Part shown: positions 1 through 56,367 of the stretch, piece after piece
Numbering within the stretch: position 1 is the stretch's first letter
How the letters are laid out: each line of letters opens with the position of its first letter
From: a virus
Virus record (IMG/VR): IMGVR_UViG_3300020204_000079
Span: 1-56,367 of that record
DNA length: 56,367 nucleotides
Reading direction: 5' to 3' (one strand)
Made by a program: the position numbers and the translations under genes
Notes under the pieces: generated by a model
Told to the model about the DNA's origin: nothing
Seen by the model: only the letters and a program-made list of their open reading frames with translations
Database searches by the model: none

Positions 1-241
1 AATCCCCATGAAGAAGTACGCAGCCGGTGGCGCAGTAGGCAAGTTCAAGCCATGCGCTGCATGCAAGAACGTCGCAGCCTGCGCCAAGGCAGGCAAGTGC
101 ATGGCGCAAGGCATGAGGCGCGGCGGCATGGTCAAGGGCAAGAAGTGCTGAGTCATGGCTAAGGCTAAGTCCACGGTCAACAGCGCTGGGAACTACACCA
201 AACCCGGCATGCGTAAGGCGCTGTTCGAGTCCATCAAGGGC
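1..241. repeat. Left copy of the terminal overlap
   Basis: These bases match 56127-56367 with three differences (61 A/G, 64 C/T, 187 T/C). All three fall on third codon positions and are synonymous in the two small genes they cross. This is what a circular or terminally redundant phage assembly shows when reads from slightly different relatives are merged. A genuine direct terminal repeat is possible but would normally be identical. The unit genome length is 56126 bases. Confidence 0.93.
8..151 (+). CDS. Small Cys/Lys-rich phage protein (partial; full copy at the right end)
   Basis: This is the 3' part of the gene that is complete at 56116-56277. In this copy the first six codons lie beyond the window edge, and an internal ATG gives 47 residues. 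It is basic and Gly-rich with five cysteines, including C-A-A-C and a C-terminal Cys. I recognise no fold; the spaced cysteines could bind a metal. It is followed 3 bases later by the next small gene of the late operon. Confidence 0.65.
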   Translation: MKKYAAGGAVGKFKPCAACKNVAACAKAGKCMAQGMRRGGMVKGKKC

Positions 242-337
242 AGGGCAGTGCAGGGCACCGCCGCGGGGCAGTGGAGCGCCCGTAAGGCGCAGTTGCTGGC
301 GAAGCAGTACAAGGCGAAGGGCGGGGGCTACAAGTGA
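155..337 (+). CDS. Small basic conserved phage protein, 60 aa
   Basis: A 60-residue basic protein with a Lys/Arg-rich middle and a Gly-rich end (motif W-S-A-R-K-A-Q). I recall close relatives as a conserved uncharacterised family in environmental phages, usually next to the homologue of the following gene. Function is unknown; size and charge would suit nucleic-acid or capsid association. The stop overlaps the next start in a GTGA arrangement, so the two are probably translationally coupled. The first 87 bases recur at the right edge of the window. Confidence 0.75.
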   Translation: MAKAKSTVNSAGNYTKPGMRKALFESIKGRAVQGTAAGQWSARKAQLLAKQYKAKGGGYK

Positions 338-567
338 GAGCGCCCCAGAAGAGCCTGAAGGACTGGGGCGACCAGAAGTGGCGGACCAAGTCAGGCAAGC
401 CGAGCAGCAAGACTGGGGAGCGGTATCTGCCGGAGGCGGCGATCAAGGCGCTGACCCCGGCTGAGTACGCCGCCACGACCAGGGCGAAGCGTGAGGGCAA
501 AGCAAAGGGCAAACAGTTCGTCGCCCAACCGAAGAGTGTGGCAAAAAAGACCGCGGGGTATCGCTGA
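334..567 (+). CDS. Conserved phage protein, DUF5872-like, 77 aa
   Basis: Starts at GTG 334 inside the stop of the previous gene. Short motifs such as W-R-T-K-S-G-K-P-S, G-E-R-Y-L-P and A-L-T-P-A-E-Y are typical of a small basic family I recall as DUF5872, common in phages and large viruses and without known function. It ends at 567, where the next ATG begins (TGATG overlap). It belongs to the run of tiny basic genes ahead of the terminase. Confidence 0.75.
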   Translation: MRAPQKSLKDWGDQKWRTKSGKPSSKTGERYLPEAAIKALTPAEYAATTRAKREGKAKGKQFVAQPKSVAKKTAGYR

Positions 568-776
568 TGATCTGGTCGACACTGAAGCGCTGGTGGGGGA
601 TGCTCACCAAGCCAAAAGGCACCACTGAGAGCGTACAGATAGAGCAGCGCAGCGCCGAGAATTCAAAAGCGCTCGACAGCGTTGTGATCAGCCTATCTCA
701 ACAGGTAATACCGCAAAACAAGCCCCCAGCGAAGAAACCCGCAGCTAAGCGGCGCAGGGCAGGGAAGAAGCAATGA
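567..776 (+). CDS. Small protein with Lys/Arg-rich tail, 69 aa
   Basis: A 69-residue protein with an aromatic N terminus (W-S-T-L-K-R-W-W), a polar middle and a strongly basic C-terminal tail from about residue 52. The tail suggests DNA or RNA binding. It overlaps the previous stop by 1 base and the small-terminase start by 4 bases (ATGA), so it is an integral operon member. I do not recognise the family. Confidence 0.65.
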   Translation: MIWSTLKRWWGMLTKPKGTTESVQIEQRSAENSKALDSVVISLSQQVIPQNKPPAKKPAAKRRRAGKKQ

Positions 777-1498
777 ACAGCGACAACAGCACCGAACAGC
801 AGGAACAGCAAGAGCGCGCCCGGAAGCGGGAACAGGCAGCAGAGCGTCGTCGCCAGCGCAAGGAACAGGTGCAAGCCGAGGTACTGGCGGAAATCGTCCG
901 CGGTGATGAAAACGCCCACCAACAGCTTAGGCTGGCACAACAGTTGGCAACAGCTGTCATAAATGGCAAGACAGAGGCTGTAGGGCAAAAACAAACCCAA
1001 AATCAACAGCCAAGCTTAGCACTGGCTAACAGCGCATCAACAGTTGTGCAGGGTAGGGGTAGACCCAGCGATTACACCGATGAAGAAGCAGACGTTATTT
1101 GCGCATGGATAGCAGAAGGCAGATCACTGCGCAGTTACTGTCGCCTGGAGCATCGTGGAATGGATACGGTATATCGATGGCTACGGGAAAGAAGAGATTT
1201 TCGAGAGCGCTACGCGCGCGCCCACGAAGACAGGGCAGATTCTCTGGCAGATGAGATCACTGATATTGCCGATGAGGTAGCCAGCGCCAGCATGGAGGAA
1301 ATCCAGGCAGCGCGGCTGCGCGTGGACGCCAGGAAGTGGGTTGCCGCGAAGCTCAAGCCCACGAAATGGGGCGATTACCAAACCGACACCGCCAAAACAA
1401 ACGTGGTATTCAACATCGGCATCGGTCGCACCCACGCCATCGCACCCACACCCCCGTCTAACCCATTGAAAGTATTAGAAAGTAGTTCCGACATATAG
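773..1498 (+). CDS. Terminase small subunit (Sf6 gp1-like)
   Basis: 241 residues. TerS binds the packaging site and loads the large terminase. The N-terminal ~80 residues are Gln/Arg/Glu-rich and probably coiled coil. From about residue 95 comes G-R-P-S-D-Y-T followed by a helix-turn-helix region (residues ~100-140, with S-L-R-S and T-V-Y-R-W-L), then the conserved R-V-D-A-R-K-W-x-A-x-K-L-x-P-x-K-W block near residues 182-200. This order is typical of Sf6-type small terminases. The large subunit is 2.1 kb downstream, separated by lysis genes. Confidence 0.92.
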   Translation: MNSDNSTEQQEQQERARKREQAAERRRQRKEQVQAEVLAEIVRGDENAHQQLRLAQQLATAVINGKTEAVGQKQTQNQQPSLALANSASTVVQGRGRPSDYTDEEADVICAWIAEGRSLRSYCRLEHRGMDTVYRWLRERRDFRERYARAHEDRADSLADEITDIADEVASASMEEIQAARLRVDARKWVAAKLKPTKWGDYQTDTAKTNVVFNIGIGRTHAIAPTPPSNPLKVLESSSDI

Positions 1499-1786
1499 TC
1501 CGGTCTTCTATTTTGCAGCACGTCAGGCAGAACAGCCCCAGGACAGCTGTCCGACAGGGCGTAAACGCGCACGACGACGCATGCGGTGTCGCGGGCACCC
1601 CCGTGCGGACCCGCGGGCGCGCGACGCCGGGGCGCTGGGACCCCTATATATCCCCCTTCACACGCACTGGTCGCTTTTTTCAGTGCTTGGACACCCCCCG
1701 CATGGACCAAGACCCCCCCTGGTGGGTGGGGCATATGCTGTTCTGGCTATATTTTTGGGCTGATGCGCGGGAAACGGAGAATAAAT
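1499..1786. other. GC-rich gap after small terminase
   Basis: 288 bases without a convincing gene. Open frames here are only upstream extensions of the gene at 1787. The stretch contains a perfect palindrome GGACAGCTGTCC at 1541-1552 (one of the RACAGCTGTY sites), a very GC-rich block at 1590-1640, C-runs facing G-runs near 1710-1735 that could fold, and a short T-run near 1674-1680. It may carry a terminator/promoter pair or part of the packaging site; none is clear. Confidence 0.5.
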
Positions 1787-2053
1787 ATGCTTGATCGAGA
1801 GCTTGAAGGCTATTTGCGACAGTTCCCACCACTGTCTGAGGTGACGGTGTGCTACAGCAGCCCCGAAGCTCAGGCTATTGCCCCGTTTCTGGTGGTTATT
1901 TCTGGGTATGTGAGCCTGTATGGTGAGACTCACTACTATGAAACTGACTTTGATCTGCGCACTCTGGGGTCACATAAGGATTTAGAGCGTTTAGCATTGG
2001 TTTTAATGCGCTCAATTGAAGAGGCTGGCGAACATGTGTCGACTGTTCACTAA
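1787..2053 (+). CDS. Hypothetical protein, 88 aa
   Basis: Starts at ATG 1787 preceded by GGAGA, which fixes the start against longer upstream readings. Acidic soluble protein of 88 residues with no motif I recognise. Its stop overlaps the ATG of the cupin gene by 1 base, so the two are probably co-translated. Confidence 0.7.
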   Translation: MLDRELEGYLRQFPPLSEVTVCYSSPEAQAIAPFLVVISGYVSLYGETHYYETDFDLRTLGSHKDLERLALVLMRSIEEAGEHVSTVH

Positions 2054-2481
2054 TGAATGACCCAATTGGCGCTGTAAATTTCACGCCAGCCCTGGTTTCT
2101 AAAGATGGTGACCCGCATTTGGCGATGGCTTCAGTCAGGAACGTCTATATCAAGCAGATGTATTTCGTTAAACCTGGCGATAAGTTAGATGGACATAAGC
2201 ATGTCCATGACCACGCGACGCTTTTGGCGTCCGGAGCCGTCGAAGTTACCGTTAATGGGGTAACAACGCCGTTCCGAGCGCCCAAAATAATTTGGATTGC
2301 CGCGGATTGCGAGCATATGATCGTAGCCACCAAAGCCCATACCGTTGCGTATTGCGTTCACGCAATTAGAAATGGTGATGGGGTGGACGACATCATCGAC
2401 CCCGAGTCAATTCCTAATGGGACCCTCGGCTTTCACATGCCAGCCAATGCTAAATCTTTGTTGCGCAGCGACAAAGCATAG
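2053..2481 (+). CDS. Cupin-fold protein
   Basis: 142 residues with a recognisable cupin pattern: motif 1 near residues 41-66 (P-G-D-K-L-D-G-H-K-H, then H-D-H, then G-A-V-E-V), and motif 2 near residues 77-93 (P-x-I-x-W-I-A-A-D-x-E-H). The His cluster would bind a metal. Single-domain cupins of this type recur next to structural or lysis genes in environmental phages; the substrate is not known. It lies directly before the holin with a 9-base gap. Confidence 0.8.
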   Translation: MNDPIGAVNFTPALVSKDGDPHLAMASVRNVYIKQMYFVKPGDKLDGHKHVHDHATLLASGAVEVTVNGVTTPFRAPKIIWIAADCEHMIVATKAHTVAYCVHAIRNGDGVDDIIDPESIPNGTLGFHMPANAKSLLRSDKA

Positions 2482-2489
2482 GAGGAAGC

Positions 2490-2984
2490 ATGCTTGATAT
2501 TCTCGGCGGCGGTTTGCTTGGCTCAATTTTTGGCGGATTTTTCCGCCTTGCCCCAGAAGTTCTGAAATGGCTGGACAAGAAAAGCGAGCGGGAACACGAA
2601 CTGTCGATGTTCAAGTTCCAGTGCGAACTAGAGGCTCAGCGCGGACAACAGAAACTTGCTGAGATCGGCGCCATGCACGACGCCGCCATAGACTCTGGTG
2701 TGTTGCAAGCTCTGAACTCAGCCATCAAGCAACAGTCTGAAATGGTCAAGGTTGCTGGTGGGTGGGTTGCAAGCTTGTCAGCCAGCGTCCGCCCAGTAGT
2801 TACTTACTGGGTCTTGTTCGTCTGGTCTCTCGCCCACCTATGGTTTTGCTGGATGTCCTACCGCGTCGGCATGGACCCCATTGACGTATTCAAACTGATT
2901 ATGTCGGCTGACTTTGCAGCCTTGGTATCAGGGACACTTAACTACTGGTTCCTGGATCGCACCCTCGCAAGAAGGGGGCTTTGA
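2490..2984 (+). CDS. Holin (3-TM, GTA-holin-like)
   Basis: 164 residues behind a strong AGGAGGAAG ribosome site. The N terminus is Gly-rich and amphipathic, followed by a charged helical stretch and two clear hydrophobic segments (about residues 97-125 and 138-155). This layout fits the family known as 'holin of 3TMs, for gene-transfer release'. It would permeabilise the inner membrane and release the endolysin. Its TGA overlaps the endolysin ATG by 1 base, a typical lysis-cassette arrangement. Confidence 0.8.
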   Translation: MLDILGGGLLGSIFGGFFRLAPEVLKWLDKKSEREHELSMFKFQCELEAQRGQQKLAEIGAMHDAAIDSGVLQALNSAIKQQSEMVKVAGGWVASLSASVRPVVTYWVLFVWSLAHLWFCWMSYRVGMDPIDVFKLIMSADFAALVSGTLNYWFLDRTLARRGL

Positions 2985-3433
2985 TGCTAGAGGCGATCAG
3001 TATCACTGCTGATCTGTGCAAGAAATTTGAGGGCTTCAGAGCCAAGCCATACCTGTGTCCCGCTGGTGTGCCCACCATCGGGTTCGGCTCCACATACTAC
3101 GAGAACGGTAACAAGGTTGAACTCAGTCATGCGCCGATGTCCGAAGACAGGGCAGAACAGCTTCTTTTATTTGAGTTGAACCACACTTACTTTCCCGGAG
3201 TAATTCGTCAATGTCCCAGCATCCTTACAGAGTCCCAAGGTCGGATAGCGGCAATAGTGGACTTTGCCTACAACCTGGGGATCGGAAGACTTCAAAGCTC
3301 GACGCTGCGCCGCAAGGTGAATTCAAAAGACTGGGACGGGGTCAAGGAGCAGCTGATGCTCTGGACCAGAGGAGGCGGGAAAGTTCTGCCGGGTCTTATA
3401 AAGCGGAGGTCCGCAGAGGTGCGCCTAATTTAA
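2984..3433 (+). CDS. Endolysin, T4-type lysozyme (GH24)
   Basis: 149 residues from ATG 2984, an in-frame choice over TTG 2981 because it overlaps the holin stop. The GH24 catalytic pattern is visible: Glu16 in F-E-G-F, Cys25 in C-P-A-G-V and Thr31 in P-T-I-G-F-G-S-T, that is an E-C-T triad. It cleaves the glycan strand of peptidoglycan. No signal peptide or SAR segment is seen, so export depends on the holin. No spanin gene was recognised next to it. Confidence 0.93.
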   Translation: MLEAISITADLCKKFEGFRAKPYLCPAGVPTIGFGSTYYENGNKVELSHAPMSEDRAEQLLLFELNHTYFPGVIRQCPSILTESQGRIAAIVDFAYNLGIGRLQSSTLRRKVNSKDWDGVKEQLMLWTRGGGKVLPGLIKRRSAEVRLI

Positions 3434-3597
3434 AACAGGCAAGGTATCCCGAATACAACTCGGCAACCGACGGAAACATTTTTGTATGGATTCAATCTGC
3501 TGTAGCCCAGTATCGTGCGCAGCAAGAAAATGAACTGTCTATGAGACCAAAAAGGAAAATAATTGCGCCGGAAATCTTTGACCCCCGAGCCAAATGA
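3434..3597 (+). other. Coding-like stretch after endolysin; possible small ORF or frameshift tail
   Basis: The 160 bases between the endolysin and large terminase are open in the -1 frame relative to the endolysin, and the frame stays open back to 3211. The ~54 residues encoded from 3436 look protein-like (aromatic, Gln-rich, ending in a basic segment). There is no ATG/GTG until ATG 3541, which would give only 18 residues. It may be a tail reached by frameshifting, a remnant, or an unrecognised small gene with an unusual start. Confidence 0.3.
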
Positions 3598-5039
3598 ATG
3601 TTAATTACATAGCCCCAGGTCCGGTGTGTGAACAGTTCCACCAGGACAATTCGTTTGTCCGTGGACTCATGGGACCAGTTGGCTCTGGAAAATCCACGGC
3701 TTGTTGCTTTGAGATTCTTAGCCGAGCCATAGAGCAGCAGCCAGGAAGCGATGGGGTGCGCCGTTCGCGCTGGGCTGTCTGTCGCAATACCTACCCTGAA
3801 CTCAAGTCCACCACGATCAAAACCTGGATGGACTGGTATCAGGACCTGGCGGTAATGAAGTGGGATACACCAATTACCAGCAACATCAATATCGCCAACA
3901 TTGGCGACGGCACGGGACTTGAGCTTGAGGTCATATTCATGGCGCTTGATCGCTCTGATGATGTCGGCAAGCTGAGGTCCTTAGAGCTAACGGGCGGCTG
4001 GATGAACGAGGCGTCCGAAATGGAAAAAGCTGTTCTCGACATGCTGACTCAGCGTGTTGGTCGGTTCCCGTCAAAGCGCAATGGCGGTCCTACTTGGACT
4101 GGTGTCATTATGGATACCAACCCGCCTGACGACGATAGCTGGTGGTACAAGCTGGCTGAAGAAGAGCGCCCAGAAATCTTCCGGTTCTTTAAACAGCCCG
4201 GTGGTCTTGTTCAAGATATAGACCCCAAGTCGCCCACGCATTTGAAGTATGTGCCCAACCCAGAGGCTGAGAACATTGTTAATCACAGCCTGGGCTATCA
4301 GTACTATCTGAATCAGCTGTACGGAAAAAACGAAGACTGGATCAGAGTATTTCTGCTGGGTCGGTATGGCACAACGATGGACGGCAAGGCTGTCTATCCA
4401 GAATGGTCCGAGAAGATTCATCTCTCAGAGTATGAGCTAACCCCGGTTCAGGGCATGCCGATACTGGCTGCATTTGATTTCGGGCTGACCCCGGCTTGCG
4501 CGTTCCTGCAAATGAACAGTCGAGGACAGCTGTTGGTTCTTAAAGAGTTTGTCTCCGAAGACATGGGCATCCGGCAGTTCTACTCAGAAGTCGTTCGCCC
4601 GGTTATCCGCGGCGAGTACAGCAAGCATCGAGTTGAAGCTGTTGGCGATCCGGCTGGGAATATGCGCAGCCAGACCGATGAGAAGACCTGTATGCAGGAA
4701 CTGATGGAGCTAGGGATTCTTTGCGAGCCAGCCCCAACGAATGAGTTTGTTGCTCGGCGCGAATCGGTTGCGTTCTTCTTACAAAGACTATCCGGTGGCG
4801 AACCAGGTTTCGTTGTTGACCCTAGTTGCAAAATGCTCAGGAAAGGTTTTAACGGCGGGTACAGATATGAGCGCTTGCGTGTTTCTGGCGGTGCGCGATT
4901 CAAAGATCGCCCAGTAAAAGATAAGTTTTCACACATTCACGATGCCTTGCAATACGGCTGTCTCCAAATGAGGTCCGAACTGAACCCAGTCAGAGCCAAG
5001 ACGATTGCGCATAGCCCGATGGCTGCTGGCTACGTTTAA
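3594..5039 (+). CDS. terL: Terminase large subunit
   Basis: 481 residues; the motor ATPase and headful/cos nuclease that packages DNA. The Walker A motif G-P-V-G-S-G-K-S-T is at residues 27-35. The nuclease half shows an acidic motif in A-F-D-F-G (around residue 292), G-D-P-A-G near 352 and H-I-H-D-A-L near 447, consistent with the RNase H-fold triad. Length is normal for the family. It starts at ATG 3594 and is followed 8 bases later by the portal. Confidence 0.95.
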   Translation: MNVNYIAPGPVCEQFHQDNSFVRGLMGPVGSGKSTACCFEILSRAIEQQPGSDGVRRSRWAVCRNTYPELKSTTIKTWMDWYQDLAVMKWDTPITSNINIANIGDGTGLELEVIFMALDRSDDVGKLRSLELTGGWMNEASEMEKAVLDMLTQRVGRFPSKRNGGPTWTGVIMDTNPPDDDSWWYKLAEEERPEIFRFFKQPGGLVQDIDPKSPTHLKYVPNPEAENIVNHSLGYQYYLNQLYGKNEDWIRVFLLGRYGTTMDGKAVYPEWSEKIHLSEYELTPVQGMPILAAFDFGLTPACAFLQMNSRGQLLVLKEFVSEDMGIRQFYSEVVRPVIRGEYSKHRVEAVGDPAGNMRSQTDEKTCMQELMELGILCEPAPTNEFVARRESVAFFLQRLSGGEPGFVVDPSCKMLRKGFNGGYRYERLRVSGGARFKDRPVKDKFSHIHDALQYGCLQMRSELNPVRAKTIAHSPMAAGYV

Positions 5040-5047
5040 GGATCACT

Positions 5048-6997
5048 ATGGCACTTGAATCATTACGACTTAAAAATGCCGCCGAGGCAGAACAAATAAA
5101 GCCTGAGCCAGCAATTCTTTCTTTGTCAGCCTATCTTGATCGCTGCTATTCAGAAGCCAAGTCAGCGAAGACTGATATATCAGAACGTCTGCTGGCTTGT
5201 GAGCGTCAACGTCGTGGCGAATACGATCCAGAAAAGTTGGCTTTGATTCGACAAACCGGCGGATCAGACATTTTTATGATGCTGACTGATGTCAAGTGTC
5301 GTGCGTCGGAGTCGTGGATTAAGGATGTCATGCTTGCGTCTGGTGGACAGACGTGGTCGCTCCAAGCTACTCCAGAACCATCTTTGCCAAGCGATGTACG
5401 CGAGGGCATTATCGAGACCGTGGTTATGGAAGCCGATCAGGTTTCTCAGCGCGGCATGGCTATTGATCCCAGAGCCATTGATATGCGCATGACTGAGTTA
5501 TACGACTCAGTGCAGAAGGCGATTTCTAAAAAGGCGAACGACGCAGCAATGCGCATGGAACGCCGGATGAATGACAAGCTGGTGGAAGCTGGCTGGCAAG
5601 AAACCTTGAGTGAGGTCATCTATGACTTTGTGACCTTTCCTTGCGCCATTGTTAAAGGTCCGGTCATCAAACGTAAAAAGGCGATGACTTGGGGCAAGGG
5701 TTGGAAGCCCGAGGTTACCGAGGACATCAAAGAATGTTTTGAGCGGGTTTCCCCTTATGACATTTTCCCGTCCCCGAACGCTGTTACTACTCAGGACGGC
5801 TACATCATCCAGCGTCATCAGCTAACTAGGGCTGATCTGTCCAAGATGATTGGCGCTCCCGGTTACCGCGATGACCAGATCGAGCAAGCCCTTGACGCCT
5901 ACGGCAATGGCGGGCTGCGCAATCTTGAGCAGTCAGATACCGAGCGCAACACACTTGAGGGTCGAGCCAACGTGCTGGTTGGCACCGAGATCATTGAAGC
6001 TATTGAGTTCTGGGGTTCGGTCTCTGGATACATGCTCAAGGACTGGGGCGTTACTGACGTTGAGGAAAACAAGGAATATGAAGTCAACTGCTGGAAGGTC
6101 GGTAGCTACACCATCAAAGCAATAAAAAACCCAGACCCACTGGGTCGACGCCCCTACAGTAAGGCATGCTGGGAAAGCATCCCTGGGGCATTTTGGGGCG
6201 TAGCTTTAGCAGAGGTGATGCGCGATACCCAGACGATCTGTAACGGTGCGGCGCGCGCCTTATCAAACAACATGGGTATCGCTTCTGGTCCACAGGTGGA
6301 GGTCACGGTTGATCGATTGCCAGCCGGTGAAGATTTAACCAGCATGTATCCCTGGAAGATATGGCAAACAACCAGTGATCGAACGGGGGGCGGTCAGCCA
6401 GCAGTTAGGTTCTATCAGCCAAACATGAATGCAGATACGTTAATGAACGTAATGCAATATTTCCAAAAAGTTGCAGACGAAGTCACTGGAGTCCCAAACT
6501 ATGTCTACGGTAGTTCTAATGTTTCTGGCGCTGGGCGTACTGCTTCTGGACTTTCTATGCTTATGGAGAATGCGTCAAAGGGAATCAAGCAAGCAATTCT
6601 GAGCCTGGATAAAGCCACCAGTGAAATGCTTAAACGCTTTTACGATCACTTGATGATTTACGACGACGACAATAGCATCAAGGGTGATATGCAAATCATA
6701 GCGTCAGGTGTTGTTGGGACTCTGCTGAAAGAAACCCAGCAGCAGCGTCGCAATGAGTTTATGCAGCTAACTGCAAACGCAATTGACATGCAGATCATTG
6801 GACCGGCTGGTCGTGCAGAACTGCTGCGCGAAACTGCTAAGTCCTTGAACATGGACGTAGACAAAATTGTTCCAAAGCCTGAAGAAATTCTGATGGCTCA
6901 ACGTGCTTCCCAGGAAGCCGAGGCGGCTGCTCAGCAAGTGCCAGCAGAAATGCAAGCACCAGACCCTGCACAAATGCAGCCCCAGCAACCACAGTAA
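5048..6997 (+). CDS. Portal protein
   Basis: 649 residues behind AAGGAT. Size, position directly after terL, helix-rich N-terminal clip/wing region and acidic, Gln/Ala-rich C terminus fit podovirus-type portals of the P22-like size class. It forms the dodecameric DNA gate at one capsid vertex. The tail from about residue 600 (Gln/Pro/Ala-rich) is probably disordered or barrel-forming. Confidence 0.88.
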   Translation: MALESLRLKNAAEAEQIKPEPAILSLSAYLDRCYSEAKSAKTDISERLLACERQRRGEYDPEKLALIRQTGGSDIFMMLTDVKCRASESWIKDVMLASGGQTWSLQATPEPSLPSDVREGIIETVVMEADQVSQRGMAIDPRAIDMRMTELYDSVQKAISKKANDAAMRMERRMNDKLVEAGWQETLSEVIYDFVTFPCAIVKGPVIKRKKAMTWGKGWKPEVTEDIKECFERVSPYDIFPSPNAVTTQDGYIIQRHQLTRADLSKMIGAPGYRDDQIEQALDAYGNGGLRNLEQSDTERNTLEGRANVLVGTEIIEAIEFWGSVSGYMLKDWGVTDVEENKEYEVNCWKVGSYTIKAIKNPDPLGRRPYSKACWESIPGAFWGVALAEVMRDTQTICNGAARALSNNMGIASGPQVEVTVDRLPAGEDLTSMYPWKIWQTTSDRTGGGQPAVRFYQPNMNADTLMNVMQYFQKVADEVTGVPNYVYGSSNVSGAGRTASGLSMLMENASKGIKQAILSLDKATSEMLKRFYDHLMIYDDDNSIKGDMQIIASGVVGTLLKETQQQRRNEFMQLTANAIDMQIIGPAGRAELLRETAKSLNMDVDKIVPKPEEILMAQRASQEAEAAAQQVPAEMQAPDPAQMQPQQPQ

Positions 6998-7009
6998 CCG
7001 GAGAAAAAA

Positions 7010-7357
7010 ATGGCAAAACTTACATCGTTTGCAACAGGCGTTGGTTCTGGCTACCTGGCTGGTGAGCGGTTAAAGAAAACCGAGGCGCGTCAGAAGCGCC
7101 AGGACGACATCCTGGAAAAGTATCTGACCAGCGGCGATGCGTCGATGAAGAAAGACCCGATGTCCAGCACCACGTTCGACCCCGAGACGGGTGGCACGAT
7201 GGATATGCTAACGGGCAAGGTCACCTATTACCCAGACGACCTTCAAGCCCTGGAAGAACGAAAGCGTATTCGCGGTATGGCAAACGGCGGCATGGTCCAG
7301 CCGATGCCCCAGCACTTGGACAAAATGTCTTGGCAGCGCCAAACATTTAAGAAGTGA
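7010..7357 (+). CDS. Hypothetical head-region protein, 115 aa
   Basis: 115 residues, polar, with a Gly-rich N terminus resembling a short membrane-active helix (residues 6-18) followed by a charged helix. It sits between portal and scaffold, behind GGAG, and its stop overlaps the next GTG by 4 bases. No family recognised; the position suggests a virion or assembly role. Confidence 0.65.
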   Translation: MAKLTSFATGVGSGYLAGERLKKTEARQKRQDDILEKYLTSGDASMKKDPMSSTTFDPETGGTMDMLTGKVTYYPDDLQALEERKRIRGMANGGMVQPMPQHLDKMSWQRQTFKK

Positions 7358-7560
7358 CAGATCAAAAAACTCTCGAAGTGCTTGATCGTCTGAAGCGGGA
7401 ATCAGACTTTCAAAAGTTCGTGGAGTATCTATTCAGGGAACGCGAAGCAAAGCGTGAAGACTTGGAGTCGGCTACTGCCGCAGTGCAAAGCCACAAGCTC
7501 CAGGGCTACTGCTTAGCCTTATCGGACCTGATAAAGCTGTGTTCACCTGAACACAAGTAA
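7354..7560 (+). CDS. Small helical protein, 68 aa
   Basis: 68 residues from GTG 7354, coupled (GTGA) to the gene before. Strongly charged helix (E-R-E-A-K-R-E-D) followed by a short Cys-containing end. Unrecognised. After it comes a 103-base gap with a small GC hairpin near 7561-7577 but no T-run, so I see no clear terminator there. Confidence 0.6.
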   Translation: MTDQKTLEVLDRLKRESDFQKFVEYLFREREAKREDLESATAAVQSHKLQGYCLALSDLIKLCSPEHK

Positions 7561-7663
7561 CCGCCGGGAAACCGGCATCAACCCGCCCTGAATTCCAGTC
7601 GAGTAGGCAGAGACTCCTAAGAGGCTCTCTTGCGCGCGGGACATGGCTCAGAGGAATATTTAA

Positions 7664-8623
7664 ATGCCAAGACTACCTAAAGCAGTGGAGAAGCAAGCCG
7701 AGCTTGCGGATCAAATCTACCAACAAGTCTATGGGACACCGGATACCACAACCCCGGCTCCCGCTCCGTCGCAACCAGCAACAGCTGAACAAGCGGACCC
7801 ACAACCGGAAGCAGCACCAGCAAGCGCTCCTGAACAGGAACTCGCTAAGCCGGAAGAGCAACCGCAAACCCAAGAGAAACCACCCGATGAAGGCGGCGAT
7901 CTGGATCACTGGCGTCAACGCGCCAAGGTCGCAGAAGGTCGTCTTACCAAAGAGCAGCCGCGCATGGCGCAGACAATCCGAGAACTCAAGGATCAACTGT
8001 CTGATGCCAATTCTAAAATCGCAGCGCTTGAGGCGGCTCAGTCTAGCCCAGCACCCTCGCCCATTAAGCCGGAAGAGGTTGAGCAGTATGGCGCTGAGTT
8101 CATCGACATGGTTAAGCGCGTAGCCCGCGCTGAGTCTCCTGGCATCGATGGGAACGTGAAAAAACAGCTTGAGCAAGTTACGGCGCAGCAGCGTCAGGTA
8201 GCGCGTCAACAGTTCTTTGAAACCCTGAACAGAGACGCTCCGCAGTGGGAACAGCTAAACACCGATCAAAACTTCCTTGACCACCTAAGTGGGCTTGATC
8301 CGTACACGGGTCGACCCCGCCAGGAAATTTTTGACGACGCTTACGAGAAGCTCGATGCATGGCGCATCGCCAACTTCTTCAATGCTTATGAACAGTCGCG
8401 GCAAAAAAACCCCGAGCCAGACAAAGCCCCTAGCAGGGCGGATCAGGTGGTGCCAAACGTAAGTCGTGCAGGCACACCGCCACCCCCTGCAAAAAAGATG
8501 TGGACTACGAATGAAGTCGCCCGTTTTTATGCGGATGTCCGTCGTGGTGCTATCAACGAGGCTGATGCGGCTCGGATTGAACAGGACATATTTGCCGCTC
8601 AATCTGAAGGACGTTTGCGTTAA
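7664..8623 (+). CDS. Capsid assembly scaffolding protein
   Basis: 319 residues. A Pro/Ala/Gln/Glu-rich disordered region (about residues 25-90), then a long coiled coil (about 95-135), then a basic C-terminal helical part that would touch the coat protein. Composition and position immediately before the major capsid gene are typical of scaffolds. No protease motif is visible, so it probably leaves the shell intact. Confidence 0.82.
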   Translation: MPRLPKAVEKQAELADQIYQQVYGTPDTTTPAPAPSQPATAEQADPQPEAAPASAPEQELAKPEEQPQTQEKPPDEGGDLDHWRQRAKVAEGRLTKEQPRMAQTIRELKDQLSDANSKIAALEAAQSSPAPSPIKPEEVEQYGAEFIDMVKRVARAESPGIDGNVKKQLEQVTAQQRQVARQQFFETLNRDAPQWEQLNTDQNFLDHLSGLDPYTGRPRQEIFDDAYEKLDAWRIANFFNAYEQSRQKNPEPDKAPSRADQVVPNVSRAGTPPPPAKKMWTTNEVARFYADVRRGAINEADAARIEQDIFAAQSEGRLR

Positions 8624-8692
8624 AACAATACCGTTTGACGCTAATCATCATCAATCAGGAGGGCGGCAAGACATTTAACTAAGGAAATTAAA

Positions 8693-9673
8693 ATGTCTAT
8701 TACCGTCAATTCTGGCTACTACGGTAGCGGTACTACCGATCAATACACTGGAAAGTTCATTCCCCAGATTTGGTCGGGCAAGCTCCAGGTCAAGTTTTAC
8801 GCTTCGACCGTTTTGTCTTCCATCACCAACAACAGCTGGGAAGGCGAAATCAAAGACCAAGGCGACAAGGTCGAGATTCGCACCATCCCGTCGATCACCA
8901 TCTCTTCTTACTCTAAGGGTCAGAGCCTGAGTTCTCAGGTTCCTACCGGCGGCGTGGTGGAGTTGCTGATCGATCAGGGCAAGTACTTCCAAGTTGTGGT
9001 TGACGATGTGGATGATGTCCAGTCTGACCTCAAGCTGATGGACATCTTTACCAACGATGCTGCACAGCAAATGAAGATTGCCGTTGACACTGACGTGTTG
9101 GCTGGCATGAAGAACGCTGCTGCTGCCTCTAACCAAGGTGCTGCTGCTGGCGCTCTGTCCGGCAACATCAACCTAGGTGACGGCAACGCCACTGGTGGTC
9201 TGACCGGCGTGAAGCTGACTAAGAACAACGTCATCGACAAGATTGTCGAAATGAACCAAGTTCTGAACGAAGCCAACGTGCCTGAGCAAGGTCGCTGGAT
9301 GGTCATCCCTGCATGGATGGGTTCCCTGATCAAGACCTCTGATCTGAAGGACGCTTCCATCACTGGTGACCAGGCATCGCCCCTGCGCAACGGTCGTATC
9401 GGTACCGTTGACAACACCACCTTGTTCGTGTCGAACCTGTTGCCCAGCGCAACTGGGGCAGCGCGCGAGTCTGGTGACGCTGGTGCTGGCACTGTTAAGG
9501 GTACCTACGTCTACATGGGCACCTCTGACGCCGTGACCTTTGCTTCGCAAATTACCAAGGTTGAGTCGCTGCGTTCACAAACCACGTTCGGTAATCTCGT
9601 CCGTGGCTTGAATGTATTCGGCTTTAAGGTAATCAAGCCTGAAGCTCTGGTGGAAGGCTTTTTCTACAACTGA
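8693..9673 (+). CDS. Major capsid protein
   Basis: 326 residues behind AAGGAAATTAAA, a strong ribosome site suiting high expression. Gly/Ser/Val-rich beta pattern in the first third, an Ala/Gly-rich insertion near residues 140-165, then G-x-W-M-V-I-P-A-W. Expected to adopt the HK97 fold; family assignment rests on length, composition and place between scaffold and a strong terminator. Codon use is the most biased of the window (many CTG, GGC, AAG codons). Confidence 0.87.
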   Translation: MSITVNSGYYGSGTTDQYTGKFIPQIWSGKLQVKFYASTVLSSITNNSWEGEIKDQGDKVEIRTIPSITISSYSKGQSLSSQVPTGGVVELLIDQGKYFQVVVDDVDDVQSDLKLMDIFTNDAAQQMKIAVDTDVLAGMKNAAAASNQGAAAGALSGNINLGDGNATGGLTGVKLTKNNVIDKIVEMNQVLNEANVPEQGRWMVIPAWMGSLIKTSDLKDASITGDQASPLRNGRIGTVDNTTLFVSNLLPSATGAARESGDAGAGTVKGTYVYMGTSDAVTFASQITKVESLRSQTTFGNLVRGLNVFGFKVIKPEALVEGFFYN

Positions 9674-9682
9674 TGAGGTTGG

Positions 9683-9711
9683 GGCGGGTCGGGCAACCGG
9701 CTCGCCTTTTT
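9683..9711 (+). terminator. Rho-independent terminator after the coat gene
   Basis: A 10-base-pair stem (two G-T pairs) formed by 9683-9692 and 9697-9706 closes a GCAA (GNRA) tetraloop and is followed by five Ts. It would make the coat gene the end of a high-level transcript, with partial read-through into the tail genes. Confidence 0.88.
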
Positions 9712-9713
9712 CA

Positions 9714-9902
9714 ATGCTGCTAAGACACAAACGAAACGGCAACATTTATGCGTATGCCAAGGTCCTTATGGACAGTGGCGATTACGAAATCTTTGAAGAG
9801 CCAAAGCCAATAAAGGCTCAGCCTAAGCTCGCAAAGGTTGTGCGTCGCACAAGAGAATCTACCTCAAAAATCGGAGAGCCACATGGCACAGACACCCAAT
9901 GA
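9714..9902 (+). CDS. Small head/tail-region protein, 62 aa
   Basis: 62 residues starting right after the terminator T-run. The N-terminal half (L-L-R-H-K-R-N-G-N-I-Y then Y-E-I-F-E-E) looks like a small beta domain seen in short phage head-region proteins; the C-terminal part is basic. It overlaps the next gene start by 20 bases. Confidence 0.6.
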   Translation: MLLRHKRNGNIYAYAKVLMDSGDYEIFEEPKPIKAQPKLAKVVRRTRESTSKIGEPHGTDTQ

Positions 9903-10581
9903 CATACTCATTCGGGCTGGAGACATTCTTCAGGACCAGACCAACGTCCGTTGGGTACAAGCCGAGTTGCTCCGCTATTTAAATGACGGGCGGCGTGAAC
10001 TTGCGATTCATCGACCTGATATTTATTCGTCTACCTTTGTACATACATTGATCGCCGGGTCTTATCAAAGCATCCCGACGGATGGAAATCGATTCTTAGA
10101 TGCGGTTCGCAACATATCCGCCACTAATGTGGTGGGTCGAGCAGTGCGTGTGGTTGAGAGAGAAATTCTCGATGCGCAATCTCCCGATTGGCATACTGAG
10201 GCTGCGTCTACTGCTATCAGGCACTTCATGTTTGATGAGCGCAGCCCGAAGACGTTTTATGTTTATCCGCCAGCGGCTGCTGGGCACAAGCTTGAGATCG
10301 TGTACTCAAGGTCTCCAGTAGATATTGCTACTTCAGACTTGTCATCGACATCAATCTTGGCGAGCGAAGACATTTATTCTGGTGTGCTGTTGGACTACAT
10401 ACTCTATCGCGCCTTCTCGAAGGACAGTGAATACGCGGGCAACATGCAGCGCGCCAGTCTTCATTACCAAATGTTTACCACTTCTCTTGGTATTGGCAAC
10501 CGTAAGCGTTACGCAACTTCGCCCAACACCGCCAACAACGATGGCGTTCCGTCTCGTGCTACCTCACTCGATACGGTTTAA
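9883..10581 (+). CDS. Head-tail adaptor, DUF6682-like
   Basis: 232 residues from ATG 9883, chosen because GGAGAG precedes it; the longer frame back to 9838 lacks a ribosome site. N-terminal motif D-I-L-I-R-A-G-D-I-L-Q-D followed by R-W-x-x-x-E-L-L-R-Y-L-N-D is characteristic of a phage adaptor family I recall as DUF6682. It probably forms a ring under the portal. Confidence 0.78.
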   Translation: MAQTPNDILIRAGDILQDQTNVRWVQAELLRYLNDGRRELAIHRPDIYSSTFVHTLIAGSYQSIPTDGNRFLDAVRNISATNVVGRAVRVVEREILDAQSPDWHTEAASTAIRHFMFDERSPKTFYVYPPAAAGHKLEIVYSRSPVDIATSDLSSTSILASEDIYSGVLLDYILYRAFSKDSEYAGNMQRASLHYQMFTTSLGIGNRKRYATSPNTANNDGVPSRATSLDTV

Positions 10582-10583
10582 TC

Positions 10584-11234
10584 ATGGCGACGATTAGCGA
10601 TTTTTATCCCTACATCTTTCCTGAAGTTCCTGGCTGTCCTGACTTCTCAGTAGATGTCGCGGTACGCGCTGCGTTGGTTGAGTTTTGTGAGAAGTCGCTG
10701 ATCATTCAGCGCGACCACGATCCAATCACCGTGGTCAAAGGAATCATTGATTACGACTTAGAGCCACCAAACAATCAGCTTGTTTCTAAGGTGATGAAGG
10801 CTTGGTACAAAAATGTTGAGCTAGAGGCGATTTCGCCTGACAACGTAGACCAGTCTTTAATCTATAACTCTATGTTCACCGGCGCGAGCGTTCCATATGC
10901 CGAACCTAGAGCGTATCTACAGAAGGATGAAAGGACTATAACCATTTATCCGTTCCCTAAAGACGCTGCTGCTAACGCGCTGACACTTCGGGTGGCGCTG
11001 AAGCCAACTCGTAAAGCAGACGTTGTAGAAGATGTCCTGTACGAAGACTATGCAGAAATCGTAGCCAATGGAGCCAAGGTGCGCTTGTTCAGCATGTCAG
11101 GCAAGAGTTGGACCAATGGACCCGCCGCGGCGTTTTCCCTGACTCGATTTAATGAGGGAATAAATCTGGCTCGAACAAGAGCCATGACTGGCGGCACCCG
11201 AGGCGAAGTTCGTGTACGGCTAACTGGAGTGTGA
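10584..11234 (+). CDS. Putative head-tail connector / tail completion protein
   Basis: 216 residues. Begins with S-D-F-Y-P-Y-I-x-P-E-V-P-G-C-P and continues with alternating beta and helix, a pattern I associate with podovirus connector proteins that follow the DUF6682-like adaptor. Starts 2 bases after the previous stop. Exact place in the neck is inferred from gene order only. Confidence 0.68.
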   Translation: MATISDFYPYIFPEVPGCPDFSVDVAVRAALVEFCEKSLIIQRDHDPITVVKGIIDYDLEPPNNQLVSKVMKAWYKNVELEAISPDNVDQSLIYNSMFTGASVPYAEPRAYLQKDERTITIYPFPKDAAANALTLRVALKPTRKADVVEDVLYEDYAEIVANGAKVRLFSMSGKSWTNGPAAAFSLTRFNEGINLARTRAMTGGTRGEVRVRLTGV

Positions 11235-11238
11235 CGAT

Positions 11239-11529
11239 ATGGCTGAGTCAAAGAAAGACCCAAGGCTGGCTCGCGCTGGTGTTTCTGGATTTAATCAGCC
11301 CAAACGTACACCTGGTCACCCGACTAAGAGCCATGTTGTTGTTGCAAAAAGTGGGGATCAAGTTAAGACGATCCGGTTCGGGCAGCAGGGTGTGTCCGGT
11401 AGCCCAAAGAAGAGCGGTGAGTCTGACGCCTACCGCAACCGACGCGAATCATTTCAAGCTCGACATGCTTCAAATATTGCAAAGGGAAAACTAAGTGCTG
11501 CCTACTGGGCAAATAAAGTCAAGTGGTGA
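11239..11529 (+). CDS. Conserved small phage protein, DUF6321-like
   Basis: 96 residues, basic. Contains P-K-R-T-P-G-H-P-T-K-S-H, T-I-R-F-G-Q-Q-G-V-S-G and an ending with R-R-E-S-F-x-A-R-H and S-A-A-Y-W-A-N-K-V-K-W. This is a very conserved family in environmental phages and viruses, which I recall as DUF6321. Function unknown; a DNA- or RNA-binding role is possible from the charge. Confidence 0.85.
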   Translation: MAESKKDPRLARAGVSGFNQPKRTPGHPTKSHVVVAKSGDQVKTIRFGQQGVSGSPKKSGESDAYRNRRESFQARHASNIAKGKLSAAYWANKVKW

Positions 11530-11532
11530 ATC

Positions 11533-11928
11533 ATGGCAACAAAAATTAAATTAGTTCAGGGCGACACCAAGCCACAAATCAAATGCGTGATCACCGATGA
11601 GAACACCGGCTCGATCATCAACCTTGCTGGCTCAACTGTTCTTCTGAAGTTTAGAGCCGCCGGTTCTTCAGCTATCTTGTTTAACCTCACAGGATTTCTT
11701 CAGGCTGGCTTAGAGGCTGCTGATGGCAGCATTACGCTGGCTGCGCCTGGGGAGCAATATGAAGTTGCCGGTAGTGGTGGTCGCGTAGCTTTTCAATTCA
11801 ACACCGGCAACCTGAACGTCGATCCAGGGTTGTATGAAGGCGAGATTGAAATTACTTTTACTGGACCCGCTGGGGGCGTACAAACTGTTTTTACACCCCT
11901 GAAGTTTCAAGTGAGAGCGCAGTTCTAA
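11533..11928 (+). CDS. BppU-N-like beta-sandwich virion protein
   Basis: 131 residues. K-I-K-L-V-Q-G-D-T-K-P, then L-A-G-S-T-V-L-L-K-F-R and a Y-E-G-E-I-E-I-T-F-T-G-P-A-G close match the N-terminal domain of phage baseplate upper proteins, which anchors fibres to the tail. As a stand-alone domain it may be an adaptor between tail and the repeat fibre encoded next (adjacent start, no gap). Confidence 0.72.
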   Translation: MATKIKLVQGDTKPQIKCVITDENTGSIINLAGSTVLLKFRAAGSSAILFNLTGFLQAGLEAADGSITLAAPGEQYEVAGSGGRVAFQFNTGNLNVDPGLYEGEIEITFTGPAGGVQTVFTPLKFQVRAQF

Positions 11929-13746
11929 ATGGCGCGCGACCCTAAAGCCCAGCGCCTGAAGGCTTTAGCGACTTACCAAGTTCTTAAAGCTCAGGCAAAA
12001 GCCGCTCTTGGTGAAGCTGCTGTCGCGCAGCAAAGCGTTATTGATGCAATTGCCAGGACTGCTGTACTTGCATCTGCAAGCAAGCAAAACGCAATAACAG
12101 CGTCAATAAAGTCAACGCTGCTTGAGGCGACAGCTGTTGAAACAGGGATGTTCTTTTTCCTGTTCCAGTTGGATGACCAGGCATTAACGTCGGACGCTCA
12201 GTTTCTGGACGTGTCGAAAGGAATTCTCGACAAGGAAGTTTTGGCTGTCGACCTTGCCTTGCGATCTTTTGGCAAGACCCTGGCGGATCAGTTCCTGATT
12301 TCTGACCAGTCGCTCAACTCTTTCGGCAAGAGCCTCAACGATCCCGTTGGAGCCTCTGAAGAATCCGTAACGGCTTTTTCCAAGCGATCTTTGGACATCG
12401 CAGCAACCAGCGACAACAGGCTGTTTGATGTTGCCAAACCTGTCGAGGATCAGTTTGATATTGCTGACTTAACCATCCTTGGGTTTGGAAAGCGCATTGA
12501 GAACTATTCTCAGGTCGTGGATGCTTTCGACAGGGTAGTGTCATACGTCCGGTTCTTTACAGATAGTGCTGATGCAACGGACGAAGTCAACGCTTTATTG
12601 TTGACCGACGACGGTCAGGTGATGGCGATTAACAAAGGTGTAATCGACTACACGTCGACGAGCGATGGGTTAATCACGTTTGCGCTGTCCAAGTCGTTAT
12701 CTGACCAGTCTCTGGCTACAGACTTAAAAGTTTTCAGCTTGGACAAGCCTTTTGCTGACTTGGCATCGACTAACGATCAGTCAGTGTCCAGCATCGAGAA
12801 GTCCCGCGACGATGTTTTTGTTGCCCAAGATCAGCGTCAGGCGTTTGTTGAGAAGTCCCTAACCGACTCAACGACAGCAACAGAATTACTGTTAAACAGC
12901 GTTGATAAGCTGTTGACGGAAAACGCCTCATTCGACGACAGTCAAGTTTTTGACTTTGATAGTCAACAATTTTCGGTTGCCCAGTCTTTAGACAGCACGG
13001 TACAACAGCTTGATAAACAGCTGTCCGATAGCGTTGACGCCACAGACGATATTAGCCACACGGTTGGAGCAGATGACCAGCAAGTTGCTGACTTCACAAA
13101 AGATCGGGCTGATCTGTTTTCCGCAAGTGACGTAGCGGTATCGGCGTTTAACAAACAGTCTTCAGACCTGGCTGTTTCTTCTGACAGCAAGTTTTACAAC
13201 CTGTCTACTGTTAAAACAGATACCGCCATATCTGTTGACTTTAGGTTCTACTTTTTGGCACGATTAGTCGTCGATCATCTTAACAGCCAAGATGTCAGAA
13301 CAAATAGTTTTACTAAGACAATTAACGATACCGTTTCAGTTTCTGATTCGGCTTTGCTTTCATCGATTCTGTCTCGGATCGATTCAATTTCAGCAACAGA
13401 TATTGTTGACGTTGTTCGGATTGCTGCTGGCGGTATTCCGGCTCAGTTCGAGAATCTTAGTATTGCTGATATTGCTGCCGTACTTGCGTTCAAAAATCTA
13501 TCAGAAACAATATCTACAACAGACGACTTTCTACAAGAAGCCAATGTTGATGATGATCAATTCAATGCCCTCGACAAGAACATTGTTGAGCTACTGAATG
13601 TAAGCGAGCAGCGCGCTGTTAGCTTGCAGCGCACCAATACGGAAACGTTTGGTGCAAATGACAGCGGACAGCTGTTCTTGACGGACTACTGTGATAGCAC
13701 TTACTTCACACAGTCCTATGTTGGAACCGAAAGAACCTTCACCTAA
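11929..13746 (+). CDS. Tail fibre with 18-residue repeats
   Basis: 605 residues. From about residue 105 to 510 it is built of many diverged 18-residue repeats with the pattern [F/L/V]-x-K-x-x-x-D-x-x-x-x-S/T-D-x-x-x-x-S. Five units in a row are clear at residues ~108-197, and further runs follow later in the protein. The regular spacing suggests an elongated beta-helical or beta-spiral shaft. No enzymatic motif is seen. It is adjacent to the BppU-like gene before it. Confidence 0.8.
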   Translation: MARDPKAQRLKALATYQVLKAQAKAALGEAAVAQQSVIDAIARTAVLASASKQNAITASIKSTLLEATAVETGMFFFLFQLDDQALTSDAQFLDVSKGILDKEVLAVDLALRSFGKTLADQFLISDQSLNSFGKSLNDPVGASEESVTAFSKRSLDIAATSDNRLFDVAKPVEDQFDIADLTILGFGKRIENYSQVVDAFDRVVSYVRFFTDSADATDEVNALLLTDDGQVMAINKGVIDYTSTSDGLITFALSKSLSDQSLATDLKVFSLDKPFADLASTNDQSVSSIEKSRDDVFVAQDQRQAFVEKSLTDSTTATELLLNSVDKLLTENASFDDSQVFDFDSQQFSVAQSLDSTVQQLDKQLSDSVDATDDISHTVGADDQQVADFTKDRADLFSASDVAVSAFNKQSSDLAVSSDSKFYNLSTVKTDTAISVDFRFYFLARLVVDHLNSQDVRTNSFTKTINDTVSVSDSALLSSILSRIDSISATDIVDVVRIAAGGIPAQFENLSIADIAAVLAFKNLSETISTTDDFLQEANVDDDQFNALDKNIVELLNVSEQRAVSLQRTNTETFGANDSGQLFLTDYCDSTYFTQSYVGTERTFT

Positions 13747-13757
13747 AGGAACCTTAA

Positions 13758-14207
13758 ATGCAAAATATTGAGAATCTCAAAATCACAGGCGCTCTTCGCG
13801 TCGTTGTGACTGGACCTGATGGTCAGGTTAAAGACCAGCGAGACCTAAAGAATCTGGTTGTCGATACAGGCTTGAATTTCATTGTCAAGCGCATGAAAGA
13901 TGCGGTGACTGATGTCATGTCACACATGAGCCTTGGCACTGGGACTACGGCTGCTGCTGCTGCCGACACCACCCTGGAAACAGAAATCGCTGGAAGCCGC
14001 GTAGTTCTGACTTCTACAACAGTGGTCGCAAATGCGATTACTTACATCGCCTCTTTTGCTGCTGGCGTTGGCACTGGTGCTGTAACTGAGTCCGGCATTT
14101 TCAACAACATTACTGGTGGAACGATGCTTTGCCGCACCGTGTTCCCAGTGGTGAACAAGCAGGCTGGTGACTCGATGACTGTTACTTGGACAATTACTGT
14201 TCAGTAA
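13758..14207 (+). CDS. Phage structural protein, 149 aa
   Basis: 149 residues behind AAAGGAACC. V-V-T-G-P-D-G-Q-V-K-D near the start and Ala/Thr/Gly-rich beta segments (L-G-T-G-T-T, E-S-G-I-F-N-N) are typical of small virion proteins in phage fibre regions. Function within the tail or head decoration is not clear. Confidence 0.68.
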   Translation: MQNIENLKITGALRVVVTGPDGQVKDQRDLKNLVVDTGLNFIVKRMKDAVTDVMSHMSLGTGTTAAAAADTTLETEIAGSRVVLTSTTVVANAITYIASFAAGVGTGAVTESGIFNNITGGTMLCRTVFPVVNKQAGDSMTVTWTITVQ

Positions 14208-14217
14208 GGGGTAAGTC

Positions 14218-14397
14218 ATGCCTGAAGCGCAAATTGTAACCAGGGTCACAGGGCAGACTGCTAAGGGATCGCCCCTCACGAATGTTGAGGTTGACGACAA
14301 CTTCATCAATTTGCGCGACCGCATTGAAGAAGCAAAATCTGAGGCACAGACTCAAGCAGAATCTGACGCCCTGGTTCTTGCGATTGCGTTGGGGTAA
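14218..14397 (+). CDS. Small fibre-associated protein, 59 aa
   Basis: 59 residues from ATG 14218 behind AAGGGGTAAG. The motif T-N-V-E-V-D-D-N-F-I-N-L is the 'PLTN-x-E-x-D-x-N-F-x-N-L' signature found at the N terminus of many phage tail-fibre proteins; here it forms a whole short gene with a charged C-terminal helix. It ends 3 bases before the next ATG. Confidence 0.72.
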   Translation: MPEAQIVTRVTGQTAKGSPLTNVEVDDNFINLRDRIEEAKSEAQTQAESDALVLAIALG

Positions 14398-14400
14398 TTC

Positions 14401-14760
14401 ATGGCGGCTCAATTCATAAATGCAAGAGCGTCGGTTGACTCAACCAATACGACCATTTACAGCATCCCAGGCAATGGCGAGAAATCTATTGTTATTGGAT
14501 TGAATGTCTCCAATATTTTTGGATCAACACTTCCGGTCAGCATCAAGCACACGCAAGGCGGCGTGACTGTTTACGTTGCCAAAAACAAGCGCATTGCTTC
14601 TGGCAAGACTGAAGAGTTTATGAAGGGCAACAAGCTGGTTCTGCTTCCTGGCGACACAGTCACCGCTCAGGTTGAGGCTGATTACAGACTTAATGTTACC
14701 GATACGTCGGTCCCAAAAGCATTTGACGTGGTTGCATCAATCTTGAAAGGAGTGTCGTGA
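14401..14760 (+). CDS. Beta-rich virion protein, 119 aa
   Basis: 119 residues, an alternating beta pattern with A-K-N-K-R-I and L-L-P-G-D-T-V. Resembles small beta-sandwich stator or decoration proteins of phage tails; no firm family. Ends by overlapping the next ATG. Confidence 0.65.
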   Translation: MAAQFINARASVDSTNTTIYSIPGNGEKSIVIGLNVSNIFGSTLPVSIKHTQGGVTVYVAKNKRIASGKTEEFMKGNKLVLLPGDTVTAQVEADYRLNVTDTSVPKAFDVVASILKGVS

Positions 14761-14996
14761 TGGACGGCTTCTATGAAGGTGCGGACTTAGCAGATAAAAC
14801 ATTCTATGGTTTTCGTCTGGACCCTATCACAAGCGCTTTAAAGGTTGAGGTGATCGACCCCAATGACGGCAGTCCTGTTGAGTTGCCGTCAGAGAACATC
14901 ATTGACAGCAACGACTACAAAACTTGGGTGTGGAGCGAAAACACTATGCGCTTCATTTGGGGTAACAAAGGTCATCTACAGGTGAAATTTCTATGA
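14760..14996 (+). CDS. Small tail-region protein, 78 aa
   Basis: 78 residues from ATG 14760 (GTG 14757 is an alternative), with GAAAGGAG upstream. Acidic, with D-P-I-T-S-A-L-K-V-E-V-I-D-P-N-D-G near the centre. No family recognised. Its stop overlaps the large spike gene by 4 bases (ATGA). Confidence 0.62.
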   Translation: MDGFYEGADLADKTFYGFRLDPITSALKVEVIDPNDGSPVELPSENIIDSNDYKTWVWSENTMRFIWGNKGHLQVKFL

Positions 14997-17900
14997 CTCA
15001 ACTAATTGATCTCGGCAAGCTTCGGTTTCACTTCGCTGGTGACTGGAGCGCAACAACTCAGTATGAATTAAATGACATCGTTAAGTACGGTGGCAACGTC
15101 TACGTCTACACCTATGCACTGAAGCGCATCGGCGATCTGCCCACAGATACTAATTACTGGGCATTGATGGTTGAGGGCATCAAGTTCAAGGGTGCATTCA
15201 GCACCAGCATCGCATATAAGGTTGGTGATGGTGTTGCTCACGGCGGTAAGGTCTACATCGCTATCAAAGATGGCACTGGCTTCACCCCTCCAAACGCTAC
15301 TTATTGGTCACAGTTTGCTGACGGTATTCAATACGAGGGTGTGTACTCAAACACTGCTCAGTACCAGCGAAACGACATCGTGTCGTATGGCTCTTCTGGT
15401 TACATTGCTCTCCAGGATACAAGCGGTAACTTGCCAACTAATACAACCTTCTGGGCAAAACTTATTGAGGGTATTTCGGCAAGCGGCGCTTGGAATCCTG
15501 CAACGGCTTATGTGCCAAACGATCTTGTTGCTTACGGGGCGAATCAATACAAATCAGTTTCAAACAATACCAATCAACTACCGATTGACAGCGCTGGCAC
15601 TCTGAACAGCGCTCACTGGATTCTGTTGACTGAAAGCATTCGCAACCGAGGGGCTTGGGACACTGGTGTTGAATACTACATCAACGATGTAGTCTTTCAT
15701 GGCGGCACTTCTTATATCTGTGTTGTGCGCCATGCCTCAACAGATTTTGAAACTAACTTAGTTACGAACGTCTATTGGACAAAGTACAACTCTGGCATTC
15801 GTTGGCGCGGCGCCTGGGCTGCAACTACGGTGTACTTCAGAGACGATGTTGTTAAGGATGCTGTTGGTTCAGCCTACATTGCAACGTCAGGTCATACTGC
15901 TGGCGCGAATTTCCAGACTGATTACACCACGGGTAAGTGGCAGCAGTTTGTGGTTGGCGGTACAGATATTTATCCCCCAATACTTGCTACCGATACTGGT
16001 CAGTCTCTTACGGTCAAAGACGATGGTGCATCGTTTGACTGGATTGGCGCGACTCAATCAATAAATGTTTTTTATGTAGCTCCACATGGGGTTGACCAAG
16101 TACATTCTGGCAAGAATCTTTCTGCTCCGTTTGCCTCGATTAAATACGCTTGTAGTCAAGCTCCTGCTGGATCAACTATTTTTGTCAAGACCGGCACATA
16201 CCTTGAGCAGCTTCCGATTGTTGTCCCTGTCAATGTAGCTATTGTCGGCGATAACCAGCGCACCGTAATCGTGCAACCGGCAACCGGCTTGAGCGATGAT
16301 GGTGTCACGCCGAACAATGAGTCAACGATGTTCAGAATGAGCAATGGCTCTATCCTGAACAAGATGACGTTCGTCGGCATGACTGGTTGGGTTGCCGGTA
16401 CAACTACGGAAGACATCACAACCTCGACGATCAAGGGCGTGGTTGTTGGGTTTAACCCCGCCAGCCCCGTAACAACAAAGTCGCCATATGTGCTGGAGTG
16501 TTCTGCAATCTGCACAGGCGCTATTGGTGCGCTAGTTGATGGCACGATTCACAGTACTGGCGCAAAGTCGATGATCTTCCACGGCTATACCGTGATCAGC
16601 GACAACGGTGTCGGCTACTGGGTCAAGGACGGCGGCAAGGCTGAAATTGTTTCTTGCTTTACTTACTACTGTTACTTTGGCTACGCCTCAACTGGCGGCG
16701 GTCACATCCGCGCACTCAATGGCAACAACAGCTACGGAACATGGGGAGCCATTTCTCGCGGTTTCGATGTAACAGAGTCGCCGGTCACAGGCACATTGGT
16801 TGGTCGGGTGCTGCCGTTTACCTATACTGGAGGAACGATCAATGTAGGCGACACGGTGACTTCAGACGGTGGCGCTACTGCCATCGTCACTAATGTCCAG
16901 TACTCCGGAGACAAGGTATACGTTAAGGACATTACCGGCACCTTCGTAACCAACCAGACGCTGACATTTAGCGGTGGAGGCACTGGCACGGTAAAGTCCT
17001 CTGTTGAGGATCAAAAAGGTTTTGTGCTGGTTGCGACCGGGTTCAGCGCCTTACCCAAACCCGGCGCAAGCATCTCGCTTGCTGACGACACCTATTCGTA
17101 TGTGGTGCAAAGTACGACCGGCACATGGACAAGTTCAGCGAGCGAAATTACGCTGCTGCTGGCGCAGGAAAAGCCTACAGGCTCAGCTGCCGGAACAGCG
17201 GTGGTCATCAGGTATAAGTATTCTCAGATTCGTCTTACTGGTCACGACTTCTTGTCTATTGGAACTGGCGGCTTTACAACCACCAACTACCCCGGAACGC
17301 CAACCCAGCCTGCTGCTCAAGGCAATGAGACGGACGAAGCATTCCCAGGTCGAGTTTATTATGTATCGACCGATCAGGATGGCAACTTTAGGGTTGGCGA
17401 ATACTTCCGAATTGATCAAGCAACCGGCAAGGCGACCCTGAACGCAAGTGCGTTTGACCTGTCAGGCTTGTCGTCTTTGCGCCTAGGCTCGATTGGTGCG
17501 CAGCTTGGCGAGACCATCAACGAGTTCTCCTCTGATGCAACTCTGTCTGGCAACAGCAATACTGCTGTTCCAACAGAGTACGCTGTTAAAACTTATGTTG
17601 ATAACAAATCAGGCTCTGGCAGTGGTGGCTTACTGTCTACTGATTCAACATTGCAAACTGGGGGTAGCGTTAAAGCACCAACGGTTACAGCTGCAAAAAC
17701 TTACATTGATGACGCAATCGCTAGTTCTGAAAAGAACTGGTCAATCAAAACCGCAGCCTACACAGTGGTTTCTGGAGACCGCCTTGCGCTCGACACAACA
17801 TCTGCTGCATTTAACGTAACTCTTCCGGCTAACCCGGGTGCCGGAGATTACGTTGAGTTCTTGGATGCTGCTGGCAAATTTGATGTCAACAAACCAACCA

Positions 17901-18016
17901 TTCTTAGAAATGGAAACTTAATTTTTGGTCAGGCTGATGACATGACTGTTGACATTAAAAATGCCGCATTTCGTCTTGTTTTTCTTAACACCACATTTGG
18001 TTGGAGGATCGTGTAA
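14993..18016 (+). CDS. Tail fibre/spike with six carbohydrate-binding-like repeats and a beta-helix
   Basis: 1007 residues. Residues ~12-325 hold six tandem ~50-residue modules of the W-x(5-6)-Y-x-x-x-D-x-V-x-Y-G-x-x-x-Y ... W type, resembling ChiC/CBM5-12 carbohydrate-binding domains. Residues ~355-560 begin Y-V-A-P-H-G and look like the pectate-lyase right-handed beta-helix start seen in phage spikes. The C terminus has repeated A-V-K-T-Y-V-D / A-A-K-T-Y-I-D elements common in trimeric fibres. Likely the main glycan-binding receptor protein; no catalytic residues can be named. Confidence 0.82.
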   Translation: MTQLIDLGKLRFHFAGDWSATTQYELNDIVKYGGNVYVYTYALKRIGDLPTDTNYWALMVEGIKFKGAFSTSIAYKVGDGVAHGGKVYIAIKDGTGFTPPNATYWSQFADGIQYEGVYSNTAQYQRNDIVSYGSSGYIALQDTSGNLPTNTTFWAKLIEGISASGAWNPATAYVPNDLVAYGANQYKSVSNNTNQLPIDSAGTLNSAHWILLTESIRNRGAWDTGVEYYINDVVFHGGTSYICVVRHASTDFETNLVTNVYWTKYNSGIRWRGAWAATTVYFRDDVVKDAVGSAYIATSGHTAGANFQTDYTTGKWQQFVVGGTDIYPPILATDTGQSLTVKDDGASFDWIGATQSINVFYVAPHGVDQVHSGKNLSAPFASIKYACSQAPAGSTIFVKTGTYLEQLPIVVPVNVAIVGDNQRTVIVQPATGLSDDGVTPNNESTMFRMSNGSILNKMTFVGMTGWVAGTTTEDITTSTIKGVVVGFNPASPVTTKSPYVLECSAICTGAIGALVDGTIHSTGAKSMIFHGYTVISDNGVGYWVKDGGKAEIVSCFTYYCYFGYASTGGGHIRALNGNNSYGTWGAISRGFDVTESPVTGTLVGRVLPFTYTGGTINVGDTVTSDGGATAIVTNVQYSGDKVYVKDITGTFVTNQTLTFSGGGTGTVKSSVEDQKGFVLVATGFSALPKPGASISLADDTYSYVVQSTTGTWTSSASEITLLLAQEKPTGSAAGTAVVIRYKYSQIRLTGHDFLSIGTGGFTTTNYPGTPTQPAAQGNETDEAFPGRVYYVSTDQDGNFRVGEYFRIDQATGKATLNASAFDLSGLSSLRLGSIGAQLGETINEFSSDATLSGNSNTAVPTEYAVKTYVDNKSGSGSGGLLSTDSTLQTGGSVKAPTVTAAKTYIDDAIASSEKNWSIKTAAYTVVSGDRLALDTTSAAFNVTLPANPGAGDYVEFLDAAGKFDVNKPTILRNGNLIFGQADDMTVDIKNAAFRLVFLNTTFGWRIV

Positions 18017-19278
18017 TGGCTTTCTTGCTCTCATCTCAACTTGGCGGCAGCACTGCTTCAGCTGACAAACGTATTTACAAAAACTATCAGGAGTATATTA
18101 CCCCCGGGTCTTATACCTTCACTGTACCGGCTGGCGTTTCGTCGGTTCGAGCAATAGTAATCGGCGCAGGCGGTAGCGGTGCCAACGGTGAATATAACAA
18201 TGGCGGGGGTGGCGGTGGGGGCTTCGCTATGGGCGTTTATGCCGTGACCCCTGGTCAAAGTATTACCGTTACCGTCGGAACGGGGGGACACAATAATACC
18301 TCCGGTACTGGATATAACAGCAGCGGTGGAACCGCGGGGACGGCTGGCGGTAGCTCCTCTTTCGGTGCTTTTTGCTCTGCCACCGGCGGCTCGGGCGGAC
18401 AAAATAACAGCGGTGGCACTCGCGTCAGCGGCGGCTCCGGCTCCGGCGGCACCATTATTAACAGTACCGGCGGTCAAGGCGGCGGTGGGCGCGGTTACGG
18501 CGGCTGTAACTGGTGCAGTCAAAGCGAGGGGTACGGCGGTGGTGGCGGTGGCGCCCCCGGAAACTTCAACGTCACTACTGGGTTCAGAGGCGGGGATGGC
18601 GGGCAGAAATCTTATGGCTGGTCTGGGTGCGGCGGAGGCGGCGGAGGCATTGGAGGCAATGGAGGGGATGGCGGCACCTGGCCTGACAGTAGCAGCAACA
18701 TACAGGGATTTGGCGCTGGCGGTGGCGGATATGGCGGTGCCGGACAAAACGGGCAATCGTCAACCACAGACCGCAACAACTTCGGCGGCGGCGGATTAAG
18801 TTCACTCAATGTACGCGCATTGGGCGCAAACAACAGCGATGCGTCTGGACCGGGTCAAGCTGCGGCTGCTATTGCTGACTTTGGCGGCGTTGCCGCTGCT
18901 GCTTATGTAGCGCTCCCTGCCGGTAGCGGTTCTAGCTTCACCGTTAGTGAACAGTCATTTGCAACCCCCAGACTGTTGAACGCTAATGAAGGCGGTGGCG
19001 GCGGCGGCGGTTCTTACAGCGGCACCCAGTCCTCTGGAACAGGTGGTGCTGGCGGTGCTGGCGGCGGTGGCGGCGGCGGTGCCTCCTATTCCACCAACAG
19101 CGGGTTTGGCGGTGCTGGCGGCTTTATGGGCGGTGGTGGCGGCGGCTACGGCTCCTCGGGGCGCGGCGCTCAAGGAGGCGCAGGCGGCGGTGGTGGCGGC
19201 AATGGCGGGGCTTACGCCTGGTACTACGCCGGTGGTGGTGGTGGCGGCAACGGCTATGTTGCAATCGAGTGGGCTTAA
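18016..19278 (+). CDS. Glycine-rich tail/adhesin protein
   Basis: 420 residues from ATG 18016, which overlaps the previous stop. After an N-terminal beta segment (Y-T-F-T-V-P-A-G-V, typical of the phage Gly-rich receptor-binding domain), the rest is dominated by Gly, Ser, Ala and Asn in runs such as G-G-G-G-G-G. Such domains form polyglycine-helix sandwiches in tail tip adhesins. The GC-rich repeats make long antisense frames here meaningless. Confidence 0.82.
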   Translation: MAFLLSSQLGGSTASADKRIYKNYQEYITPGSYTFTVPAGVSSVRAIVIGAGGSGANGEYNNGGGGGGGFAMGVYAVTPGQSITVTVGTGGHNNTSGTGYNSSGGTAGTAGGSSSFGAFCSATGGSGGQNNSGGTRVSGGSGSGGTIINSTGGQGGGGRGYGGCNWCSQSEGYGGGGGGAPGNFNVTTGFRGGDGGQKSYGWSGCGGGGGGIGGNGGDGGTWPDSSSNIQGFGAGGGGYGGAGQNGQSSTTDRNNFGGGGLSSLNVRALGANNSDASGPGQAAAAIADFGGVAAAAYVALPAGSGSSFTVSEQSFATPRLLNANEGGGGGGGSYSGTQSSGTGGAGGAGGGGGGGASYSTNSGFGGAGGFMGGGGGGYGSSGRGAQGGAGGGGGGNGGAYAWYYAGGGGGGNGYVAIEWA

Positions 19279-19291
19279 TAAGGAGTAAGAA

Positions 19292-19588
19292 ATGAAAAAT
19301 TGGGCAAGAATTGAAAACGAAATTGTTTGTGAAACAACAAACATCGATCCTGTCGGTCGCTTCCACCCTTCTCTTGTTTGGACTAAGTGTCCCGCAGAAG
19401 TTCAGGGTGGCTGGACTCATAACAACGGCACTTTTACCGCACCGGCTCGGCATCAAACTACAGCGCAAGATTTAGCTCCGGGTCGAAATCTTGAGGGCTT
19501 GACTGCCGCCGAGATCGCGGCGTTCCAGGAACTGGCGGACATTCTTAACTCCAACGCTGACAGTTTGCGCGTAGCAATCGAGGCTTAA
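19292..19588 (+). CDS. Small tail-associated protein, 98 aa
   Basis: 98 residues behind AAGGAGTAAGA. Begins K-N-W-A-R-I-E-N-E-I-V and contains D-P-V-G-R-F-H-P-S-L-V-W, a motif I have seen in short genes beside phage tail fibres; possibly a fibre assembly or capping protein. Followed immediately by the Cys-rich gene and the bilin cassette. Confidence 0.65.
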   Translation: MKNWARIENEIVCETTNIDPVGRFHPSLVWTKCPAEVQGGWTHNNGTFTAPARHQTTAQDLAPGRNLEGLTAAEIAAFQELADILNSNADSLRVAIEA

Positions 19589-19589
19589 T

Positions 19590-19775
19590 ATGAATCAAAA
19601 AACAAATACCCCAATCCTTGCACCGAAAGACGTGCGATCTGCAAGAAAGTCTGTTTGCGACTCTTGCGAGTTCAAGCACCAGACTGTCCCGGTTTGCACT
19701 CAATGCAAATGCGTAATCATTGCAAAGGTTATGCTTGCATCTGCCGAGTGTCCAAAGGATAAGTGGACCGCATGA
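19590..19775 (+). CDS. Small Cys-rich (zinc-ribbon-like) protein
   Basis: 61 residues with Cys at 23, 26, 36, 39, 41 and 54, spaced as C-x2-C ... C-x2-C-x-C ... C-P-K-D-K-W. Related small proteins with a C-P-x-x-K-W ending are common in environmental phages. Zinc binding is most likely. Because it directly precedes and overlaps (ATGA) the heme oxygenase gene, an iron-binding or electron-transfer role cannot be excluded, but nothing in the sequence requires it. Confidence 0.75.
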   Translation: MNQKTNTPILAPKDVRSARKSVCDSCEFKHQTVPVCTQCKCVIIAKVMLASAECPKDKWTA

Positions 19776-20320
19776 GTTTGCGTGATGCCATTAAAGAGCA
19801 GCATGAGGAGGCTGAGCGCCATCCTCTGACGACTGTTATGATGGCTGGGTCTTTGACGCCGCAAGCTTATGCAGAACTTTTGGCAAACCAATTGATTGTT
19901 TATCAAGCAATTGAAAGCAGAGCTTCGTATTTTGGAATTTCTCAATCCCTGCCTGGGGTCGAGCGATCCGGCTTGATAATGGAAGACCTTATTGAGCTTT
20001 CAGATATGTGTGGCGGTCTTGAATTCTTTGCGTCCAAAGCAACCGCTACTCAACGAGAAAGAATCAATGATCTTGACGTTGATGGCGTAATTGCCAACAT
20101 GTATGTTCACCATATGGCTGACATGTACGGCGGTCAGATTCTGAAAAGCAAGTTGCCCGGGAAGTGTCGGCGTTATGACTTCGACGACAGAAGCGCTCTT
20201 GTTTCTGGTATTAGAGCAATGCTGAAAGATGAGATGGCTTCAGAGGCTAATCTTGCGTTTGAGTTCACCCTTCAGCTTTTTGACGATGTCGCAGACAAGC
20301 ACGGTCTTCTCGCAGCTTGA
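19772..20320 (+). CDS. ho: Heme oxygenase
   Basis: 182 residues from ATG 19772 (4-base overlap with the previous stop, AAGGAT upstream; GTG 19763 is a weaker alternative). Heme oxygenase opens heme to biliverdin, releasing iron and CO with electrons from ferredoxin. Visible family features: proximal-helix His11 in H-E-E-A-E (equivalent to His25 of HO-1), Y-A-E-L-L and Y-Q-A-I-E, and the distal-helix motif A-D-M-Y-G-G-Q (residues 116-122), where Asp117, Gly120 and Gly121 match the Asp140/Gly143/Gly144 water-network and hinge residues. It is shorter than plant or cyanobacterial HO (~240) but includes the core. The next gene, a bilin reductase, overlaps it by 35 bases. Confidence 0.9.
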   Translation: MSLRDAIKEQHEEAERHPLTTVMMAGSLTPQAYAELLANQLIVYQAIESRASYFGISQSLPGVERSGLIMEDLIELSDMCGGLEFFASKATATQRERINDLDVDGVIANMYVHHMADMYGGQILKSKLPGKCRRYDFDDRSALVSGIRAMLKDEMASEANLAFEFTLQLFDDVADKHGLLAA

Positions 20321-20954
20321 AATATTTAAAGATGAGCTTGTAAAAGTTCTTGATACTTACCCGCCTGTAGACGAAGGTCACGATTTCCCGTGGGAAAACC
20401 ACGTTTGGACTTCGCCCACATTTAGGCGCGCACATCTTGACGTTGTTGACGCAAGACACACAAAGCGCCTATACATGTTGCACTTGACTGTTTTTCCGAA
20501 CACGTCTAGCGGTGCGCCCATATTTGGTTTTGACCTAATCGCTGGTCCCAACAAAGTTACTGGCGCTTTCCACGACTTCAGCCCAATCGACCGAAGCCAC
20601 CCTATGGTTGCTTGGTTCGCTTGTCGTGTTTCTGAAATGGCTTGGAGTAAAAGGCGGCAGCTTCCCCCGTGGGCTGAAGAAATTTTTAGCGCCAGTATGG
20701 TAGCTGCTGGAAACATCACTGATGAGTCAGAACTAAGGGCAGTATTAAATCTTGCCTACGATAACCTCCGCTACTATATTAACAATGTAGATGTTGGCAG
20801 CGGCATGTTTATCAAGAAGCAAAATAAATATTGTCAAAATCAAAAGATGAATCCACATACTCCAAAAGTAATGGCTTCGCTCGGCTTTGAAGAGGATTTG
20901 ATCTATGAGTTTATTCAAAAGTGTCTTTTCCCAGAGCTTCCAGAGTCTGGTTGA
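20286..20954 (+). CDS. Ferredoxin-dependent bilin reductase (PcyA/PcyX-like)
   Basis: 222 residues from ATG 20286 inside the heme oxygenase gene (an upstream ATG at 20229 is less likely). The family reduces biliverdin to phycobilins using ferredoxin. Compared from memory with Synechocystis PcyA: P-x-F-R-R-A-H-L-D matches P-Q-F-R-K-M-H-L-E, L-H-L-T-V-F-P matches L-H-C-V-M-F-P, P-I-F-G-F-D-L-I-A-G matches P-L-F-G-C-D-I-V-A-G, L-P-P-W-A-E-E-I-F-S matches L-P-P-W-G-E-I-F-S, and Y-C-Q-N-Q-K with a C-terminal L-F. His66 and Asp83 correspond to PcyA His88 and Asp105. Glu76 is replaced by Asp52 and Asp220 by Pro190. No ferredoxin gene is present, so host ferredoxin is needed. Product (phycoerythrobilin or phycocyanobilin) unknown. 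Confidence 0.92.
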   Translation: MSQTSTVFSQLEIFKDELVKVLDTYPPVDEGHDFPWENHVWTSPTFRRAHLDVVDARHTKRLYMLHLTVFPNTSSGAPIFGFDLIAGPNKVTGAFHDFSPIDRSHPMVAWFACRVSEMAWSKRRQLPPWAEEIFSASMVAAGNITDESELRAVLNLAYDNLRYYINNVDVGSGMFIKKQNKYCQNQKMNPHTPKVMASLGFEEDLIYEFIQKCLFPELPESG

Positions 20955-21060
20955 TTTTTTTGTTACGCACCAGGAAGATTTTTATAAAGCGCTTGCATCT
21001 ATGGCTTGTGGATGGGTCGCTATAAAAGATTGGGAAAAAGATGGATCAGACAGTTTTTAA
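20905..21060 (+). CDS. Possible small protein, 51 aa
   Basis: Open frame from ATG 20905 within the end of the bilin reductase gene to TAA 21060, overlapping the next gene by 20 bases. It fills the otherwise empty 86 bases between the two. The product is short with Phe- and Ser-rich N terminus and A-S-M-A-C-G-W-V-A-I-K-D-W. No family recognised; tight packing supports it, length argues for caution. Confidence 0.45.
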   Translation: MSLFKSVFSQSFQSLVDFFVTHQEDFYKALASMACGWVAIKDWEKDGSDSF

Positions 21061-21304
21061 TTGGGTTGTTGCTTGTTGCGGCGCGCTAGGAGGCTGGATT
21101 TTGAAAGTCATCTGGGAAGCAATCAAAGACCTGAAAGACGACATTAGAACCGTAGACAAAAACGTCAACGATCATTATGTCAGACGCGATGATTTTAAAG
21201 ATGCCGTGAAAGAGATTAAAGAAGATATGCGCGACGGTTTCAACAAGGTGGATACTACACTTGCGCTTCTTTTCAAGAGGCTCGAACACAAAGAAGACAA
21301 GTGA
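21041..21304 (+). CDS. Small membrane-anchored coiled-coil protein
   Basis: 87 residues behind GGGAAAAAG. One hydrophobic segment (residues ~5-24) is followed by a charged helix with D-D-I-R-T-V-D-K-N-V-N-D-H and a V-D-T-T-L coil. This shape resembles small phage proteins of the hemolysin-XhlA/holin-associated type, but it is far from the lysis cassette. Membrane localisation is predicted, function unknown. Confidence 0.65.
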   Translation: MDQTVFNWVVACCGALGGWILKVIWEAIKDLKDDIRTVDKNVNDHYVRRDDFKDAVKEIKEDMRDGFNKVDTTLALLFKRLEHKEDK

Positions 21305-21311
21305 GAACGTA

Positions 21312-23939
21312 ATGGCAATCTTCACCATCAAAGGCTTCTCCGGAATGAAGCCAATACTGGACCCAAGATTGCTTCAGCCAGGTGAAGCGCAGCTTTCAAA
21401 GAACGTGCGCATCCAGTCAGGGTCAATCGTTCCTTACAAACAAAACGGCATAACTGCTTTTTCAATCAACCGCAATCCGTTATCTAGCGTCCGCACTATT
21501 TACCCAGTACTTCCTGCCGGAAGCGCGTCTAGTGCCAATACCAAATGGTTGTCCTGGACTACTGATGTGTATGTAATCGAGTCTCCGGTAATGAGCGACC
21601 AGTGGAATCGGTTGTACTGGAGCGGTGAGAACGAGCCGAGGTACGGACCCAAAGAGTTCATCACTTCTGGCGCAGCGCCATATCCGTCGCAATACTACGA
21701 GCTTGGCATTCCGAAGCCAGCTGGTAAACCTGTTGCTACTGGCGCTCCAATTACTGAAGTCACAAGCAACACCAGGGAATACGCGGTCACTTATTACACT
21801 GGCTCACAAGAATCAAGCCTTGGCACCACAGCAAGCACGTCGTGCATCAAGAATCATTTTGACTATGGTCTTTATGACCTTACTCTGTCGGTGAACAATG
21901 CTGTCGCAACAGCTGTCTTTGTTAACTCGCACGACTTCAGCGTTGACGACTTCGTCAAACTAACAAATGTGGCGACCGCCTTTAAGGTCACAGAGGTTGT
22001 TAACTCAAAAACGATTCTCTTCAATGTTGGGGGGACTGTTGTTCCTGGTGGGGTTACCACTGCTTCCCGTCGTGTTATGGCGAAGGTGGCGCTTACTGCG
22101 TTGCCTAACACTGGCAACTTCCAGCAGTCTGTTACCCAAAAACGAATTTATAGGAAGAAAGACGGAACCTGGACGCTGCTCGCCACAGTTCCGCTCGCAC
22201 AGCAAACATACGAAGACTTACTGCAAGATTCTGAATTTAATGGCTCGGCGATCAGTAACGCAGTGTTGTACACGCCAGCCAAGCCCACGACTCCTCCAAC
22301 CGCGGGGTATGGCATCGGTGACACATCTCTGGCAGATAACGCTGCATCTGGATCACCAGTGGCTACATCTATCAGGGTTTATGCTTATAGCTGGGTACAC
22401 GATGCTGGCTTTGAAAGCCCTCTTTCCGATTCCAGCGGCATGGTTCAAGTTGTCGATGCCCTGACCCGAGTCAAGGTGACGATGTCTGACAGCATCCCAG
22501 ATGGCTGCTCGAAGAAACGTATCTATCGACAGGATGTTGCTCAGTCTGGCAGCGGACTGCTCACCATACCCAGCGCAAACTACAAGCTGGTAAGCGAAGT
22601 ACCAGCCTCACAAATTTCTTACGAAGACACTTTGCCACAGTCTGGGCTGAGCAGCCGTGCTGCGCCGACGAATCCATCCGGGATCACACCCCCAGAAGAA
22701 TTTTTTGGTGCTGTTGGAACAGCGCAGCCTGTTCGGAATTCTGAGACAAGAGTTTATGTATACACATACGTCTCTGAGTATGGTGAAGAGGGTCCGCCCA
22801 GTGATCCGTCTGAAGCAATTGATATTGATCCAGACTTTCCCGTCACCATTACTGGTTTTTCTGGGGCGCCAACTGGCAATTACAACGTCGCTAAGATTTA
22901 TATCTACCGCACGTCAACCGCAGCCGCGGGCGCAACCAACTATCAGTTGGTCAATACTGTAGAGAACGGCACCCCCGTTGGGCAGTCGACTTATACCGAC
23001 AAGGTTCTTCAGTCAGCCCTTGGCGAGGTAATCCCATCCATTGGGTGGGTAGCTCCGCCATCTGACCTACAAGGGCTAAGCCTGATGGCGAACGGCATTG
23101 CGGTTGGCTGGAGCGATAACAGAACGCTTTGCTTTTCTGAGCCTTACCAGCCGCATGCCTTCCCGACCAAGTATCAAATTACGGTTGACTTTGATGTAGT
23201 CGGCATCGCCGTCATGGGTCAGTCAGCGGTCATATTGACCCAAGGCTTTCCATACATTGTTAGCGGTGTTGATCCGGCGTCTATGACGCTTACAAAGCTG
23301 GCGCTTGAACAAGCGTGTGTATCGCGTCGGTCAATTGTCGAGATGGGTCCGGGCATTATGTATGCGTCTCCGGACGGTCTGGTAATGGTTTCTCAAAGTG
23401 GGGCAGATGTTGTCACTAAGAAAATCCTCAGCCAAGCCCAGTGGCAAGCTTATAGCCCATCAAGTATTCACGCTTACTGGTTTGAGAACCGATACCACGG
23501 TTTTTATTTGAGCGGCGATTCTTACAAGATGTTTGTCTTTGATCCGTCCAGCGAAACCGCAACATGGACAGAAACAGACTTGTCTGGTTTTGCTGCCCAC
23601 AAGATTGTTCAGGAAGACAAGCTGTACGTTCTTGACAGCATTGGGTTAAAAACACTGTTTGGCGGTACTGGTAACTTAACCTACGCTTGGAAGAGCAAGA
23701 TTGCTGAGCTACCTTCTCCTGGCACATTTTCTTTTGGTCAGGTGCAAGCAGATGCATACCCTGTCAACGTAAAGATCACCGCTGACGGCAGCGAGTATAG
23801 CTATGTAGCTACAAGCATTTCGCCGTTCCGCTTGCAGTCTGGGTTTATGGCGCGAGAGTGGGTTATTGAAGTTTCTGGTACATCTCAAATTAACACTATA
23901 GCTATTGCCCAAAGCGCATGGGAGCTTAAATCAGCATGA
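21312..23939 (+). CDS. Large tail protein with repeated beta domains
   Basis: 875 residues from ATG 21312 (the frame extends upstream to 21261 but overlaps the previous gene). Opening F-S-G-M-K-P-I-L-D-P-R-L-L is shared by conserved tail proteins in environmental podophages. Three or four Ig/FN3-like modules with Y-V-Y-T-Y-V-S-E-Y-G-E-E-G-P-P-S repeats (about residues 150-580) lead into a propeller-like C-terminal third. Probably a structural hub or nozzle protein of the short tail. Confidence 0.75.
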   Translation: MAIFTIKGFSGMKPILDPRLLQPGEAQLSKNVRIQSGSIVPYKQNGITAFSINRNPLSSVRTIYPVLPAGSASSANTKWLSWTTDVYVIESPVMSDQWNRLYWSGENEPRYGPKEFITSGAAPYPSQYYELGIPKPAGKPVATGAPITEVTSNTREYAVTYYTGSQESSLGTTASTSCIKNHFDYGLYDLTLSVNNAVATAVFVNSHDFSVDDFVKLTNVATAFKVTEVVNSKTILFNVGGTVVPGGVTTASRRVMAKVALTALPNTGNFQQSVTQKRIYRKKDGTWTLLATVPLAQQTYEDLLQDSEFNGSAISNAVLYTPAKPTTPPTAGYGIGDTSLADNAASGSPVATSIRVYAYSWVHDAGFESPLSDSSGMVQVVDALTRVKVTMSDSIPDGCSKKRIYRQDVAQSGSGLLTIPSANYKLVSEVPASQISYEDTLPQSGLSSRAAPTNPSGITPPEEFFGAVGTAQPVRNSETRVYVYTYVSEYGEEGPPSDPSEAIDIDPDFPVTITGFSGAPTGNYNVAKIYIYRTSTAAAGATNYQLVNTVENGTPVGQSTYTDKVLQSALGEVIPSIGWVAPPSDLQGLSLMANGIAVGWSDNRTLCFSEPYQPHAFPTKYQITVDFDVVGIAVMGQSAVILTQGFPYIVSGVDPASMTLTKLALEQACVSRRSIVEMGPGIMYASPDGLVMVSQSGADVVTKKILSQAQWQAYSPSSIHAYWFENRYHGFYLSGDSYKMFVFDPSSETATWTETDLSGFAAHKIVQEDKLYVLDSIGLKTLFGGTGNLTYAWKSKIAELPSPGTFSFGQVQADAYPVNVKITADGSEYSYVATSISPFRLQSGFMAREWVIEVSGTSQINTIAIAQSAWELKSA

Positions 23940-25690
23940 CTACCAAGCTTCCTTCAATCCCTGACTTTGATGGTAGCAATATCAAAGAAGTTTTAAACGC
24001 GCTCAAAGAAACAAGCGAAATTCGAGTCGGTCATCGAGGAGACAAGAAAGATGCTGGCGTTACGTTCCGAGATTTAGAGGCGCTCAAGCTGGTTCAGCCC
24101 GAGGAGGATGCTGTAACAACAGAGGGCGGCTCCGTATCTAGGACATCCGCATCGACGCTTGGCGGTAGGTATGCTGTTCCAGCCATAAGAGTTCCAACGT
24201 ATAACCCAGGAACCGATTTTACGCAGCCGCCGCCAGCAACTCAGCTTTTTGGAACAGCTGTTTTTGACACTGTTCTTTTGACTTGGAATGTTGTTGGATT
24301 TCCTAACCCTAGCTTCTGGGAAATTTACAGAGCTTTTGTTGATGATGTTGCTCAAGCCCAGCGGATCGGTACAAGTACATCTCAAAACTTTACCGATAAA
24401 ACGGGCGGCGAAGCTAAAACTTATTACTACTGGGTAAAGACCGTATCTGCGGCTGGTGTCAGGTCTGCTTGGAATAGCTCAAAAGGAACAGCTGTTACGA
24501 CAGGGGTTCCTGTTGCTGTAGTTTTGAAAGCTCTGGAGAATCAAATCCTGGAGTCTTCCTTAAACAGGGTGCTTGCTGAAAGGCTCAACGATGCCGAGGC
24601 TGGCAGTGGTCTTGCTAACGCCAGGATTACAGCCGAAGCAAAAACACGGGCGCAACAAATTCTTGCTGAGGCGGTAGCCCGCGGCGCTGCGATTACTCAA
24701 GAAGCCAACACCCGCCAAACCGCTGACCAGTCGCTGTCTCAACAGATCACAACAGTAACAGCCGCTGTTAACTCAAACGCAGCAGCCATTCAGACTGAAA
24801 CAACTGCCAGGATCGCGGGTGATTCGACTGTAGCTGAGCAAGTTACTACTCTTGCATCTCAAGTGCAGAACGCCGGTTACGCGACAACCGTCGCAGTTCA
24901 GCAGAACTTCTACGCCAAGGCGAGCGGTCAGTCGCTTGAGGGTCAGTACACTGTCAAGATCGACTTAAACGGTCATGTGTCCGGTTTTGGTCTGGCATCC
25001 TCTGCTGTCAACGATACGCCCACATCAGCCTTCATTGTTAGAGCCGACAAGTTTGCAATCGTAGAGCCTGGTAGCAGCGGAAACAGCTTAAACAACAATC
25101 CGCTGTCTTACTCAATTCCGTTCTTTGTTACTGGCGGCAGCACTTTCATTAAGTCTGCCTTCATTCAAAACGCCAGTATTGACGATGCAAAGATAGGGAG
25201 CGTCAGCGCCAAGAAGATTACCGCGGGTTACGTCAACGCGACCATTGGATTCAACGGCGCACAGGTATACGGCGCTCAGCTTTATGCTGGCGGATCGGTT
25301 AGTGTCAGCTATGACGGTCAGGGCTTTGCGACTGGATTTTCCGCCAACAACCCTACGTTCAAAGTTGAGAACGGCGACGTAGAGGTGGTCGCTGCGAACT
25401 TCAGAATCAAAACGCAAGCATTCAGCAGTACAACGATTACTCCATTCGAGGTGGTTAATGGCGTTGTAAGAATTACGAATGCTGCCATAGGCGTGGGCAC
25501 CATCACTATGGCAAACATTGCTGAAGTCATTCAGTCCGACGGTTACTACAGCGGTAGTAGCAGCGGCTGGCAGATTACAAAGAGTGGCGCTGCTACTTTT
25601 AATGACGCAACTATTCGTGGTGTTCTAAAGTCTAGCGACAACAACTTTATCATTGATCTCAAAAACAAATTCATTTCCATTTCTGTATGA
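23936..25690 (+). CDS. Tail fibre/tip protein with gpJ-like C-terminal region
   Basis: 584 residues. An FN3-like domain (about residues 95-190) is followed by a helical coiled stretch (about 200-310) and then a region (about 315-450) with G-Y-A-T-T-V-A-V-Q-Q-N, G-Q-Y-T-V-K-I-D-L-N-G-H-V-S-G-F-G and F-I-V-R-A-D-K-F-A-I-V, which is the DUF1983 region of lambda gpJ-type tail tip proteins. The large N-terminal part of gpJ is absent. Overlaps its neighbours by 4 bases on both sides. Confidence 0.83.
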   Translation: MTTKLPSIPDFDGSNIKEVLNALKETSEIRVGHRGDKKDAGVTFRDLEALKLVQPEEDAVTTEGGSVSRTSASTLGGRYAVPAIRVPTYNPGTDFTQPPPATQLFGTAVFDTVLLTWNVVGFPNPSFWEIYRAFVDDVAQAQRIGTSTSQNFTDKTGGEAKTYYYWVKTVSAAGVRSAWNSSKGTAVTTGVPVAVVLKALENQILESSLNRVLAERLNDAEAGSGLANARITAEAKTRAQQILAEAVARGAAITQEANTRQTADQSLSQQITTVTAAVNSNAAAIQTETTARIAGDSTVAEQVTTLASQVQNAGYATTVAVQQNFYAKASGQSLEGQYTVKIDLNGHVSGFGLASSAVNDTPTSAFIVRADKFAIVEPGSSGNSLNNNPLSYSIPFFVTGGSTFIKSAFIQNASIDDAKIGSVSAKKITAGYVNATIGFNGAQVYGAQLYAGGSVSVSYDGQGFATGFSANNPTFKVENGDVEVVAANFRIKTQAFSSTTITPFEVVNGVVRITNAAIGVGTITMANIAEVIQSDGYYSGSSSGWQITKSGAATFNDATIRGVLKSSDNNFIIDLKNKFISISV

Positions 25691-26229
25691 AAATTGACGA
25701 GTTGATCCTTGCCGCTGATGCTGGAGATAGGCTGGACATAGTAATGGGTGAGCTTGTTCGTAAGGATAATGGGTTTTTGCTTGCCTCTAAATCTCTTGGG
25801 CAGAATGTTGTGTATGTGGACAAGATTCAAAGGACATACGCTTTAATTACACCAAAGACAGAATACAGGGGGCGGAACTACAAACTCAAGCAATCTGACT
25901 GCGTCCGCCTGGTGCTTGAGTGGCTTGCCCGTGAGCGAAATATTACATCCAAGGTTGATGGAACAAATCTGCTAGAGTTTTATGCCCGCCTTGACAACAG
26001 ATTGTTTGTTGATGCATATAAGCGCGGAGCTATTGCTATCTCTAAAGATTTTGGATTTAATGAAGTCGAAGTCTCTAATATAAATGTTGGTGATGTTATT
26101 GGTATTCACAATCATATTGGTGTAGTCGTTTCTGAAGGCATGATGCTTCATCACTTGCCACAAAAGTTATCGAGCATAGACCCAATTAACTTTGCCTCCA
26201 TTACTCAGGTGTTTAGGTATGCCAACTAA
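25687..26229 (+). CDS. NlpC/P60-like tail peptidase (lambda gpK-like)
   Basis: 180 residues. A Q-S-D-C-V-R-L-V motif places the nucleophile at Cys72; G-D-V-I-G-I-H-N-H-I-G-V-V-V supplies His143, and L-H-H at 154-156 the usual trailing His element. This is the NlpC/P60 cysteine peptidase pattern found in lambda gpK-like tail proteins, which open peptidoglycan during DNA entry. The N-terminal ~60 residues look like a small beta domain. ATGA overlap with the gpJ-like gene supports a tail-tip role. Confidence 0.75.
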   Translation: MKIDELILAADAGDRLDIVMGELVRKDNGFLLASKSLGQNVVYVDKIQRTYALITPKTEYRGRNYKLKQSDCVRLVLEWLARERNITSKVDGTNLLEFYARLDNRLFVDAYKRGAIAISKDFGFNEVEVSNINVGDVIGIHNHIGVVVSEGMMLHHLPQKLSSIDPINFASITQVFRYAN

Positions 26230-26815
26230 GAGTCTGTATATCGACGGCTTGAATGGGGTTGTTGCCATCATCCGCTATTCCTCCTGGTCCAATGTTCCAA
26301 GCGAAACAAATCGAGGCTTTAGCGCTGCTTTGACTTCACCAACTTCATATCCGGAAGATGTTTTCTTTCATACATCCTTGCCGTACATGGAGCCTGATCC
26401 GGTGACATCATCTCCACAGTCAATTTTCTTGGCTTCAACTCCGGTTGCGTATTTCACTTGGAGTAGCGGGGGCTGTGGGTTTTGTTTTATTACGACTGCC
26501 GTTTGTGAATACATGGGTGAGCCTGACGACGGAGATACCTTAACTACCCTGCGGAATTTTAGAGACAACCATATGCTTGCTACAAAGGGCGGGCGCAAAA
26601 AGGTTGAGTGGTACTACCAACACGCTCCGGGAATCGTGGCTAAGTTAAAGAACAGATCGGACGCTGAATCTGTGTTTATGCACATGTACTCAAAGTTTAT
26701 CGTCCCATCGGTTCTGGCTTGCAAAGATGGGCGGCTCGATGATGCTGAGAAAATTTATAGTATTGGCTTGCGATATGCCGCAAGAATGGCTGGTGTTCAA
26801 TGCCATCAGCAGTAA
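26219..26815 (+). CDS. Tail-region protein with CFI-box-like Cys domain
   Basis: 198 residues from ATG 26219, 11 bases inside the previous gene. C-terminal half begins G-C-G-F-C-F-I-T-T-A and continues with L-R-x-F-R-D and Y-Y-x-x-A-P-x-I-V, the pattern of the 'CFI-box' helical domain seen at the C termini of varied bacterial and phage proteins. Its function is not known. The N-terminal half is beta-rich and unrecognised. Confidence 0.68.
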   Translation: MPTKSLYIDGLNGVVAIIRYSSWSNVPSETNRGFSAALTSPTSYPEDVFFHTSLPYMEPDPVTSSPQSIFLASTPVAYFTWSSGGCGFCFITTAVCEYMGEPDDGDTLTTLRNFRDNHMLATKGGRKKVEWYYQHAPGIVAKLKNRSDAESVFMHMYSKFIVPSVLACKDGRLDDAEKIYSIGLRYAARMAGVQCHQQ

Positions 26816-27060
26816 TCCCGGGCGGTAATGTCCAAACTACGACCATTGGATTTACATCTCAACAAAACCCTGTCGTTTTTTTTAGTTTGGATGGCATTAT
26901 GTATTCTTCTTCAGTGGAATACTTTGCCGCAGGGGGCAGTCGCAGATTTCTATACCCTACTGTAAACAACGGCGTGGTAACTCTTGTGGCATTTGATTTG
27001 GTTTTTGGGACTGCAATACCGCAACAGAACCCTGTTGTTCAAATCTTTGTAGCGTCATAA
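26800..27060 (+). CDS. Small beta-rich tail protein, 86 aa
   Basis: 86 residues, overlapping the previous gene by 16 bases and the next by 1. Contains a repeated Q-Q-N-P-V-V motif at both ends of the chain, suggesting an internal two-fold beta arrangement. Likely a structural or fibre accessory protein. This stretch (25.7-28.5 kb) is visibly richer in A+T than the head genes. Confidence 0.62.
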   Translation: MPSAVIPGGNVQTTTIGFTSQQNPVVFFSLDGIMYSSSVEYFAAGGSRRFLYPTVNNGVVTLVAFDLVFGTAIPQQNPVVQIFVAS

Positions 27061-27803
27061 TGGTTGAAAGAGTAAAAATAACTGGTAGCAGGTTTTTAAC
27101 TCAGGACCAGTCTGGAAATGTTACTTTTGACAGTAACAAGAGATACATACGAACGAACGGCAGTGGTGTTGCTTTTCAGTTAACGCGCCCTGGATTTGCA
27201 TGCACAAACCCGGCTCGACAGGATGGCGACTGGGATTTCGTTGCTGGTAATTATGCTGGTTTTGTTGGCGCTACCTTGCCAATTACAAACCCAAGCTCAG
27301 TTGGGGAAAGAACCCTTCCGGCGTTTCCTGTAAATGGCTTCTGGTATCTCAAGGGCACTCAGTGTAGTCAGCTGATATATGAGCCTCCACAGCAGATCAT
27401 GTCTATTAACCCGGTGCGGTTGTTTACTCCGTGGCAAGTGTATAGAGTTTATCCGTGGGGCGGGGAGACATTTGCTGCCAACTTGAGCGCCACATGGGGC
27501 ACCAATACTGATGGTGTGGGAGATGGATACAACCCACCGCCTCCTCAGCAAGTCGTTTGGATTGGCGCCAATCATCCAAGTGGGTCTAATATTGCTTACG
27601 ACGTAATTGTTACCGTGTCTGCTGGCGTCAGGCTACGCCTCAAGCCGTTCCAGAATTTAAATCAATTTGGTATTAGCTATGATGACGGTTACGGTAATAT
27701 AACTTACATACCTCATCCAGCGGATGGCTTAATTCCCGGCAATCAGTTTGCTTGTATTTGGGTTTCTGATCCAGCGTTTTTGCCCTTGGAAATTACCCAA
27801 TGA
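27060..27803 (+). CDS. Tail structural protein, 247 aa
   Basis: 247 residues, aromatic and Pro-rich, beta pattern. Begins G-S-R-F-L-T-Q-D-Q-S-G-N-V-T-F-D-S-N-K, which resembles the start of the next protein (G-S-Q-I-V-I-R-N ... K-F-T-S-D-D-K), so the two may share an N-terminal attachment domain. Overlaps the next start by 4 bases. Family not recognised. Confidence 0.66.
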   Translation: MVERVKITGSRFLTQDQSGNVTFDSNKRYIRTNGSGVAFQLTRPGFACTNPARQDGDWDFVAGNYAGFVGATLPITNPSSVGERTLPAFPVNGFWYLKGTQCSQLIYEPPQQIMSINPVRLFTPWQVYRVYPWGGETFAANLSATWGTNTDGVGDGYNPPPPQQVVWIGANHPSGSNIAYDVIVTVSAGVRLRLKPFQNLNQFGISYDDGYGNITYIPHPADGLIPGNQFACIWVSDPAFLPLEITQ

Positions 27804-28273
27804 CCTTGCTGGCTTCCGGTTCTCAGATTGTTATAAGAAATGCTTTTGGCACAACGAAGTTCACTAGCGACGATAAGCTAGTCTATCAGCGCGCTGTGTT
27901 TACAGGCTTTTTAACAGTTGGTCCTGGCAGTCCTGTTAGTGTCGCGCTTCTTCCGGGGTTAAATTTAACTAGTAACGATTTCCCTTACGTTCAAATTGCC
28001 GTAACCTCGACGGACGGCAACAGGTTTCCATACAACCAATTTAATTCTCAAATTACATTGAACTTCGGTCTTCCGCTTCAATTTGATCATGCGCAAAACG
28101 AATTCAAAATTCACTCTTACGAAGTTTTGACTGCTTCCATCGGGACCCCTGACAATACCAACTGGTATGTTGGGTTCTCATATTACAACTGGGCGCGCAG
28201 ACAATGGTGGATTAACAATCCGTCCTCTTTCGTCGGGTTCCAGTGGCGGGTAGTAATCCTTAGCTACAGGTAA
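27800..28273 (+). CDS. Tail structural protein, 157 aa
   Basis: 157 residues, beta-rich with many Phe/Tyr/Asn, ending W-R-V-V-I-L-S-Y-R. N-terminal resemblance to the preceding protein suggests a diverged duplicate. No enzymatic motif. Confidence 0.65.
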   Translation: MTLLASGSQIVIRNAFGTTKFTSDDKLVYQRAVFTGFLTVGPGSPVSVALLPGLNLTSNDFPYVQIAVTSTDGNRFPYNQFNSQITLNFGLPLQFDHAQNEFKIHSYEVLTASIGTPDNTNWYVGFSYYNWARRQWWINNPSSFVGFQWRVVILSYR

Positions 28274-28276
28274 AAC

Positions 28277-28489
28277 ATGGATATAACTAACAAGCAAATT
28301 GTTGTTATGAGAATGTCATCTGACAGCATGGCTAACAGCACAGTTGTTTTAGCTGAACTGTATGTCCCAATTGCGGACGACGCCAGAAGAATGACTGATC
28401 AGATTGAGCTTCGTGTGCCGGGTAGTTTTATGTATCCGCAAGACCCAGAGTTACTTCAAGCGATTGCACAGAGACTGTTGGAGATTTAA
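28277..28489 (+). CDS. Small hypothetical protein, 70 aa
   Basis: 70 residues between the tail beta proteins and the acetyltransferase; stop and next start overlap by 1 base. Mixed alpha/beta, ending in a helix (L-L-Q-A-I-A-Q-R-L-L-E-I). Unrecognised. Confidence 0.62.
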   Translation: MDITNKQIVVMRMSSDSMANSTVVLAELYVPIADDARRMTDQIELRVPGSFMYPQDPELLQAIAQRLLEI

Positions 28490-29103
28490 TGAACTTACAA
28501 GCTCTTGAAGTTGCTTTAGCCGAAAACATTGGGAATAAGCTGACGCCCGAGCTTGCTATTGGACTTTTACATGCATTAAAACAAACGGTGGTTGCTCGCA
28601 TTGACATTGCATCTATCGATCCTTGTGAATACGTTGATTACTCAATGCAGTGCGAATATCTTGAAGACATCCTTCAACAAGTGATACCGCTGCACCAGAT
28701 GCACTGGCAGGAGACCGAGAAGTATCGGCACAGCATTCCGCTCAAGCCGAACTATGACTACATGATTAACGCAGAGCGCAACGGCAGATTCATGCTGTTC
28801 ACCCTGCGCTGCCGCGATTCCGGCGTTATCGGAAATTGCATGATGTACATCAGCCAATCAACCCACACCCAAGAGTGGGTGGCTGAAGAGGACACCATCT
28901 TTATTGATCCAGCCCACCGCAAAGGCAGGGTCGGGATCAAATTTATTAAATATGTTGAGGACGTTCTTGGTTCCGTCGGCATCAAAGAAATCCGAGTCAC
29001 CGTCAAGTCTGTGAATCGCGTTGGCGATTTGCTGCTGGCACTCGGCTATTCACATACAGCCAACCAGTTGACTAAGATTTTGGGAGAAGAACATGTGCAG
29101 TGA
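28489..29103 (+). CDS. GNAT-family N-acetyltransferase
   Basis: 204 residues. The acetyl-CoA motif lies at residues ~135-160: an acidic beta strand (D-T-I-F-I-D-P-A-H) followed by R-K-G-R-V-G-I-K-F-I, matching motif A R/Q-x-x-G-x-G/A, then I-K-E-I-R-V-T-V-K-x-x-N and a final G-Y. The first ~90 residues are a helical extension. Phages often carry GNATs among internal virion genes; the target could be a host protein, but this is not shown. It overlaps the next gene by 11 bases. Confidence 0.83.
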   Translation: MNLQALEVALAENIGNKLTPELAIGLLHALKQTVVARIDIASIDPCEYVDYSMQCEYLEDILQQVIPLHQMHWQETEKYRHSIPLKPNYDYMINAERNGRFMLFTLRCRDSGVIGNCMMYISQSTHTQEWVAEEDTIFIDPAHRKGRVGIKFIKYVEDVLGSVGIKEIRVTVKSVNRVGDLLLALGYSHTANQLTKILGEEHVQ

Positions 29104-30403
29104 CGCACCGCCGCCACCGGATTTCACGCCAATCGCTAACGCGATGAAAGAAATTGGCGGTCGAATGGAGTCGCTTGGAAATCGCCAAATGGCTTTTGCC
29201 CAGCAGCGATACGAAGAGACCATGCCTTTCTATCAGCGTATGGTTGCCTCCAACCTGGAAGGGCAGAGGCTTGCAATGCAGATAGCTAGAGAAAATGCTC
29301 AGGACAGGCAGGGCTACCGAGCGCTTGAAAATCAAATGCTGTCCGAGGCAATGAACCAGGACAGAAGTCAGATGCGCAACCTGTACGCGGGTCGAGCCGC
29401 CTCTGATGTTGAGCAAGCGATGTCAACAGCGCGTTCAACAGCTGTTCGCAATCTGTCGCGCATGGGTATCAACCCGAACGCCGCACGGTTTGCAGACCTG
29501 AACAATCAGATTGCCTTGCAGGGAGCAGCCATGAAGGCTGGTGCAATGACCAACGCCCGAATGGGCGCAGATCAGATGTATGAGGCTAAGCGTATTAACG
29601 CTCTGAACATTGGGAGAAACATGCCAGCCACGCAACTCAGCGCCATCGGCACTGGAGCAAACGTAGGCGGCAGCACCTCAGCTATGTTCAACAACCAGAG
29701 CGCCCCAATGTTCCAGGGTTACCAGGGTGCAATGCAAGGCATGCAGGGCAGCCTCGCCGCACAGGCGGGAATCGGTAACATGATGAATCAGGGCTACCAA
29801 AATCAAGTTGCTGCTTACAACGCAGAGAACGCTGGTATGGCTGGTTTAGGTCAGCTTGTCGGCGCTGGCATGTCGTTCTTTTCGTCCGAAGACATGAAGA
29901 AAGACAAGGCTTCAATCGGTCGCGGCAAAGCCCTAGATGCCGTTCGCAATATGCCCGTCGAATCCTGGCGCTACAAAGAGGGCGTAGCAGACGGCGGTCA
30001 GCATGTTGGTCCCTACGCTGAAGACTTTAAACGGGAAACTGGCTTGGGCACTGGCAAACAAATCCAAGCCCAGGACGCTATTGGCATCGCACTCGGAGCC
30101 ATTAAAGACTTGGACGCAAAGATTGATGCGTTGCGCGACGGCAAGCGGATGGCTGGCGGTGGCTCAGTGCGCGGCAAGAAGAACAAGGACGGGCGTGGTG
30201 GCGCTATTCGTGGACCGGGCACTGGCACTTCTGACGAAGTGCAAGCCAAGAACAAAGACACAGGCGAGCCGATCAGGCTTAGCAATGGCGAGTACATCTT
30301 GCCAGCAGACACTGTTCGCAAGGTTGGCAAAGCTGCGCTCGATAAGCTGGTTGAAGATACACATAAGCCAGTGCGCAAGTCAGCAATCGGAAAGGGTAAA
30401 TGA
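29093..30403 (+). CDS. Internal virion-type protein with S74-like chaperone domain
   Basis: 436 residues. Residues ~1-190 are a long amphipathic helix rich in Gln/Met/Arg; ~200-260 are Gly/Met/Gln-rich; ~264-350 match the peptidase S74/intramolecular chaperone pattern (S-S-E-D-M-K-K-D, W-R-Y-K, G-P-Y-A-E-D-F, A-I-G-I-A-L-G-A-I-K-D-L). A C-terminal module (about 365-425) has G-P-G-T-G-T-S-D-E-V and L-S-N-G-E-Y-I-L-P-A-D, frequent in phage internal proteins. Likely packed in or ejected from the virion; whether S74 self-cleaves here is uncertain. Confidence 0.75.
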   Translation: MCSDAPPPPDFTPIANAMKEIGGRMESLGNRQMAFAQQRYEETMPFYQRMVASNLEGQRLAMQIARENAQDRQGYRALENQMLSEAMNQDRSQMRNLYAGRAASDVEQAMSTARSTAVRNLSRMGINPNAARFADLNNQIALQGAAMKAGAMTNARMGADQMYEAKRINALNIGRNMPATQLSAIGTGANVGGSTSAMFNNQSAPMFQGYQGAMQGMQGSLAAQAGIGNMMNQGYQNQVAAYNAENAGMAGLGQLVGAGMSFFSSEDMKKDKASIGRGKALDAVRNMPVESWRYKEGVADGGQHVGPYAEDFKRETGLGTGKQIQAQDAIGIALGAIKDLDAKIDALRDGKRMAGGGSVRGKKNKDGRGGAIRGPGTGTSDEVQAKNKDTGEPIRLSNGEYILPADTVRKVGKAALDKLVEDTHKPVRKSAIGKGK

Positions 30404-31797
30404 TGCGAACAATGGCTATGCAGATGCCGCCTCAGCGTGGGATTGCTGACGTACTGAACGAGCAAGCCGACGCTAACGAACGCGGTCTTGAGGGCGACCG
30501 CCGATCAGCCCTGACCGTAAGTCAGCTGCAAGGCGAGCAACAGCGGCGCGAGCTTGCGACAAATGCAGACAGGCGCGCCAATGAAGCCGCACAGCGCGAT
30601 CAGATTCGATTTGGGTTTGAGACGGATCGTGCTGAGTTTGATAAACGCGAGCGTGAGCGCGTGGAAGAAATGCTGACGAGCTTCAGGGCTTCAGCAGATC
30701 GACATCTTTTTAAGAATGTGCCAGACGAGACAAAAGCCGCTATGGTGTTTGACGGAACTCCGGGAACTCTTGCGCAACCTCAGCCGACGAAGCGTGTTCC
30801 AGTCGACCTGTCTACCTCTGAAGGCTTAAAAGCAATTGCCAACTTTCAACAAGAAGTTTTTTCGGCTCGCGTTAAGGCTGGCAAGGTTGACCAGGGCGAG
30901 ATGACGCAACTGCTGACGTTTAGCAATATGCTGGAGCAGCGCGGCAACAGGGATATGTTTCGCAAAGCGCTGTCCGGCGATTCGGACGCCACGGCTCAAA
31001 TCGCCAAACTGGCAAACCTGGACCCTACCAGTCTAAAGATTGTTGGCGGGGTGAATAAGGATGGATTCCCAGATATTTTTGCGCTTTCATCAAAAACTGA
31101 GAACGGTAAAACGACTAACACAACAACACCAATCGGTCATCTGGCTGCTATTTATGCACCAGATATTTACGACGCAGTTGTTACTAAACCGCTTGGCACC
31201 AAGAAGGATCAGACTGTTATTTCGACTAGCCTGACGAACGCCGCAGCCAATACAACAAGCGCTAACGCAGCAATGATAAATGCCCTGACAAACAAGTCAA
31301 GGGCTAACAACAAGACCGCCAACGCTGATGCATTTAGCCAGCTGTCTAGCCTCGAACGGGGCTATGCCAAGAACAACTTTGCACCTGGGTTCACCCAGCG
31401 CGGACCCGACGGCAAAGCTCAGTCTGTTATTGATGACGAAGCAAGCAACATTGTTACTCGCATTGGTAGCGCACTCATTGACGGCACCGACGCAACAGGC
31501 GGTCAAGCTCATACTCGCGCGCGCGCTCTGCTTGGGAACTTTAATACACAAGCGCGACAAGACTACGACAAGCAGTATGCTCAGGCACAAACAATCTTTA
31601 ACACGGTTGTTAAGCAGGGCAAATCAATGGAAGTCACAAAGTCTGACGGAACAAAAGTCAAGCTCGATCCGAAGAACAAAGAGCAAGTCAGACTCATCCG
31701 CGAGCAGTTCAATAACATGGAGGAAAACGGGATTCAGATTTGGCAGGGAATTCGTAATGGCTACGCCAACGATTGGCTCAAACAAAATACAAGGTAA
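30400..31797 (+). CDS. Coiled-coil internal virion-type protein
   Basis: 465 residues, mostly charged alpha-helix, with a coiled-coil stretch (about residues 15-100) rich in Arg/Glu/Gln. Two ATGs overlap the previous stop; either could be used. Composition and position between the S74 protein and the giant polyvalent protein suggest an ejected internal protein, comparable in place to gp15-type proteins of T7, though I see no sequence similarity. Confidence 0.66.
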   Translation: MMRTMAMQMPPQRGIADVLNEQADANERGLEGDRRSALTVSQLQGEQQRRELATNADRRANEAAQRDQIRFGFETDRAEFDKRERERVEEMLTSFRASADRHLFKNVPDETKAAMVFDGTPGTLAQPQPTKRVPVDLSTSEGLKAIANFQQEVFSARVKAGKVDQGEMTQLLTFSNMLEQRGNRDMFRKALSGDSDATAQIAKLANLDPTSLKIVGGVNKDGFPDIFALSSKTENGKTTNTTTPIGHLAAIYAPDIYDAVVTKPLGTKKDQTVISTSLTNAAANTTSANAAMINALTNKSRANNKTANADAFSQLSSLERGYAKNNFAPGFTQRGPDGKAQSVIDDEASNIVTRIGSALIDGTDATGGQAHTRARALLGNFNTQARQDYDKQYAQAQTIFNTVVKQGKSMEVTKSDGTKVKLDPKNKEQVRLIREQFNNMEENGIQIWQGIRNGYANDWLKQNTR

Positions 31798-31800
31798 GTT

Positions 31801-34800
31801 GTGTCTTACTCATTCGTAGACAGCATCACGAATCCTGGCGGTTCTAGCGAGGCTACTGCTAGACGGGCAGAAGCTATTAGGGATCGCATTGAAGACCAAG
31901 ATCGCGCTCGCATGGGCGGATATAACTTTGTCGACAACATCTCTGAAATTCAACAGCCACAGGCATTGCTGCGCGCGTCAGCAATACCAAATGACGTTGA
32001 ACAACCCCAAGAGGTAAAGACTCGCAATCCATTTAAGCAAGTTATCCCCAGGTCGCAAGAGGTTGTCGGCAACTTGGCAGAGGGTTACACCCGAGTGGCT
32101 AAGCCGTTCGGTGTTATTGATCAGACCATCAGTAAGGCATCGCCATTCCTGGGCAGCTTAAACTTGTTGCGCCGCACTATGCAGGGGCAAGAGGGGCTGG
32201 AGCAAGAAAAGCGCGGCTTAGATGAGCTACAAGCTTGGGCGCAAACACAAAAGGACGTAACCAAAGATGTTGGTTATGCCCCAACAAAGCAGCTTGGTGA
32301 CCTCGCAACCAACCCGCTAAATGTTGTACCGTTCGTTGCTGAGCGCGTTATTACCTCACTGCCTGACATGGCGGCTGCGGTCGTTGCGCCAAAGGCATAC
32401 ATTGCGGCACGAACCAATGAACTGCTGAACGAGCGCCTAAAGAACGACAACAAAACGCTGGAACAGGCAACTTTTGCCGATGTGGCGGCTGCTGCTACTG
32501 GCGCTGTCATAGAAACTACGCTGGAGCGGTTTGCCACAAAGAGCTTGCTTAAAGGCGGCGTGGGACAGGGTTCATCAGTTGGTGGGCGCATTGGTAGAGC
32601 AACCGCGCTCCAGTCTGGGACCGAGGGTCTTGAAGAAGGCGCAGCCAATCTTGCGGCAACCCTAGGGACAGAGCGGGGTGTCGACCTCAAAGAGCTTGGC
32701 GCTCAAATGCTTGAGGGCGCTATTGTTGGCGGCGGTCTAGGCGCTACCGTACAAAGCGGTAAAGAGGCTTACGTTAAAGCTACGCCTCAAAAAGACGCCG
32801 ACCGCAGATTCGCTGCTCTTGCGAGCGCGATTGATCAGGATGTCAACCAGACCACATTTGCGCAGTCTGGAATGGATGCCCAGGCGCGAATGGCTCTTGA
32901 CCCCAGTCTGACCCAAGAGCAACGCCGAGAAGTTTCTAATGTGCGTCTTCAAGACCTGGCGGACATTGCTGCTGCGGAGCGGGAAGCAGACGCTTCAGGT
33001 ACTACAACAGCTGTTATTAACAGTCAAACAGGCAATGAACCAGATAAAAATGTTGTGGGTAGCTCACCAGGTGAGCCTATCAACAACTTATCCACGTCCC
33101 CCGCGGCAGTAAACTTATCAACTACTGGGGACGCGGCAACAGATGTGGTTGCCCAGAGCGAGCAGAAATTCCTGGACGACCTGGACTTAGCCAGCCAACA
33201 GCAAAAACAAGCTGTTGAACAGCCCGAAACCCTAGCTGTTGCACTGAACGGTATTGCTGCTGACTTGCAACTTCAACCTAACGAAACGCTGAACGTAACC
33301 GAAGTCACTACCGACAAGCGGTTGAATAAGTTTGCAGAAGCGCTGAGCCAAGCGTTCGGCGTAAACGTACATTGGGTTGATTTTGGCGAACAAGGCATGA
33401 CGACCAGCACTGGTCGCAACCTTGGCGGCTTCAACGGCTATCGCCTGGACAACACGATCCTTGTGTCGCCGAATGCCGACTTTATGGACACGACGTGGCA
33501 TGAGTTAACGCACACGCTTGAAACCAAGTACCCAGAAATCTATGCACGGCTGCGCGACATCATAGTCAGCACTGCTGACCCAGTCGTAAAGCAACGTCTT
33601 TATGACGCACTAAATACCCGTCGCATGCAGGAGGTGGGTCAGCCCATGTCCGCAGCCCAACTTGAGTCTGAGTTGGTCGCTGTGGTTGTTGGACAGCAAT
33701 CAACAGACCCAGCCTTGCTTGGACAGCTGTTTGACAGCTTCCAGGACAAGACCCTGGCTCAGCAGTTCCGCGATGTTCTGACTGAAATCTTAGACCGCTT
33801 GTCCGCGGCGCTGCGTGGTCCTCAGTACATCAAAGACCGCCAGCGTGTTAATCAAGCCAGGGACGCAATCAAGACCGCGTTTGCTGAGTACCAAAAGCGT
33901 GAGGCTGCGAGGGTTGGCGGGACAGCACAAACAGCTGTTGCTACTGGTCAGCAGACGATAGCTGTTGCGACACAGCCCGCAACGCAGACCGTAGCACAGC
34001 CCGCCGCGCCGATTACCCAGACAGCCGCTCCGCCAGTTAAGCCTGAGAAGCAGGGCAAGTTTTCGCGTGAGGAATTGCTTGGTGCGCTGGTCAATGGTGA
34101 TGCGATAAGCGTTACTGATTTGATTGCTCACCCTGACATCTTTGCTGTTTATCAGCAGACCCGCGCTGTACTGCGTCGCGCACCGCCAGTCAAAAAAGTT
34201 TTTGATGACCGTGCGAAAGTCCTTGCTGACCGAGAAGGGATGACTCTTAAAAGCGGTCCAATTAAGAGCTTTGATCGCTCCTTCTCCAAGATTTGGTTCG
34301 ACTACAGCGGCGATCACACCAAGATCGGTGACGTGGTTCGATCAACCCTGGTGGTCAATGACTTGCGTGATTTGCAGGACATGATTAAAGCGACGACCAG
34401 TTTCTTTGATGGCGTAAGCATCAAGCGAAATGGCTGGGACCCAAATGCGCCAGTTCACCCCAGCGGCTACCGCGATGTCTTCTTCAGGGGCGCATCCTTC
34501 CTGAACTTCTCTGTCGAGTTACAGATGAACTTTGCCCCGATGATGGAGGCAAAAGAGATTGCGCATGGTTTCTACAAGATAGAGGATCAACTGCGCCGCG
34601 ACATCCTGAGCCAGGACAAACCCATGTCCCCTGGCGACATCTCAGCGGCTCAAGACCAAATCAGAGAATTGCAGCTTAAACAATTCCAGCTGTATAGCGT
34701 GGCGGCTCAGCGAGTCTTCGACGGGGCGAATGCGCCACGCCAAGCAGCTTCGGTCATAGGTACGCCCTCGGATGTCCAGGTGGACAAGCCGAACGAGCGC

Positions 34801-37800
34801 GGCGCTACCTCGCCGGTGCCCGGGTTGTCGTCCCAAGCCGACAATGTGCCGTCGGGCGCGCGGGTAACTGGTACACCCATAACCTCGAAGAAGGTGGTCC
34901 CTTCCGGGAACGAAGCCGGAATTTCCATATCTTTACCTCCTGTAACAATACCTAATAGTAATATACCACAGCAAGTTGATACTGTGCAAGAGCAGACCGA
35001 CGCTCCCAAAAAGGGTGTTAGTCAGTATTCGCGCTCAACCGTGTTGCTCATGCAGATGTCTGATGCAGATGCTCGACGCGCGATTGGCATGGACGCCAAG
35101 TCTAATAAGGTGCGCGATGTTGGCGCAGCCCTGAACGCCAAGACTCTCAAAGAGGACGGCGAAATTTCTGACAAGAACACCACCGAAGAGGCAATGAAAG
35201 AGATTGCCGACATCCTGGTGGGCGAGATTTCTTATCAACTGGGCACATCCGCAGACACCGGCACGGGCTTAGGCTGGTATTCAGCCAACTACCCCAACGC
35301 AGTTAAGCGATTGGCTCGCGTCTACCCAGAGTTGGACGAAGACGCGGGCGCGCGCAACGTGTTCACCGCCATTGTTGCCATCACCTCTAACGGTGAAAAG
35401 GTCTCGACCAACATCAGCAACGCCCTGAAGATTTACGACGGCTTCCGTGATGGCGGCGCTCTTCAGCCGGTTGGCACTCGCCGTGGCTCGATGAGCGCAA
35501 CCCTTGACCGACTGCAAGCACTGATTGATCAGTTCGGCATGGACGGTTTCAGCGACCATCTGTTGGAAGAGCTTACCGTTGGTCAAATCAACGCAAGCCT
35601 GCGAGCAGCCGGGAAGAAAGCTAACTCTAGCTACACAGCAGACACGGTGATGCCACGAGCCGCACTGTACTTTGGTCCCAAGCTGGGGGCTTTCTATGCC
35701 AACCTCATGGGGTCCGAGGGCTACCTCACTATGGATTTGTGGTGGAGCCGCACATTCAACCGCATTCGTGGGACGCTGATCCCTGAACCTACCAAGTCGA
35801 GTGTTGAGTCTGTTCGACAGCTGTTGGGCTTGCCAGAGAATGTGGACGACGAGGTCGTCGCACTGAGCGCCATCCCGTACCAAGAATCGTACAAGCAGAA
35901 GAAGTACAAGGGCGGTACAGAGCTTGAGAAGAAAGCGAACACACTGGTTAAAACGACGTTCCTTGAACTCAACGAGGCGCCGTTCCGGGCGAGCGACCGT
36001 AGCTTTATGATTGGCACCACGCTGATGGCTCAAGAGAAGCTATCCGATAACGGCGTCAAGCTGACCCTTGCTGACATTCAGGCGGCACTGTGGTACTACG
36101 AGAAACGGCTTTACGCGAAACTGACCGGAAGGAAAACAGATGACATCGGATACGAAGAAGCAATCATCGCCGCAGCAGAGGGTGATCGACCCCAGCGATC
36201 CCCTGCACGATTTAATCGAGGGGGAACTGGCGGGACTGTCGGGACAACAGTCGGTCGAGATGTTGCAACAGATGTTCCCGTCAACCAGCCAGAAGCCAGA
36301 ACCGAACCAACAGAAGTAGAAACTGTTGGACAGTACAGCCGACCGCTGGTGCTTGATGCCATCAACGGCAAGGCAACCGCGCCTGACCTGTTCATCATCA
36401 ACGAGAACCCCCGTGTTCTGACAGCTGTTGGTGCGCCGGAGGAGCCGCTTGTTATTAGCAAGCGCACGGTGATGAAAGTGTCTAATCCAGAGGGCGCTGG
36501 CAAATTCACCGAAGACTTCCGCGGCTACAACTCTGCTGGCTTCCAGGTGCAGCGCGCCAAGCGCATTGCCCTGACTGTTGATGAGTTGCGTTCAGTGCCT
36601 CGAATGATCGGCAATCCTGTTGCAATCATCAAGGTGATGCCTAACGCACAGCTAAACCGCCGTGAGTCGTACAAAGTGGTTCTCGACATGGTGAAAGAAG
36701 GCAACCCTGTTATCGCCATCGTCCAGCCTGGTGTGCCGCAGCGCAGTAAAGAAACTGGCGTCACCATGCGAGCCAGCGAGATCGCCTCGATCTACCCCGT
36801 AAACCAAGAGTCGTCGCTGCGTGAGACCAACAGCGAGATTGCTGCTCAACAGCTGTTGTACTTCAACAAAGGTAAAGCTACCGTCCTGGCAAGCAAAATT
36901 GGAAGCAAGCTTTCTGCACTAACAAGCGGGGCAACTGGTCTGCGCAGCAAGAAGCCCGGTGACTTCCGAAGCCTGGAGTATGACCTCCACCCGAAGAGCA
37001 ACTTCAGCCGCAGCATGGCGGAGGATATAGCGCTTCAGGAAGAGTTCTTGATAGAGCGAGCCAAAGAGTCTGGCTTTGAAAATGTAGACGCCTGGATCGA
37101 CGCTGACTACAACGGGTTTGTTAAGTCTGCTGCTGAGTGGCGCTCGCAAAATCCTGTCAACGAAGGATTCTTCTCTCGCCGCGTCGCATTGCAAGGCAAC
37201 AAGTTCACCCTACCGGCGCGCACGGTTCGTGAGAAGTATCTTGAGAACCTGTTTCAGAACCGCATGTCCAGGGTGGAAGACATCCAACAGGCTGTTCAAC
37301 AGCAGGGTGGAACGCTCGACATCAAGGACAGCGCAGGCAATGTACTTGGCAGCACAGACATTACGGCTGCTTCTCAGCGGATGCGGGGTGCTGTTCGTGG
37401 TCGTTTAGATCGATTCAAGAAAGAGGTCGAGATTCCACTGATTGAGGACGCAGCTAAGGCTGGCGTTGACTTGGATGAAGCCGCTCAGTACCTCTACGCC
37501 ATGTATGCACCAGAGCGCAACCTGATCATTCAGACTAGGAACCCCTCACAGTTCCCAACTGACGGTGGCTCGGGTATGACTAACGCAGAAGCAGCAAAGA
37601 TTGTTGCTGACTTCCGTAAGCGCGCGGACTTCCCCGTGTTCCAAGCGATTGCTAAGCGATTCCAGGACATCACCAATATGACCCAGAGTATCTTGGTGAA
37701 TGAAGGCTTGGTTGACGCAGCGACCGTGAATCAGTGGAAGGCTGAGAATCCAAACTATGTACCTCTGCGAGGCTTTGAGAGCGTGGACGAAGAGACTGGC

Positions 37801-39984
37801 AGCAGTTTGGGTGTCGGCTCTCCTGGTCGATTAGACCCACGCAATCCGTTTGTCCGTATCGCTAAGGGTCGTGAGTCCAGGGCTGGCAACATCGTTGAGA
37901 ACATCCTCAAGGACTACACCGACGCCGTTGTTGTCGCCGAAAAGAACAAGGTCTACCGATTGTTGGGACAGTTTGTCCGCGACAACCCAGACCGCAATCT
38001 CTGGGAAATCAACGCGCCATCAATCAAGCGTTCGTACATTCGCAACCAGCTGCAATCACCGCTCGGTTTTATAAGCGGCGAGGTGCGCATTGCTTTTGAG
38101 ACCAATCAGAACCCGAACGAAACCATCGCCTATCGCGTCAAAGGTCGCCCAGTATTCATTAAGGTTGCAGACCCAGGCATGCTAGATGACCTGAAGATGA
38201 CTGGCGCAATCGGTAGCGGCGATCAGGCGAAGCTGTACTTCAGGGTTTGGGCTGGCGCAATGTCTACACTAGCGAAGGTTCGTACTACTCTGTCCCCTGC
38301 ATTCGTTGCGATTGACGCGGTTAGAAACGCAGAGACCGGCGGGTTCTACAACCTTGTTAAGTACGGTCCATCGCAAGCCATCAAAGCTTATGGAAGACTG
38401 TATCAGGCGGCGCGAGTTGCTTGGAAAGCTGAGCGTGACAACAACTGGACCGGAAGTGCCAACCAGACAGTCACAATCAACCCCCCTGGTCAGCCTTCAC
38501 AAACCTTGACGCTCAAGCAGCTGTACGACATGTATCGTGCAGACGGCGGCAAGGTTGGATACCTGGACATCAAAGAGATCGAAGACATCCAGAAGGATAT
38601 TCAGACTCGATTCAAGGCTGCTCAAGTTGCTGGCTCTTTGAACCCAAAGACATACCTGACCCAAAGCCTGAACGCCCTCAGTAAGGTTGAAGACCTAATG
38701 CTGGATGCGGCTGGCTCAATTGAATCAGCGATGCGCTTTGCAACATACATGACTCGCCTCGAAGCTGGCGCAAACAGAATGGATGCGACCAACGCAGCCA
38801 AGAATGTAACCGTCAACTTTGACGCAAAGGGCAAGTGGACTCCGTACCTGGGGCTAGGGTACATGTTCGCTAACGCCAATATCCAGGGCGCAAAGCAAAC
38901 CACCAGCATCGTCTTTAAGTCTGGCAAGGCTGGCGCAGCCGTGGGCGGTGGGTTAATCGCCCTGGGCTACGGTCTTGCTCAACTTGGTGCGCTGTCGCTG
39001 GGTGATGATGATCAGCCGTATTGGGATAAAGAGGTTTATCGTCAAAGCAAGTTCAAGAGCTTGGTGTTCTTTGATGCGATAGGCAATTCGACAACCGTTC
39101 CGATGGCATACGGTCTGGGCTTTTTTGTAAACATGGGCTACGCACTGAGCGACTTGCAGCGCGGAGTTCCGCTGGCGAAGGTCGGTGCGTTTTTGCGAGA
39201 CAGTTTCTTTACTCACTTCTCGCCGTTTGGTTCAATGGAAAACCTGGCTACGTTCTTCTCACCAACGCTGCTTGATCCGATTGCAGTAGTTGCCATGAAC
39301 AAGACTGAACAGGGCTTACCGTTGATGCCTGACTCAGCCTACGATAAAGGCAAACCCGACAGCGAAAAGTTCTGGACTTCAACTCGCGGCACGATGTTCC
39401 AACAGCTGTCGCAGTACCTGAACGAAGCCACCGGCGGAACTCAGGGCATGAGCGGAGCCGTTGATGTCAGCCCAGAAACCATGCGTTATTGGGTTGGCTG
39501 GTTCACCGGCGGTGTGGGTGGCGCAATCCGAGATGCGGCGGAAAGCATTTATTTAACATCAGAGATTGGCGCTGATGCTGCTTTCGAGAAGAACAAGGTG
39601 CCGATCCTCAAGGCGTTCTACCAATCCAACACCGGCAAGGCTGATCAGATCGAGTTCTATCGGAACGCTGAGAAGGCGGAGCGCGCGATCAATGAATGGA
39701 AGCTCTTGTACGGTACAGAGCAAGCGAAGAAGCCAGAGGTTGCTGACCGACTTCGTGAAGAGCGCAAGCTACAGGCACTTGGCGCTGCTGTTGATGACTA
39801 CAAGAAAGCTTTGTCTGGTTTGCGCAGACAAGAAGTTGATGTAATTGACAAGCGCACCTCTGGTCGATACGACGCAGCTGAAGCCGAAGCCAAGCTAAAG
39901 AACATCGCCGAGGACAAGGCAAGACTGTACAAGCGCTTTAACAAAGCCTTTTACAAAGCTGACCCCAACACACCCGGCAACTAA
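31801..39984 (+). CDS. Large polyvalent protein (multi-domain, probably injected)
   Basis: 2727 residues from GTG 31801, the largest gene (about 15% of the genome). Order: Ala-rich helical region (~1-500); metallopeptidase-like H-E-L-T-H at 567-571; RelA/SpoT-like nucleotidyltransferase region (~793-936) with Asp844, Arg847, G-Y-R at 889-891 and V-E-L-Q at 905-908; disordered linker (~980-1070); a long helical domain (~1080-1460) resembling DUF7178 of phage polyvalent proteins; a MuF_C-like domain (~1515-1670) with N-P-R-V-L-T-A-V-G-A; a helical part; and an LPD38-like C-terminal domain (~2240-2450). F/Y-S-R tripeptides occur at 754, 1076, 1512 and 1735 near domain boundaries. Such proteins are thought to travel in the virion and act on the new host early. 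Confidence 0.88.
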   Translation: MSYSFVDSITNPGGSSEATARRAEAIRDRIEDQDRARMGGYNFVDNISEIQQPQALLRASAIPNDVEQPQEVKTRNPFKQVIPRSQEVVGNLAEGYTRVAKPFGVIDQTISKASPFLGSLNLLRRTMQGQEGLEQEKRGLDELQAWAQTQKDVTKDVGYAPTKQLGDLATNPLNVVPFVAERVITSLPDMAAAVVAPKAYIAARTNELLNERLKNDNKTLEQATFADVAAAATGAVIETTLERFATKSLLKGGVGQGSSVGGRIGRATALQSGTEGLEEGAANLAATLGTERGVDLKELGAQMLEGAIVGGGLGATVQSGKEAYVKATPQKDADRRFAALASAIDQDVNQTTFAQSGMDAQARMALDPSLTQEQRREVSNVRLQDLADIAAAEREADASGTTTAVINSQTGNEPDKNVVGSSPGEPINNLSTSPAAVNLSTTGDAATDVVAQSEQKFLDDLDLASQQQKQAVEQPETLAVALNGIAADLQLQPNETLNVTEVTTDKRLNKFAEALSQAFGVNVHWVDFGEQGMTTSTGRNLGGFNGYRLDNTILVSPNADFMDTTWHELTHTLETKYPEIYARLRDIIVSTADPVVKQRLYDALNTRRMQEVGQPMSAAQLESELVAVVVGQQSTDPALLGQLFDSFQDKTLAQQFRDVLTEILDRLSAALRGPQYIKDRQRVNQARDAIKTAFAEYQKREAARVGGTAQTAVATGQQTIAVATQPATQTVAQPAAPITQTAAPPVKPEKQGKFSREELLGALVNGDAISVTDLIAHPDIFAVYQQTRAVLRRAPPVKKVFDDRAKVLADREGMTLKSGPIKSFDRSFSKIWFDYSGDHTKIGDVVRSTLVVNDLRDLQDMIKATTSFFDGVSIKRNGWDPNAPVHPSGYRDVFFRGASFLNFSVELQMNFAPMMEAKEIAHGFYKIEDQLRRDILSQDKPMSPGDISAAQDQIRELQLKQFQLYSVAAQRVFDGANAPRQAASVIGTPSDVQVDKPNERGATSPVPGLSSQADNVPSGARVTGTPITSKKVVPSGNEAGISISLPPVTIPNSNIPQQVDTVQEQTDAPKKGVSQYSRSTVLLMQMSDADARRAIGMDAKSNKVRDVGAALNAKTLKEDGEISDKNTTEEAMKEIADILVGEISYQLGTSADTGTGLGWYSANYPNAVKRLARVYPELDEDAGARNVFTAIVAITSNGEKVSTNISNALKIYDGFRDGGALQPVGTRRGSMSATLDRLQALIDQFGMDGFSDHLLEELTVGQINASLRAAGKKANSSYTADTVMPRAALYFGPKLGAFYANLMGSEGYLTMDLWWSRTFNRIRGTLIPEPTKSSVESVRQLLGLPENVDDEVVALSAIPYQESYKQKKYKGGTELEKKANTLVKTTFLELNEAPFRASDRSFMIGTTLMAQEKLSDNGVKLTLADIQAALWYYEKRLYAKLTGRKTDDIGYEEAIIAAAEGDRPQRSPARFNRGGTGGTVGTTVGRDVATDVPVNQPEARTEPTEVETVGQYSRPLVLDAINGKATAPDLFIINENPRVLTAVGAPEEPLVISKRTVMKVSNPEGAGKFTEDFRGYNSAGFQVQRAKRIALTVDELRSVPRMIGNPVAIIKVMPNAQLNRRESYKVVLDMVKEGNPVIAIVQPGVPQRSKETGVTMRASEIASIYPVNQESSLRETNSEIAAQQLLYFNKGKATVLASKIGSKLSALTSGATGLRSKKPGDFRSLEYDLHPKSNFSRSMAEDIALQEEFLIERAKESGFENVDAWIDADYNGFVKSAAEWRSQNPVNEGFFSRRVALQGNKFTLPARTVREKYLENLFQNRMSRVEDIQQAVQQQGGTLDIKDSAGNVLGSTDITAASQRMRGAVRGRLDRFKKEVEIPLIEDAAKAGVDLDEAAQYLYAMYAPERNLIIQTRNPSQFPTDGGSGMTNAEAAKIVADFRKRADFPVFQAIAKRFQDITNMTQSILVNEGLVDAATVNQWKAENPNYVPLRGFESVDEETGSSLGVGSPGRLDPRNPFVRIAKGRESRAGNIVENILKDYTDAVVVAEKNKVYRLLGQFVRDNPDRNLWEINAPSIKRSYIRNQLQSPLGFISGEVRIAFETNQNPNETIAYRVKGRPVFIKVADPGMLDDLKMTGAIGSGDQAKLYFRVWAGAMSTLAKVRTTLSPAFVAIDAVRNAETGGFYNLVKYGPSQAIKAYGRLYQAARVAWKAERDNNWTGSANQTVTINPPGQPSQTLTLKQLYDMYRADGGKVGYLDIKEIEDIQKDIQTRFKAAQVAGSLNPKTYLTQSLNALSKVEDLMLDAAGSIESAMRFATYMTRLEAGANRMDATNAAKNVTVNFDAKGKWTPYLGLGYMFANANIQGAKQTTSIVFKSGKAGAAVGGGLIALGYGLAQLGALSLGDDDQPYWDKEVYRQSKFKSLVFFDAIGNSTTVPMAYGLGFFVNMGYALSDLQRGVPLAKVGAFLRDSFFTHFSPFGSMENLATFFSPTLLDPIAVVAMNKTEQGLPLMPDSAYDKGKPDSEKFWTSTRGTMFQQLSQYLNEATGGTQGMSGAVDVSPETMRYWVGWFTGGVGGAIRDAAESIYLTSEIGADAAFEKNKVPILKAFYQSNTGKADQIEFYRNAEKAERAINEWKLLYGTEQAKKPEVADRLREERKLQALGAAVDDYKKALSGLRRQEVDVIDKRTSGRYDAAEAEAKLKNIAEDKARLYKRFNKAFYKADPNTPGN

Positions 39985-40053
39985 CAGTTACTGCATCAAC
40001 TCTGTGGGTCAACGAATGCTGCAAGCATTTGATTTACAGAGCATGATGTAGTA

Positions 40054-40098
40054 CTGTCACGCCGGGGGTCGCGGGTTCGAGTCCCGTCCACTCCGCCA
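40054..40098 (+). other. attP core: 3' half of tRNA-Asp(GTC)
   Basis: 45 bases run from the anticodon loop (C-T-G-T-C-A-C-G-C) through variable loop, T-arm (G-C-G-G-G-T-T-C-G-A-G) and acceptor strand to G-CCA, as in bacterial tRNA-Asp. The 5' half is absent, so it is not a tRNA gene. Placed 46 bases from the end of the integrase gene, it is what an attachment core looks like: integration would restore the host tRNA. The host tRNA-Asp should end C-C-A-C-T-C-C-G-CCA. Confidence 0.9.
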
Positions 40099-40105
40099 AC
40101 TTCTC

Positions 40106-40135
40106 AGAGGGGACTTCGGTTCCCTCTTCTTTTTT
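40106..40135 (+). terminator. Terminator ending the late operon
   Basis: Nine-base-pair stem (40106-40114 with 40119-40127, one G-T pair) around a TTCG tetraloop, then TCTTTTTT. It lies just after attP. After integration it could equally serve as the terminator behind the restored tRNA gene. Confidence 0.88.
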
Positions 40136-40143
40136 GTGGGCTG

Positions 40144-41169
40144 TTACTGTGGGTTAGAAGCGCCCACGTTCCCCACATTTTGCGCACAGCCACCCACAGC
40201 TGTTGGCATGCTGTTGTTGGCGTACTGTCTGGAGCCTTCAGCCGACAGGTGAGCGTACCTGTTGACCATCTCCAGGGTTTGCCAACCGCCCAGCGCCTTG
40301 AGTGTGAGCAGCGGTGTGCCGTTCATGGCGTGATAGCTGGCGAAGGTGTGACGGAGGTCGTGCCACCTGAAGTTAGAGATGCCAGCCCTGCCCAGTGCTT
40401 TCTTCCAGGCTGCTGTGTTTGTGTTCTGTACTGGGTAGCCGCAGTATGTGAACACATGTGTAGCGCTTTGGTTTCTTTCACCTTCAAGAATCTGGATCGC
40501 TCTATCCCCTAGAGGGATGCCGTGATTTCGACCCGACTTGTACTCAGTCGATTCAATCCACAGCAAACGACGCTGCATGTCAACCCGGTCCCACCGAAGT
40601 CCAGTCACATTGGACATCCGAAGACCTGTCAATACGCTGAACTCAGCCATCACCCGCAAGTGGTGCGGCAGTTCACGCATCAACCTGGACAGTTCATCCT
40701 CAGATAGAAACCGCAGACGCGCTTTGGGCGCGGGGTAGGTCTTCATCTTGACGGGCGACACATCCATCCATCCCCATTCGACCGACTTATTAAAGAGCGC
40801 CTTCACGAACTTTAGGTAGTGGTTTGCATTTGAGTCCGTAGTCTCAATACGCTTTTGCTCCACTGCCTTGCGAACATCGCCATCAGTGATCGTCGAGAAC
40901 ACTCGACCAGACCAGTGCTGATCAAGCCATCGCGCAATCGATACGTCACGGTCCAGCGACCGCTTGTCTGTGCGCTCAGCAAACCACCGCTTAGTGGCGT
41001 CGTCCCAAGTTAGAGGTTTGGCTTGACCCCTTGTGATTTCAGCCAAACGTCTGTCGTGGTACGCCTTTGCTGTTAACTGGTTACCAGACCCAGTTGATTC
41101 ACGATGTCTGGTGCCATCTGGACCGCGCACTTCAATCCAGTAAATGCTGCCGCGCTTGTAAATACTCAT
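40144..41169 (-). CDS. int: Tyrosine-recombinase integrase
   Basis: 341 residues, start ATG at 41169. A short N-terminal arm-binding-like segment, a SAM-like core-binding domain (about 53-145) and the catalytic domain with Arg184 (T-G-L-R), Lys211, His270 and Arg273 (H-D-L-R-H), Trp296 in place of the second His (G-G-W) and nucleophile Tyr305 (R-Y-A-H-L). All key residues are present, so it should be active. It catalyses integration at tRNA-Asp via the adjacent attP. No excisionase was recognised. Confidence 0.96.
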   Translation of the reverse strand: MSIYKRGSIYWIEVRGPDGTRHRESTGSGNQLTAKAYHDRRLAEITRGQAKPLTWDDATKRWFAERTDKRSLDRDVSIARWLDQHWSGRVFSTITDGDVRKAVEQKRIETTDSNANHYLKFVKALFNKSVEWGWMDVSPVKMKTYPAPKARLRFLSEDELSRLMRELPHHLRVMAEFSVLTGLRMSNVTGLRWDRVDMQRRLLWIESTEYKSGRNHGIPLGDRAIQILEGERNQSATHVFTYCGYPVQNTNTAAWKKALGRAGISNFRWHDLRHTFASYHAMNGTPLLTLKALGGWQTLEMVNRYAHLSAEGSRQYANNSMPTAVGGCAQNVGNVGASNPQ

Positions 41170-41217
41170 GTTAAGTCTCCTATTGCAGCAGCATTCGCAG
41201 ACCCGGACAGAACTTTA

Positions 41218-41430
41218 TCATTTGATATTGCTGTCAGTCAAAGTGTGATCATAAATGTGCTTGAATTTTGTTTCAGTTGGCGGCACCCATCCAAACTTGC
41301 GCCAAGTTTTTTGAACGTCAGAGCCGCGCGCCCACTTAAATTCTGGATCAAAAATATGTGGTGGTTTATTTTCTTCTTCGACTTTGTTGCTTACAACAGC
41401 TAATTTCGTTTTCGTTTTAGAGATTGCCAT
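41218..41430 (-). CDS. Small hypothetical protein, 70 aa
   Basis: 70 residues behind a strong GGAGGG ribosome site, ending 48 bases before the integrase start. Basic N terminus, then an aromatic domain (W-A-R-G-S, W-R-K-F-G-W-V-P-P) often seen in small phage proteins. A role as directionality factor is possible by position only. Confidence 0.66.
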   Translation of the reverse strand: MAISKTKTKLAVVSNKVEEENKPPHIFDPEFKWARGSDVQKTWRKFGWVPPTETKFKHIYDHTLTDSNIK

Positions 41431-41731
41431 GATTTTTTCCCTCCAAGTGTTGAATTAAACGGTGTATGTACCAGTGTGCTTTTTTGTAGTCCTGAAGTGC
41501 ATCATCTTTATGACCAACACGACTTAAATACTTGATAGCTGTTAAACGCAAGTGACCCGTAAATTCTTCAGTAGTTGATTTGGCGCGCATGAAGTCAATC
41601 GTTTCAATTCCACCAACTTTGTAATGACTTGGGTTGATTGGGTCTTTGATCTGGCTCTGCTTTCCAAGTGCTTCCCACGCCTCATCTTCTTCAATGGTTG
41701 GTTTATCTCCTTCCTTGATAAAGCGATTCAT
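41417..41731 (-). CDS. DUF3310-family protein
   Basis: 104 residues from ATG 41731, which overlaps the previous stop (ATGA) and has GGAG upstream; the longer frame to 41770 is unlikely. Central block N-P-S-H-Y-K-x-G-G-I-E-T-I-D-F followed by I-K-Y-L-S-R-V-G-H-K and K-A-x-W-Y-I-H-R-L-I is the DUF3310 signature, often labelled nucleotide kinase-like in phages without proof. Confidence 0.88.
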   Translation of the reverse strand: MNRFIKEGDKPTIEEDEAWEALGKQSQIKDPINPSHYKVGGIETIDFMRAKSTTEEFTGHLRLTAIKYLSRVGHKDDALQDYKKAHWYIHRLIQHLEGKNHGNL

Positions 41732-42567
41732 CGCATCTCCGATTGTTGGGCTTGTTGAAAGACGGGGCAACCGTGCGCGACGTTGCAGTAACTGGTGCAG
41801 CGCCGATACTCGCCGGGTCTAAATTCGACAAAGTGGTCTTTGCCGCCAGTCGCTGCCGCAGCCTCAGCTTCATCGCGTGACTCGTAGAGCTTGACTGCCG
41901 TCTTGCGTCCGTTCTTCTTGAGGGCGAAGACAGGGGGCTGCATCCAGCGCTCCTCGTCTGTGCAGGGCGGAGGGGCTGCGTTCTGGTGAGCCTTAACCCG
42001 CTCAAGCATGAACTCCTCCGCCTTGACGATGTCCCACATGGGGATGTCGACCGCGGCAATCGGCAACTGTGGGTACTCGGAATCGCGCTTAGCTTGCGTC
42101 ATCTGGTGATCACGAAGTAAGGCAATGACTCGCAGTGCTTTGACATCCATGCCGTTTCGTAGCGCCAACACGCGAAGCAAGTTCAGCTGTTGCACCCACT
42201 CGACCTTTGGCTCATCACCTTTGACCGACCAGAAGGTCGTGAACTTGTAGTCCATCAGAACGCCATCCTCAAAGAGGTCGTACTGACCGGACACGGTCCA
42301 GTTGTGGAACTGAGCAAAGAGCCTGTTCTCGACATCGGACCCAAGCCTGAGACCGGCTCGCTCCAGGATGCCATGACCAATCTGACCGTAAAGGCTGAAC
42401 AGTCGCTCTGCCACATCCTCAACAGGCTCAACAGTTGTTTTAAGCTGTCGCTGATAGGGTGGGGTGATTAGCTGGGTGACGCTGATGTCGGAGTTGCCCC
42501 GTGTGTAAGGGTCGTTTTGCACCGCGAGGACCACAGCTTGGGGTAGATTAAGCTTATTAGTTAGCAT
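41728..42567 (-). CDS. PD-(D/E)XK exonuclease (RecB/Cas4-like)
   Basis: 279 residues. Nuclease motifs: G-Q-Y-D-L-F near residue 94, M-D-Y-K-F-T-T near 105 (the D-x-K part) and Q-Q-L-N near 126. The C terminus has C-x3-C-x5-C, compatible with a Cas4-like iron-sulfur site. Together with the SSB-like protein it probably serves phage recombination or DNA-end processing. Overlaps the upstream gene by 7 bases. Confidence 0.83.
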   Translation of the reverse strand: MLTNKLNLPQAVVLAVQNDPYTRGNSDISVTQLITPPYQRQLKTTVEPVEDVAERLFSLYGQIGHGILERAGLRLGSDVENRLFAQFHNWTVSGQYDLFEDGVLMDYKFTTFWSVKGDEPKVEWVQQLNLLRVLALRNGMDVKALRVIALLRDHQMTQAKRDSEYPQLPIAAVDIPMWDIVKAEEFMLERVKAHQNAAPPPCTDEERWMQPPVFALKKNGRKTAVKLYESRDEAEAAAATGGKDHFVEFRPGEYRRCTSYCNVAHGCPVFQQAQQSEMR

Positions 42568-43106
42568 ATGCGTTCTCCAACTTGGACTCCGTAAGGTTCT
42601 TGCGCCGCGGCGATAAGCGCGCTCATGTTCAACAGCTGTTTGGAATGAACAGCCAGCCGCTCGCCATAGCCAAAGTTTTTGACTTCTGATTTCTGAATGA
42701 AGTCCTGGCGGTCGATGATGCCGCGCACGGTGACCGTGGTTTCGTAGTCATCGATGTTGCACAGGATTCCGTAGTGGCAGTACGGGCTGAACGCTTGTTC
42801 ATTGTTGACGTACAGCCAGTCTTTGGTTTGCGGTGAGATGGTCGTTTTGATTTGCAGTCTGCGACCGGCGAAGACAAGGTCTGTTCCCCCGTCCCCGCCA
42901 ACCAACACACGCTCGTCAGGCTCAATGCACAGCATCCGTGCAACAGCTACCTCACCGAAGAATCCTAAGTAAGCAATCCCAAAGTCATCGCGCTTTACAT
43001 CGTGCTTTTTTGTGCGCACATAATGCCGACGCTTTTTGTCTTGCCTAGCAAAGGTGATCCTCTGCACCATCTCAATGTCCCTGTCAGACAGTCTAAGGCG
43101 CCACAT
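42561..43106 (-). CDS. PD-(D/E)XK endonuclease-like protein
   Basis: 181 residues. F-F-G-E-V-A-V-A-R supplies the first Glu; G-G-D-G-G-T-D-L-V and R-L-Q-I-K-T-T supply the D-x(n)-Q-x-K catalytic pattern of restriction-endonuclease-fold enzymes. Such small phage nucleases may act in host DNA degradation or recombination. Overlaps both neighbours by 7-14 bases. Confidence 0.72.
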   Translation of the reverse strand: MWRLRLSDRDIEMVQRITFARQDKKRRHYVRTKKHDVKRDDFGIAYLGFFGEVAVARMLCIEPDERVLVGGDGGTDLVFAGRRLQIKTTISPQTKDWLYVNNEQAFSPYCHYGILCNIDDYETTVTVRGIIDRQDFIQKSEVKNFGYGERLAVHSKQLLNMSALIAAAQEPYGVQVGERIC

Positions 43107-43533
43107 TGCGCAGGACTCGCTCTAGTACCCGAGCCACAGACTTTGCTTCTTGGATGGACAAGGTGATGTCCCTGTCTTCCAAGCAGATTGTGATCCGATC
43201 AACTGTTGCCGTTGGATTTTGTTCAACGACCGCGTTGGCGTTCTGCAAAGCCAAAGCCTGTCTTTTACGCTGAGCCTTGGATATTGGTAAGCAGCCAGGG
43301 CGCAGATAGAACCCCTCTAGGTTCATGTTTCGAGAGACGTACTGGTACTTGTTGCGCCCACTGTTGTCTTGCTTACGCTTGACTTCTTTGGCGCGAAACA
43401 ACTTGAAAAGCGACAGGCTTACCGCCTCAATGCTTTTGCCAAGCGTCATCGAAATTTCACTACTGCTGACTGGATTCGGCGAAGCCTGAATCACTGACAG
43501 CACCTGGGATCGCAATTCTTTTTCAGTGGACAT
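43093..43533 (-). CDS. Winged-helix DNA-binding protein
   Basis: 146 residues from ATG 43533, preceded by GAAGGAAAC on the minus strand; the longer frame reaching 43605 has no ribosome site. N-terminal domain (about 1-75) with L-S-V-I-Q-A-S-P-N-P-V-S-S-S-E-I, V-S-L-S-L-F-K-L and a basic wing (R-K-Q-D-N-S-G-R-N-K-Y-Q-Y) fits a winged helix. The C-terminal half is helical and basic. Probably an early regulator. Confidence 0.72.
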   Translation of the reverse strand: MSTEKELRSQVLSVIQASPNPVSSSEISMTLGKSIEAVSLSLFKLFRAKEVKRKQDNSGRNKYQYVSRNMNLEGFYLRPGCLPISKAQRKRQALALQNANAVVEQNPTATVDRITICLEDRDITLSIQEAKSVARVLERVLRNVAP

Positions 43534-43543
43534 GATGTTTCCT

Positions 43544-44143
43544 TCAAAATGGTATGTCTTCGTCGTCTTGGTCGGATGCGCCAGGGTTAGAGCCAACAGC
43601 ATCAAGCTGCTGAAACTCAGGACTTTTTCGGATCAGTTCTTGGTAGTACTTGGGCGTCTTCTCGAAATCAGCAACCGAGTAGTTGTCAAGATCAAAGATG
43701 TGGATTTCGTTGACCATTTTCGGACTGGGCAAGCCCTCCGGCATCGCCATCACCGAAGCCACGTTTGCGTAAGTCCTGTCGTTTTTAGTCGTGTGAACGA
43801 TGTTGAGAAAGCACACCTTGCCGACGAGTTCTCGGCAGTTAAAGCCCTGCTTCTCAACCTCGGTGAATTTCTTGCCGCGCCAAGACTCCAGCATTAAGCA
43901 AAGCCGAGCCTTGTCGTTAAGGCTTACTGTGTACTTCTCGGAGATTTGGAACGGCTTGCCGTTTTCCATGTTCTTGCTGATCTCCCATGTGATGACACAT
44001 TGGTGCGCCCTCTTGGTCTCACCCTTGACGTTAAACGTCTGGGTACCCAGGTCTATCACCCGGTAGCACCGCGCCGCAAACGCTCCGGCTGGTGCAATTT
44101 CATACGAACTTTCGACAGCTTTGTCACGCGCTATAAGTCCCAT
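43544..44143 (-). CDS. Single-stranded DNA-binding-like protein
   Basis: 199 residues from ATG 44143, which has AAGGAAGA on the minus strand. The frame stays open far upstream, but the promoter at 44289-44317 would start transcription near 44282, leaving a 140-base leader. G-A-F-A-A-R-C-Y-R-V-I-D-L-G-T-Q, W-E-I-S, Y-T-x-S-L, L-E-S-W-R-G-K-K-F-T and L-V-G-K-x-C match a common phage OB-fold SSB-like family, and the tail ends acidic (D-Q-D-D-E-D-I-P-F) as in SSBs. Confidence 0.78.
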   Translation of the reverse strand: MGLIARDKAVESSYEIAPAGAFAARCYRVIDLGTQTFNVKGETKRAHQCVITWEISKNMENGKPFQISEKYTVSLNDKARLCLMLESWRGKKFTEVEKQGFNCRELVGKVCFLNIVHTTKNDRTYANVASVMAMPEGLPSPKMVNEIHIFDLDNYSVADFEKTPKYYQELIRKSPEFQQLDAVGSNPGASDQDDEDIPF

Positions 44144-44288
44144 GTTAGTCTTCCTTTCAGTGTGATTGATTACTAGACGGTATTGTTGTTCGCAACAAAG
44201 CTGCTCAGCTTGCTGCACTTGCACGAACCACGCTTGACCACCGTCCTCATCGTCTTGCGGGTCGTAGGCTTCTTTATCCATAGAGCAG

Positions 44289-44317
44289 AGCTTAGCTAAG
44301 AAAAAACGACCTGTCAA
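44289..44317 (-). promoter_or_regulatory. Leftward early promoter (PL-like)
   Basis: On the minus strand a perfect TTGACA (44317-44312) is followed after 17 bases by TAAGCT (44294-44289), a weak -10. The last bases of the CAATACC-N4-GGTATTG operator overlap the -35 box, so repressor binding would block the polymerase. It drives the SSB-like, nuclease and integrase genes. Confidence 0.68.
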
Positions 44318-44332
44318 TACCTTCTGGTATTG
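44315..44332. promoter_or_regulatory. Operator OL: perfect inverted repeat
   Basis: CAATACC and GGTATTG arms (7 bases each, perfect) separated by TTCT. It is the best member of the operator set also seen at 45155, 45219 and 55121. The site overlaps the -35 of the leftward promoter. Confidence 0.75.
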
Positions 44333-44375
44333 TCTATACGATCTGTTGCGAAGTGATCGCTGCAGCCATACAGTC

Positions 44376-44409
44376 GGGGTGCGGGGTTCTGTCTCCTTCC
44401 TCCGCCAAC
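44376..44409 (+). other. tRNA-3'-end-like sequence
   Basis: These 34 bases align with the attP core (40066-40100): the shared segments are GGGT, GCGGG, TTC, TC and CTCCGCCAAC, with small gaps. The T-loop consensus is degraded and no tRNA 5' half is present. It is followed by a terminator, as attP is. It could be a decayed second attachment or tRNA remnant. Confidence 0.4.
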
Positions 44410-44429
44410 GCTTTTGCGTTGCCATTTTG

Positions 44430-44456
44430 AGGGGTGCCTTGCGCACCCCTTTTTTT
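44430..44456 (+). terminator. Rho-independent terminator
   Basis: GGGGTGC/GCACCCC stem (plus a closing A-T pair) with a 5-base loop and seven Ts on the plus strand. It would stop rightward transcripts entering from the left, protecting the repressor gene from antisense transcription. Confidence 0.82.
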
Positions 44457-44463
44457 CGGCGGC

Positions 44464-45114
44464 TTAGACCACCTGAGACCTTGCGTAGCAGAAGACCTTG
44501 CCCACTACCGCAGGAACAACTGAGAACAGCTGTTGCTCTGGCAGTACAACAGGCTCAAACATTCGGTCGTCCTTGCTCAGGCGGATGTTGGAGCCAATCC
44601 TCTGCACCCTGCGCACCTCGGTTCTTTCGCTGAAGCGCATGATGTAAAGACCGTCGCCCTCAATAGACTTGATGCCCAGGTCAATGTAGAGACAGTCCTC
44701 TGGAACGATGGTCGGCTGCATCCCAGCATCTTCAAACACCGAGGCTACGATGTTCTTAGTGGCTGTCACCCGGCTGAACCTTGGGTATGCTGTTGGCAGC
44801 ACCATAAAGTAGTCGTAACGCTCTGGTGCAACGTCAGGAATTTGGCTGTAGTCCACAATGGGAATGGTCAGCACACGCTTGACCCCGACGCCGCGGGGCG
44901 TGTCGAGCCAGCCCCTGCTAATACCAAGCCGCTGCTCGATGTCCCGTGCCAGCTTCTCGCCGAAGCCCCGCCTGTAGTCTTCGTTCTCTGTCAGCACCAG
45001 GTTGATAAGGTTTGGGTTCTTGCCAGTAGCACGGCAGAATGCCGCGCGGTTGCCCTTGTAATGGTCTTTGATGTAGGTAACTAGGTTAATTCGTCTCGAC
45101 TGCTGTAAGTCCAC
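44464..45114 (-). CDS. CI-like repressor with degenerate S24 domain
   Basis: 216 residues from GTG 45114, AGGGAG upstream. N-terminal helix-turn-helix (about 10-70; G-N-R-A-A-F-C-R-A-T-G, N-P-N-L-I-N). C-terminal S24-like fold (about 100-210) with E-D-A-G-M-Q-P-T-I-V-P-E-D and D-G-L-Y-I-M. Where active repressors have S-M-x-P-T, this has Gly131-Met; the Lys of V-K-R is Arg168. Both dyad residues are therefore missing, so RecA-stimulated self-cleavage is not expected. Probably maintains lysogeny by binding the CAATACC-type operators. Confidence 0.85.
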   Translation of the reverse strand: MDLQQSRRINLVTYIKDHYKGNRAAFCRATGKNPNLINLVLTENEDYRRGFGEKLARDIEQRLGISRGWLDTPRGVGVKRVLTIPIVDYSQIPDVAPERYDYFMVLPTAYPRFSRVTATKNIVASVFEDAGMQPTIVPEDCLYIDLGIKSIEGDGLYIMRFSERTEVRRVQRIGSNIRLSKDDRMFEPVVLPEQQLFSVVPAVVGKVFCYARSQVV

Positions 45115-45134
45115 TGAGATCGCTCCCTAAAATG

Positions 45135-45151
45135 ACTTGTACGTTACAAGT
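45135..45151. promoter_or_regulatory. Perfect inverted repeat in the switch region
   Basis: ACTTGTA and TACAAGT arms with a 3-base spacer. It is a different sequence from the CAATACC operators and lies between the repressor start and its promoter, so it may be a site for the Cro-like protein. Confidence 0.55.
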
Positions 45152-45153
45152 TA

Positions 45154-45182
45154 GTAATACCATAAAGCATTGCTGATTGCAA
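45154..45182 (-). promoter_or_regulatory. Repressor promoter (PRM-like) with operator
   Basis: Minus strand TTGCAA (45182-45177), 17 bases, TATTAC (45159-45154). An imperfect operator, T-A-A-T-A-C-C with A-G-C-A-T-T-G at the same 4-base spacing (45155-45172), covers the -10 box, which would allow autoregulation of the repressor. Confidence 0.55.
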
Positions 45183-45193
45183 GAGTGACGTGC

Positions 45194-45222
45194 TTGTCAG
45201 CGCAAAAGAATTAGGGCACACT
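45194..45222 (+). promoter_or_regulatory. Rightward early promoter (PR-like), tentative
   Basis: TTGTCA at 45194-45199, 17-base spacer, CACACT at 45217-45222. The -10 is poor, but the operator at 45219-45236 overlaps it as expected for a repressed PR. Transcription would enter the Cro-like gene with a short leader. Confidence 0.42.
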
Positions 45223-45236
45223 ACCGCATGGTATTG
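45219..45236. promoter_or_regulatory. Operator OR
   Basis: CACTACC and GGTATTG arms around GCAT; one mismatch from the perfect 44315 operator. Lies immediately upstream of the Cro-like gene. Confidence 0.65.
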
Positions 45237-45252
45237 TTAACAGGGGTACAGC

Positions 45253-45555
45253 ATGAACACAGAAGCAGCAGACATCCAAGTGGCAGACGACATCGGTGAC
45301 AACTCGCCGCACAAGATTTTCATCCGCAGCTTGTCGCATGTGGAGCGCGACCGTCTCGGCGCAATAGCTGGAGTCAGCGGTGCTTACATCACGACGCTTG
45401 TGTACCGGAAGGCAAGCACTTGTAGCTTGCCCATTGCGGTTGCAATTGATCAATTTTCCAAAGGCAAGTACGATTTCCGCGAGCTTGTGCAACAGGATCG
45501 GTCAGTCGACTGGAACTACGTTCGTAACAAACTGAACGAATCGCCAACGGCATAA
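45253..45555 (+). CDS. Cro-like HTH regulator
   Basis: 100 residues behind CAGGGG. A helix-turn-helix at about residues 33-65 (R-L-G-A-I-A-G-V-S-G-A-Y-I-T-T-L-V-Y-R) followed by I-D-Q-F-S-K-G-K-Y-D-F-R-E-L resembles Cro/YdaS-type proteins. Divergent from the repressor with two operators between them, so it is the likely lytic-side regulator. Confidence 0.8.
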   Translation: MNTEAADIQVADDIGDNSPHKIFIRSLSHVERDRLGAIAGVSGAYITTLVYRKASTCSLPIAVAIDQFSKGKYDFRELVQQDRSVDWNYVRNKLNESPTA

Positions 45556-45795
45556 GCAGCAACGCTGCCCAGTCGGAATTGAGACGACAGGGCTGGGCGG
45601 CGATACCCCTACTGGGCGTCAGCGGTGAGACAGGGGACACATGGGCGGCGAGGATAGCACCCATTCCGCGAAAAGGCTGTCGGGTCGAAGTGGCTCCGAG
45701 TGTGAGTGCTTTGTGAAGGACTTAGTCTTAGGCTAAGTCCGTCCACCAAGTGTGAGTAAAGGTTAGCCTTGGGAAAAGATTCTTAGCAAAAAGTA
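45556..45795. other. Non-coding region with hairpin and short direct repeats
   Basis: With the promoter that follows, this makes a 304-base gap. A perfect 8-base stem at 45718-45740 (GGACTTAG/CTAAGTCC, 7-base loop) is flanked by two copies of AGTGTGAGT (45699-45707 and 45749-45757). The first part is GC-rich with repeated G-G-C-G segments. An origin of replication or a small RNA would fit the position before the replication genes; neither is shown. Confidence 0.45.
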
Positions 45796-45823
45796 TTGTT
45801 ATAAAGAATTACTGTGGTATAGT
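45796..45823 (+). promoter_or_regulatory. Promoter for the replication operon
   Basis: TTGTTA (45796-45801), 16-base spacer, TATAGT (45818-45823) with an extended TGG just before it. A good sigma-70 match, giving a leader of about 30 bases to ATG 45860. It would allow replication genes to be expressed apart from the Cro-like gene. Confidence 0.68.
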
Positions 45824-45859
45824 GTCGGGAACAACAACCCTGCCCAGGACGAACAAGCC

Positions 45860-46300
45860 ATGATGACCGCGCCGCACTTGCACCACCTCCCACTCCACAT
45901 CGAAGAAGAAGACGGCGTCTTCACGATCCACCAAACAGTTGGCGCAACAGCCGACGACGTGATCACAATCAAGATCACCCAGGATCAGGCACAACAGGTC
46001 GCCAAGTTCCTAACCAAGCCCAAGCAATCAACAGCAGAAGACGCCGCCCTGGTTGATGGGTTCGCAGACTTTTGGTCAGCGTATCCGCGCAAAGAAGGCA
46101 AGGCACGGGCGCTCCAGCTTTGGAAAACGCACCGGCTGCACAGCCAGCAAGCCCTGGTCATGCGCCACCTCAACTCGGTCAAGCACGAAGACCAGTGGAC
46201 GGAACACGGTGGTCGATTCGTTCCCCACGCAGCCACCTACCTGAGCCAGCGTCGCTATCTCGACGAAGTTGTTCAGGCAGACAACAGCCAATTCTTATGA
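45860..46300 (+). CDS. Replication initiator-like protein
   Basis: 146 residues (ATG 45860 or 45863). The C-terminal half F-x-x-F-W-x-A-Y-P-R-K-x-x-K-x-x-A and W-x-x-H-G-G-R-F-V-P-H-A-x-T-Y-L-x-Q-R-R-Y matches the C-terminal domain of phage O/DnaT-type replication proteins, which bring the helicase to the origin. The N terminus is a small acidic domain without the origin-binding wHTH of lambda O. ATGA overlap to the next gene. Confidence 0.78.
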   Translation: MMTAPHLHHLPLHIEEEDGVFTIHQTVGATADDVITIKITQDQAQQVAKFLTKPKQSTAEDAALVDGFADFWSAYPRKEGKARALQLWKTHRLHSQQALVMRHLNSVKHEDQWTEHGGRFVPHAATYLSQRRYLDEVVQADNSQFL

Positions 46301-46755
46301 TCGACCGATCCAAACTTCCATTTGGCGGCGAGTCCATTCTGGTTAGTCGCATGCGCAAGGTGAAGCCTGAGAAGGTGTTCGTGTCCTTGCTGCCAGCGTC
46401 GGTTCGCCTAAACGTCGAGCCGTTTGCTCTGGTGCGCGCGATCCCAACCAAGACATACGACTGGCGGTTTCTGCATCAGGTGGATACGGTCATTGTCTGC
46501 AATCAAGAACAGCAGTCGGTACAGCTGTTCGATCAGCTGGCGCAGCAGTGCAAACCGCTCGCCGTTTGGTTCCTGGATGAAAAGATTGGCTACGACATTT
46601 ATCGTTTGCCGGACCCCGACTCAATTGAAGGTCGAAGCCCAGAAGACTGGAAGTGGACGCTCGATTTAACCCCCTGGCATCGTTCCATGAATACGGAGTG
46701 GTTGGACTGGATGGAACAGACTGTAGAGGGGTCTTATGTACAACACATTGCCTGA
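46297..46755 (+). CDS. Hypothetical replication-operon protein, 152 aa
   Basis: 152 residues from ATG 46297, overlapping the previous stop by 4 bases. Starts K-L-P-F-G-G-E-S-I-L-V-S-R-M-R and is Trp-rich towards the end. The same kind of protein occurs beside phage helicase genes; no function known. Overlaps the helicase start by 20 bases. Confidence 0.65.
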   Translation: MIDRSKLPFGGESILVSRMRKVKPEKVFVSLLPASVRLNVEPFALVRAIPTKTYDWRFLHQVDTVIVCNQEQQSVQLFDQLAQQCKPLAVWFLDEKIGYDIYRLPDPDSIEGRSPEDWKWTLDLTPWHRSMNTEWLDWMEQTVEGSYVQHIA

Positions 46756-47731
46756 CTCAATTGATTTTGAGGCGTACTTAAAAAGGACTGAGACCAAGAA
46801 CCACAAGATGCGGAAGCCCTCGCATTACATGTCTGAGACCATTGAGCGGATGTTCGGTGATGCGCAGAGCAACCACGCCAAGCTGCCGTTTGGTCAGGCT
46901 GATATGCAGTTCAGACCCGGCGAGGTCAGCATCTGGGCTGGCACGAATGGGCACGGAAAATCGATGGTGATCAGTCAGGTCATGTTTGGCTTTATGCAGC
47001 AAGCGTACAAGTGCGGAGTCGCATCATTCGAGCTTCAGCCCGAGGCACTCAACAAGCGCATGATTTTGCAAGCTGCCGGTGGCATTCCATCAGTCGAGTA
47101 TGTGCGCGATTTTTTGTTCTGGGCTGACAACAAAATCTGGTATGCCGATGTGCGCGGCAGCGCCAGCATGAACGACATCCTCGGTATGGTCCGCTATGCC
47201 GCCCAGGAAGAGGGTGTCCAGCATTTCTGCATTGACAACTTGATGTGCTGCGTTCCCGGCGAAGAACAGTACGACGCGCAGAAAGAATTTGTGTTTGAGT
47301 TGTGCGGCATGGCGCGCGAGCTTGAGATTCACGTTCACGTTGTTCACCACATCCGCAAGCTGATGGATGAGAAGACTGTGCCCAACAAGTTCGACATCAA
47401 GGGCAGTGGCTCGATTACTGACCGGGTGGACAACGTCATCATCGTCTACCGGAACAAGACCAAGGAAGCCAACTTGATGAAGGGTGAGTCTGAGTTCACG
47501 CCTGAGAAGTGGCAACTCTGGAAGGACGCCTACGATGCCAAGCTGATCATTGCTAAACAGCGTGACGGTGGCGAAGAGACTGAAGTCAGGCTCTGGTATC
47601 ACAAAGAGTCGATGTCCTACACCGACCACAAGCTGCACGGCAGTAGACCATCTGGCTTCAGCGTTCCGAAAACCCGGTCGGCTGGGTTGGTTGCAAAAGA
47701 GACGCCGTTCCTTGTCGAGGAGCAGTTGTGA
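46736..47731 (+). CDS. DnaB-like replicative helicase (RecA-fold ATPase)
   Basis: 331 residues. Walker A G-T-N-G-H-G-K-S at 69-76, Walker B Asp167 in F-C-I-D-N-L-M, and the DnaB-type motif with G-S-G-S-I-T-D-R-V-D-N (about 221-231). The N-terminal domain of DnaB is missing, as in gp4/Twinkle-like minimal helicases of phages. Expected to unwind DNA at the fork or act as helicase loader. Confidence 0.85.
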   Translation: MYNTLPDSIDFEAYLKRTETKNHKMRKPSHYMSETIERMFGDAQSNHAKLPFGQADMQFRPGEVSIWAGTNGHGKSMVISQVMFGFMQQAYKCGVASFELQPEALNKRMILQAAGGIPSVEYVRDFLFWADNKIWYADVRGSASMNDILGMVRYAAQEEGVQHFCIDNLMCCVPGEEQYDAQKEFVFELCGMARELEIHVHVVHHIRKLMDEKTVPNKFDIKGSGSITDRVDNVIIVYRNKTKEANLMKGESEFTPEKWQLWKDAYDAKLIIAKQRDGGEETEVRLWYHKESMSYTDHKLHGSRPSGFSVPKTRSAGLVAKETPFLVEEQL

Positions 47732-48099
47732 TAACAAACAGCTGTCCGCCTTGCAACAACGACTGCAACCAGGGTCGCAACTGTCCCGCAAGAAGTAGGA
47801 AAGCAACTATGAAGTTTACTCAAGCAGATAAAGAATTTTTTGCGGCTGTTCGCCAAGAGAAACCAGAGGTTGATCATCTGTTCAAAGACTTACGCTCATT
47901 GATGACCCAGTTTCCAGGCAGCAGTATTACTTATCTGAAGATTGGTGAATTTGAGTGGGGCGAGAAGTCGCCGGAAGGCGTGGTCCCTTGCTTAGCGACA
48001 ATATCAAACAGCACAAAACAGCAGCAAAAGGTTTCGACTCGGGATGCTCGGCGTCGATTGATAACTCGTTACGCAGGGGACACGCATGGATCAAAATAA
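47728..48099 (+). CDS. Hypothetical protein with Cys-rich N terminus
   Basis: 123 residues from GTG 47728 (GTGA overlap with the helicase). The first 25 residues, C-P-P-C-N-N-D-C-N-Q-G-R-N-C-P, match a short Cys motif usually found as a separate tiny phage protein. ATG 47809 has its own AGGAA site and would give a 96-residue protein without it. Either start may be right, and dual starts are possible. Confidence 0.6.
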   Translation: MITNSCPPCNNDCNQGRNCPARSRKATMKFTQADKEFFAAVRQEKPEVDHLFKDLRSLMTQFPGSSITYLKIGEFEWGEKSPEGVVPCLATISNSTKQQQKVSTRDARRRLITRYAGDTHGSK

Positions 48100-48541
48100 G
48101 ATTGCTTTCAATGGTGAAATGATGCTGCTTCAATGGGCGGAGTCATCCACCCGCGGCAGGACCGTGACGTTTCTGCTCGGCGACGATGGCGAGTCGCATC
48201 CTTTTAGAGACTTCACCATTCGCCAGGGCAAGCGGGCGGGGCAGCGGTTCATGGCTGTGCTGGTTCAGATCGGCGACGATGAACAGCCTGTTGAACAGCG
48301 CAGGACGCTGTCGCAACAAGCATTTATCCTTTGCCGTAATTCTGATTTCTGGAATTGGGCGCAGTCACGTTCGTTTGACAACATCGACAACGAAGCAGCA
48401 GCGCGCAACTACATCTGCAGTACGCTCGGCATTCAGAGTCGAAGTGAAATCGATTCAAACCAGGACGCTGCTGACGGTTTCCAGCGATTGATCCTAGCCC
48501 CCTTTAATTCGTACCAGGCTTACATGAACCCGCTGACATGA
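48086..48541 (+). CDS. Hypothetical recombination/replication-region protein, 151 aa
   Basis: 151 residues overlapping the previous gene by 14 bases. H-P-F-R-D-F and G-x-R-F-M-A-V-L-V-Q-I-G-D-D-E resemble a small phage family found near ninB/rusA genes. No catalytic motif visible. Confidence 0.65.
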   Translation: MDQNKIAFNGEMMLLQWAESSTRGRTVTFLLGDDGESHPFRDFTIRQGKRAGQRFMAVLVQIGDDEQPVEQRRTLSQQAFILCRNSDFWNWAQSRSFDNIDNEAAARNYICSTLGIQSRSEIDSNQDAADGFQRLILAPFNSYQAYMNPLT

Positions 48542-48840
48542 CTTGGCGCAACAGAAAACTTCTCAACCACATTCACGATGCACCCTTTTGCTTTTGCTGC
48601 CATTGCCAGGGAGACGGAGACAACATCGTCCCAGCCCACTCGAACCAGCTGCGGGACGGCAAAGGCAAGGCGATCAAAGCAGATGATTATCGAGTCGCTG
48701 CTCTCTGTCACAAGTGCCACATGGAACTTGACCAGGGACGCAACTGGAGCAAAGAAGAGCGGCATCGGGTTTGGGAAGAGGCGCACAGAGCAACCATTGG
48801 ATGGCTAATCGAATCAGGTAGGTTGGTTGTTCGTGACTAA
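48538..48840 (+). CDS. YbcO-like nuclease, DUF1364
   Basis: 100 residues. C-x2-C motifs (F-C-F-C-C-H-C and C-H-K-C-H) with a central A-H-S-N and D-Y-R-V-A-A-L-C match DUF1364/YbcO, an HNH-related phage nuclease with bound metal. Sits in the usual place just before RusA. Confidence 0.85.
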   Translation: MTWRNRKLLNHIHDAPFCFCCHCQGDGDNIVPAHSNQLRDGKGKAIKADDYRVAALCHKCHMELDQGRNWSKEERHRVWEEAHRATIGWLIESGRLVVRD

Positions 48841-49210
48841 TTGCGTGAGTCTTAAACTACCATACCCACCATCGGTCAACGTGTACTGGCGCAAGCGCGG
48901 GAACATAACTTATCTCAGCAAGAAAGGGCGACAGTTCAAAACAGCTGTTGCTGAATACGTTAGCGAACACAACGTGCGCAAATTCGGATCGAAAGCTGTC
49001 GAGGTCTGCATCATTCTGAACCCTCGCAGTCGATCCGGGTTTATGGACATCGACAACTGTTGCAAAGCTGTTCTTGACAGCTGTCAGGACGCTGGCGTGT
49101 TCGATGATGACAACCAGGTCGTCCGGCTAGTGGTGGAGCGCGGCGTTTACACAAAGGGTGGCGCTTGTCTGGTGTTTGTCAATGAAAGGACAAATCATGG
49201 CGAGCAATGA
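48833..49210 (+). CDS. rusA: RusA-like Holliday junction resolvase
   Basis: 125 residues from GTG 48833 with AGGTAGG upstream (TTG 48827 is an alternative). P-Y-P-P-S-V-N-x-Y-W near the start and M-D-I-D-N-C-C-K-A-x-L-D ... G-V-F-D-D-D-N-Q-V carry the conserved Asp residues that bind metal in RusA. It resolves branched recombination intermediates before packaging. Confidence 0.93.
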   Translation: MTNCVSLKLPYPPSVNVYWRKRGNITYLSKKGRQFKTAVAEYVSEHNVRKFGSKAVEVCIILNPRSRSGFMDIDNCCKAVLDSCQDAGVFDDDNQVVRLVVERGVYTKGGACLVFVNERTNHGEQ

Positions 49211-49766
49211 GCGAATCGGACGCGCACTGAACAGTAATAATCTGCGACAGGATGAGTTGCACTCTGACGTTGATGTCATCGCGGCTCTTGCTTTTGCGTC
49301 TAGGCTTGGTTCTTCGCTTCAATCTTTAAAGTCTGGCGGTCACCTGAACCAACTACCTGACAGCGTTTATCTGCTGTCGCTGGCTTTGATCCGAAGTGGT
49401 AGACGTAAGCGAATAGGCATAAGCCGCGACAAGGCAGAGATCGTTTCTCGGCAAGCCTTGCTTGAATGGTTGATTCAAATTTGCCGCAGTTGCAATGGCA
49501 CTGGGCACAGGCTGAGCGACTATACGGTCAAGCCCATAAGGCATCTGAGAAAAAAGAACAGTGATGATATGTGTCCGCACTGCAATGGGACCGGAAAATT
49601 TATGCCGACCTGGGCTTGGCGCAGACAAATGATGAGTTTGGATGGCGAAGAGTCAAAGGCTTGGTGGGAAAAAAGAATTGAGTTCGCAAAAGAAATCGCA
49701 GACGACGCTTACCACGGCGCTAAACGCAAAGTGACGGTCCAGTTAACAGATTTGCTCAGCCCATAA
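49197..49766 (+). CDS. Q-like antitermination protein
   Basis: 189 residues from ATG 49197 behind GAAAGGAC. Two C-x2-C-x-G-T-G half-sites (C-R-S-C-N-G-T-G and C-P-H-C-N-G-T-G) form the DnaJ-type zinc finger of phage antiterminator Q proteins; an N-terminal helical domain precedes it. It is the last gene of the rightward early operon, as in lambdoid phages. Its target would be the late promoter upstream of 56116. Confidence 0.72.
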   Translation: MASNERIGRALNSNNLRQDELHSDVDVIAALAFASRLGSSLQSLKSGGHLNQLPDSVYLLSLALIRSGRRKRIGISRDKAEIVSRQALLEWLIQICRSCNGTGHRLSDYTVKPIRHLRKKNSDDMCPHCNGTGKFMPTWAWRRQMMSLDGEESKAWWEKRIEFAKEIADDAYHGAKRKVTVQLTDLLSP

Positions 49767-49771
49767 TAGGG

Positions 49772-49820
49772 AAAGCCCCCATAGCAACAAATGTGAGACA
49801 AGTGTTGCTACAGGGGCTTT
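49772..49820. terminator. Long hairpin between converging operons
   Basis: AAAGCCCC and GGGGCTTT form the base of the stem, and AGCAACA/TGTTGCT the upper part, with a 12-13-base loop. It lies 6 bases after the Q-like gene and before the leftward island ending at 49931. The rest of the gap to 49930 shows no gene; the hairpin may terminate both directions, though no long T-run follows. Confidence 0.6.
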
Positions 49821-49930
49821 AAGGTAGGTACAATGTTGGCAGGGCTTCCCAACTACCAAATTTAAATTAGCCCTGACTGCAAAGGCACAGCCACCCTCTG
49901 AAAATAACTCAAGGGTGTTACTACAAGCAC

Positions 49931-50539
49931 TTACTGTTTGACAGAACTAGTGTATGCATAGTGTGCAACTAGAGGGTTGGCAGCATACAGGTCAAACAGC
50001 TTCTCAAGCATCCACAACCCTTGCCAGTGGCAGTTGTGGCGATCCACAGTGAGCGCGGTACGCTGTTCAACCAGCCTCTGGTAGTACCGCTTCTGCCTTT
50101 CGGCAGACCACGTTGTGGCATTCGGAAGGTCGCGCATGTTGACGACGATGTCAGCCAGCTTTATCAACCTGGAGTGAATATCCAGCTTTGGCAAAGCTTC
50201 AAGCATAAGCTCCCTGCGGTTGGGCGCATTCGGGAACGTCACCTTCTTGACCTGAGCCGCGATCTCCGGACAGGTCAGGTCGGCAATCTCGGATAACGTC
50301 AACGACGTGTCCTCGACTGTGTCGTGCAGCCAAGCGGCTGCAACTGTTTCAAATCTGCCGCCGCAAGTTGTGACTAACTGCGCGACCGCTCGCGGGTGTT
50401 CGATGTACGGCGTTTTGCCGTCGCCTCTCGTCGTCCCAGAGTGTGCCGCGGTGGCTAACTCGATTGCCCGTGGAATGTAGCAATTTTCGTAGATTTCGAT
50501 TTTTTGGGGACTGGGATTCACACTTGGTGGACGGATCAT
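49931..50539 (-). CDS. SpoT/MESH1-like HD hydrolase
   Basis: 202 residues, ATG 50539 with GGAGCAACAGC upstream. A-A-H-S-G (His33), Y-I-E-H-P (His48), H-D-T-V-E-D-T (72-78) and I-K-L-A-D-I-V-V-N-M-R follow the HD pattern of (p)ppGpp hydrolases, with all metal ligands present. No synthetase, TGS or ACT domain, so it is a small alarmone hydrolase type. It would lower host (p)ppGpp (or related nucleotides). It terminates the leftward island. Confidence 0.87.
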   Translation of the reverse strand: MIRPPSVNPSPQKIEIYENCYIPRAIELATAAHSGTTRGDGKTPYIEHPRAVAQLVTTCGGRFETVAAAWLHDTVEDTSLTLSEIADLTCPEIAAQVKKVTFPNAPNRRELMLEALPKLDIHSRLIKLADIVVNMRDLPNATTWSAERQKRYYQRLVEQRTALTVDRHNCHWQGLWMLEKLFDLYAANPLVAHYAYTSSVKQ

Positions 50540-50595
50540 GCTGTTGCTCCAGGTTGGTTTAAAGCCGGGTCGAGGGAGGGCTGCCGCCCCTTTGT

Positions 50596-50609
50596 TGAAC
50601 AGCTGTTCA
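50596..50609. repeat. 14-base palindrome, RACAGCTGTY class
   Basis: TGAACAGCTGTTCA, the longest perfect copy of the repeated palindrome and the only one clearly at an intergenic boundary of the leftward island. Confidence 0.7.
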
Positions 50610-50834
50610 TATCAACCCCCCGCCGCAATGAAAGTTCAGAAACTTTAGAACATCTGTTTTGTTTAATTTAATTTGATATTCTTTAATGTGCGGTGGCCGA
50701 ATACCATCCTCACCTAATTCTTCCCATTGTTTTGTGAAGTGCGTTAGATATTGTTGTGCTTCCCGTTTATTTGAAAGCCAAACAATTGTTTCGGTTTCTA
50801 AATAATGATAATAAGTAACTTTATAAATATTCAT
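50607..50834 (-). CDS. Small hypothetical protein, 75 aa
   Basis: 75 residues from ATG 50834 with a strong AAAGGAGAACG site; the longer frame to 50978 is not used. K-V-T-Y-Y-H-Y-L-E-T-E-T-I-V-W-L and a helical basic end; A+T-rich compared with its neighbours, suggesting separate acquisition. Unrecognised. Confidence 0.7.
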   Translation of the reverse strand: MNIYKVTYYHYLETETIVWLSNKREAQQYLTHFTKQWEELGEDGIRPPHIKEYQIKLNKTDVLKFLNFHCGGGLI

Positions 50835-50974
50835 TTTCGTTCTCCTTTCACCGTCTGCTGTGGGACGCGCCCGATTGCCCAGGCATAGGCTGCCTAGTAC
50901 CTCTGACCAAACCGCTTGTTGTAGTTGGTGTAGAACGCGATGATGAAGTCCTCGACCTTGTTGGTGTCGAGGGT
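50835..50974 (-). other. Gap with a startless coding-like fragment
   Basis: Directly after the TGA of the upstream gene, the same frame continues open for 26 codons (…V-E-D-F-I-I-A-F-Y-T-N-Y-N-K-R-F-G…) and stops. It looks like a genuine protein end but has no start codon; removing one A at the upstream ATGAA would supply one. It may be a frameshifted small gene. The rest of the gap holds the next gene's ribosome site. Confidence 0.35.
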
Positions 50975-51418
50975 TCATGCTGTTGCTCCTTGTTGTGTTG
51001 CATCGCGCAATAGCTCCGACGTGGTCGGCTCGTGCATCCCTGTGAACCTGACTGGCGCGGCTCTGAACATCTCGTCATTGATTTGCTGGCACAACTCCAG
51101 CCAAAGGCACTCGATACCGCTCAATTGCTCAAGTACTGCCGCAGAAAACCGGCTTTTCACCCCATCTAACGGAACGGCGTGGCGCTCTTTTCGCTCTTGA
51201 ATTGCCCGGTTGATGACCTGAACAAACCTTTTCCACTGCTCGCTGGTGAACGCGCCATCTCGAGCGACCGCCCCAAGTACCCGCCGGTCGATTATTGAGA
51301 CTGTTAGGTCGGTCTCAAGCATAAGCATAGACACGGTGTCCCGCAGTTTTTGGCGAGCGAGCGAGTCAAAGCTGCTGTCTTGACTCAGCACGAATGTGCT
51401 TTTGATTTCGACTTTCAT
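50975..51418 (-). CDS. Hypothetical protein, 147 aa
   Basis: 147 residues from ATG 51418 behind AGGAGAAGCG. Mixed alpha/beta with a helical C-terminal half; no motif recognised. Member of the leftward island. Confidence 0.66.
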   Translation of the reverse strand: MKVEIKSTFVLSQDSSFDSLARQKLRDTVSMLMLETDLTVSIIDRRVLGAVARDGAFTSEQWKRFVQVINRAIQERKERHAVPLDGVKSRFSAAVLEQLSGIECLWLELCQQINDEMFRAAPVRFTGMHEPTTSELLRDATQQGATA

Positions 51419-51440
51419 TTCGCTTCTCCTGTTGATTAAA

Positions 51441-51683
51441 TCAAACCTTGGCTGGATCAGCTTCCAAGCCGAACAGTTCAAAGTACTTCTCGGGGCTGAC
51501 TTTGGTCACCCTTACACATTCCTCACCGCCAAGCCGCATGCTCCGACAATGGTCGGGGTAGCACATGTCAGCGATTTCCCAGGCGCGCTTGGCGCTGGTG
51601 TAGCTGTAGGGTTTGCCGGTGGTTGGGCGAAGGACGACCCAGTCGTCGTCCAGGGTTTTGATGTGGATGATGAATAGTTCCAT
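51441..51683 (-). CDS. Small hypothetical protein, 80 aa
   Basis: 80 residues from ATG 51683 with AAGGAGC upstream. F-I-I-H-I-K-T-L-D-D-D-W-V-V-L-R-P and R-A-W-E-I-A-D-M-C-Y. No known family. Confidence 0.7.
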   Translation of the reverse strand: MELFIIHIKTLDDDWVVLRPTTGKPYSYTSAKRAWEIADMCYPDHCRSMRLGGEECVRVTKVSPEKYFELFGLEADPAKV

Positions 51684-51719
51684 TTGATGCTCCTTAATGG
51701 GGGCTTGCGCCCCCTGGGT

Positions 51720-53789
51720 TTACATGACACGGCGCGTGTCGCGCTGTTCCAGCTGTTTGATTACTGTTTTCAGCGAAGACTTGTGCATGTCGTCCAGCGT
51801 GACCGGGCAACCGACTGCGTAGGCTTGCGAGAATTGCCAAGCGTTGGTGTATATGCCAAAGCCGACGACATCGACGCCGTACAACTTGTAGGCAGCGCTG
51901 GTAAGCTGCTGCATAGAGTTGATTTCGCCGAACCCGTCCGTAATGACCACTACTACCTTGCGCTGGTGGGGCATGGCGGACAGCTGTTCGCAGGCTGTTT
52001 TGACGCCCTGGTAGTCCGGTGTTCCGTAGTTCGGCAGCCGCTTCATAAGGTCGAAGTGGTGCGGAACATTGGCGCATTTGTCAGCAAAGCGCTTAGCAAC
52101 TACCAGGGTGCAGTTGCCGCTGTCCATCATGGTGGAATGGTAGACGCCAGCCAAGTCAGTGTTTGTACCGCCACCCATGCCGTACCGTGCGTTTTGGAAG
52201 CCGACAACTTCAACGTCAGCACCCGACGCCTCGCAAGCTGTTGCAACAGCCCAGCCAAGATCAACAGCGCTGTTGATGGACGAACCTTTCATCGAGGCAG
52301 ACAGGTCGATGACAACCGAGACCGCAGTATCGATGCCATCGGCAAACCACCGGCGCTTGAACACTTGCTCGGAGCCAGCCAACATGCGGGGCGCGCGCTT
52401 GCCGTCGAAGCGACCGCCCATCGCGCCACCGTCCCAGCCGCAGCGCTCCGGAGCGTTAAGAATCCGGAACAGCTGAGCCTTGAGGGCGGGGAGCGAGGAG
52501 CCGTTTAGCTTTTTAAGCTTGTTGCGCACGGTGCGCTCGGTTACATCCTGCAACTGCGACCACTTGCGCATGTCACTGCGCATTGCGGGAGCGATGGCGG
52601 GAAGGTTGATGGCACCCTTGGTGCGCTGGGCAATACCCTGGAAGACATCGTCCACGTTTGGCTCGGGGGCAATGACCGCCTCCTCGCTAAAGGTGTCCGA
52701 CTCAGGGGCGATGAACGGGTCGCCGACCTCGGTGCCGCCGGTTTCATCAGCACCATCGTCGGCGTCACCGGCGCTGTCGAAGAGCGTGTCGCCCGACTCG
52801 GGTGCAGCCTCGGCGTTGGCAGAAGCTTCCTCAGACAGTGCGTCAGCCTCAGCCTGGGCAGCAGCTTTGGCAGCAGCGTCGGGGTCGTCATCACCGAAGT
52901 TGTCATTGGCATCGTCCTCCGCGAAACGCGAGGGGGGATTCCAATGCCCGCTAGGTCCATCGGTGTCGGTGTCAGCATCAGCATCAGCATCAGCACCAGC
53001 ACCGAATAAGTCGTCGTCGGCAGCGTCCTGCGGCTCGGCGTCGTCGCCTTGCTGCTGGGGCATTGACTGCGGACCCTGAAGCTTGGTGAACGTATCGGGG
53101 AACTGCTGTTTCCAGCTGTCCACAAACTGTTCGGCGATCACCAGGGCACCAGCGCTGCCCTTGCGATCAAGCGGCAGGAGCTTGACTGCGTCGGCTGCTG
53201 CTGCATACAGCGCGCGGTGCGGTTCAGGGATGCGCCCCAGAAGCTGCTTAGCAAAACCGTTACCGTCACCCATTGCAGCGCGGCAAACCAGCGCCAGAGC
53301 GAAGGGTGCCGAGTTGATGCTGCAAGGGTTGAATTCGCCGTCAGCAATGATTTTGCTGGTGAACTTGCTCATCAACTTTTTGAACATCGAACGGGCACCG
53401 CGAGCCTTGCCGCTGGTAATGACCGCATGCTCGATCCGGGCGTCCTCGATGCCGTTCCAGCAGTGGTGAATCAGCGCACCCTTGTGGCGCGTCACGCCAG
53501 ACTGGGTGTAGGCGACGTGCCCGAGTTCATGCAGCGTATAGGCGCTGATGAAGTCCGCCTCCTGGCGGTTGATCATGGCGTTGTCAGGCAGCGCTGGGTA
53601 GTTGATCCGGAAGGAATTGACCCAGTCGGTGTCGGTGTTGTTCACGCTCCACGATGCAAACGCCACGTCACCCTCGAAAGTGGCGACGCCGGTGCCGACC
53701 TTGAAGCGAAAGCCAAGGTTTGCCAACTGCTTGTTGGCGTGGGAGAGGGCGGCAGCTTTGACGCGCGCCCCTTGTATGCGGTTTGTCAT
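51720..53789 (-). CDS. CobT-like metalloprotein with VWA domain
   Basis: 689 residues. N-terminal metallopeptidase-like region with H-E-L-G-H at 87-91 and N-G-I-E-D-A-R-I-E soon after (third ligand), then an acidic, Asp/Ala-rich linker (about 260-390), then a VWA domain (from about 485) with MIDAS D-L-S-A-S. This order matches CobT, the VWA subunit of cobaltochelatase, and MoxR-partner proteins. The AAA+ partner is encoded 11 bases upstream in the same operon. The chelatase catalytic subunit CobN is absent, so metal insertion into a tetrapyrrole is unlikely without a host CobN; a chaperone or remodelling role is more general. Confidence 0.85.
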   Translation of the reverse strand: MTNRIQGARVKAAALSHANKQLANLGFRFKVGTGVATFEGDVAFASWSVNNTDTDWVNSFRINYPALPDNAMINRQEADFISAYTLHELGHVAYTQSGVTRHKGALIHHCWNGIEDARIEHAVITSGKARGARSMFKKLMSKFTSKIIADGEFNPCSINSAPFALALVCRAAMGDGNGFAKQLLGRIPEPHRALYAAAADAVKLLPLDRKGSAGALVIAEQFVDSWKQQFPDTFTKLQGPQSMPQQQGDDAEPQDAADDDLFGAGADADADADTDTDGPSGHWNPPSRFAEDDANDNFGDDDPDAAAKAAAQAEADALSEEASANAEAAPESGDTLFDSAGDADDGADETGGTEVGDPFIAPESDTFSEEAVIAPEPNVDDVFQGIAQRTKGAINLPAIAPAMRSDMRKWSQLQDVTERTVRNKLKKLNGSSLPALKAQLFRILNAPERCGWDGGAMGGRFDGKRAPRMLAGSEQVFKRRWFADGIDTAVSVVIDLSASMKGSSINSAVDLGWAVATACEASGADVEVVGFQNARYGMGGGTNTDLAGVYHSTMMDSGNCTLVVAKRFADKCANVPHHFDLMKRLPNYGTPDYQGVKTACEQLSAMPHQRKVVVVITDGFGEINSMQQLTSAAYKLYGVDVVGFGIYTNAWQFSQAYAVGCPVTLDDMHKSSLKTVIKQLEQRDTRRVM

Positions 53790-53800
53790 GCGTTGTCCTT

Positions 53801-55021
53801 TCAGGCAGCAACTTCCATTTCACTGTCGCTGGTCGTAATTGCCAGCACGGGGTCGAAACTCACTAGTGCAGTGCCCAGTGCAGCGCGCAGCGCGTCGTCG
53901 GAGACGTTGGCTTTCCAAAGCTGTTGAAGAACCTCGGCTGACTCGGGAGACGCACGGTTGACCATTGTTTCCTCGAAGGCACCCCGGAAGTCCTGACCAT
54001 CAGTCAGCGCCTCGGCGAGGTAGAACGCCTCGCGCAGCGTTGGGATATGGTCAAGCTGGGCAGAATCACCGGCTTGGCGGCAGACGGTCAGGAAGGCGAC
54101 GATTACCTCAGCGAGCGGCAGCTTGACGCCAGCGCGCATCGAGATGACCTTGGCTTCCATTTCAGGCTTGAGGTAGCTGAAGTTCAGCGTTTTAGCGAAG
54201 CGGTTGACGAAGGCGACGTTTTGCTCACGCACCCCGACGTACATGCCGGTGAAATCACCGCGACCGTTAGAGTTGTCAGCAGCCATGAACACGACGCCGG
54301 GAGCCTTGCGGATCACCTGTCCGGTTTCGGGAATGGTGACCACGCCTTCAGGTTCCAGCGGAGCGTGGAGCGCCGACAAGTACTCAGGACGGGCAAAGCT
54401 GACCTCATCGAGCAGGATGATTGCACCCGGGCGCTGCATGCCGCGTAGGATGACGCCTTGCTGGTAGACCGTGCTGCCGTTTTTGACGCGCTCACCGCCA
54501 ATGAATTCGTAACGCTCAGCACCGGAGTCGAAGCTGACCCGGATAAAGGCGCGACCAAGACCGGCGGCGACGTTTTTGACAAACTCGGTTTTGCCGGTGC
54601 CAGCGGGACCAGCCAGCCAGACGTTGCGTCCGCGCTTAATGGCAACGACAGCGGAAAACAGCAGTTCGGCGTCGAACTTGTACATCGGGTCAAGTATCGG
54701 GGCGGCGGGGTCGTTCCAGACCTCGACCTCGGTGCCAGCGTATTTGCCGCGGATGCCAAACACCTGACCCAGGGTGGCGGTTTTGACAACAGCAACGTCA
54801 GGCTGTTCGACCGGCTGTTCAACAGCAGCGGGGGCAGCAGCGCCCCAGACGCCAGCGATCAGACCGACCTGGGGAAGCGCAGCAGCCACAACCTCACCGG
54901 GCAGCGCAGAGACAGCGGCGACCATTTCCTCCTTGGAGGCACGGGCGAGATCGCGTCCTTTGCCGGTTACCCGGCGCAGCACGTCATTGAGTTGGGGTTT
55001 GGAGAGTATGTCAAGGTTCAT
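53801..55021 (-). CDS. MoxR/CobS-like AAA+ ATPase
   Basis: 406 residues from ATG 55021 behind AAAGGTAACC. Walker A G-P-A-G-T-G-K-T at 138-145, Walker B I-I-L-L-D-E (Asp205-Glu206) and the sensor region with A-D-N-S-N-G-R-G-D. The N-terminal ~80 residues are an Ala-rich helical extension with an SAP/HeH-like start (L-S-K-P-Q-L-N-D-V-L-R-R-V-T-G-K). CobS-type proteins with CobT-type partners occur in several phages. Function here unknown. Confidence 0.88.
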   Translation of the reverse strand: MNLDILSKPQLNDVLRRVTGKGRDLARASKEEMVAAVSALPGEVVAAALPQVGLIAGVWGAAAPAAVEQPVEQPDVAVVKTATLGQVFGIRGKYAGTEVEVWNDPAAPILDPMYKFDAELLFSAVVAIKRGRNVWLAGPAGTGKTEFVKNVAAGLGRAFIRVSFDSGAERYEFIGGERVKNGSTVYQQGVILRGMQRPGAIILLDEVSFARPEYLSALHAPLEPEGVVTIPETGQVIRKAPGVVFMAADNSNGRGDFTGMYVGVREQNVAFVNRFAKTLNFSYLKPEMEAKVISMRAGVKLPLAEVIVAFLTVCRQAGDSAQLDHIPTLREAFYLAEALTDGQDFRGAFEETMVNRASPESAEVLQQLWKANVSDDALRAALGTALVSFDPVLAITTSDSEMEVAA

Positions 55022-55030
55022 GGTTACCTT

Positions 55031-55183
55031 TCAGAGAACAAGACCGAAAACCAGCAGCGCGTAAACCAGCGCAGCGGCAGCGAAGAACTGAAGAACAGCA
55101 AGTAACTGCTTAGCAAGGAAACATACCGTTCGGTATTGTTCCCGTCGACGCAGGGTGCGCGTAATTTCCTGGGCGGCGTTCAT
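55031..55183 (-). CDS. Small membrane protein, 50 aa
   Basis: 50 residues from ATG 55183, overlapping the previous stop in an ATGA arrangement. N terminus basic (T-R-T-L-R-R-R-E), C-terminal half a hydrophobic helix (about 24-50, Ala/Leu/Val/Phe) that would span the membrane. Ends 9 bases before the AAA+ gene. The operator at 55121-55138 lies within it. Holin-like or superinfection-exclusion roles are conceivable. Confidence 0.65.
   Translation of the reverse strand: MNAAQEITRTLRRREQYRTVCFLAKQLLAVLQFFAAAALVYALLVFGLVL
55121..55138. promoter_or_regulatory. Operator-like inverted repeat in the leftward island
   Basis: ATACC and GGTAT arms separated by GTTC, with the outer TTG of the right arm also matching the set. 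Same 4-base spacing as the 44315 operator. It suggests that the repressor also controls, or fine-tunes, expression of the AAA+/VWA genes downstream. Confidence 0.5.
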
Positions 55184-55380
55184 CGAGCCTCCATTGCAAA
55201 CTGGAGATTTGCGTAACTAGAAGCCAACGACACCGTGTAGCCGAGTTTGCGGATGGTCGCCAGAGCCTGGGGCGTAAGGGTTTTGGTACCCGCAAGCTCG
55301 CATAAAAGCTTGGCTGTGTCATTAACCGGGTAAGCGGTCGGGCGACCGTAGACTTCGCGGATTTGGACAACGCATTCCAT
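55180..55380 (-). CDS. Small hypothetical protein, 66 aa
   Basis: 66 residues from ATG 55380 (TTG 55386 also possible). V-Q-I-R-E-V-Y-G-R-P-T-A-Y-P-V-N and an internal helical segment (T-P-Q-A-L-A-T-I-R-K-L-G-Y). Related short proteins occur in enterobacterial and Burkholderia phages; no function known. Coupled to the membrane protein after it. Confidence 0.68.
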   Translation of the reverse strand: MECVVQIREVYGRPTAYPVNDTAKLLCELAGTKTLTPQALATIRKLGYTVSLASSYANLQFAMEAR

Positions 55381-55382
55381 GA

Positions 55383-55658
55383 TCAAACCTCGGCGTAGGG
55401 AAGGTTGTTAAACAGGTCAAGGTCAACGTCGAGCGAGACCCTTTCGGTCGGGCTGAGGGCGACGATGGCGCGAACGTGCGGGTCGGCAAGCTTCCCGGCA
55501 ATATGCTCATGGAGCATCGAGAAGGTCACCGGGAAGCGAAGGTCACTGGGCAGGCTGCGAACAAAAGCTTCGCTGAGCATCCGGTTGTAGTTGCGCTTGA
55601 TGCCGGTGATAGTTGCGGCAAGAAGCAATGGCTGGGTGAAATACTTGATTTTGCTCAT
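55383..55658 (-). CDS. Hypothetical protein, 91 aa
   Basis: 91 residues, first gene of the leftward island. Basic N terminus, then L-L-A-A-T-I-T-G-I-K and an acidic end (V-D-L-D-L-F-N-N-L). The ribosome site is weak. Unrecognised. Confidence 0.55.
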   Translation of the reverse strand: MSKIKYFTQPLLLAATITGIKRNYNRMLSEAFVRSLPSDLRFPVTFSMLHEHIAGKLADPHVRAIVALSPTERVSLDVDLDLFNNLPYAEV

Positions 55659-56115
55659 GGTTCAGTCGGGAACTTTCATTGCGCCAAGTACCGTCAGCGC
55701 AGCGGTAGGACAGGGCGTCCGCACTTGCCCATCACGATGGGCAAGGTCTGAAACCCTGTTGCAGCCGGGTCAGAAGATCGGCTGGGTCCGGTGGATTCCG
55801 CTCGGGCAGGTCGTGCGCACTTTACGGTCGCGTTAGCACCCGGACTCTGGCGGCTTGGTCCGACCATCAGACCTATCGCCCACCAGGACATTCATCGGTC
55901 GCCTGGAACCTATCTCCCGGTCGTGTCGGTCGTGGGAGAGAACTACTAAAGAACGGAACCGACAGGAGAGAGTGTAGGGAGTAGTAATACTCTGAGTCAA
56001 TACCTTGTGATAAGAATTGTTGTCAGAATGTTGTTTTTTTACGATTCCTGAATGCTGACAATGACTTACAAGTCCCCACACTTTGTAGGGTTTTTCAAAA
56101 CTGAAAGGTGAAAAG
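55659..56115. promoter_or_regulatory. Divergent control region between island and late operon
   Basis: 457 bases with no convincing gene; the long minus-strand frame across it is a shadow. It contains an inverted repeat TCTCCC/GGGAGA (55913-55939) enclosing two GGTCGTG copies, a half operator CAATACC at 55998-56004, a possible promoter at 56017-56045, and near 56069-56096 a weak TACAA/TTGTA hairpin followed by GGGTTTTT, which may be a pause/terminator for Q-type antitermination. The leftward island promoter must also lie here, but I could not pin it down. Confidence 0.6.
56017..56045 (+). promoter_or_regulatory. Candidate late promoter
   Basis: TTGTTG at 56017-56022, 17-base spacer containing a T-run, TACGAT at 56040-56045. 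It would give a ~65-base leader to ATG 56116 containing the weak hairpin described above. Confidence 0.4.
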
Positions 56116-56277
56116 ATGAAAAAAGTAATCCCCATGAAGAAGTACGCAGCCGGTGGCGCAGTAGGCAAGTTCAAGCCATGCGCTGCGTGTAAGAACGTCG
56201 CAGCCTGCGCCAAGGCAGGCAAGTGCATGGCGCAAGGCATGAGGCGCGGCGGCATGGTCAAGGGCAAGAAGTGCTGA
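56116..56277 (+). CDS. Small Cys/Lys-rich phage protein, complete copy, 53 aa
   Basis: Complete form of the gene truncated at the left edge: 53 residues from ATG 56116, behind GAAAGGTGAAAAG. First gene of the late operon once the ends are joined. Basic with five cysteines (C-A-A-C, then C-A, then K-C-M, and a terminal Cys). Function unknown. Confidence 0.72.
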   Translation: MKKVIPMKKYAAGGAVGKFKPCAACKNVAACAKAGKCMAQGMRRGGMVKGKKC

Positions 56278-56367
56278 GTCATGGCTAAGGCTAAGTCCAC
56301 GGTCAACAGCGCCGGGAACTACACCAAACCCGGCATGCGTAAGGCGCTGTTCGAGTCCATCAAGGGC
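56127..56367. repeat. Right copy of the terminal overlap
   Basis: Matches bases 1-241 with three synonymous differences. It includes bases 56281-56367, the first 29 codons of the gene annotated at 155-337. Confidence 0.93.

Follow-up and report, generated by a model that had tools for sequence, protein, structure and literature searches.

A heme oxygenase and PcyX-type bilin reductase gene pair associated with a tail-fibre family in a putative temperate podovirus

Introduction

Why would a phage that probably does not infect cyanobacteria carry a heme-to-phycobilin pathway among its tail genes? The question is raised by the virus record IMGVR_UViG_3300020204_000079, whose whole 56,367-base sequence we analysed and refer to here as the window, and in which a heme oxygenase (HO) gene overlaps a ferredoxin-dependent bilin reductase (FDBR) gene. 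The original prediction for this locus inferred a host not expected to need phycobilins. The idea that such a pathway is unprecedented outside cyanophages is too strong: a SAR11 phage, Mosig, with hemO-pcyX and methanotroph-assigned phages with hemO-pcyA/X have already been published (PMC11480375), and hemO-pcyX pairs are known from pelagic and uncultured phages, some of which have non-photosynthetic hosts (PMC11480375). The window enzymes are further members of this published hemO-pcyX kind, so that what is new is confined to the occurrence in a temperate podovirus, the probable gammaproteobacterial host and an association with a tail-fibre family. What hemO and bilin reductase genes do for phages whose bacterial hosts are non-photosynthetic has been called enigmatic (PMC11480375). 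Here we propose, with a probability of about 0.75, that the heme-to-phycoerythrobilin pathway is the cargo of an exchangeable late-region module tied to the fibre, in a temperate podovirus of a probable gammaproteobacterium.

Results

Identity of the two enzymes

The ORF at 19772..20320 (+, 182 aa), which starts with ATG at 19772, matched the Pfam profile Heme_oxygenase (PF01126) with E=3.7e-13 (50.2 bits vs a cut-off of 23). Its AlphaFold model had a pLDDT of 96.7, and all of the best Foldseek matches to the model were heme oxygenases, including HmuO and HO-1 (TM ~0.8). In an alignment with HmuO, His11 of the predicted protein corresponds to His20 and the ADMYGGQ Asp to Asp136; His11, Glu15, Asp117, Gly120 and Gly121 were invariant across 27 phage homologues. 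The model has the all-helical heme oxygenase fold, with the proximal His and the distal Asp/Gly helix in place. The agreement of profile, modelled fold and residues confirms, at the level of sequence and model, that 19772..20320 encodes a heme oxygenase, and the turning of heme into biliverdin IXalpha is its predicted activity.

The overlapping ORF at 20286..20954 (+, 222 aa), with ATG at 20286, matched Fe_bilin_red (PF05996) with E=6.6e-20 (72.2 bits vs a cut-off of 31). The nearest solved structure was that of PcyX (5owg, E=4.5e-54, compared with 1e-18 for PcyA). By a residue count in Mosig, together with the alignment to 5owg and to the PcyA of Synechocystis, Asp52 occupies the position of PcyX Asp55 (Glu76 in PcyA), and His66 and Asp83 preserve the catalytic His/Asp pair. 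At the positions of PcyA His88 and Asp105, all 87 homologues had His and Asp, respectively, and all had Asp at the Asp55 position, the last count being somewhat enriched by selection, since one search pattern included that Asp. The PcyA references had Glu at the equivalent position in 6/6 cases, and the window reductase has Asp instead of this Glu76 equivalent. A phylogenetic tree that did not include the freshwater CB_2 enzyme separated the window sequence, Mosig and PcyX 5owg from the PcyA sequences of cyanophages and Synechocystis (SH-aLRT 100).

A freshwater phage enzyme without Asp55, CB_2, makes phycocyanobilin (Wegner et al. 2024, PMC11480375). Since the window FDBR keeps the Asp at this position, phycoerythrobilin is the product expected from its sequence. 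It is very unlikely that the reductase is instead a PcyA that makes phycocyanobilin as CB_2 does: the CB_2 enzyme is also accompanied by hemO (PMC11480375), but the window has the Asp that CB_2 reportedly lacks and that PcyA references replace with Glu, and it falls with PcyX in the tree. Taken together, the HO motifs (His11, ADMYGGQ) and reductase motifs quoted in the original prediction are present, both ORFs lie inside the claimed families above the curated Pfam cut-offs, and, of the checks that it proposed, structure prediction for HO and phylogeny for FDBR support the assignment of the overlapping pair.

The late tail-gene region

The pair lies where it had been predicted, in the late tail-gene region, with fibre and tip genes upstream and internal virion and tail-tip genes downstream, all on the + strand. 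The tail fibre, a 1007-aa protein of phrog_9851 (14993..18016, PHROG E=1.4e-210), belongs to the family with which the pair associates. It is followed by a glycine-rich tip / tail-fibre assembly protein (18001..19278; Pfam Gly_rich_2 E=2e-7, phrog_863 tail fiber assembly E=1e-19), which several relatives encode in one ORF with the fibre, and by a 98-aa ORF (19292..19588) with no family match in Pfam or PHROG, described here by position only, at which relatives have a tail-assembly-chaperone-like gene. The next ORF encodes a 61-aa protein with paired CxxC motifs (19590..19775, phrog_13558 E=5e-12), and its stop overlaps the HO start as ATGA; the lineages L019 and L077 likewise have the paired-CxxC motif immediately 5' of HO. 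The HO and FDBR ORFs share 35 nt and run in the same direction as parts of this tail-gene series. Downstream, the next large structural gene belongs to the podovirus backbone and encodes an internal virion protein (21345..23939, phrog_511 E=5e-161), followed by a tail-tip / central fibre protein (23936..25690; Pfam Phage_Tail_Tip E=4e-32, phrog_496 and phrog_31). A promoter/terminator scan around the pair gave no signal above chance that would separate it from its neighbours. Because the two genes are co-directional and overlapping within the late tail region, production of HO and FDBR at a late stage of lytic growth is probable.

Elsewhere in the window, CobT-like (51720-53789) and CobS-like AAA (53801-55021) genes lie on the - strand; they are tetrapyrrole-related by family name and common in phages. 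A 2727-aa ORF (31801-39984, +) contains no cysteine and few histidines.

Conservation of the pair

HO adjoins FDBR in 87 of the 88 loci examined, mostly with overlapping genes, and the single exception ends at a contig edge. The adjacency is therefore not due to chance. A profile search found at least 536 relatives in viral contigs, and a scan of species genomes of bacteria and archaea (84,980 in all), limited by a sequence pattern, found 3, all in marine metagenome-assembled genomes. Two of the pairs are on very large contigs, a 267 kb record (L065) and a 335 kb contig (L010), one of which has a T4-type capsid gene, the other lying in a Neomarinimicrobiota MAG. Genes for 2OG-Fe(II) oxygenases were close to the pair in 33 of 87 loci. 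Photo_RC, Fer2 ferredoxin and AlaS matches were found in 0/50 pair-bearing records including the window, many of these records being fragments. The window record itself gave no match to a psbA-type Photo_RC, a 2Fe-2S ferredoxin or an AlaS gene (TIGR01821), which agrees with the claim that photosystem genes are absent.

Association with the tail-fibre family

A search with the window fibre returned 77 contigs. Among the fibre relatives (48-80% identity) with at least 5.5 kb of downstream sequence, HO was present in 33/37 and FDBR in 31/37, on the same strand, and setting aside three N-terminal-only fibre matches raised the HO count to 33/34. The sole remaining case, L162, is a natural fibre relative without the HO-FDBR pair. 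Control proteins were searched in the same way, all starting from pair-bearing contigs, just as the fibre search itself began from a cassette-bearing phage. Relatives of the T4 neck protein gp14 (49-70%) had neither HO nor FDBR (each 0/56 contigs), relatives of the window capsid protein had no FDBR (0/22 records, setting aside a same-species fragment that ends short of the pair position), and the pair was found with 0/3 relatives of the internal virion protein. After dereplication, HO accompanied 22 of 23 fibre groups vs 0 of 22 neck-protein groups (Fisher p=6e-12). The fibre core was present in one of 80 capsid-protein loci, that one from the same species, a lower bound because some contigs were too short. 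In the reverse direction, the fibre core lay upstream in 36 of the 44 pair loci with enough upstream sequence, and the other 8 had no such fibre within the sequence examined. Fibre and pair were found together both with T4 gp23 capsids and on a podovirus backbone of the window type. By computation, then, the HO-FDBR pair tracks the tail-fibre family and not the virion backbone, an association that the original prediction missed.

The 8 pair loci without the fibre, together with L162, indicate that neither partner strictly needs the other. Across 29 dereplicated loci, the distance correlation was weak for fibre and FDBR (rho 0.17, p 0.061) compared with HO and FDBR (rho 0.40, p 0.001), suggesting that the module is not simply co-inherited as a single block, though the partners stay together; distance saturation could also lower the fibre-FDBR value. 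In the four cyanophages viewed, which have 35-40% identical fibres, different genes occupied the slot. A search with the gene directly 3' of FDBR in another lineage retrieved two near-identical contigs only.

Lysogeny genes and probable host

Judged from its genes alone, the window phage is a temperate podovirus. The predicted integrase, S24 repressor and 45-nt tRNA-Asp 3' end are real: a tyrosine integrase is encoded at 40144..41169 (-, Pfam E=3e-27; best isolate matches Burkholderia phages, ~41%), a CI/S24-type repressor at 44464..45114 (-, Pfam Peptidase_S24 E=2e-6; phrog_6201 CI-like repressor E=7e-10), and the tRNA-derived putative attP core lies at 40054..40098 (+).

A 39-nt att core matched exactly in 102/369 gammaproteobacterial genomes and the 45-nt core in 0/385 alphaproteobacterial genomes, the two core lengths making this not strictly the same test. 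Among 12 cassette records of relatives, the att core had 0 matches. The window portal is nearest to those of alphaproteobacterial phages, and the alphaproteobacterial host that this similarity suggested was rejected on the 0/385 result. Because of the att core, with the integrase similarity to Burkholderia phages also counted, the host is most likely a gammaproteobacterium in the GTDB sense, which includes Burkholderiales, and the phage is probably non-cyanobacterial, as had been predicted.

Integrase matches were also found in three further pair-bearing records. A backbone relative with a 79% identical capsid protein (L331 / L122, record IMGVR_UViG_3300034272_000911) also has this tRNA-Asp core over 32 nt, which fits integration of the window-type backbone at tRNA-Asp. 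Three other contigs (L150, L312 and L313) have a capsid protein 100% identical to that of the window, L150 also the fibre, and represent the same phage species in other samples.

Discussion

Computation shows the families of the two enzymes, their PcyX-type residues, the order of the genes and the association with the fibre; from these we infer what the enzymes do and make, when they are expressed, which host is infected and why pair and fibre go together. In the proposed pathway, HO would open heme to yield biliverdin IXalpha, CO and Fe2+, and the PcyX-type reductase would convert biliverdin to phycoerythrobilin by a four-electron reduction with electrons from host ferredoxin. The pair would be the cargo of an exchangeable late-region module, the constant partner of which would be the upstream tail fibre, not the backbone. 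Selection may keep the pathway with the fibre because its products aid infection of hosts reached through the fibre, which we consider the somewhat more likely course, or because the receptor-binding apparatus itself makes use of bilin or iron.

The pair could also be ordinary auxiliary metabolic cargo, for which we judge the chances to be slightly below even. The fibre region would then be a recombination hot spot in which HO-PcyX rides along without any biochemical tie to the fibre, and the benefit would lie in the metabolism of the hosts reached by the fibre, through iron from heme, heme removal or an antioxidant bilin. The differing slot cargo in cyanophages with related fibres, the 2OG-Fe(II) oxygenases near the pair in 33/87 loci and the absence of the pair from L162 are consistent with such cargo, and iron supply has already been proposed (PMC11480375). 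However, a constancy of 33/34 despite poorly correlated distances is high for free cargo exchange, the association is with a conserved fibre core, and iron release alone needs no reductase with active-site residues conserved in 87/87 homologues.

A role in the virion, with phycoerythrobilin bound to the fibre or the glycine-rich tip, or with Fe2+ feeding 2OG oxygenases that modify the fibre, is rather unlikely. The bilin might serve as a stabiliser, a photoprotectant or a tetrapyrrole-like ligand for host receptors, and the near-constant fibre association across backbones, the overlapping co-directional genes and the iron-dependent oxygenases in the same slot of many relatives and of Mosig would fit. 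The features of the window proteins argue against it. The moderate-confidence model of the fibre core is beta-rich and contains no known bilin fold; its best PDB matches, the tail fibres of Agrobacterium phage 7-7-1, have low TM and provide only a hint. An HxH iron-binding fibre was rejected, as HxH is absent from the window tail fibre and tip proteins and occurs only in TerL and an NlpC-like protein, and no 2OG oxygenase gene was seen in the window slot. Covalent attachment of bilin was likewise rejected: C564, C569 and H539 (ORF numbering) are conserved in pair-linked fibres but missing in the pair-bearing Mosig, the single universal Cys is also present in cyanophage fibres without the pair, and no fibre Cys is kept in all pair-bearing phages yet absent elsewhere, as an attachment site would need. 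We regard as quite doubtful the more specific proposal that phycoerythrobilin is a functional part of the receptor-binding apparatus, which a fibre of this type would carry or require. If true, virions would carry a tetrapyrrole ligand, and the retention of a phycobilin pathway by phages of non-photosynthetic hosts would be explained.

Interference with host light sensing, in which phycoerythrobilin replaces biliverdin in a host bacteriophytochrome and locks or blinds it, is very unlikely: a functional phytochrome has been assembled with the product of a phage PcyA (PMC11480375) and the host is probably a proteobacterium, but no photoreceptor gene was noticed among the window ORFs scanned, and the fibre association is left unexplained. 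The same is true of all the uses in the original prediction, since phytochrome interference, antioxidant protection, heme removal and iron supply do not in themselves explain the fibre association.

In the open-access literature, we found no paper treating heme oxygenase, bilin reductase, tail fiber and phage together. The fibre association, absent from capsid, neck and internal-virion relatives, makes the purpose of the pair testable, as a choice between use in the virion and a fibre that marks suitable hosts. For such tests, a temperate podovirus is also smaller than the large T4-like phages.

Among known systems, the cyanophage ho1, pebS and pcyA genes (P-SSM2, P-SSM4 and others) are likewise phage-borne heme-to-phycobilin enzymes, but their FDBRs are only 25-30% identical to that of the window, PcyA references fall on the opposite side of the tree, the hosts are photosynthetic, and the enzymes are not beside a related fibre in the four cyanophages viewed. 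The hemO-pcyA/X-valaS cassettes (Wegner et al. 2024, PMC11480375) resemble the window pair as hemO plus FDBR in marine and freshwater phages whose hosts are non-cyanobacterial; in contrast, AlaS is absent from the window, which therefore has no such three-gene cassette, and from 49 other cassette records, and the window reductase has the Asp that CB_2 lacks. The Pelagibacter phage Mosig EXVC030M and uncultured marine viruses share with the window hemO-pcyX in the same order, overlapping genes and PcyX residues; in Mosig, the FDBR is 44.5% identical to that of the window and a related tail fibre lies upstream. Mosig is a larger T4-like SAR11 phage in which a ferrochelatase and four 2OG oxygenases are encoded close to the pair, whereas the window phage is a podovirus with an integrase, a repressor and a gammaproteobacterial-type att core.

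What the first reader, a model, noticed from the sequence alone, without database searches (positions are those of the whole stretch)
34180..34620. RelA/SpoT-like domain inside the injected-type polyvalent protein
Residues ~793-936 show I-G-D-V-V-R, P-S-G-Y-R-D and S-V-E-L-Q-M with conserved spacing, as in (p)ppGpp-synthetase-type nucleotidyltransferases. If active it could make alarmone or toxic (p)ppApp or tRNA-modifying products in the new host at DNA entry. Known: toxSAS enzymes of this fold occur in phage- and prophage-borne systems.
Basis: partly seen in the sequence, partly recalled or inferred. Interest (0 to 1): 0.76.

Follow-up and report, generated by a model that had tools for sequence, protein, structure and literature searches.

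The report
Phage-injected alarmone-synthetase toxin with antidote
A temperate phage carries, inside a giant protein that it probably injects with its DNA, an intact-looking enzyme related to a bacterial toxin that burns up ATP by making (p)ppApp, and elsewhere in the same genome it carries the kind of enzyme that breaks this molecule down again.

Summary
Residues 755-979 (core 820-925) of the 2727-aa ORF 31801-39984 form a complete RelA/SpoT-type synthetase domain. Its nearest solved relative is Tas1/Apk1, the (p)ppApp-synthetase toxin of Pseudomonas (phmmer 1.8e-7; family profile 1.6e-29; AlphaFold pLDDT 87, top Foldseek hit Tas1). Pfam RelA_SpoT misses it. All residues invariant among 19 relatives are kept. 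The carrier is a DarB/LPD38-type polyvalent protein; a relative (JC1 gp69) is a proven virion protein.

New here: the phage also encodes a Mesh1-like small alarmone hydrolase (49931-50539, minus strand), 10 kb beyond the gene. In relatives it sits at one syntenic site, present in 4 of 5 records with the synthetase domain and 0 of 6 without it (few independent lineages). In ten distinct other phage loci, where the domain lies in a smaller gene, the hydrolase follows directly. In a close relative the slot behind the metallopeptidase holds a zeta-toxin domain instead.

RelA/SpoT domains in polyvalent proteins and MuF-Apk2/Aph1 pairs are already described, so this is a new variant of a known kind. 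Activity, ejection and antidote function are inferred.

The parts
31801..39984 (+). 2727-aa polyvalent (DarB/LPD38-type) protein that carries the domain
   Evidence: ORF; LPD38 1.4e-20 and MuF_C 7.4e-10; C-terminal 927 aa homologous to DarB-like proteins of Bcep22/933W-type podophages, e.g. JC1 28% over 99%, E=2e-65
34063..34737 (+). Tas1/Apk-like (toxSAS) alarmone-synthetase domain, residues 755-979; catalytic core residues 820-925 at 34258-34575
33499..33513 (+). HELTH zinc-metallopeptidase motif (residues 567-571), just upstream of the toxin slot
   Evidence: conserved in all 8 polyvalent proteins compared
35233..35754 (+). DUF7178-like segment, residues about 1145-1318 (below the Pfam cut-off)
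   Evidence: E=5e-4, 20.4 bits against cut-off 27
36565..36882 (+). MuF_C domain (PF18819), residues 1589-1694
   Evidence: E=7.4e-10
39052..39600 (+). LPD38 domain, residues 2418-2600
   Evidence: E=1.4e-20
49931..50539 (-). 202-aa small alarmone hydrolase (Mesh1/Aph1-like HD_4), candidate antidote
   Evidence: HD_4 1e-13; human MESH1 1.3e-15 with HD motifs kept; syntenic and co-occurring with the synthetase domain
51720..55021 (-). CobT-like VWA gene (51720-53789) and CobS/MoxR-like AAA gene (53801-55021) that mark the hydrolase site in relatives
40144..41169 (-). tyrosine integrase, next to the polyvalent gene: phage is probably temperate
   Evidence: Phage_integrase 3.2e-27
44464..45114 (-). 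S24-type repressor-like gene
   Evidence: Peptidase_S24 2.3e-6

Best explanation
The segment is a catalytically competent-looking adenosine 3'-pyrophosphokinase (toxSAS) domain of the Tas1/Apk kind, carried as exchangeable cargo in a toxin slot behind the metallopeptidase of a virion-borne, ejected polyvalent protein. Inferred mechanism: the protein is packaged in the head and enters the recipient cell with the DNA; the domain, perhaps released by the metallopeptidase, transfers pyrophosphate from ATP to ATP/ADP, making (p)ppApp and draining ATP in that cell. The phage's own small alarmone hydrolase (49931-50539) hydrolyses (p)ppApp back to ATP/ADP and so protects the producing cell, the lysogen, or the newly infected cell once the phage genome is expressed. 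Supported by sequence and predicted structure: fold, intact active site, Tas1 affinity, hydrolase identity, syntenic co-occurrence. Inferred: ejection of this protein, ATP as acceptor, toxicity, antidote role, timing.
For: Tas1 is the only PDB hit of the single sequence (1.8e-7) and the best hit of the family profile (1.6e-29; other RSH synthetases only 1e-6 or weaker). AlphaFold pLDDT 87 / pTM 0.79; best Foldseek hit Tas1, the 43 PDB hits at E<=0.001 are alarmone or tRNA pyrophosphokinases. Invariant K822 R826 K830 Y835 G837 D838 D844 R847 G889 Y890 E906 Q908 K918 H922 Y925. syn2 is R-S-T and syn4 is ELQ-MN, i.e. not the GTP-type AVR / IR (signatures from PMC12226406). Purifying selection on the domain: dN 0.014 / dS 0.21 between G007 and G027. 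DarB-like JC1 gp69, homologous over the C-terminal 927 aa, is a virion protein by mass spectrometry (PMC9144972). Hydrolase: MESH1-like; directly downstream of the domain gene in 10 distinct phage loci; at one syntenic site in hydrolase-positive relatives, missing there in G012 (173-bp gap) and G009; 4 of 5 domain-positive against 0 of 6 domain-negative records that contain the site. Mesh1/Aph1/PaSAH-type hydrolases are known to relieve Apk toxicity (PMC12226406, PMC12691689, PMC8118318).
Against: syn3 (GYRDVF) matches neither the published adenosine (GxN) nor guanosine (SxH) signature. One domain-positive record (G039) has no HD_4 hydrolase. Small hydrolases also occur in phages without this domain (158 of 50,697 records match the window hydrolase). 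Independent lineages in the co-occurrence test are few (about 3 of 4 against 0 of 2). No Tis1/IapK-type binding immunity was identified. Nothing shows that this particular protein is in the virion or is injected.
Confidence: 0.62

Rival explanations
1. The domain is a tRNA CCA-end pyrophosphokinase (FaRel2/CapRel-like) that stops translation in the recipient cell, rather than a (p)ppApp synthetase.
For: Same fold and superfamily; CapRel structures are among the Foldseek hits (7ztb, E=5e-5). From general knowledge (not looked up here), small alarmone hydrolases can also reverse tRNA pyrophosphorylation, so the antidote does not discriminate.
Against: No FaRel2 or CapRel chain is reached by sequence, even with the profile, while Tas1 is at 1.6e-29. 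FaRel2 has D90, G93 and R95 where this family and Tas1 have D..R.T.
Confidence: 0.14
2. The domain makes (p)ppGpp and imposes or mimics the stringent response at DNA entry.
For: It belongs to the RelA/SpoT superfamily; exported relatives that make (p)ppGpp exist (PMC12691689).
Against: syn4 lacks the arginine of the GTP-type motif and syn2 is of the adenosine type; [quoted passage not shown]
Confidence: 0.1
3. The hydrolase is unrelated to the domain: it is a counter-defence enzyme against host alarmones or host toxSAS abortive systems, and the co-occurrence is chance or shared ancestry.
For: Such hydrolases occur in many phages in which no synthetase of this family was found; G039 has the domain without it; the gene lies 10 kb beyond the polyvalent gene on the other strand.
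Against: Directly downstream of the domain gene in 10 distinct other phage loci; the named phage with the highest bit score for the window hydrolase (PHB04, 80 bits) is also the only named phage hit for the domain; absent at the same site from relatives without the domain.
Confidence: 0.25
4. The domain is a degenerate relic kept only as a structural or spacing element.
For: Polyvalent proteins are long mosaics; no activity is shown.
Against: Active-site residues kept in window, G007, G014, G027 and G039, with one conservative R-to-K change in G001; dN/dS about 0.07 between G007 and G027.
Confidence: 0.07

Closest known systems
Tas1 / Apk1 (Pseudomonas aeruginosa T6SS (p)ppApp synthetase, PDB 6OX6)
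   Same: Closest solved relative by sequence and by fold; same PIKS-xxR-xxxK, DY.GD, D..R.T, GY and E-x-Q motifs
   Different: Tas1 is the C-terminal domain of a PAAR protein delivered by T6SS, with immunity by binding (Tis1); here the domain lies in the middle of a phage polyvalent protein
Apk2 + Aph1 (+ IapK): MuF polymorphic toxins of temperate phages (PMC12226406)
   Same: Phage virion-linked adenosine 3'-pyrophosphokinase together with a phage-encoded alarmone hydrolase
   Different: Apk2 has an N-terminal MuF domain, a C-terminal toxin and adjacent immunity genes; here there is no N-terminal MuF, the domain is internal, the hydrolase lies about 10 kb beyond the gene on the other strand, and no IapK was found
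RelA/SpoT domains in polyvalent proteins (Iyer et al. 2017, PMC5512222)
   Same: Same idea: a RelA/SpoT NTase as one module of an ejected multidomain protein that may also hold metallopeptidase, MuF-C and LPD38 modules
   Different: Described there for spirochaete and epsilonproteobacterial (pro)phages and MuF fusions, from sequence only; in the passages read no Tas1 affinity, hydrolase partner or slot exchange is described. Whether its Fig. 5C includes this architecture was not checked (figures not held)
DarB-like antirestriction proteins of Bcep22/933W-type podophages
   Same: C-terminal ~927 aa homologous; same genomic place at the end of the virion module
   Different: Upstream part differs: here metallopeptidase plus toxSAS
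Small alarmone hydrolases (MESH1, PaSAH, Aph1)
   Same: HD motifs and length of the 202-aa gene
   Different: Substrate unknown here; in the PDB nearest to MESH1, farther from the solved (p)ppApp hydrolase 7SMG

Membership tests
RelA/SpoT synthetase superfamily (RSH SYNTH domain) | SYNTH fold | tested here: met
   AlphaFold pLDDT 87; Foldseek hits at E<=0.001 are alarmone or tRNA pyrophosphokinases
RelA/SpoT synthetase superfamily (RSH SYNTH domain) | ATP-donor and Mg residues (K/R/K cluster, catalytic D, E-x-Q) | tested here: met
   K822, R826, K830, D844, E906, Q908 present and invariant among 19 sequences
RelA/SpoT synthetase superfamily (RSH SYNTH domain) | Match over the Pfam PF04607 cut-off (a detection rule, not a biological criterion) | tested here: not met
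   No hit of the window domain; relatives L001 and L016 pass the cut-off
Adenosine 3'-pyrophosphokinase (Apk/Tas1 type) | Sequence nearer to Tas1 than to (p)ppGpp synthetases | tested here: met
   1.6e-29 against 1e-6 or weaker
Adenosine 3'-pyrophosphokinase (Apk/Tas1 type) | Published syn2/syn3/syn4 signatures of ATP-type enzymes | tested here: inconclusive
   syn2 R-S-T fits; syn4 M-N is not the GTP-type I-R; syn3 D-x-F fits neither type
Adenosine 3'-pyrophosphokinase (Apk/Tas1 type) | Makes (p)ppApp from ATP | not testable with these tools
   needs an in vitro assay
Apk2 (MuF polymorphic toxin) | N-terminal MuF domain with C-terminal toxin | tested here: not met
   No N-terminal MuF in Pfam scans; domain internal; MuF_C lies downstream
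Apk2 (MuF polymorphic toxin) | Adjacent iapK and aph1 immunity genes | tested here: not met
   Gene is followed by the integrase on the other strand; hydrolase lies about 10 kb further on
Apk1 (T6SS) | PAAR domain | tested here: not met
   No PAAR hit
Phage polyvalent protein | Several distinct conflict-type domains in one long protein, with LPD domains | tested here: met
   HELTH metallopeptidase motif, toxSAS domain, MuF_C, LPD38
Phage polyvalent protein | Packaged in the virion and ejected | not tested
   Only by homology: JC1 gp69 found in virions (PMC9144972)
Small alarmone hydrolase (49931-50539) | HD_4 domain with HP, HDxxED and KxADxxxNxRD motifs | tested here: met

The most novel reading that the evidence does not exclude
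A delayed-antidote system: the phage injects an ATP-draining (p)ppApp synthetase with its DNA, and only cells in which the phage genome survives and expresses its own hydrolase recover their ATP. The pair is genetically unlinked (late virion gene, hydrolase gene on the other strand) yet gained and lost together, and the virion slot can be refilled with other toxins such as zeta.
Probability: 0.25. Interest if true: 0.8.

Novelty: new variant of a known kind. Interest (0 to 1): 0.56.

Why it matters
Why temperate phages load growth-arresting enzymes into virions is an open question. Here the toxin would enter before any phage gene is expressed, and the reversing enzyme is a separate phage gene at a fixed site, so the two roles can be tested separately by simple gene removals. 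The swap of toxSAS for zeta toxin at the same place in a close relative points to a general toxin slot behind the metallopeptidase.

Tried and rejected
Single-sequence scan of viral contigs with the domain found nothing; the three-member alignment A1 was needed. Pfam and PADLOC on the window domain: no hit. The 175-aa antisense ORF 33790-34317 was taken as chance (no support). The broad count of 41 records of 30 kb or more (4 of 5 against 0 of 36) was discarded as unfair, because most of these lack the CobS-hydrolase neighbourhood; only the 11 records with the site are used. G003 was excluded because its fragment does not reach the site. An alternative antidote for G039 or for the zeta domain of G009 was looked for by eye in the syntenic gap; nothing recognisable. 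No search for a Tis1/IapK-like binding immunity was made: no usable profile at hand.

Full report
Observation. The ORF 31801-39984 (+) encodes 2727 aa from a GTG start. A single-sequence phmmer search of residues 700-1000 against all PDB chains returns one hit at E<=10: Tas1 (6OX6, E=1.8e-7). A profile from 18 relatives without the window finds the segment at 77.4 bits (E=1.4e-23); the best of 200 shuffled copies reaches 2.3 bits. Pfam RelA_SpoT gives no hit on it, so ordinary annotation would miss it.

Fold and active site. With 19 sequences (alignment A2) AlphaFold gives pLDDT 87, pTM 0.79. Foldseek against the PDB ranks Tas1 first (E=1.6e-7) and the hits at E<=0.001 are alarmone or tRNA pyrophosphokinases. 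Against predicted viral proteins the best hits are phage proteins labelled DdrB-like, RelA/SpoT, ART-PolyVal-like and Tas1, so such domains already sit, some of them unnamed, in databases. Invariant residues are K822, R826, K830, Y835, G837, D838, D844, R847, G889, Y890, E906, Q908, K918, H922, Y925. By analogy with FaRel2 (PMC11782079) the lysine/arginine cluster binds the donor triphosphate, D844 is the Mg ligand, and E906/Q908 hold the donor adenine (inference).

Acceptor. The paper on Apk2 toxins gives syn2 RYT, syn3 GxN and syn4 YH for the ATP-type enzyme, against AVR, SxH and IR for GTP-type enzymes (PMC12226406). The window has RST, DVF and MN. So syn2 fits the ATP type, syn4 is not the GTP type, and syn3 fits neither. 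With Tas1 as the nearest relative (profile 1.6e-29 against 1e-6 and weaker for (p)ppGpp synthetases) (p)ppApp is the likeliest product, but specificity cannot be read safely from motifs: that same paper failed to convert specificity by swapping them.

The carrier protein. It has a HELTH metallopeptidase motif at residue 567, MuF_C at 1589-1694 and LPD38 at 2418-2600. Its last 927 aa match DarB-like and related proteins of Bcep22-, 933W- and Vibrio-type phages over nearly their whole length (125 records). JC1 gp69, one of them, was found in purified virions with 51 unique peptides (PMC9144972). Gene order (terminase, SU10-type portal, capsid, adaptors, tail, polyvalent protein, integrase) fits a temperate podophage. 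Hence packaging is likely and ejection plausible, both by homology only. The metallopeptidase could release the domain, as Iyer et al. suggest for polyvalent proteins (PMC5512222).

A toxin slot. Related phages carry the same domain in the same place behind the metallopeptidase in at least four further versions (G007/G027/G031, G014, G001, G039); identity to the window domain is 63%, 36% and 38% for the first three. In G009, whose protein is 61% identical in the last ~1200 aa and keeps the metallopeptidase, the domain is missing and a zeta-toxin domain (E=1.7e-12) stands there. Between the close pair G007 and G027 the domain has dN 0.014 and dS 0.21: it is kept under purifying selection.

The hydrolase. 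The window also encodes a 202-aa HD_4 protein at 49931-50539 (-), nearest in the PDB to human MESH1 (1.3e-15), with the HP, HDTVED and KLAD..N.RD motifs kept. Three observations tie it to the domain. (a) In other phages the domain sits in a smaller protein, next to the portal in Bordetella phage PHB04; in 10 distinct loci a hydrolase of the same kind is encoded directly downstream. (b) PHB04, the only named phage hit for the window domain, is also the named phage with the highest bit score for the window hydrolase (80 bits). (c) Among relatives of the window phage that contain both the polyvalent C-terminus and the CobS gene beside the hydrolase site, the hydrolase is present in 4 of 5 with the domain (window, G007, G014, G027; not G039) and in 0 of 6 without it (G009, G012, G032, G034, G035, G044) (one-sided Fisher 5/330 = 0.015, computed by hand). 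In G007, G014, G006, G027 and G002 it lies at the same place after the CobT-like gene; in G012 that place is a 173-bp gap and in G009 it holds other small ORFs. Limits: several records are near-duplicates, so independent lineages are about 3 of 4 against 0 of 2; for G032, G034, G035 and G044 the domain's absence rests on the profile search alone and their polyvalent genes may be cut; G039 is an exception; and small hydrolases exist in 158 of 50,697 phage records anyway.

Mechanism. Best reading: the protein is ejected with the DNA; its toxSAS domain converts ATP/ADP to (p)ppApp in the recipient; the phage's hydrolase turns (p)ppApp back to ATP/ADP and protects whichever cell expresses it. That Aph1/Mesh1/PaSAH-type enzymes relieve Apk toxicity is established for other pairs (PMC12226406, PMC12691689, PMC8118318). 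What the phage gains, such as blocking ATP-dependent defence at entry, excluding rivals, or killing competitors of the lysogen, cannot be decided from sequence.

Known or new. RelA/SpoT modules in polyvalent proteins were reported in 2017 (PMC5512222) and MuF-Apk2/Aph1 pairs were characterised in prophages (PMC12226406). The window is not an Apk1 (no PAAR) or an Apk2 (no N-terminal MuF, no adjacent immunity). It works like them, if active. New here are the Tas1 affinity of a polyvalent module, its probable antidote at a distant fixed site, and the toxin slot. I rate it a new variant of a known kind.

Noticed in passing
window 19763-20954 (+): Overlapping heme oxygenase (3.7e-13) and ferredoxin-dependent bilin reductase (6.6e-20) genes inserted in the tail module; nearest named phage is Pelagibacter phage Mosig (42%), cyanophage PcyA only 25-29%. 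No match in the relatives compared.
   Followed up: partly
L213 4173-5939 (G009 polyvalent protein, residues 796-1384): Zeta-toxin domain (1.7e-12) in the slot where the window has the alarmone synthetase.
   Followed up: partly
L007 5459-8164: 902-aa phage protein with the same synthetase domain fused to an inorganic pyrophosphatase (InPase 2.1e-42).
   Followed up: no
L001 11074-13339 (Bordetella phage PHB04): The gene after the portal carries the synthetase domain, followed about 0.2 kb downstream by an HD hydrolase annotated as (p)ppGpp synthetase/hydrolase: an Apk2/Aph1-like pair in a named cultured phage.
   Followed up: partly
window 51720-55021 (-): CobT-like VWA and CobS/MoxR-like AAA genes, conserved in the relatives that reach this locus; function in the phage unknown.
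   Followed up: no
window 14993-18016 (+): 1007-aa tail-region protein with a CBM_5_12 carbohydrate-binding module (1.4e-14).
   Followed up: no
L002 7854-8573, L025, L026, L027 (Azospirillum): Small stand-alone Tas1-like proteins (239 aa in L002) without a delivery domain; no hydrolase found within the fetched flanks.
   Followed up: partly
L024 7272-8885 (Fulvivirga kasyanovii): 538-aa frame with a divergent version of the domain; context not examined.
   Followed up: no

What the first reader, a model, noticed from the sequence alone, without database searches (positions are those of the whole stretch)
49931..50539. SpoT-type hydrolase as possible counterpart of the polyvalent-protein RelA domain
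The phage encodes a complete HD alarmone hydrolase on the opposite strand from the RelA-like domain. Together they may adjust or neutralise an alarmone signal, for example as a toxin and antidote split between virion and early gene, or the hydrolase may simply blunt host (p)ppGpp defence such as toxSAS-type abortive infection.
Basis: inference. Interest (0 to 1): 0.66.

Follow-up and report, generated by a model that had tools for sequence, protein, structure and literature searches.

The report
Phage alarmone hydrolase paired with toxin-like domain
A temperate phage carries a small enzyme predicted to destroy a bacterial alarm nucleotide, and across related phages this enzyme comes and goes together with a toxin-like domain of a giant phage protein predicted to make such a nucleotide, so the two look like a poison and its antidote kept in separate parts of the genome.

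Summary
The ORF at 49931-50539 (-) is real: a complete 202-aa HD alarmone hydrolase with all metal and catalytic residues. It is not SpoT but a stand-alone small alarmone hydrolase (SAH) nearest MESH1 (Z 19.9). The 'RelA-like' domain of the 2727-aa polyvalent protein (34060-34734, +) is also real; its nearest solved relative is Tas1/Apk1, the (p)ppApp-making T6SS toxin (E 1e-7; Z 13.3). The proposed pairing gains support. Related phages whose polyvalent protein keeps this domain (window, G002, G004, G012) all have an SAH at the same locus; those lacking it (G011; G015/G018/G021; G020; G023; G024) have none. A relative carries a Zeta-like kinase in the same slot. An unrelated 113-kb phage has a similar domain in a portal-like protein about 0.4 kb from an SAH. 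Yet only 1 of 39 other SAH phages has such a domain, so SAHs have other uses too. Phage (p)ppApp synthetase plus hydrolase is already known (MuF-Apk2/Aph1). New here are the polyvalent-protein context, the distant opposite-strand antidote, the MESH1-type hydrolase and an unusual acceptor motif (GYRDVxF). Activity, substrate, delivery and interaction remain untested.

The parts
49931..50539 (-). small alarmone hydrolase (SAH), 202 aa, MESH1-type HD fold
31801..39984 (+). 2727-aa polyvalent protein
   Evidence: LPD38 (residues 2418-2600) and MuF_C (1589-1694) Pfam hits above cut-off; homologues in related phages
34060..34734 (+). Tas1-like alarmone synthetase domain (residues 754-978) of the polyvalent protein
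   Evidence: PDB phmmer Tas1 E 1e-7; model pLDDT 84.5, Tas1 Z 13.3; conserved motifs
33499..33513 (+). HELTH zincin metallopeptidase motif just upstream of the synthetase domain
   Evidence: motif conserved in most homologues
49773..49820 (-). hairpin between the convergent SAH and zinc-finger genes, probable terminator
   Evidence: RNA fold -31.4 kcal/mol, z -7.2
51720..53789 (-). CobT-like vWA protein, anchor gene on one side of the SAH locus
   Evidence: PHROG 1576 and 17276; conserved position in relatives
49158..49766 (+). zinc-finger, antiterminator-Q-like protein, anchor gene on the other side of the SAH locus
   Evidence: weak PHROG 6060/127 and DnaJ_CXXCXGXG matches; conserved position in relatives

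Best explanation
The gene encodes a metal-dependent small alarmone hydrolase that removes the 3'-pyrophosphate from a hyperphosphorylated nucleotide, probably (p)ppApp and possibly (p)ppGpp or a pyrophosphorylated RNA end. It serves as the trans-acting antidote to the phage's own Tas1-like synthetase domain in the giant polyvalent protein. Likely scheme: the polyvalent protein is made late or carried in by the virion; its synthetase domain burns ATP to make the modified nucleotide and depress the host or a rival; the hydrolase, made from a separate leftward operon, recycles the product so that the phage-producing or lysogenic cell is not poisoned. Shown here: both genes exist with intact active-site residues, both are under purifying selection in relatives, and they are present or absent together in this lineage. 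Inferred: catalytic activity, substrate, virion delivery, timing, and that this domain is the functional partner of the SAH.
For: SAH identity and intact active site. Tas1-like synthetase domain with catalytic Asp and Glu and the Apk-type RxT at syn2. Both present in window, G002, G004, G012; both absent in G011, G015/G018/G021, G020, G023, G024. In the terminase tree the positive records fall in two places, each next to double-negative lineages, so at least two joint changes. Independent linkage in G056, about 0.4 kb apart, and MT835636, about 0.3 kb apart. Only 1 of 39 other SAH phages has the domain. Purifying selection: dN/dS about 0.11 for SAH and 0.05 for the domain between G002 and G004. 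Precedent: Apk2 with Aph1 in prophages (PMC12226406).
Against: Few independent lineages (3 positive, 5 negative), not corrected for relatedness; three of the negatives (G020, G023, G024) lack the anchor genes of the locus. SAH lies 10 kb away in another operon, not next to the toxin as in known modules. The SAH is not an Aph1, and the domain's syn3 motif is DxF, not the GxN of adenosine kinases. A MuF-Apk2-like gene in L261/L262 has no HD_4 partner. Aph1-type hydrolases rescue only partially. No biochemistry.
Confidence: 0.58

Rival explanations
1. Counter-defence: the SAH blunts host alarmone or toxSAS/CapRel abortive infection by hydrolysing (p)ppGpp, (p)ppApp or the pyrophosphate put on tRNA, independently of the phage's own domain.
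For: Phage SAHs are common without any such synthetase: 158 phage records match and 38 of 39 SAH phages lack the domain. The SSU5 phage SAH PaSpo reverses the tRNA modification made by FaRel2 (PMC11559606).
Against: Does not predict the joint presence and absence with the polyvalent domain, nor the linkage in G056 and MT835636.
Confidence: 0.25
2. Host physiology: the SAH lowers basal (p)ppGpp to keep transcription and replication running or to bias lysis-lysogeny, and the co-occurrence with the domain is shared ancestry or chance.
For: MESH1 and Rel HD relatives act on (p)ppGpp (PMC7644958); the SAHs of this phage group form one clade, and the sample is small.
Against: Two joint changes on the terminase tree and independent pairings in other phages.
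Confidence: 0.12
3. The protein acts on another nucleotide such as NADPH or PAPS rather than on an alarmone.
For: The best structural matches are human MESH1, solved in complex with NADPH and with PAPS.
Against: The full Rel/SAH HD motif set is conserved and the gene co-varies with an alarmone-synthetase domain.
Confidence: 0.05

Closest known systems
MuF-Apk2 / IapK / Aph1 prophage toxin-immunity modules (S. pneumoniae, M. haemolytica, P. multocida, B. caccae)
   Same: A phage virion-type protein carries an Apk/Tas1-type synthetase domain, and the phage also encodes an HD hydrolase.
   Different: Here the domain is internal to an LPD38 polyvalent protein instead of C-terminal to MuF; the hydrolase is 10 kb away on the other strand, lies outside the Aph1 clade and nearer MESH1; no IapK-like gene was found.
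Tas1/Apk1 T6SS effector
   Same: Nearest solved relative of the domain (E 1e-7, Z 13.3); catalytic residues and syn2 RxT shared.
   Different: Syn3 is GYRDVxF instead of GYSGVN; different carrier protein; Tas1 is neutralised by a binding immunity protein.
MESH1 and bacterial small alarmone hydrolases (PaSAH, RelH)
   Same: Single HD domain, the same fold and active-site residues (Z 18-20).
   Different: Phage-encoded; lineage-specific R-[GA]-D-G-x-TPYI and VTFP motifs; specificity unknown.
RelA/SpoT domains in phage polyvalent proteins (Iyer et al. 2017, PMC5512222)
   Same: RelA/SpoT-fold domain inside a multidomain phage polyvalent protein, proposed to trigger an alarmone-like response.
   Different: The passages read describe no hydrolase partner; the co-inherited SAH and the Tas1 affinity are the added elements.
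toxSAS-antitoxin operons and phage SAH PaSpo of SSU5
   Same: SAHs can neutralise toxic synthetases enzymatically.
   Different: toxSAS pairs are two-gene operons; PaSpo is a counter to host toxins with no partner described in the text read.

Membership tests
Small alarmone hydrolase (SAH) | Stand-alone HD domain of the Rel/SpoT type | tested here: met
   202 aa, HD_4 only, MESH1 best in sequence and fold
Small alarmone hydrolase (SAH) | Conserved metal and catalytic residues (H, HD, ED, D, N) | tested here: met
   H33/H48, H72-D73, E76-D77, D130, N134 invariant
Small alarmone hydrolase (SAH) | Mn-dependent 3'-pyrophosphohydrolysis of an alarmone | not testable with these tools
   needs an enzyme assay
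SpoT / long RSH | HD plus synthetase plus TGS/ACT domains in one chain | tested here: not met
   only HD in a 202-aa chain
Aph1 (p)ppApp hydrolase | Groups with characterised Aph1 proteins | tested here: not met
   window/G002/G012 clade (100/96) lies apart from Aph1 of Mannheimia and Pasteurella
Aph1 (p)ppApp hydrolase | Gene next to the apk2 toxin gene | tested here: not met
   10 kb away, other strand
Aph1 (p)ppApp hydrolase | Specific for (p)ppApp | not testable with these tools
   base-specificity residues are not established (PMC7644958)
Apk/Tas1 adenosine 3'-pyrophosphokinases (the polyvalent domain) | Synthetase fold and catalytic Asp/Glu | tested here: met
   Tas1 Z 13.3; D81 and E143 invariant
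Apk/Tas1 adenosine 3'-pyrophosphokinases (the polyvalent domain) | Adenosine-type signatures at syn2 (RxT), syn3 (GxN) and syn4 | tested here: inconclusive
   RST at syn2 fits; DVF at syn3 does not; MN at syn4 is Tas1-like but not Apk2-like
Apk2 (MuF polymorphic toxin) | N-terminal MuF domain with C-terminal synthetase | tested here: not met
   domain is internal to an LPD38 polyvalent protein; only a separate MuF_C match further downstream
Phage polyvalent protein with RelA/SpoT domain | Very large multidomain phage protein with LPD domains, metallopeptidase and a RelA/SpoT-fold domain | tested here: met
   LPD38, HELTH motif, synthetase fold

The most novel reading that the evidence does not exclude
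Polyvalent phage proteins have an exchangeable effector slot (Tas1-like synthetase, Zeta-like kinase or neither), and an effector can travel with a distant, trans-encoded antidote. The GYRDVxF synthetases pyrophosphorylate an acceptor other than the usual guanosine or adenosine nucleotides, and a MESH1-type SAH reverses it.
Probability: 0.25. Interest if true: 0.75.

Novelty: new variant of a known kind. Interest (0 to 1): 0.55.

Why it matters
If true, alarmone poison/antidote pairs are not limited to MuF toxins and toxSAS operons but also work inside giant polyvalent proteins, with the antidote encoded elsewhere in the genome, where operon-based searches for immunity genes would miss it. It gives a concrete, testable role to the RelA/SpoT domains noted in polyvalent proteins in 2017, and co-variation with a distant gene offers a way to find antidotes for other effector domains in the same slot.

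Tried and rejected
SpoT proper: rejected, single HD domain. Membership in Aph1: not supported by the tree or by adjacency. IapK-type inhibitor in the window: no significant tblastn match, though a diverged one could be missed. Single-sequence searches with the synthetase domain found nothing in viral contigs or annotated phages; the small alignment A1 worked. Two genome-contig scans gave no relative, so no host or prophage was found. Relatives cannot be drawn for a virus record. A near search of the phage collection gave only a tRNA-Asp stretch. A substrate call from the SAH sequence was considered and dropped, because the determinants are not established. A Zeta-type antidote in the SAH locus of G011 was looked for by eye only; nothing recognisable. 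G009 and G025 were dropped from the co-variation count because their contigs do not contain the SAH locus; G013 and G010 because the polyvalent gene is not in the contig; G007 and G022 likewise (SAH seen, polyvalent gene not).

Full report
OBSERVATION. The ORF at 49931-50539 on the minus strand is real: 202 codons from ATG, with a GGAG upstream. It matches HD_4 (E 1e-13, above cut-off), PHROG 990 (E 6e-29) and, in the PDB, MESH1 first (E 1.3e-15), then Rel enzymes. All metal and catalytic residues are invariant in 31 phage homologues. A model built on that alignment (pLDDT 81) matches human MESH1 (Z 19.9), PaSAH (18.3), SpoT (15.8) and the Bacteroides caccae (p)ppApp hydrolase (15.2). It is therefore a small alarmone hydrolase (SAH), not a SpoT.

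GENOME. The window is a virus record of 56,367 bases whose ends overlap by 241 bp at 98.8% identity; a second assembly bridges the ends at 99.9%, so it is essentially a complete circular map. An integrase gene lies next to the 3' part of a tRNA-Asp, which marks it as temperate (inference). SAH is the last gene of a leftward block (AAA, vWA, three small ORFs, SAH), converges on a zinc-finger gene, and is separated from it by a strong hairpin (z -7.2).

THE OTHER HALF. The 'RelA-like' domain of the 2727-aa polyvalent protein is real but is not recognised by Pfam. Its only PDB sequence hit is Tas1, the (p)ppApp synthetase toxin (E 1e-7). A model (pLDDT 84.5) matches Tas1 best (Z 13.3, 27% identity), then other alarmone synthetases. 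The catalytic Asp and Glu and the Apk-type RxT at syn2 are kept. Syn3 is GYRDVxF, neither the GxN of adenosine kinases nor the SxH of guanosine kinases (signatures from PMC12226406), so the acceptor cannot be named from sequence.

CO-VARIATION TEST. Related phages were collected by terminase and their whole records searched for HD_4, the synthetase domain and the polyvalent protein. Polyvalent proteins with the domain occur in the window, G002, G004 and G012, and all four have an SAH between the vWA and zinc-finger anchor genes. Polyvalent proteins without the domain occur in G011, G015/G018/G021 (one lineage), G020, G023 and G024 (the last only a weak polyvalent match); none has an SAH. In G013, G015, G018 and G021 the anchors lie about 160-175 bp apart with nothing between; in G010 and G011 the gap holds other ORFs. 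G020, G023 and G024 lack the anchors, so absence there rests on the whole record. G009 and G025 are uninformative for the SAH because their contigs stop short. Counted as lineages this is 3 positive and 5 negative (Fisher 1/56, about 0.02; my arithmetic, not corrected for relatedness). In the terminase tree G012 sits with double-negative lineages and the window clade with G011, so at least two joint changes are needed. The SAHs of this group form one clade (100/96) outside Aph1. Both genes are under purifying selection between G002 and G004 (dN/dS about 0.11 for SAH, 0.05 for the domain).

INDEPENDENT CASES. In a 113-kb phage (G056, L040) a GYRDV-type domain is part of a 1781-aa portal-like protein whose gene ends about 0.4 kb from an SAH on the other strand, with one ORF between. 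In gut phage MT835636 a Tas1-like ORF is followed after about 0.3 kb by an HD ORF. A 97-kb phage (G005) has both, far apart. Against this, a MuF-fused Apk2-like domain in L261/L262 has no HD_4 partner in its record. Conversely only 1 of 39 SAH phages from other lineages has a Tas1-like domain, so phage SAHs clearly have other uses.

EFFECTOR SLOT. Between conserved anchors of the polyvalent protein, where the window has the synthetase domain, G011 carries a Zeta-toxin-like kinase (E 1.6e-10), and G009 carries a visibly related sequence (by eye). The slot thus looks exchangeable, and the SAH follows one cassette. A HELTH zincin motif lies just N-terminal in most homologues.

MECHANISM. Best-supported reading: the synthetase domain makes a toxic hyperphosphorylated nucleotide in the infected or rival cell, and the SAH hydrolyses it in the cell that makes phage or carries the prophage. 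This follows the logic of Apk2 and Aph1, where hydrolases protect interchangeably though only partially (PMC12226406), and of SSU5 PaSpo, which reverses FaRel2 (PMC11559606). RelA/SpoT domains in polyvalent proteins were described in 2017 (PMC5512222); the passages read there name no hydrolase partner. Activity, substrate, virion packaging and expression timing are inferred, not shown.

VERDICT. The toxin/antidote interpretation moves from speculation to a supported but untested hypothesis; counter-defence remains the main rival. Membership: SAH yes; SpoT no; Aph1 no by clade and gene position, specificity untested; the domain is Tas1/Apk-like with an open acceptor.

Noticed in passing
1-241 and 56127-56367: Near-identical ends (98.8%) and a second assembly that bridges them: the record is a complete circular map although it is classed without end repeats.
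   Followed up: yes
40054-40102 and 40144-41169: 3' part of a tRNA-Asp next to a phage integrase gene, a probable attachment site; the polyvalent gene ends just before it.
   Followed up: partly
L254 (G011 polyvalent protein, residues about 1029-1106); G009 polyvalent protein, residues about 890-1140: A Zeta-toxin-like P-loop kinase occupies the slot that holds the Tas1-like domain in the window: an exchangeable effector slot in polyvalent proteins.
   Followed up: partly
L040:10951-16296 (-): A 1781-aa portal-like protein carries a Nudix-like stretch, a GYRDV-type Tas1-like domain and a C-terminal extension, with an SAH gene 0.4 kb away.
   Followed up: partly
L262:8873-10531 (+): A MuF-like head protein with a C-terminal Apk2-like domain but no HD_4 hydrolase in its 55-kb record: a counter-example to strict pairing.
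   Followed up: partly
51720-55021 (-): Conserved AAA (MoxR/CobS-like) plus vWA (CobT-like) gene pair of unknown role in these phages, flanking the SAH locus.
   Followed up: no
50607-51683 (-): Three small ORFs between SAH and the vWA gene have no family match and are poorly conserved in relatives; possible further accessory or immunity genes.
   Followed up: no
14993-18016 (+): 1007-aa protein, probably tail-associated, with a CBM_5_12 (chitin-binding type) module.
   Followed up: no
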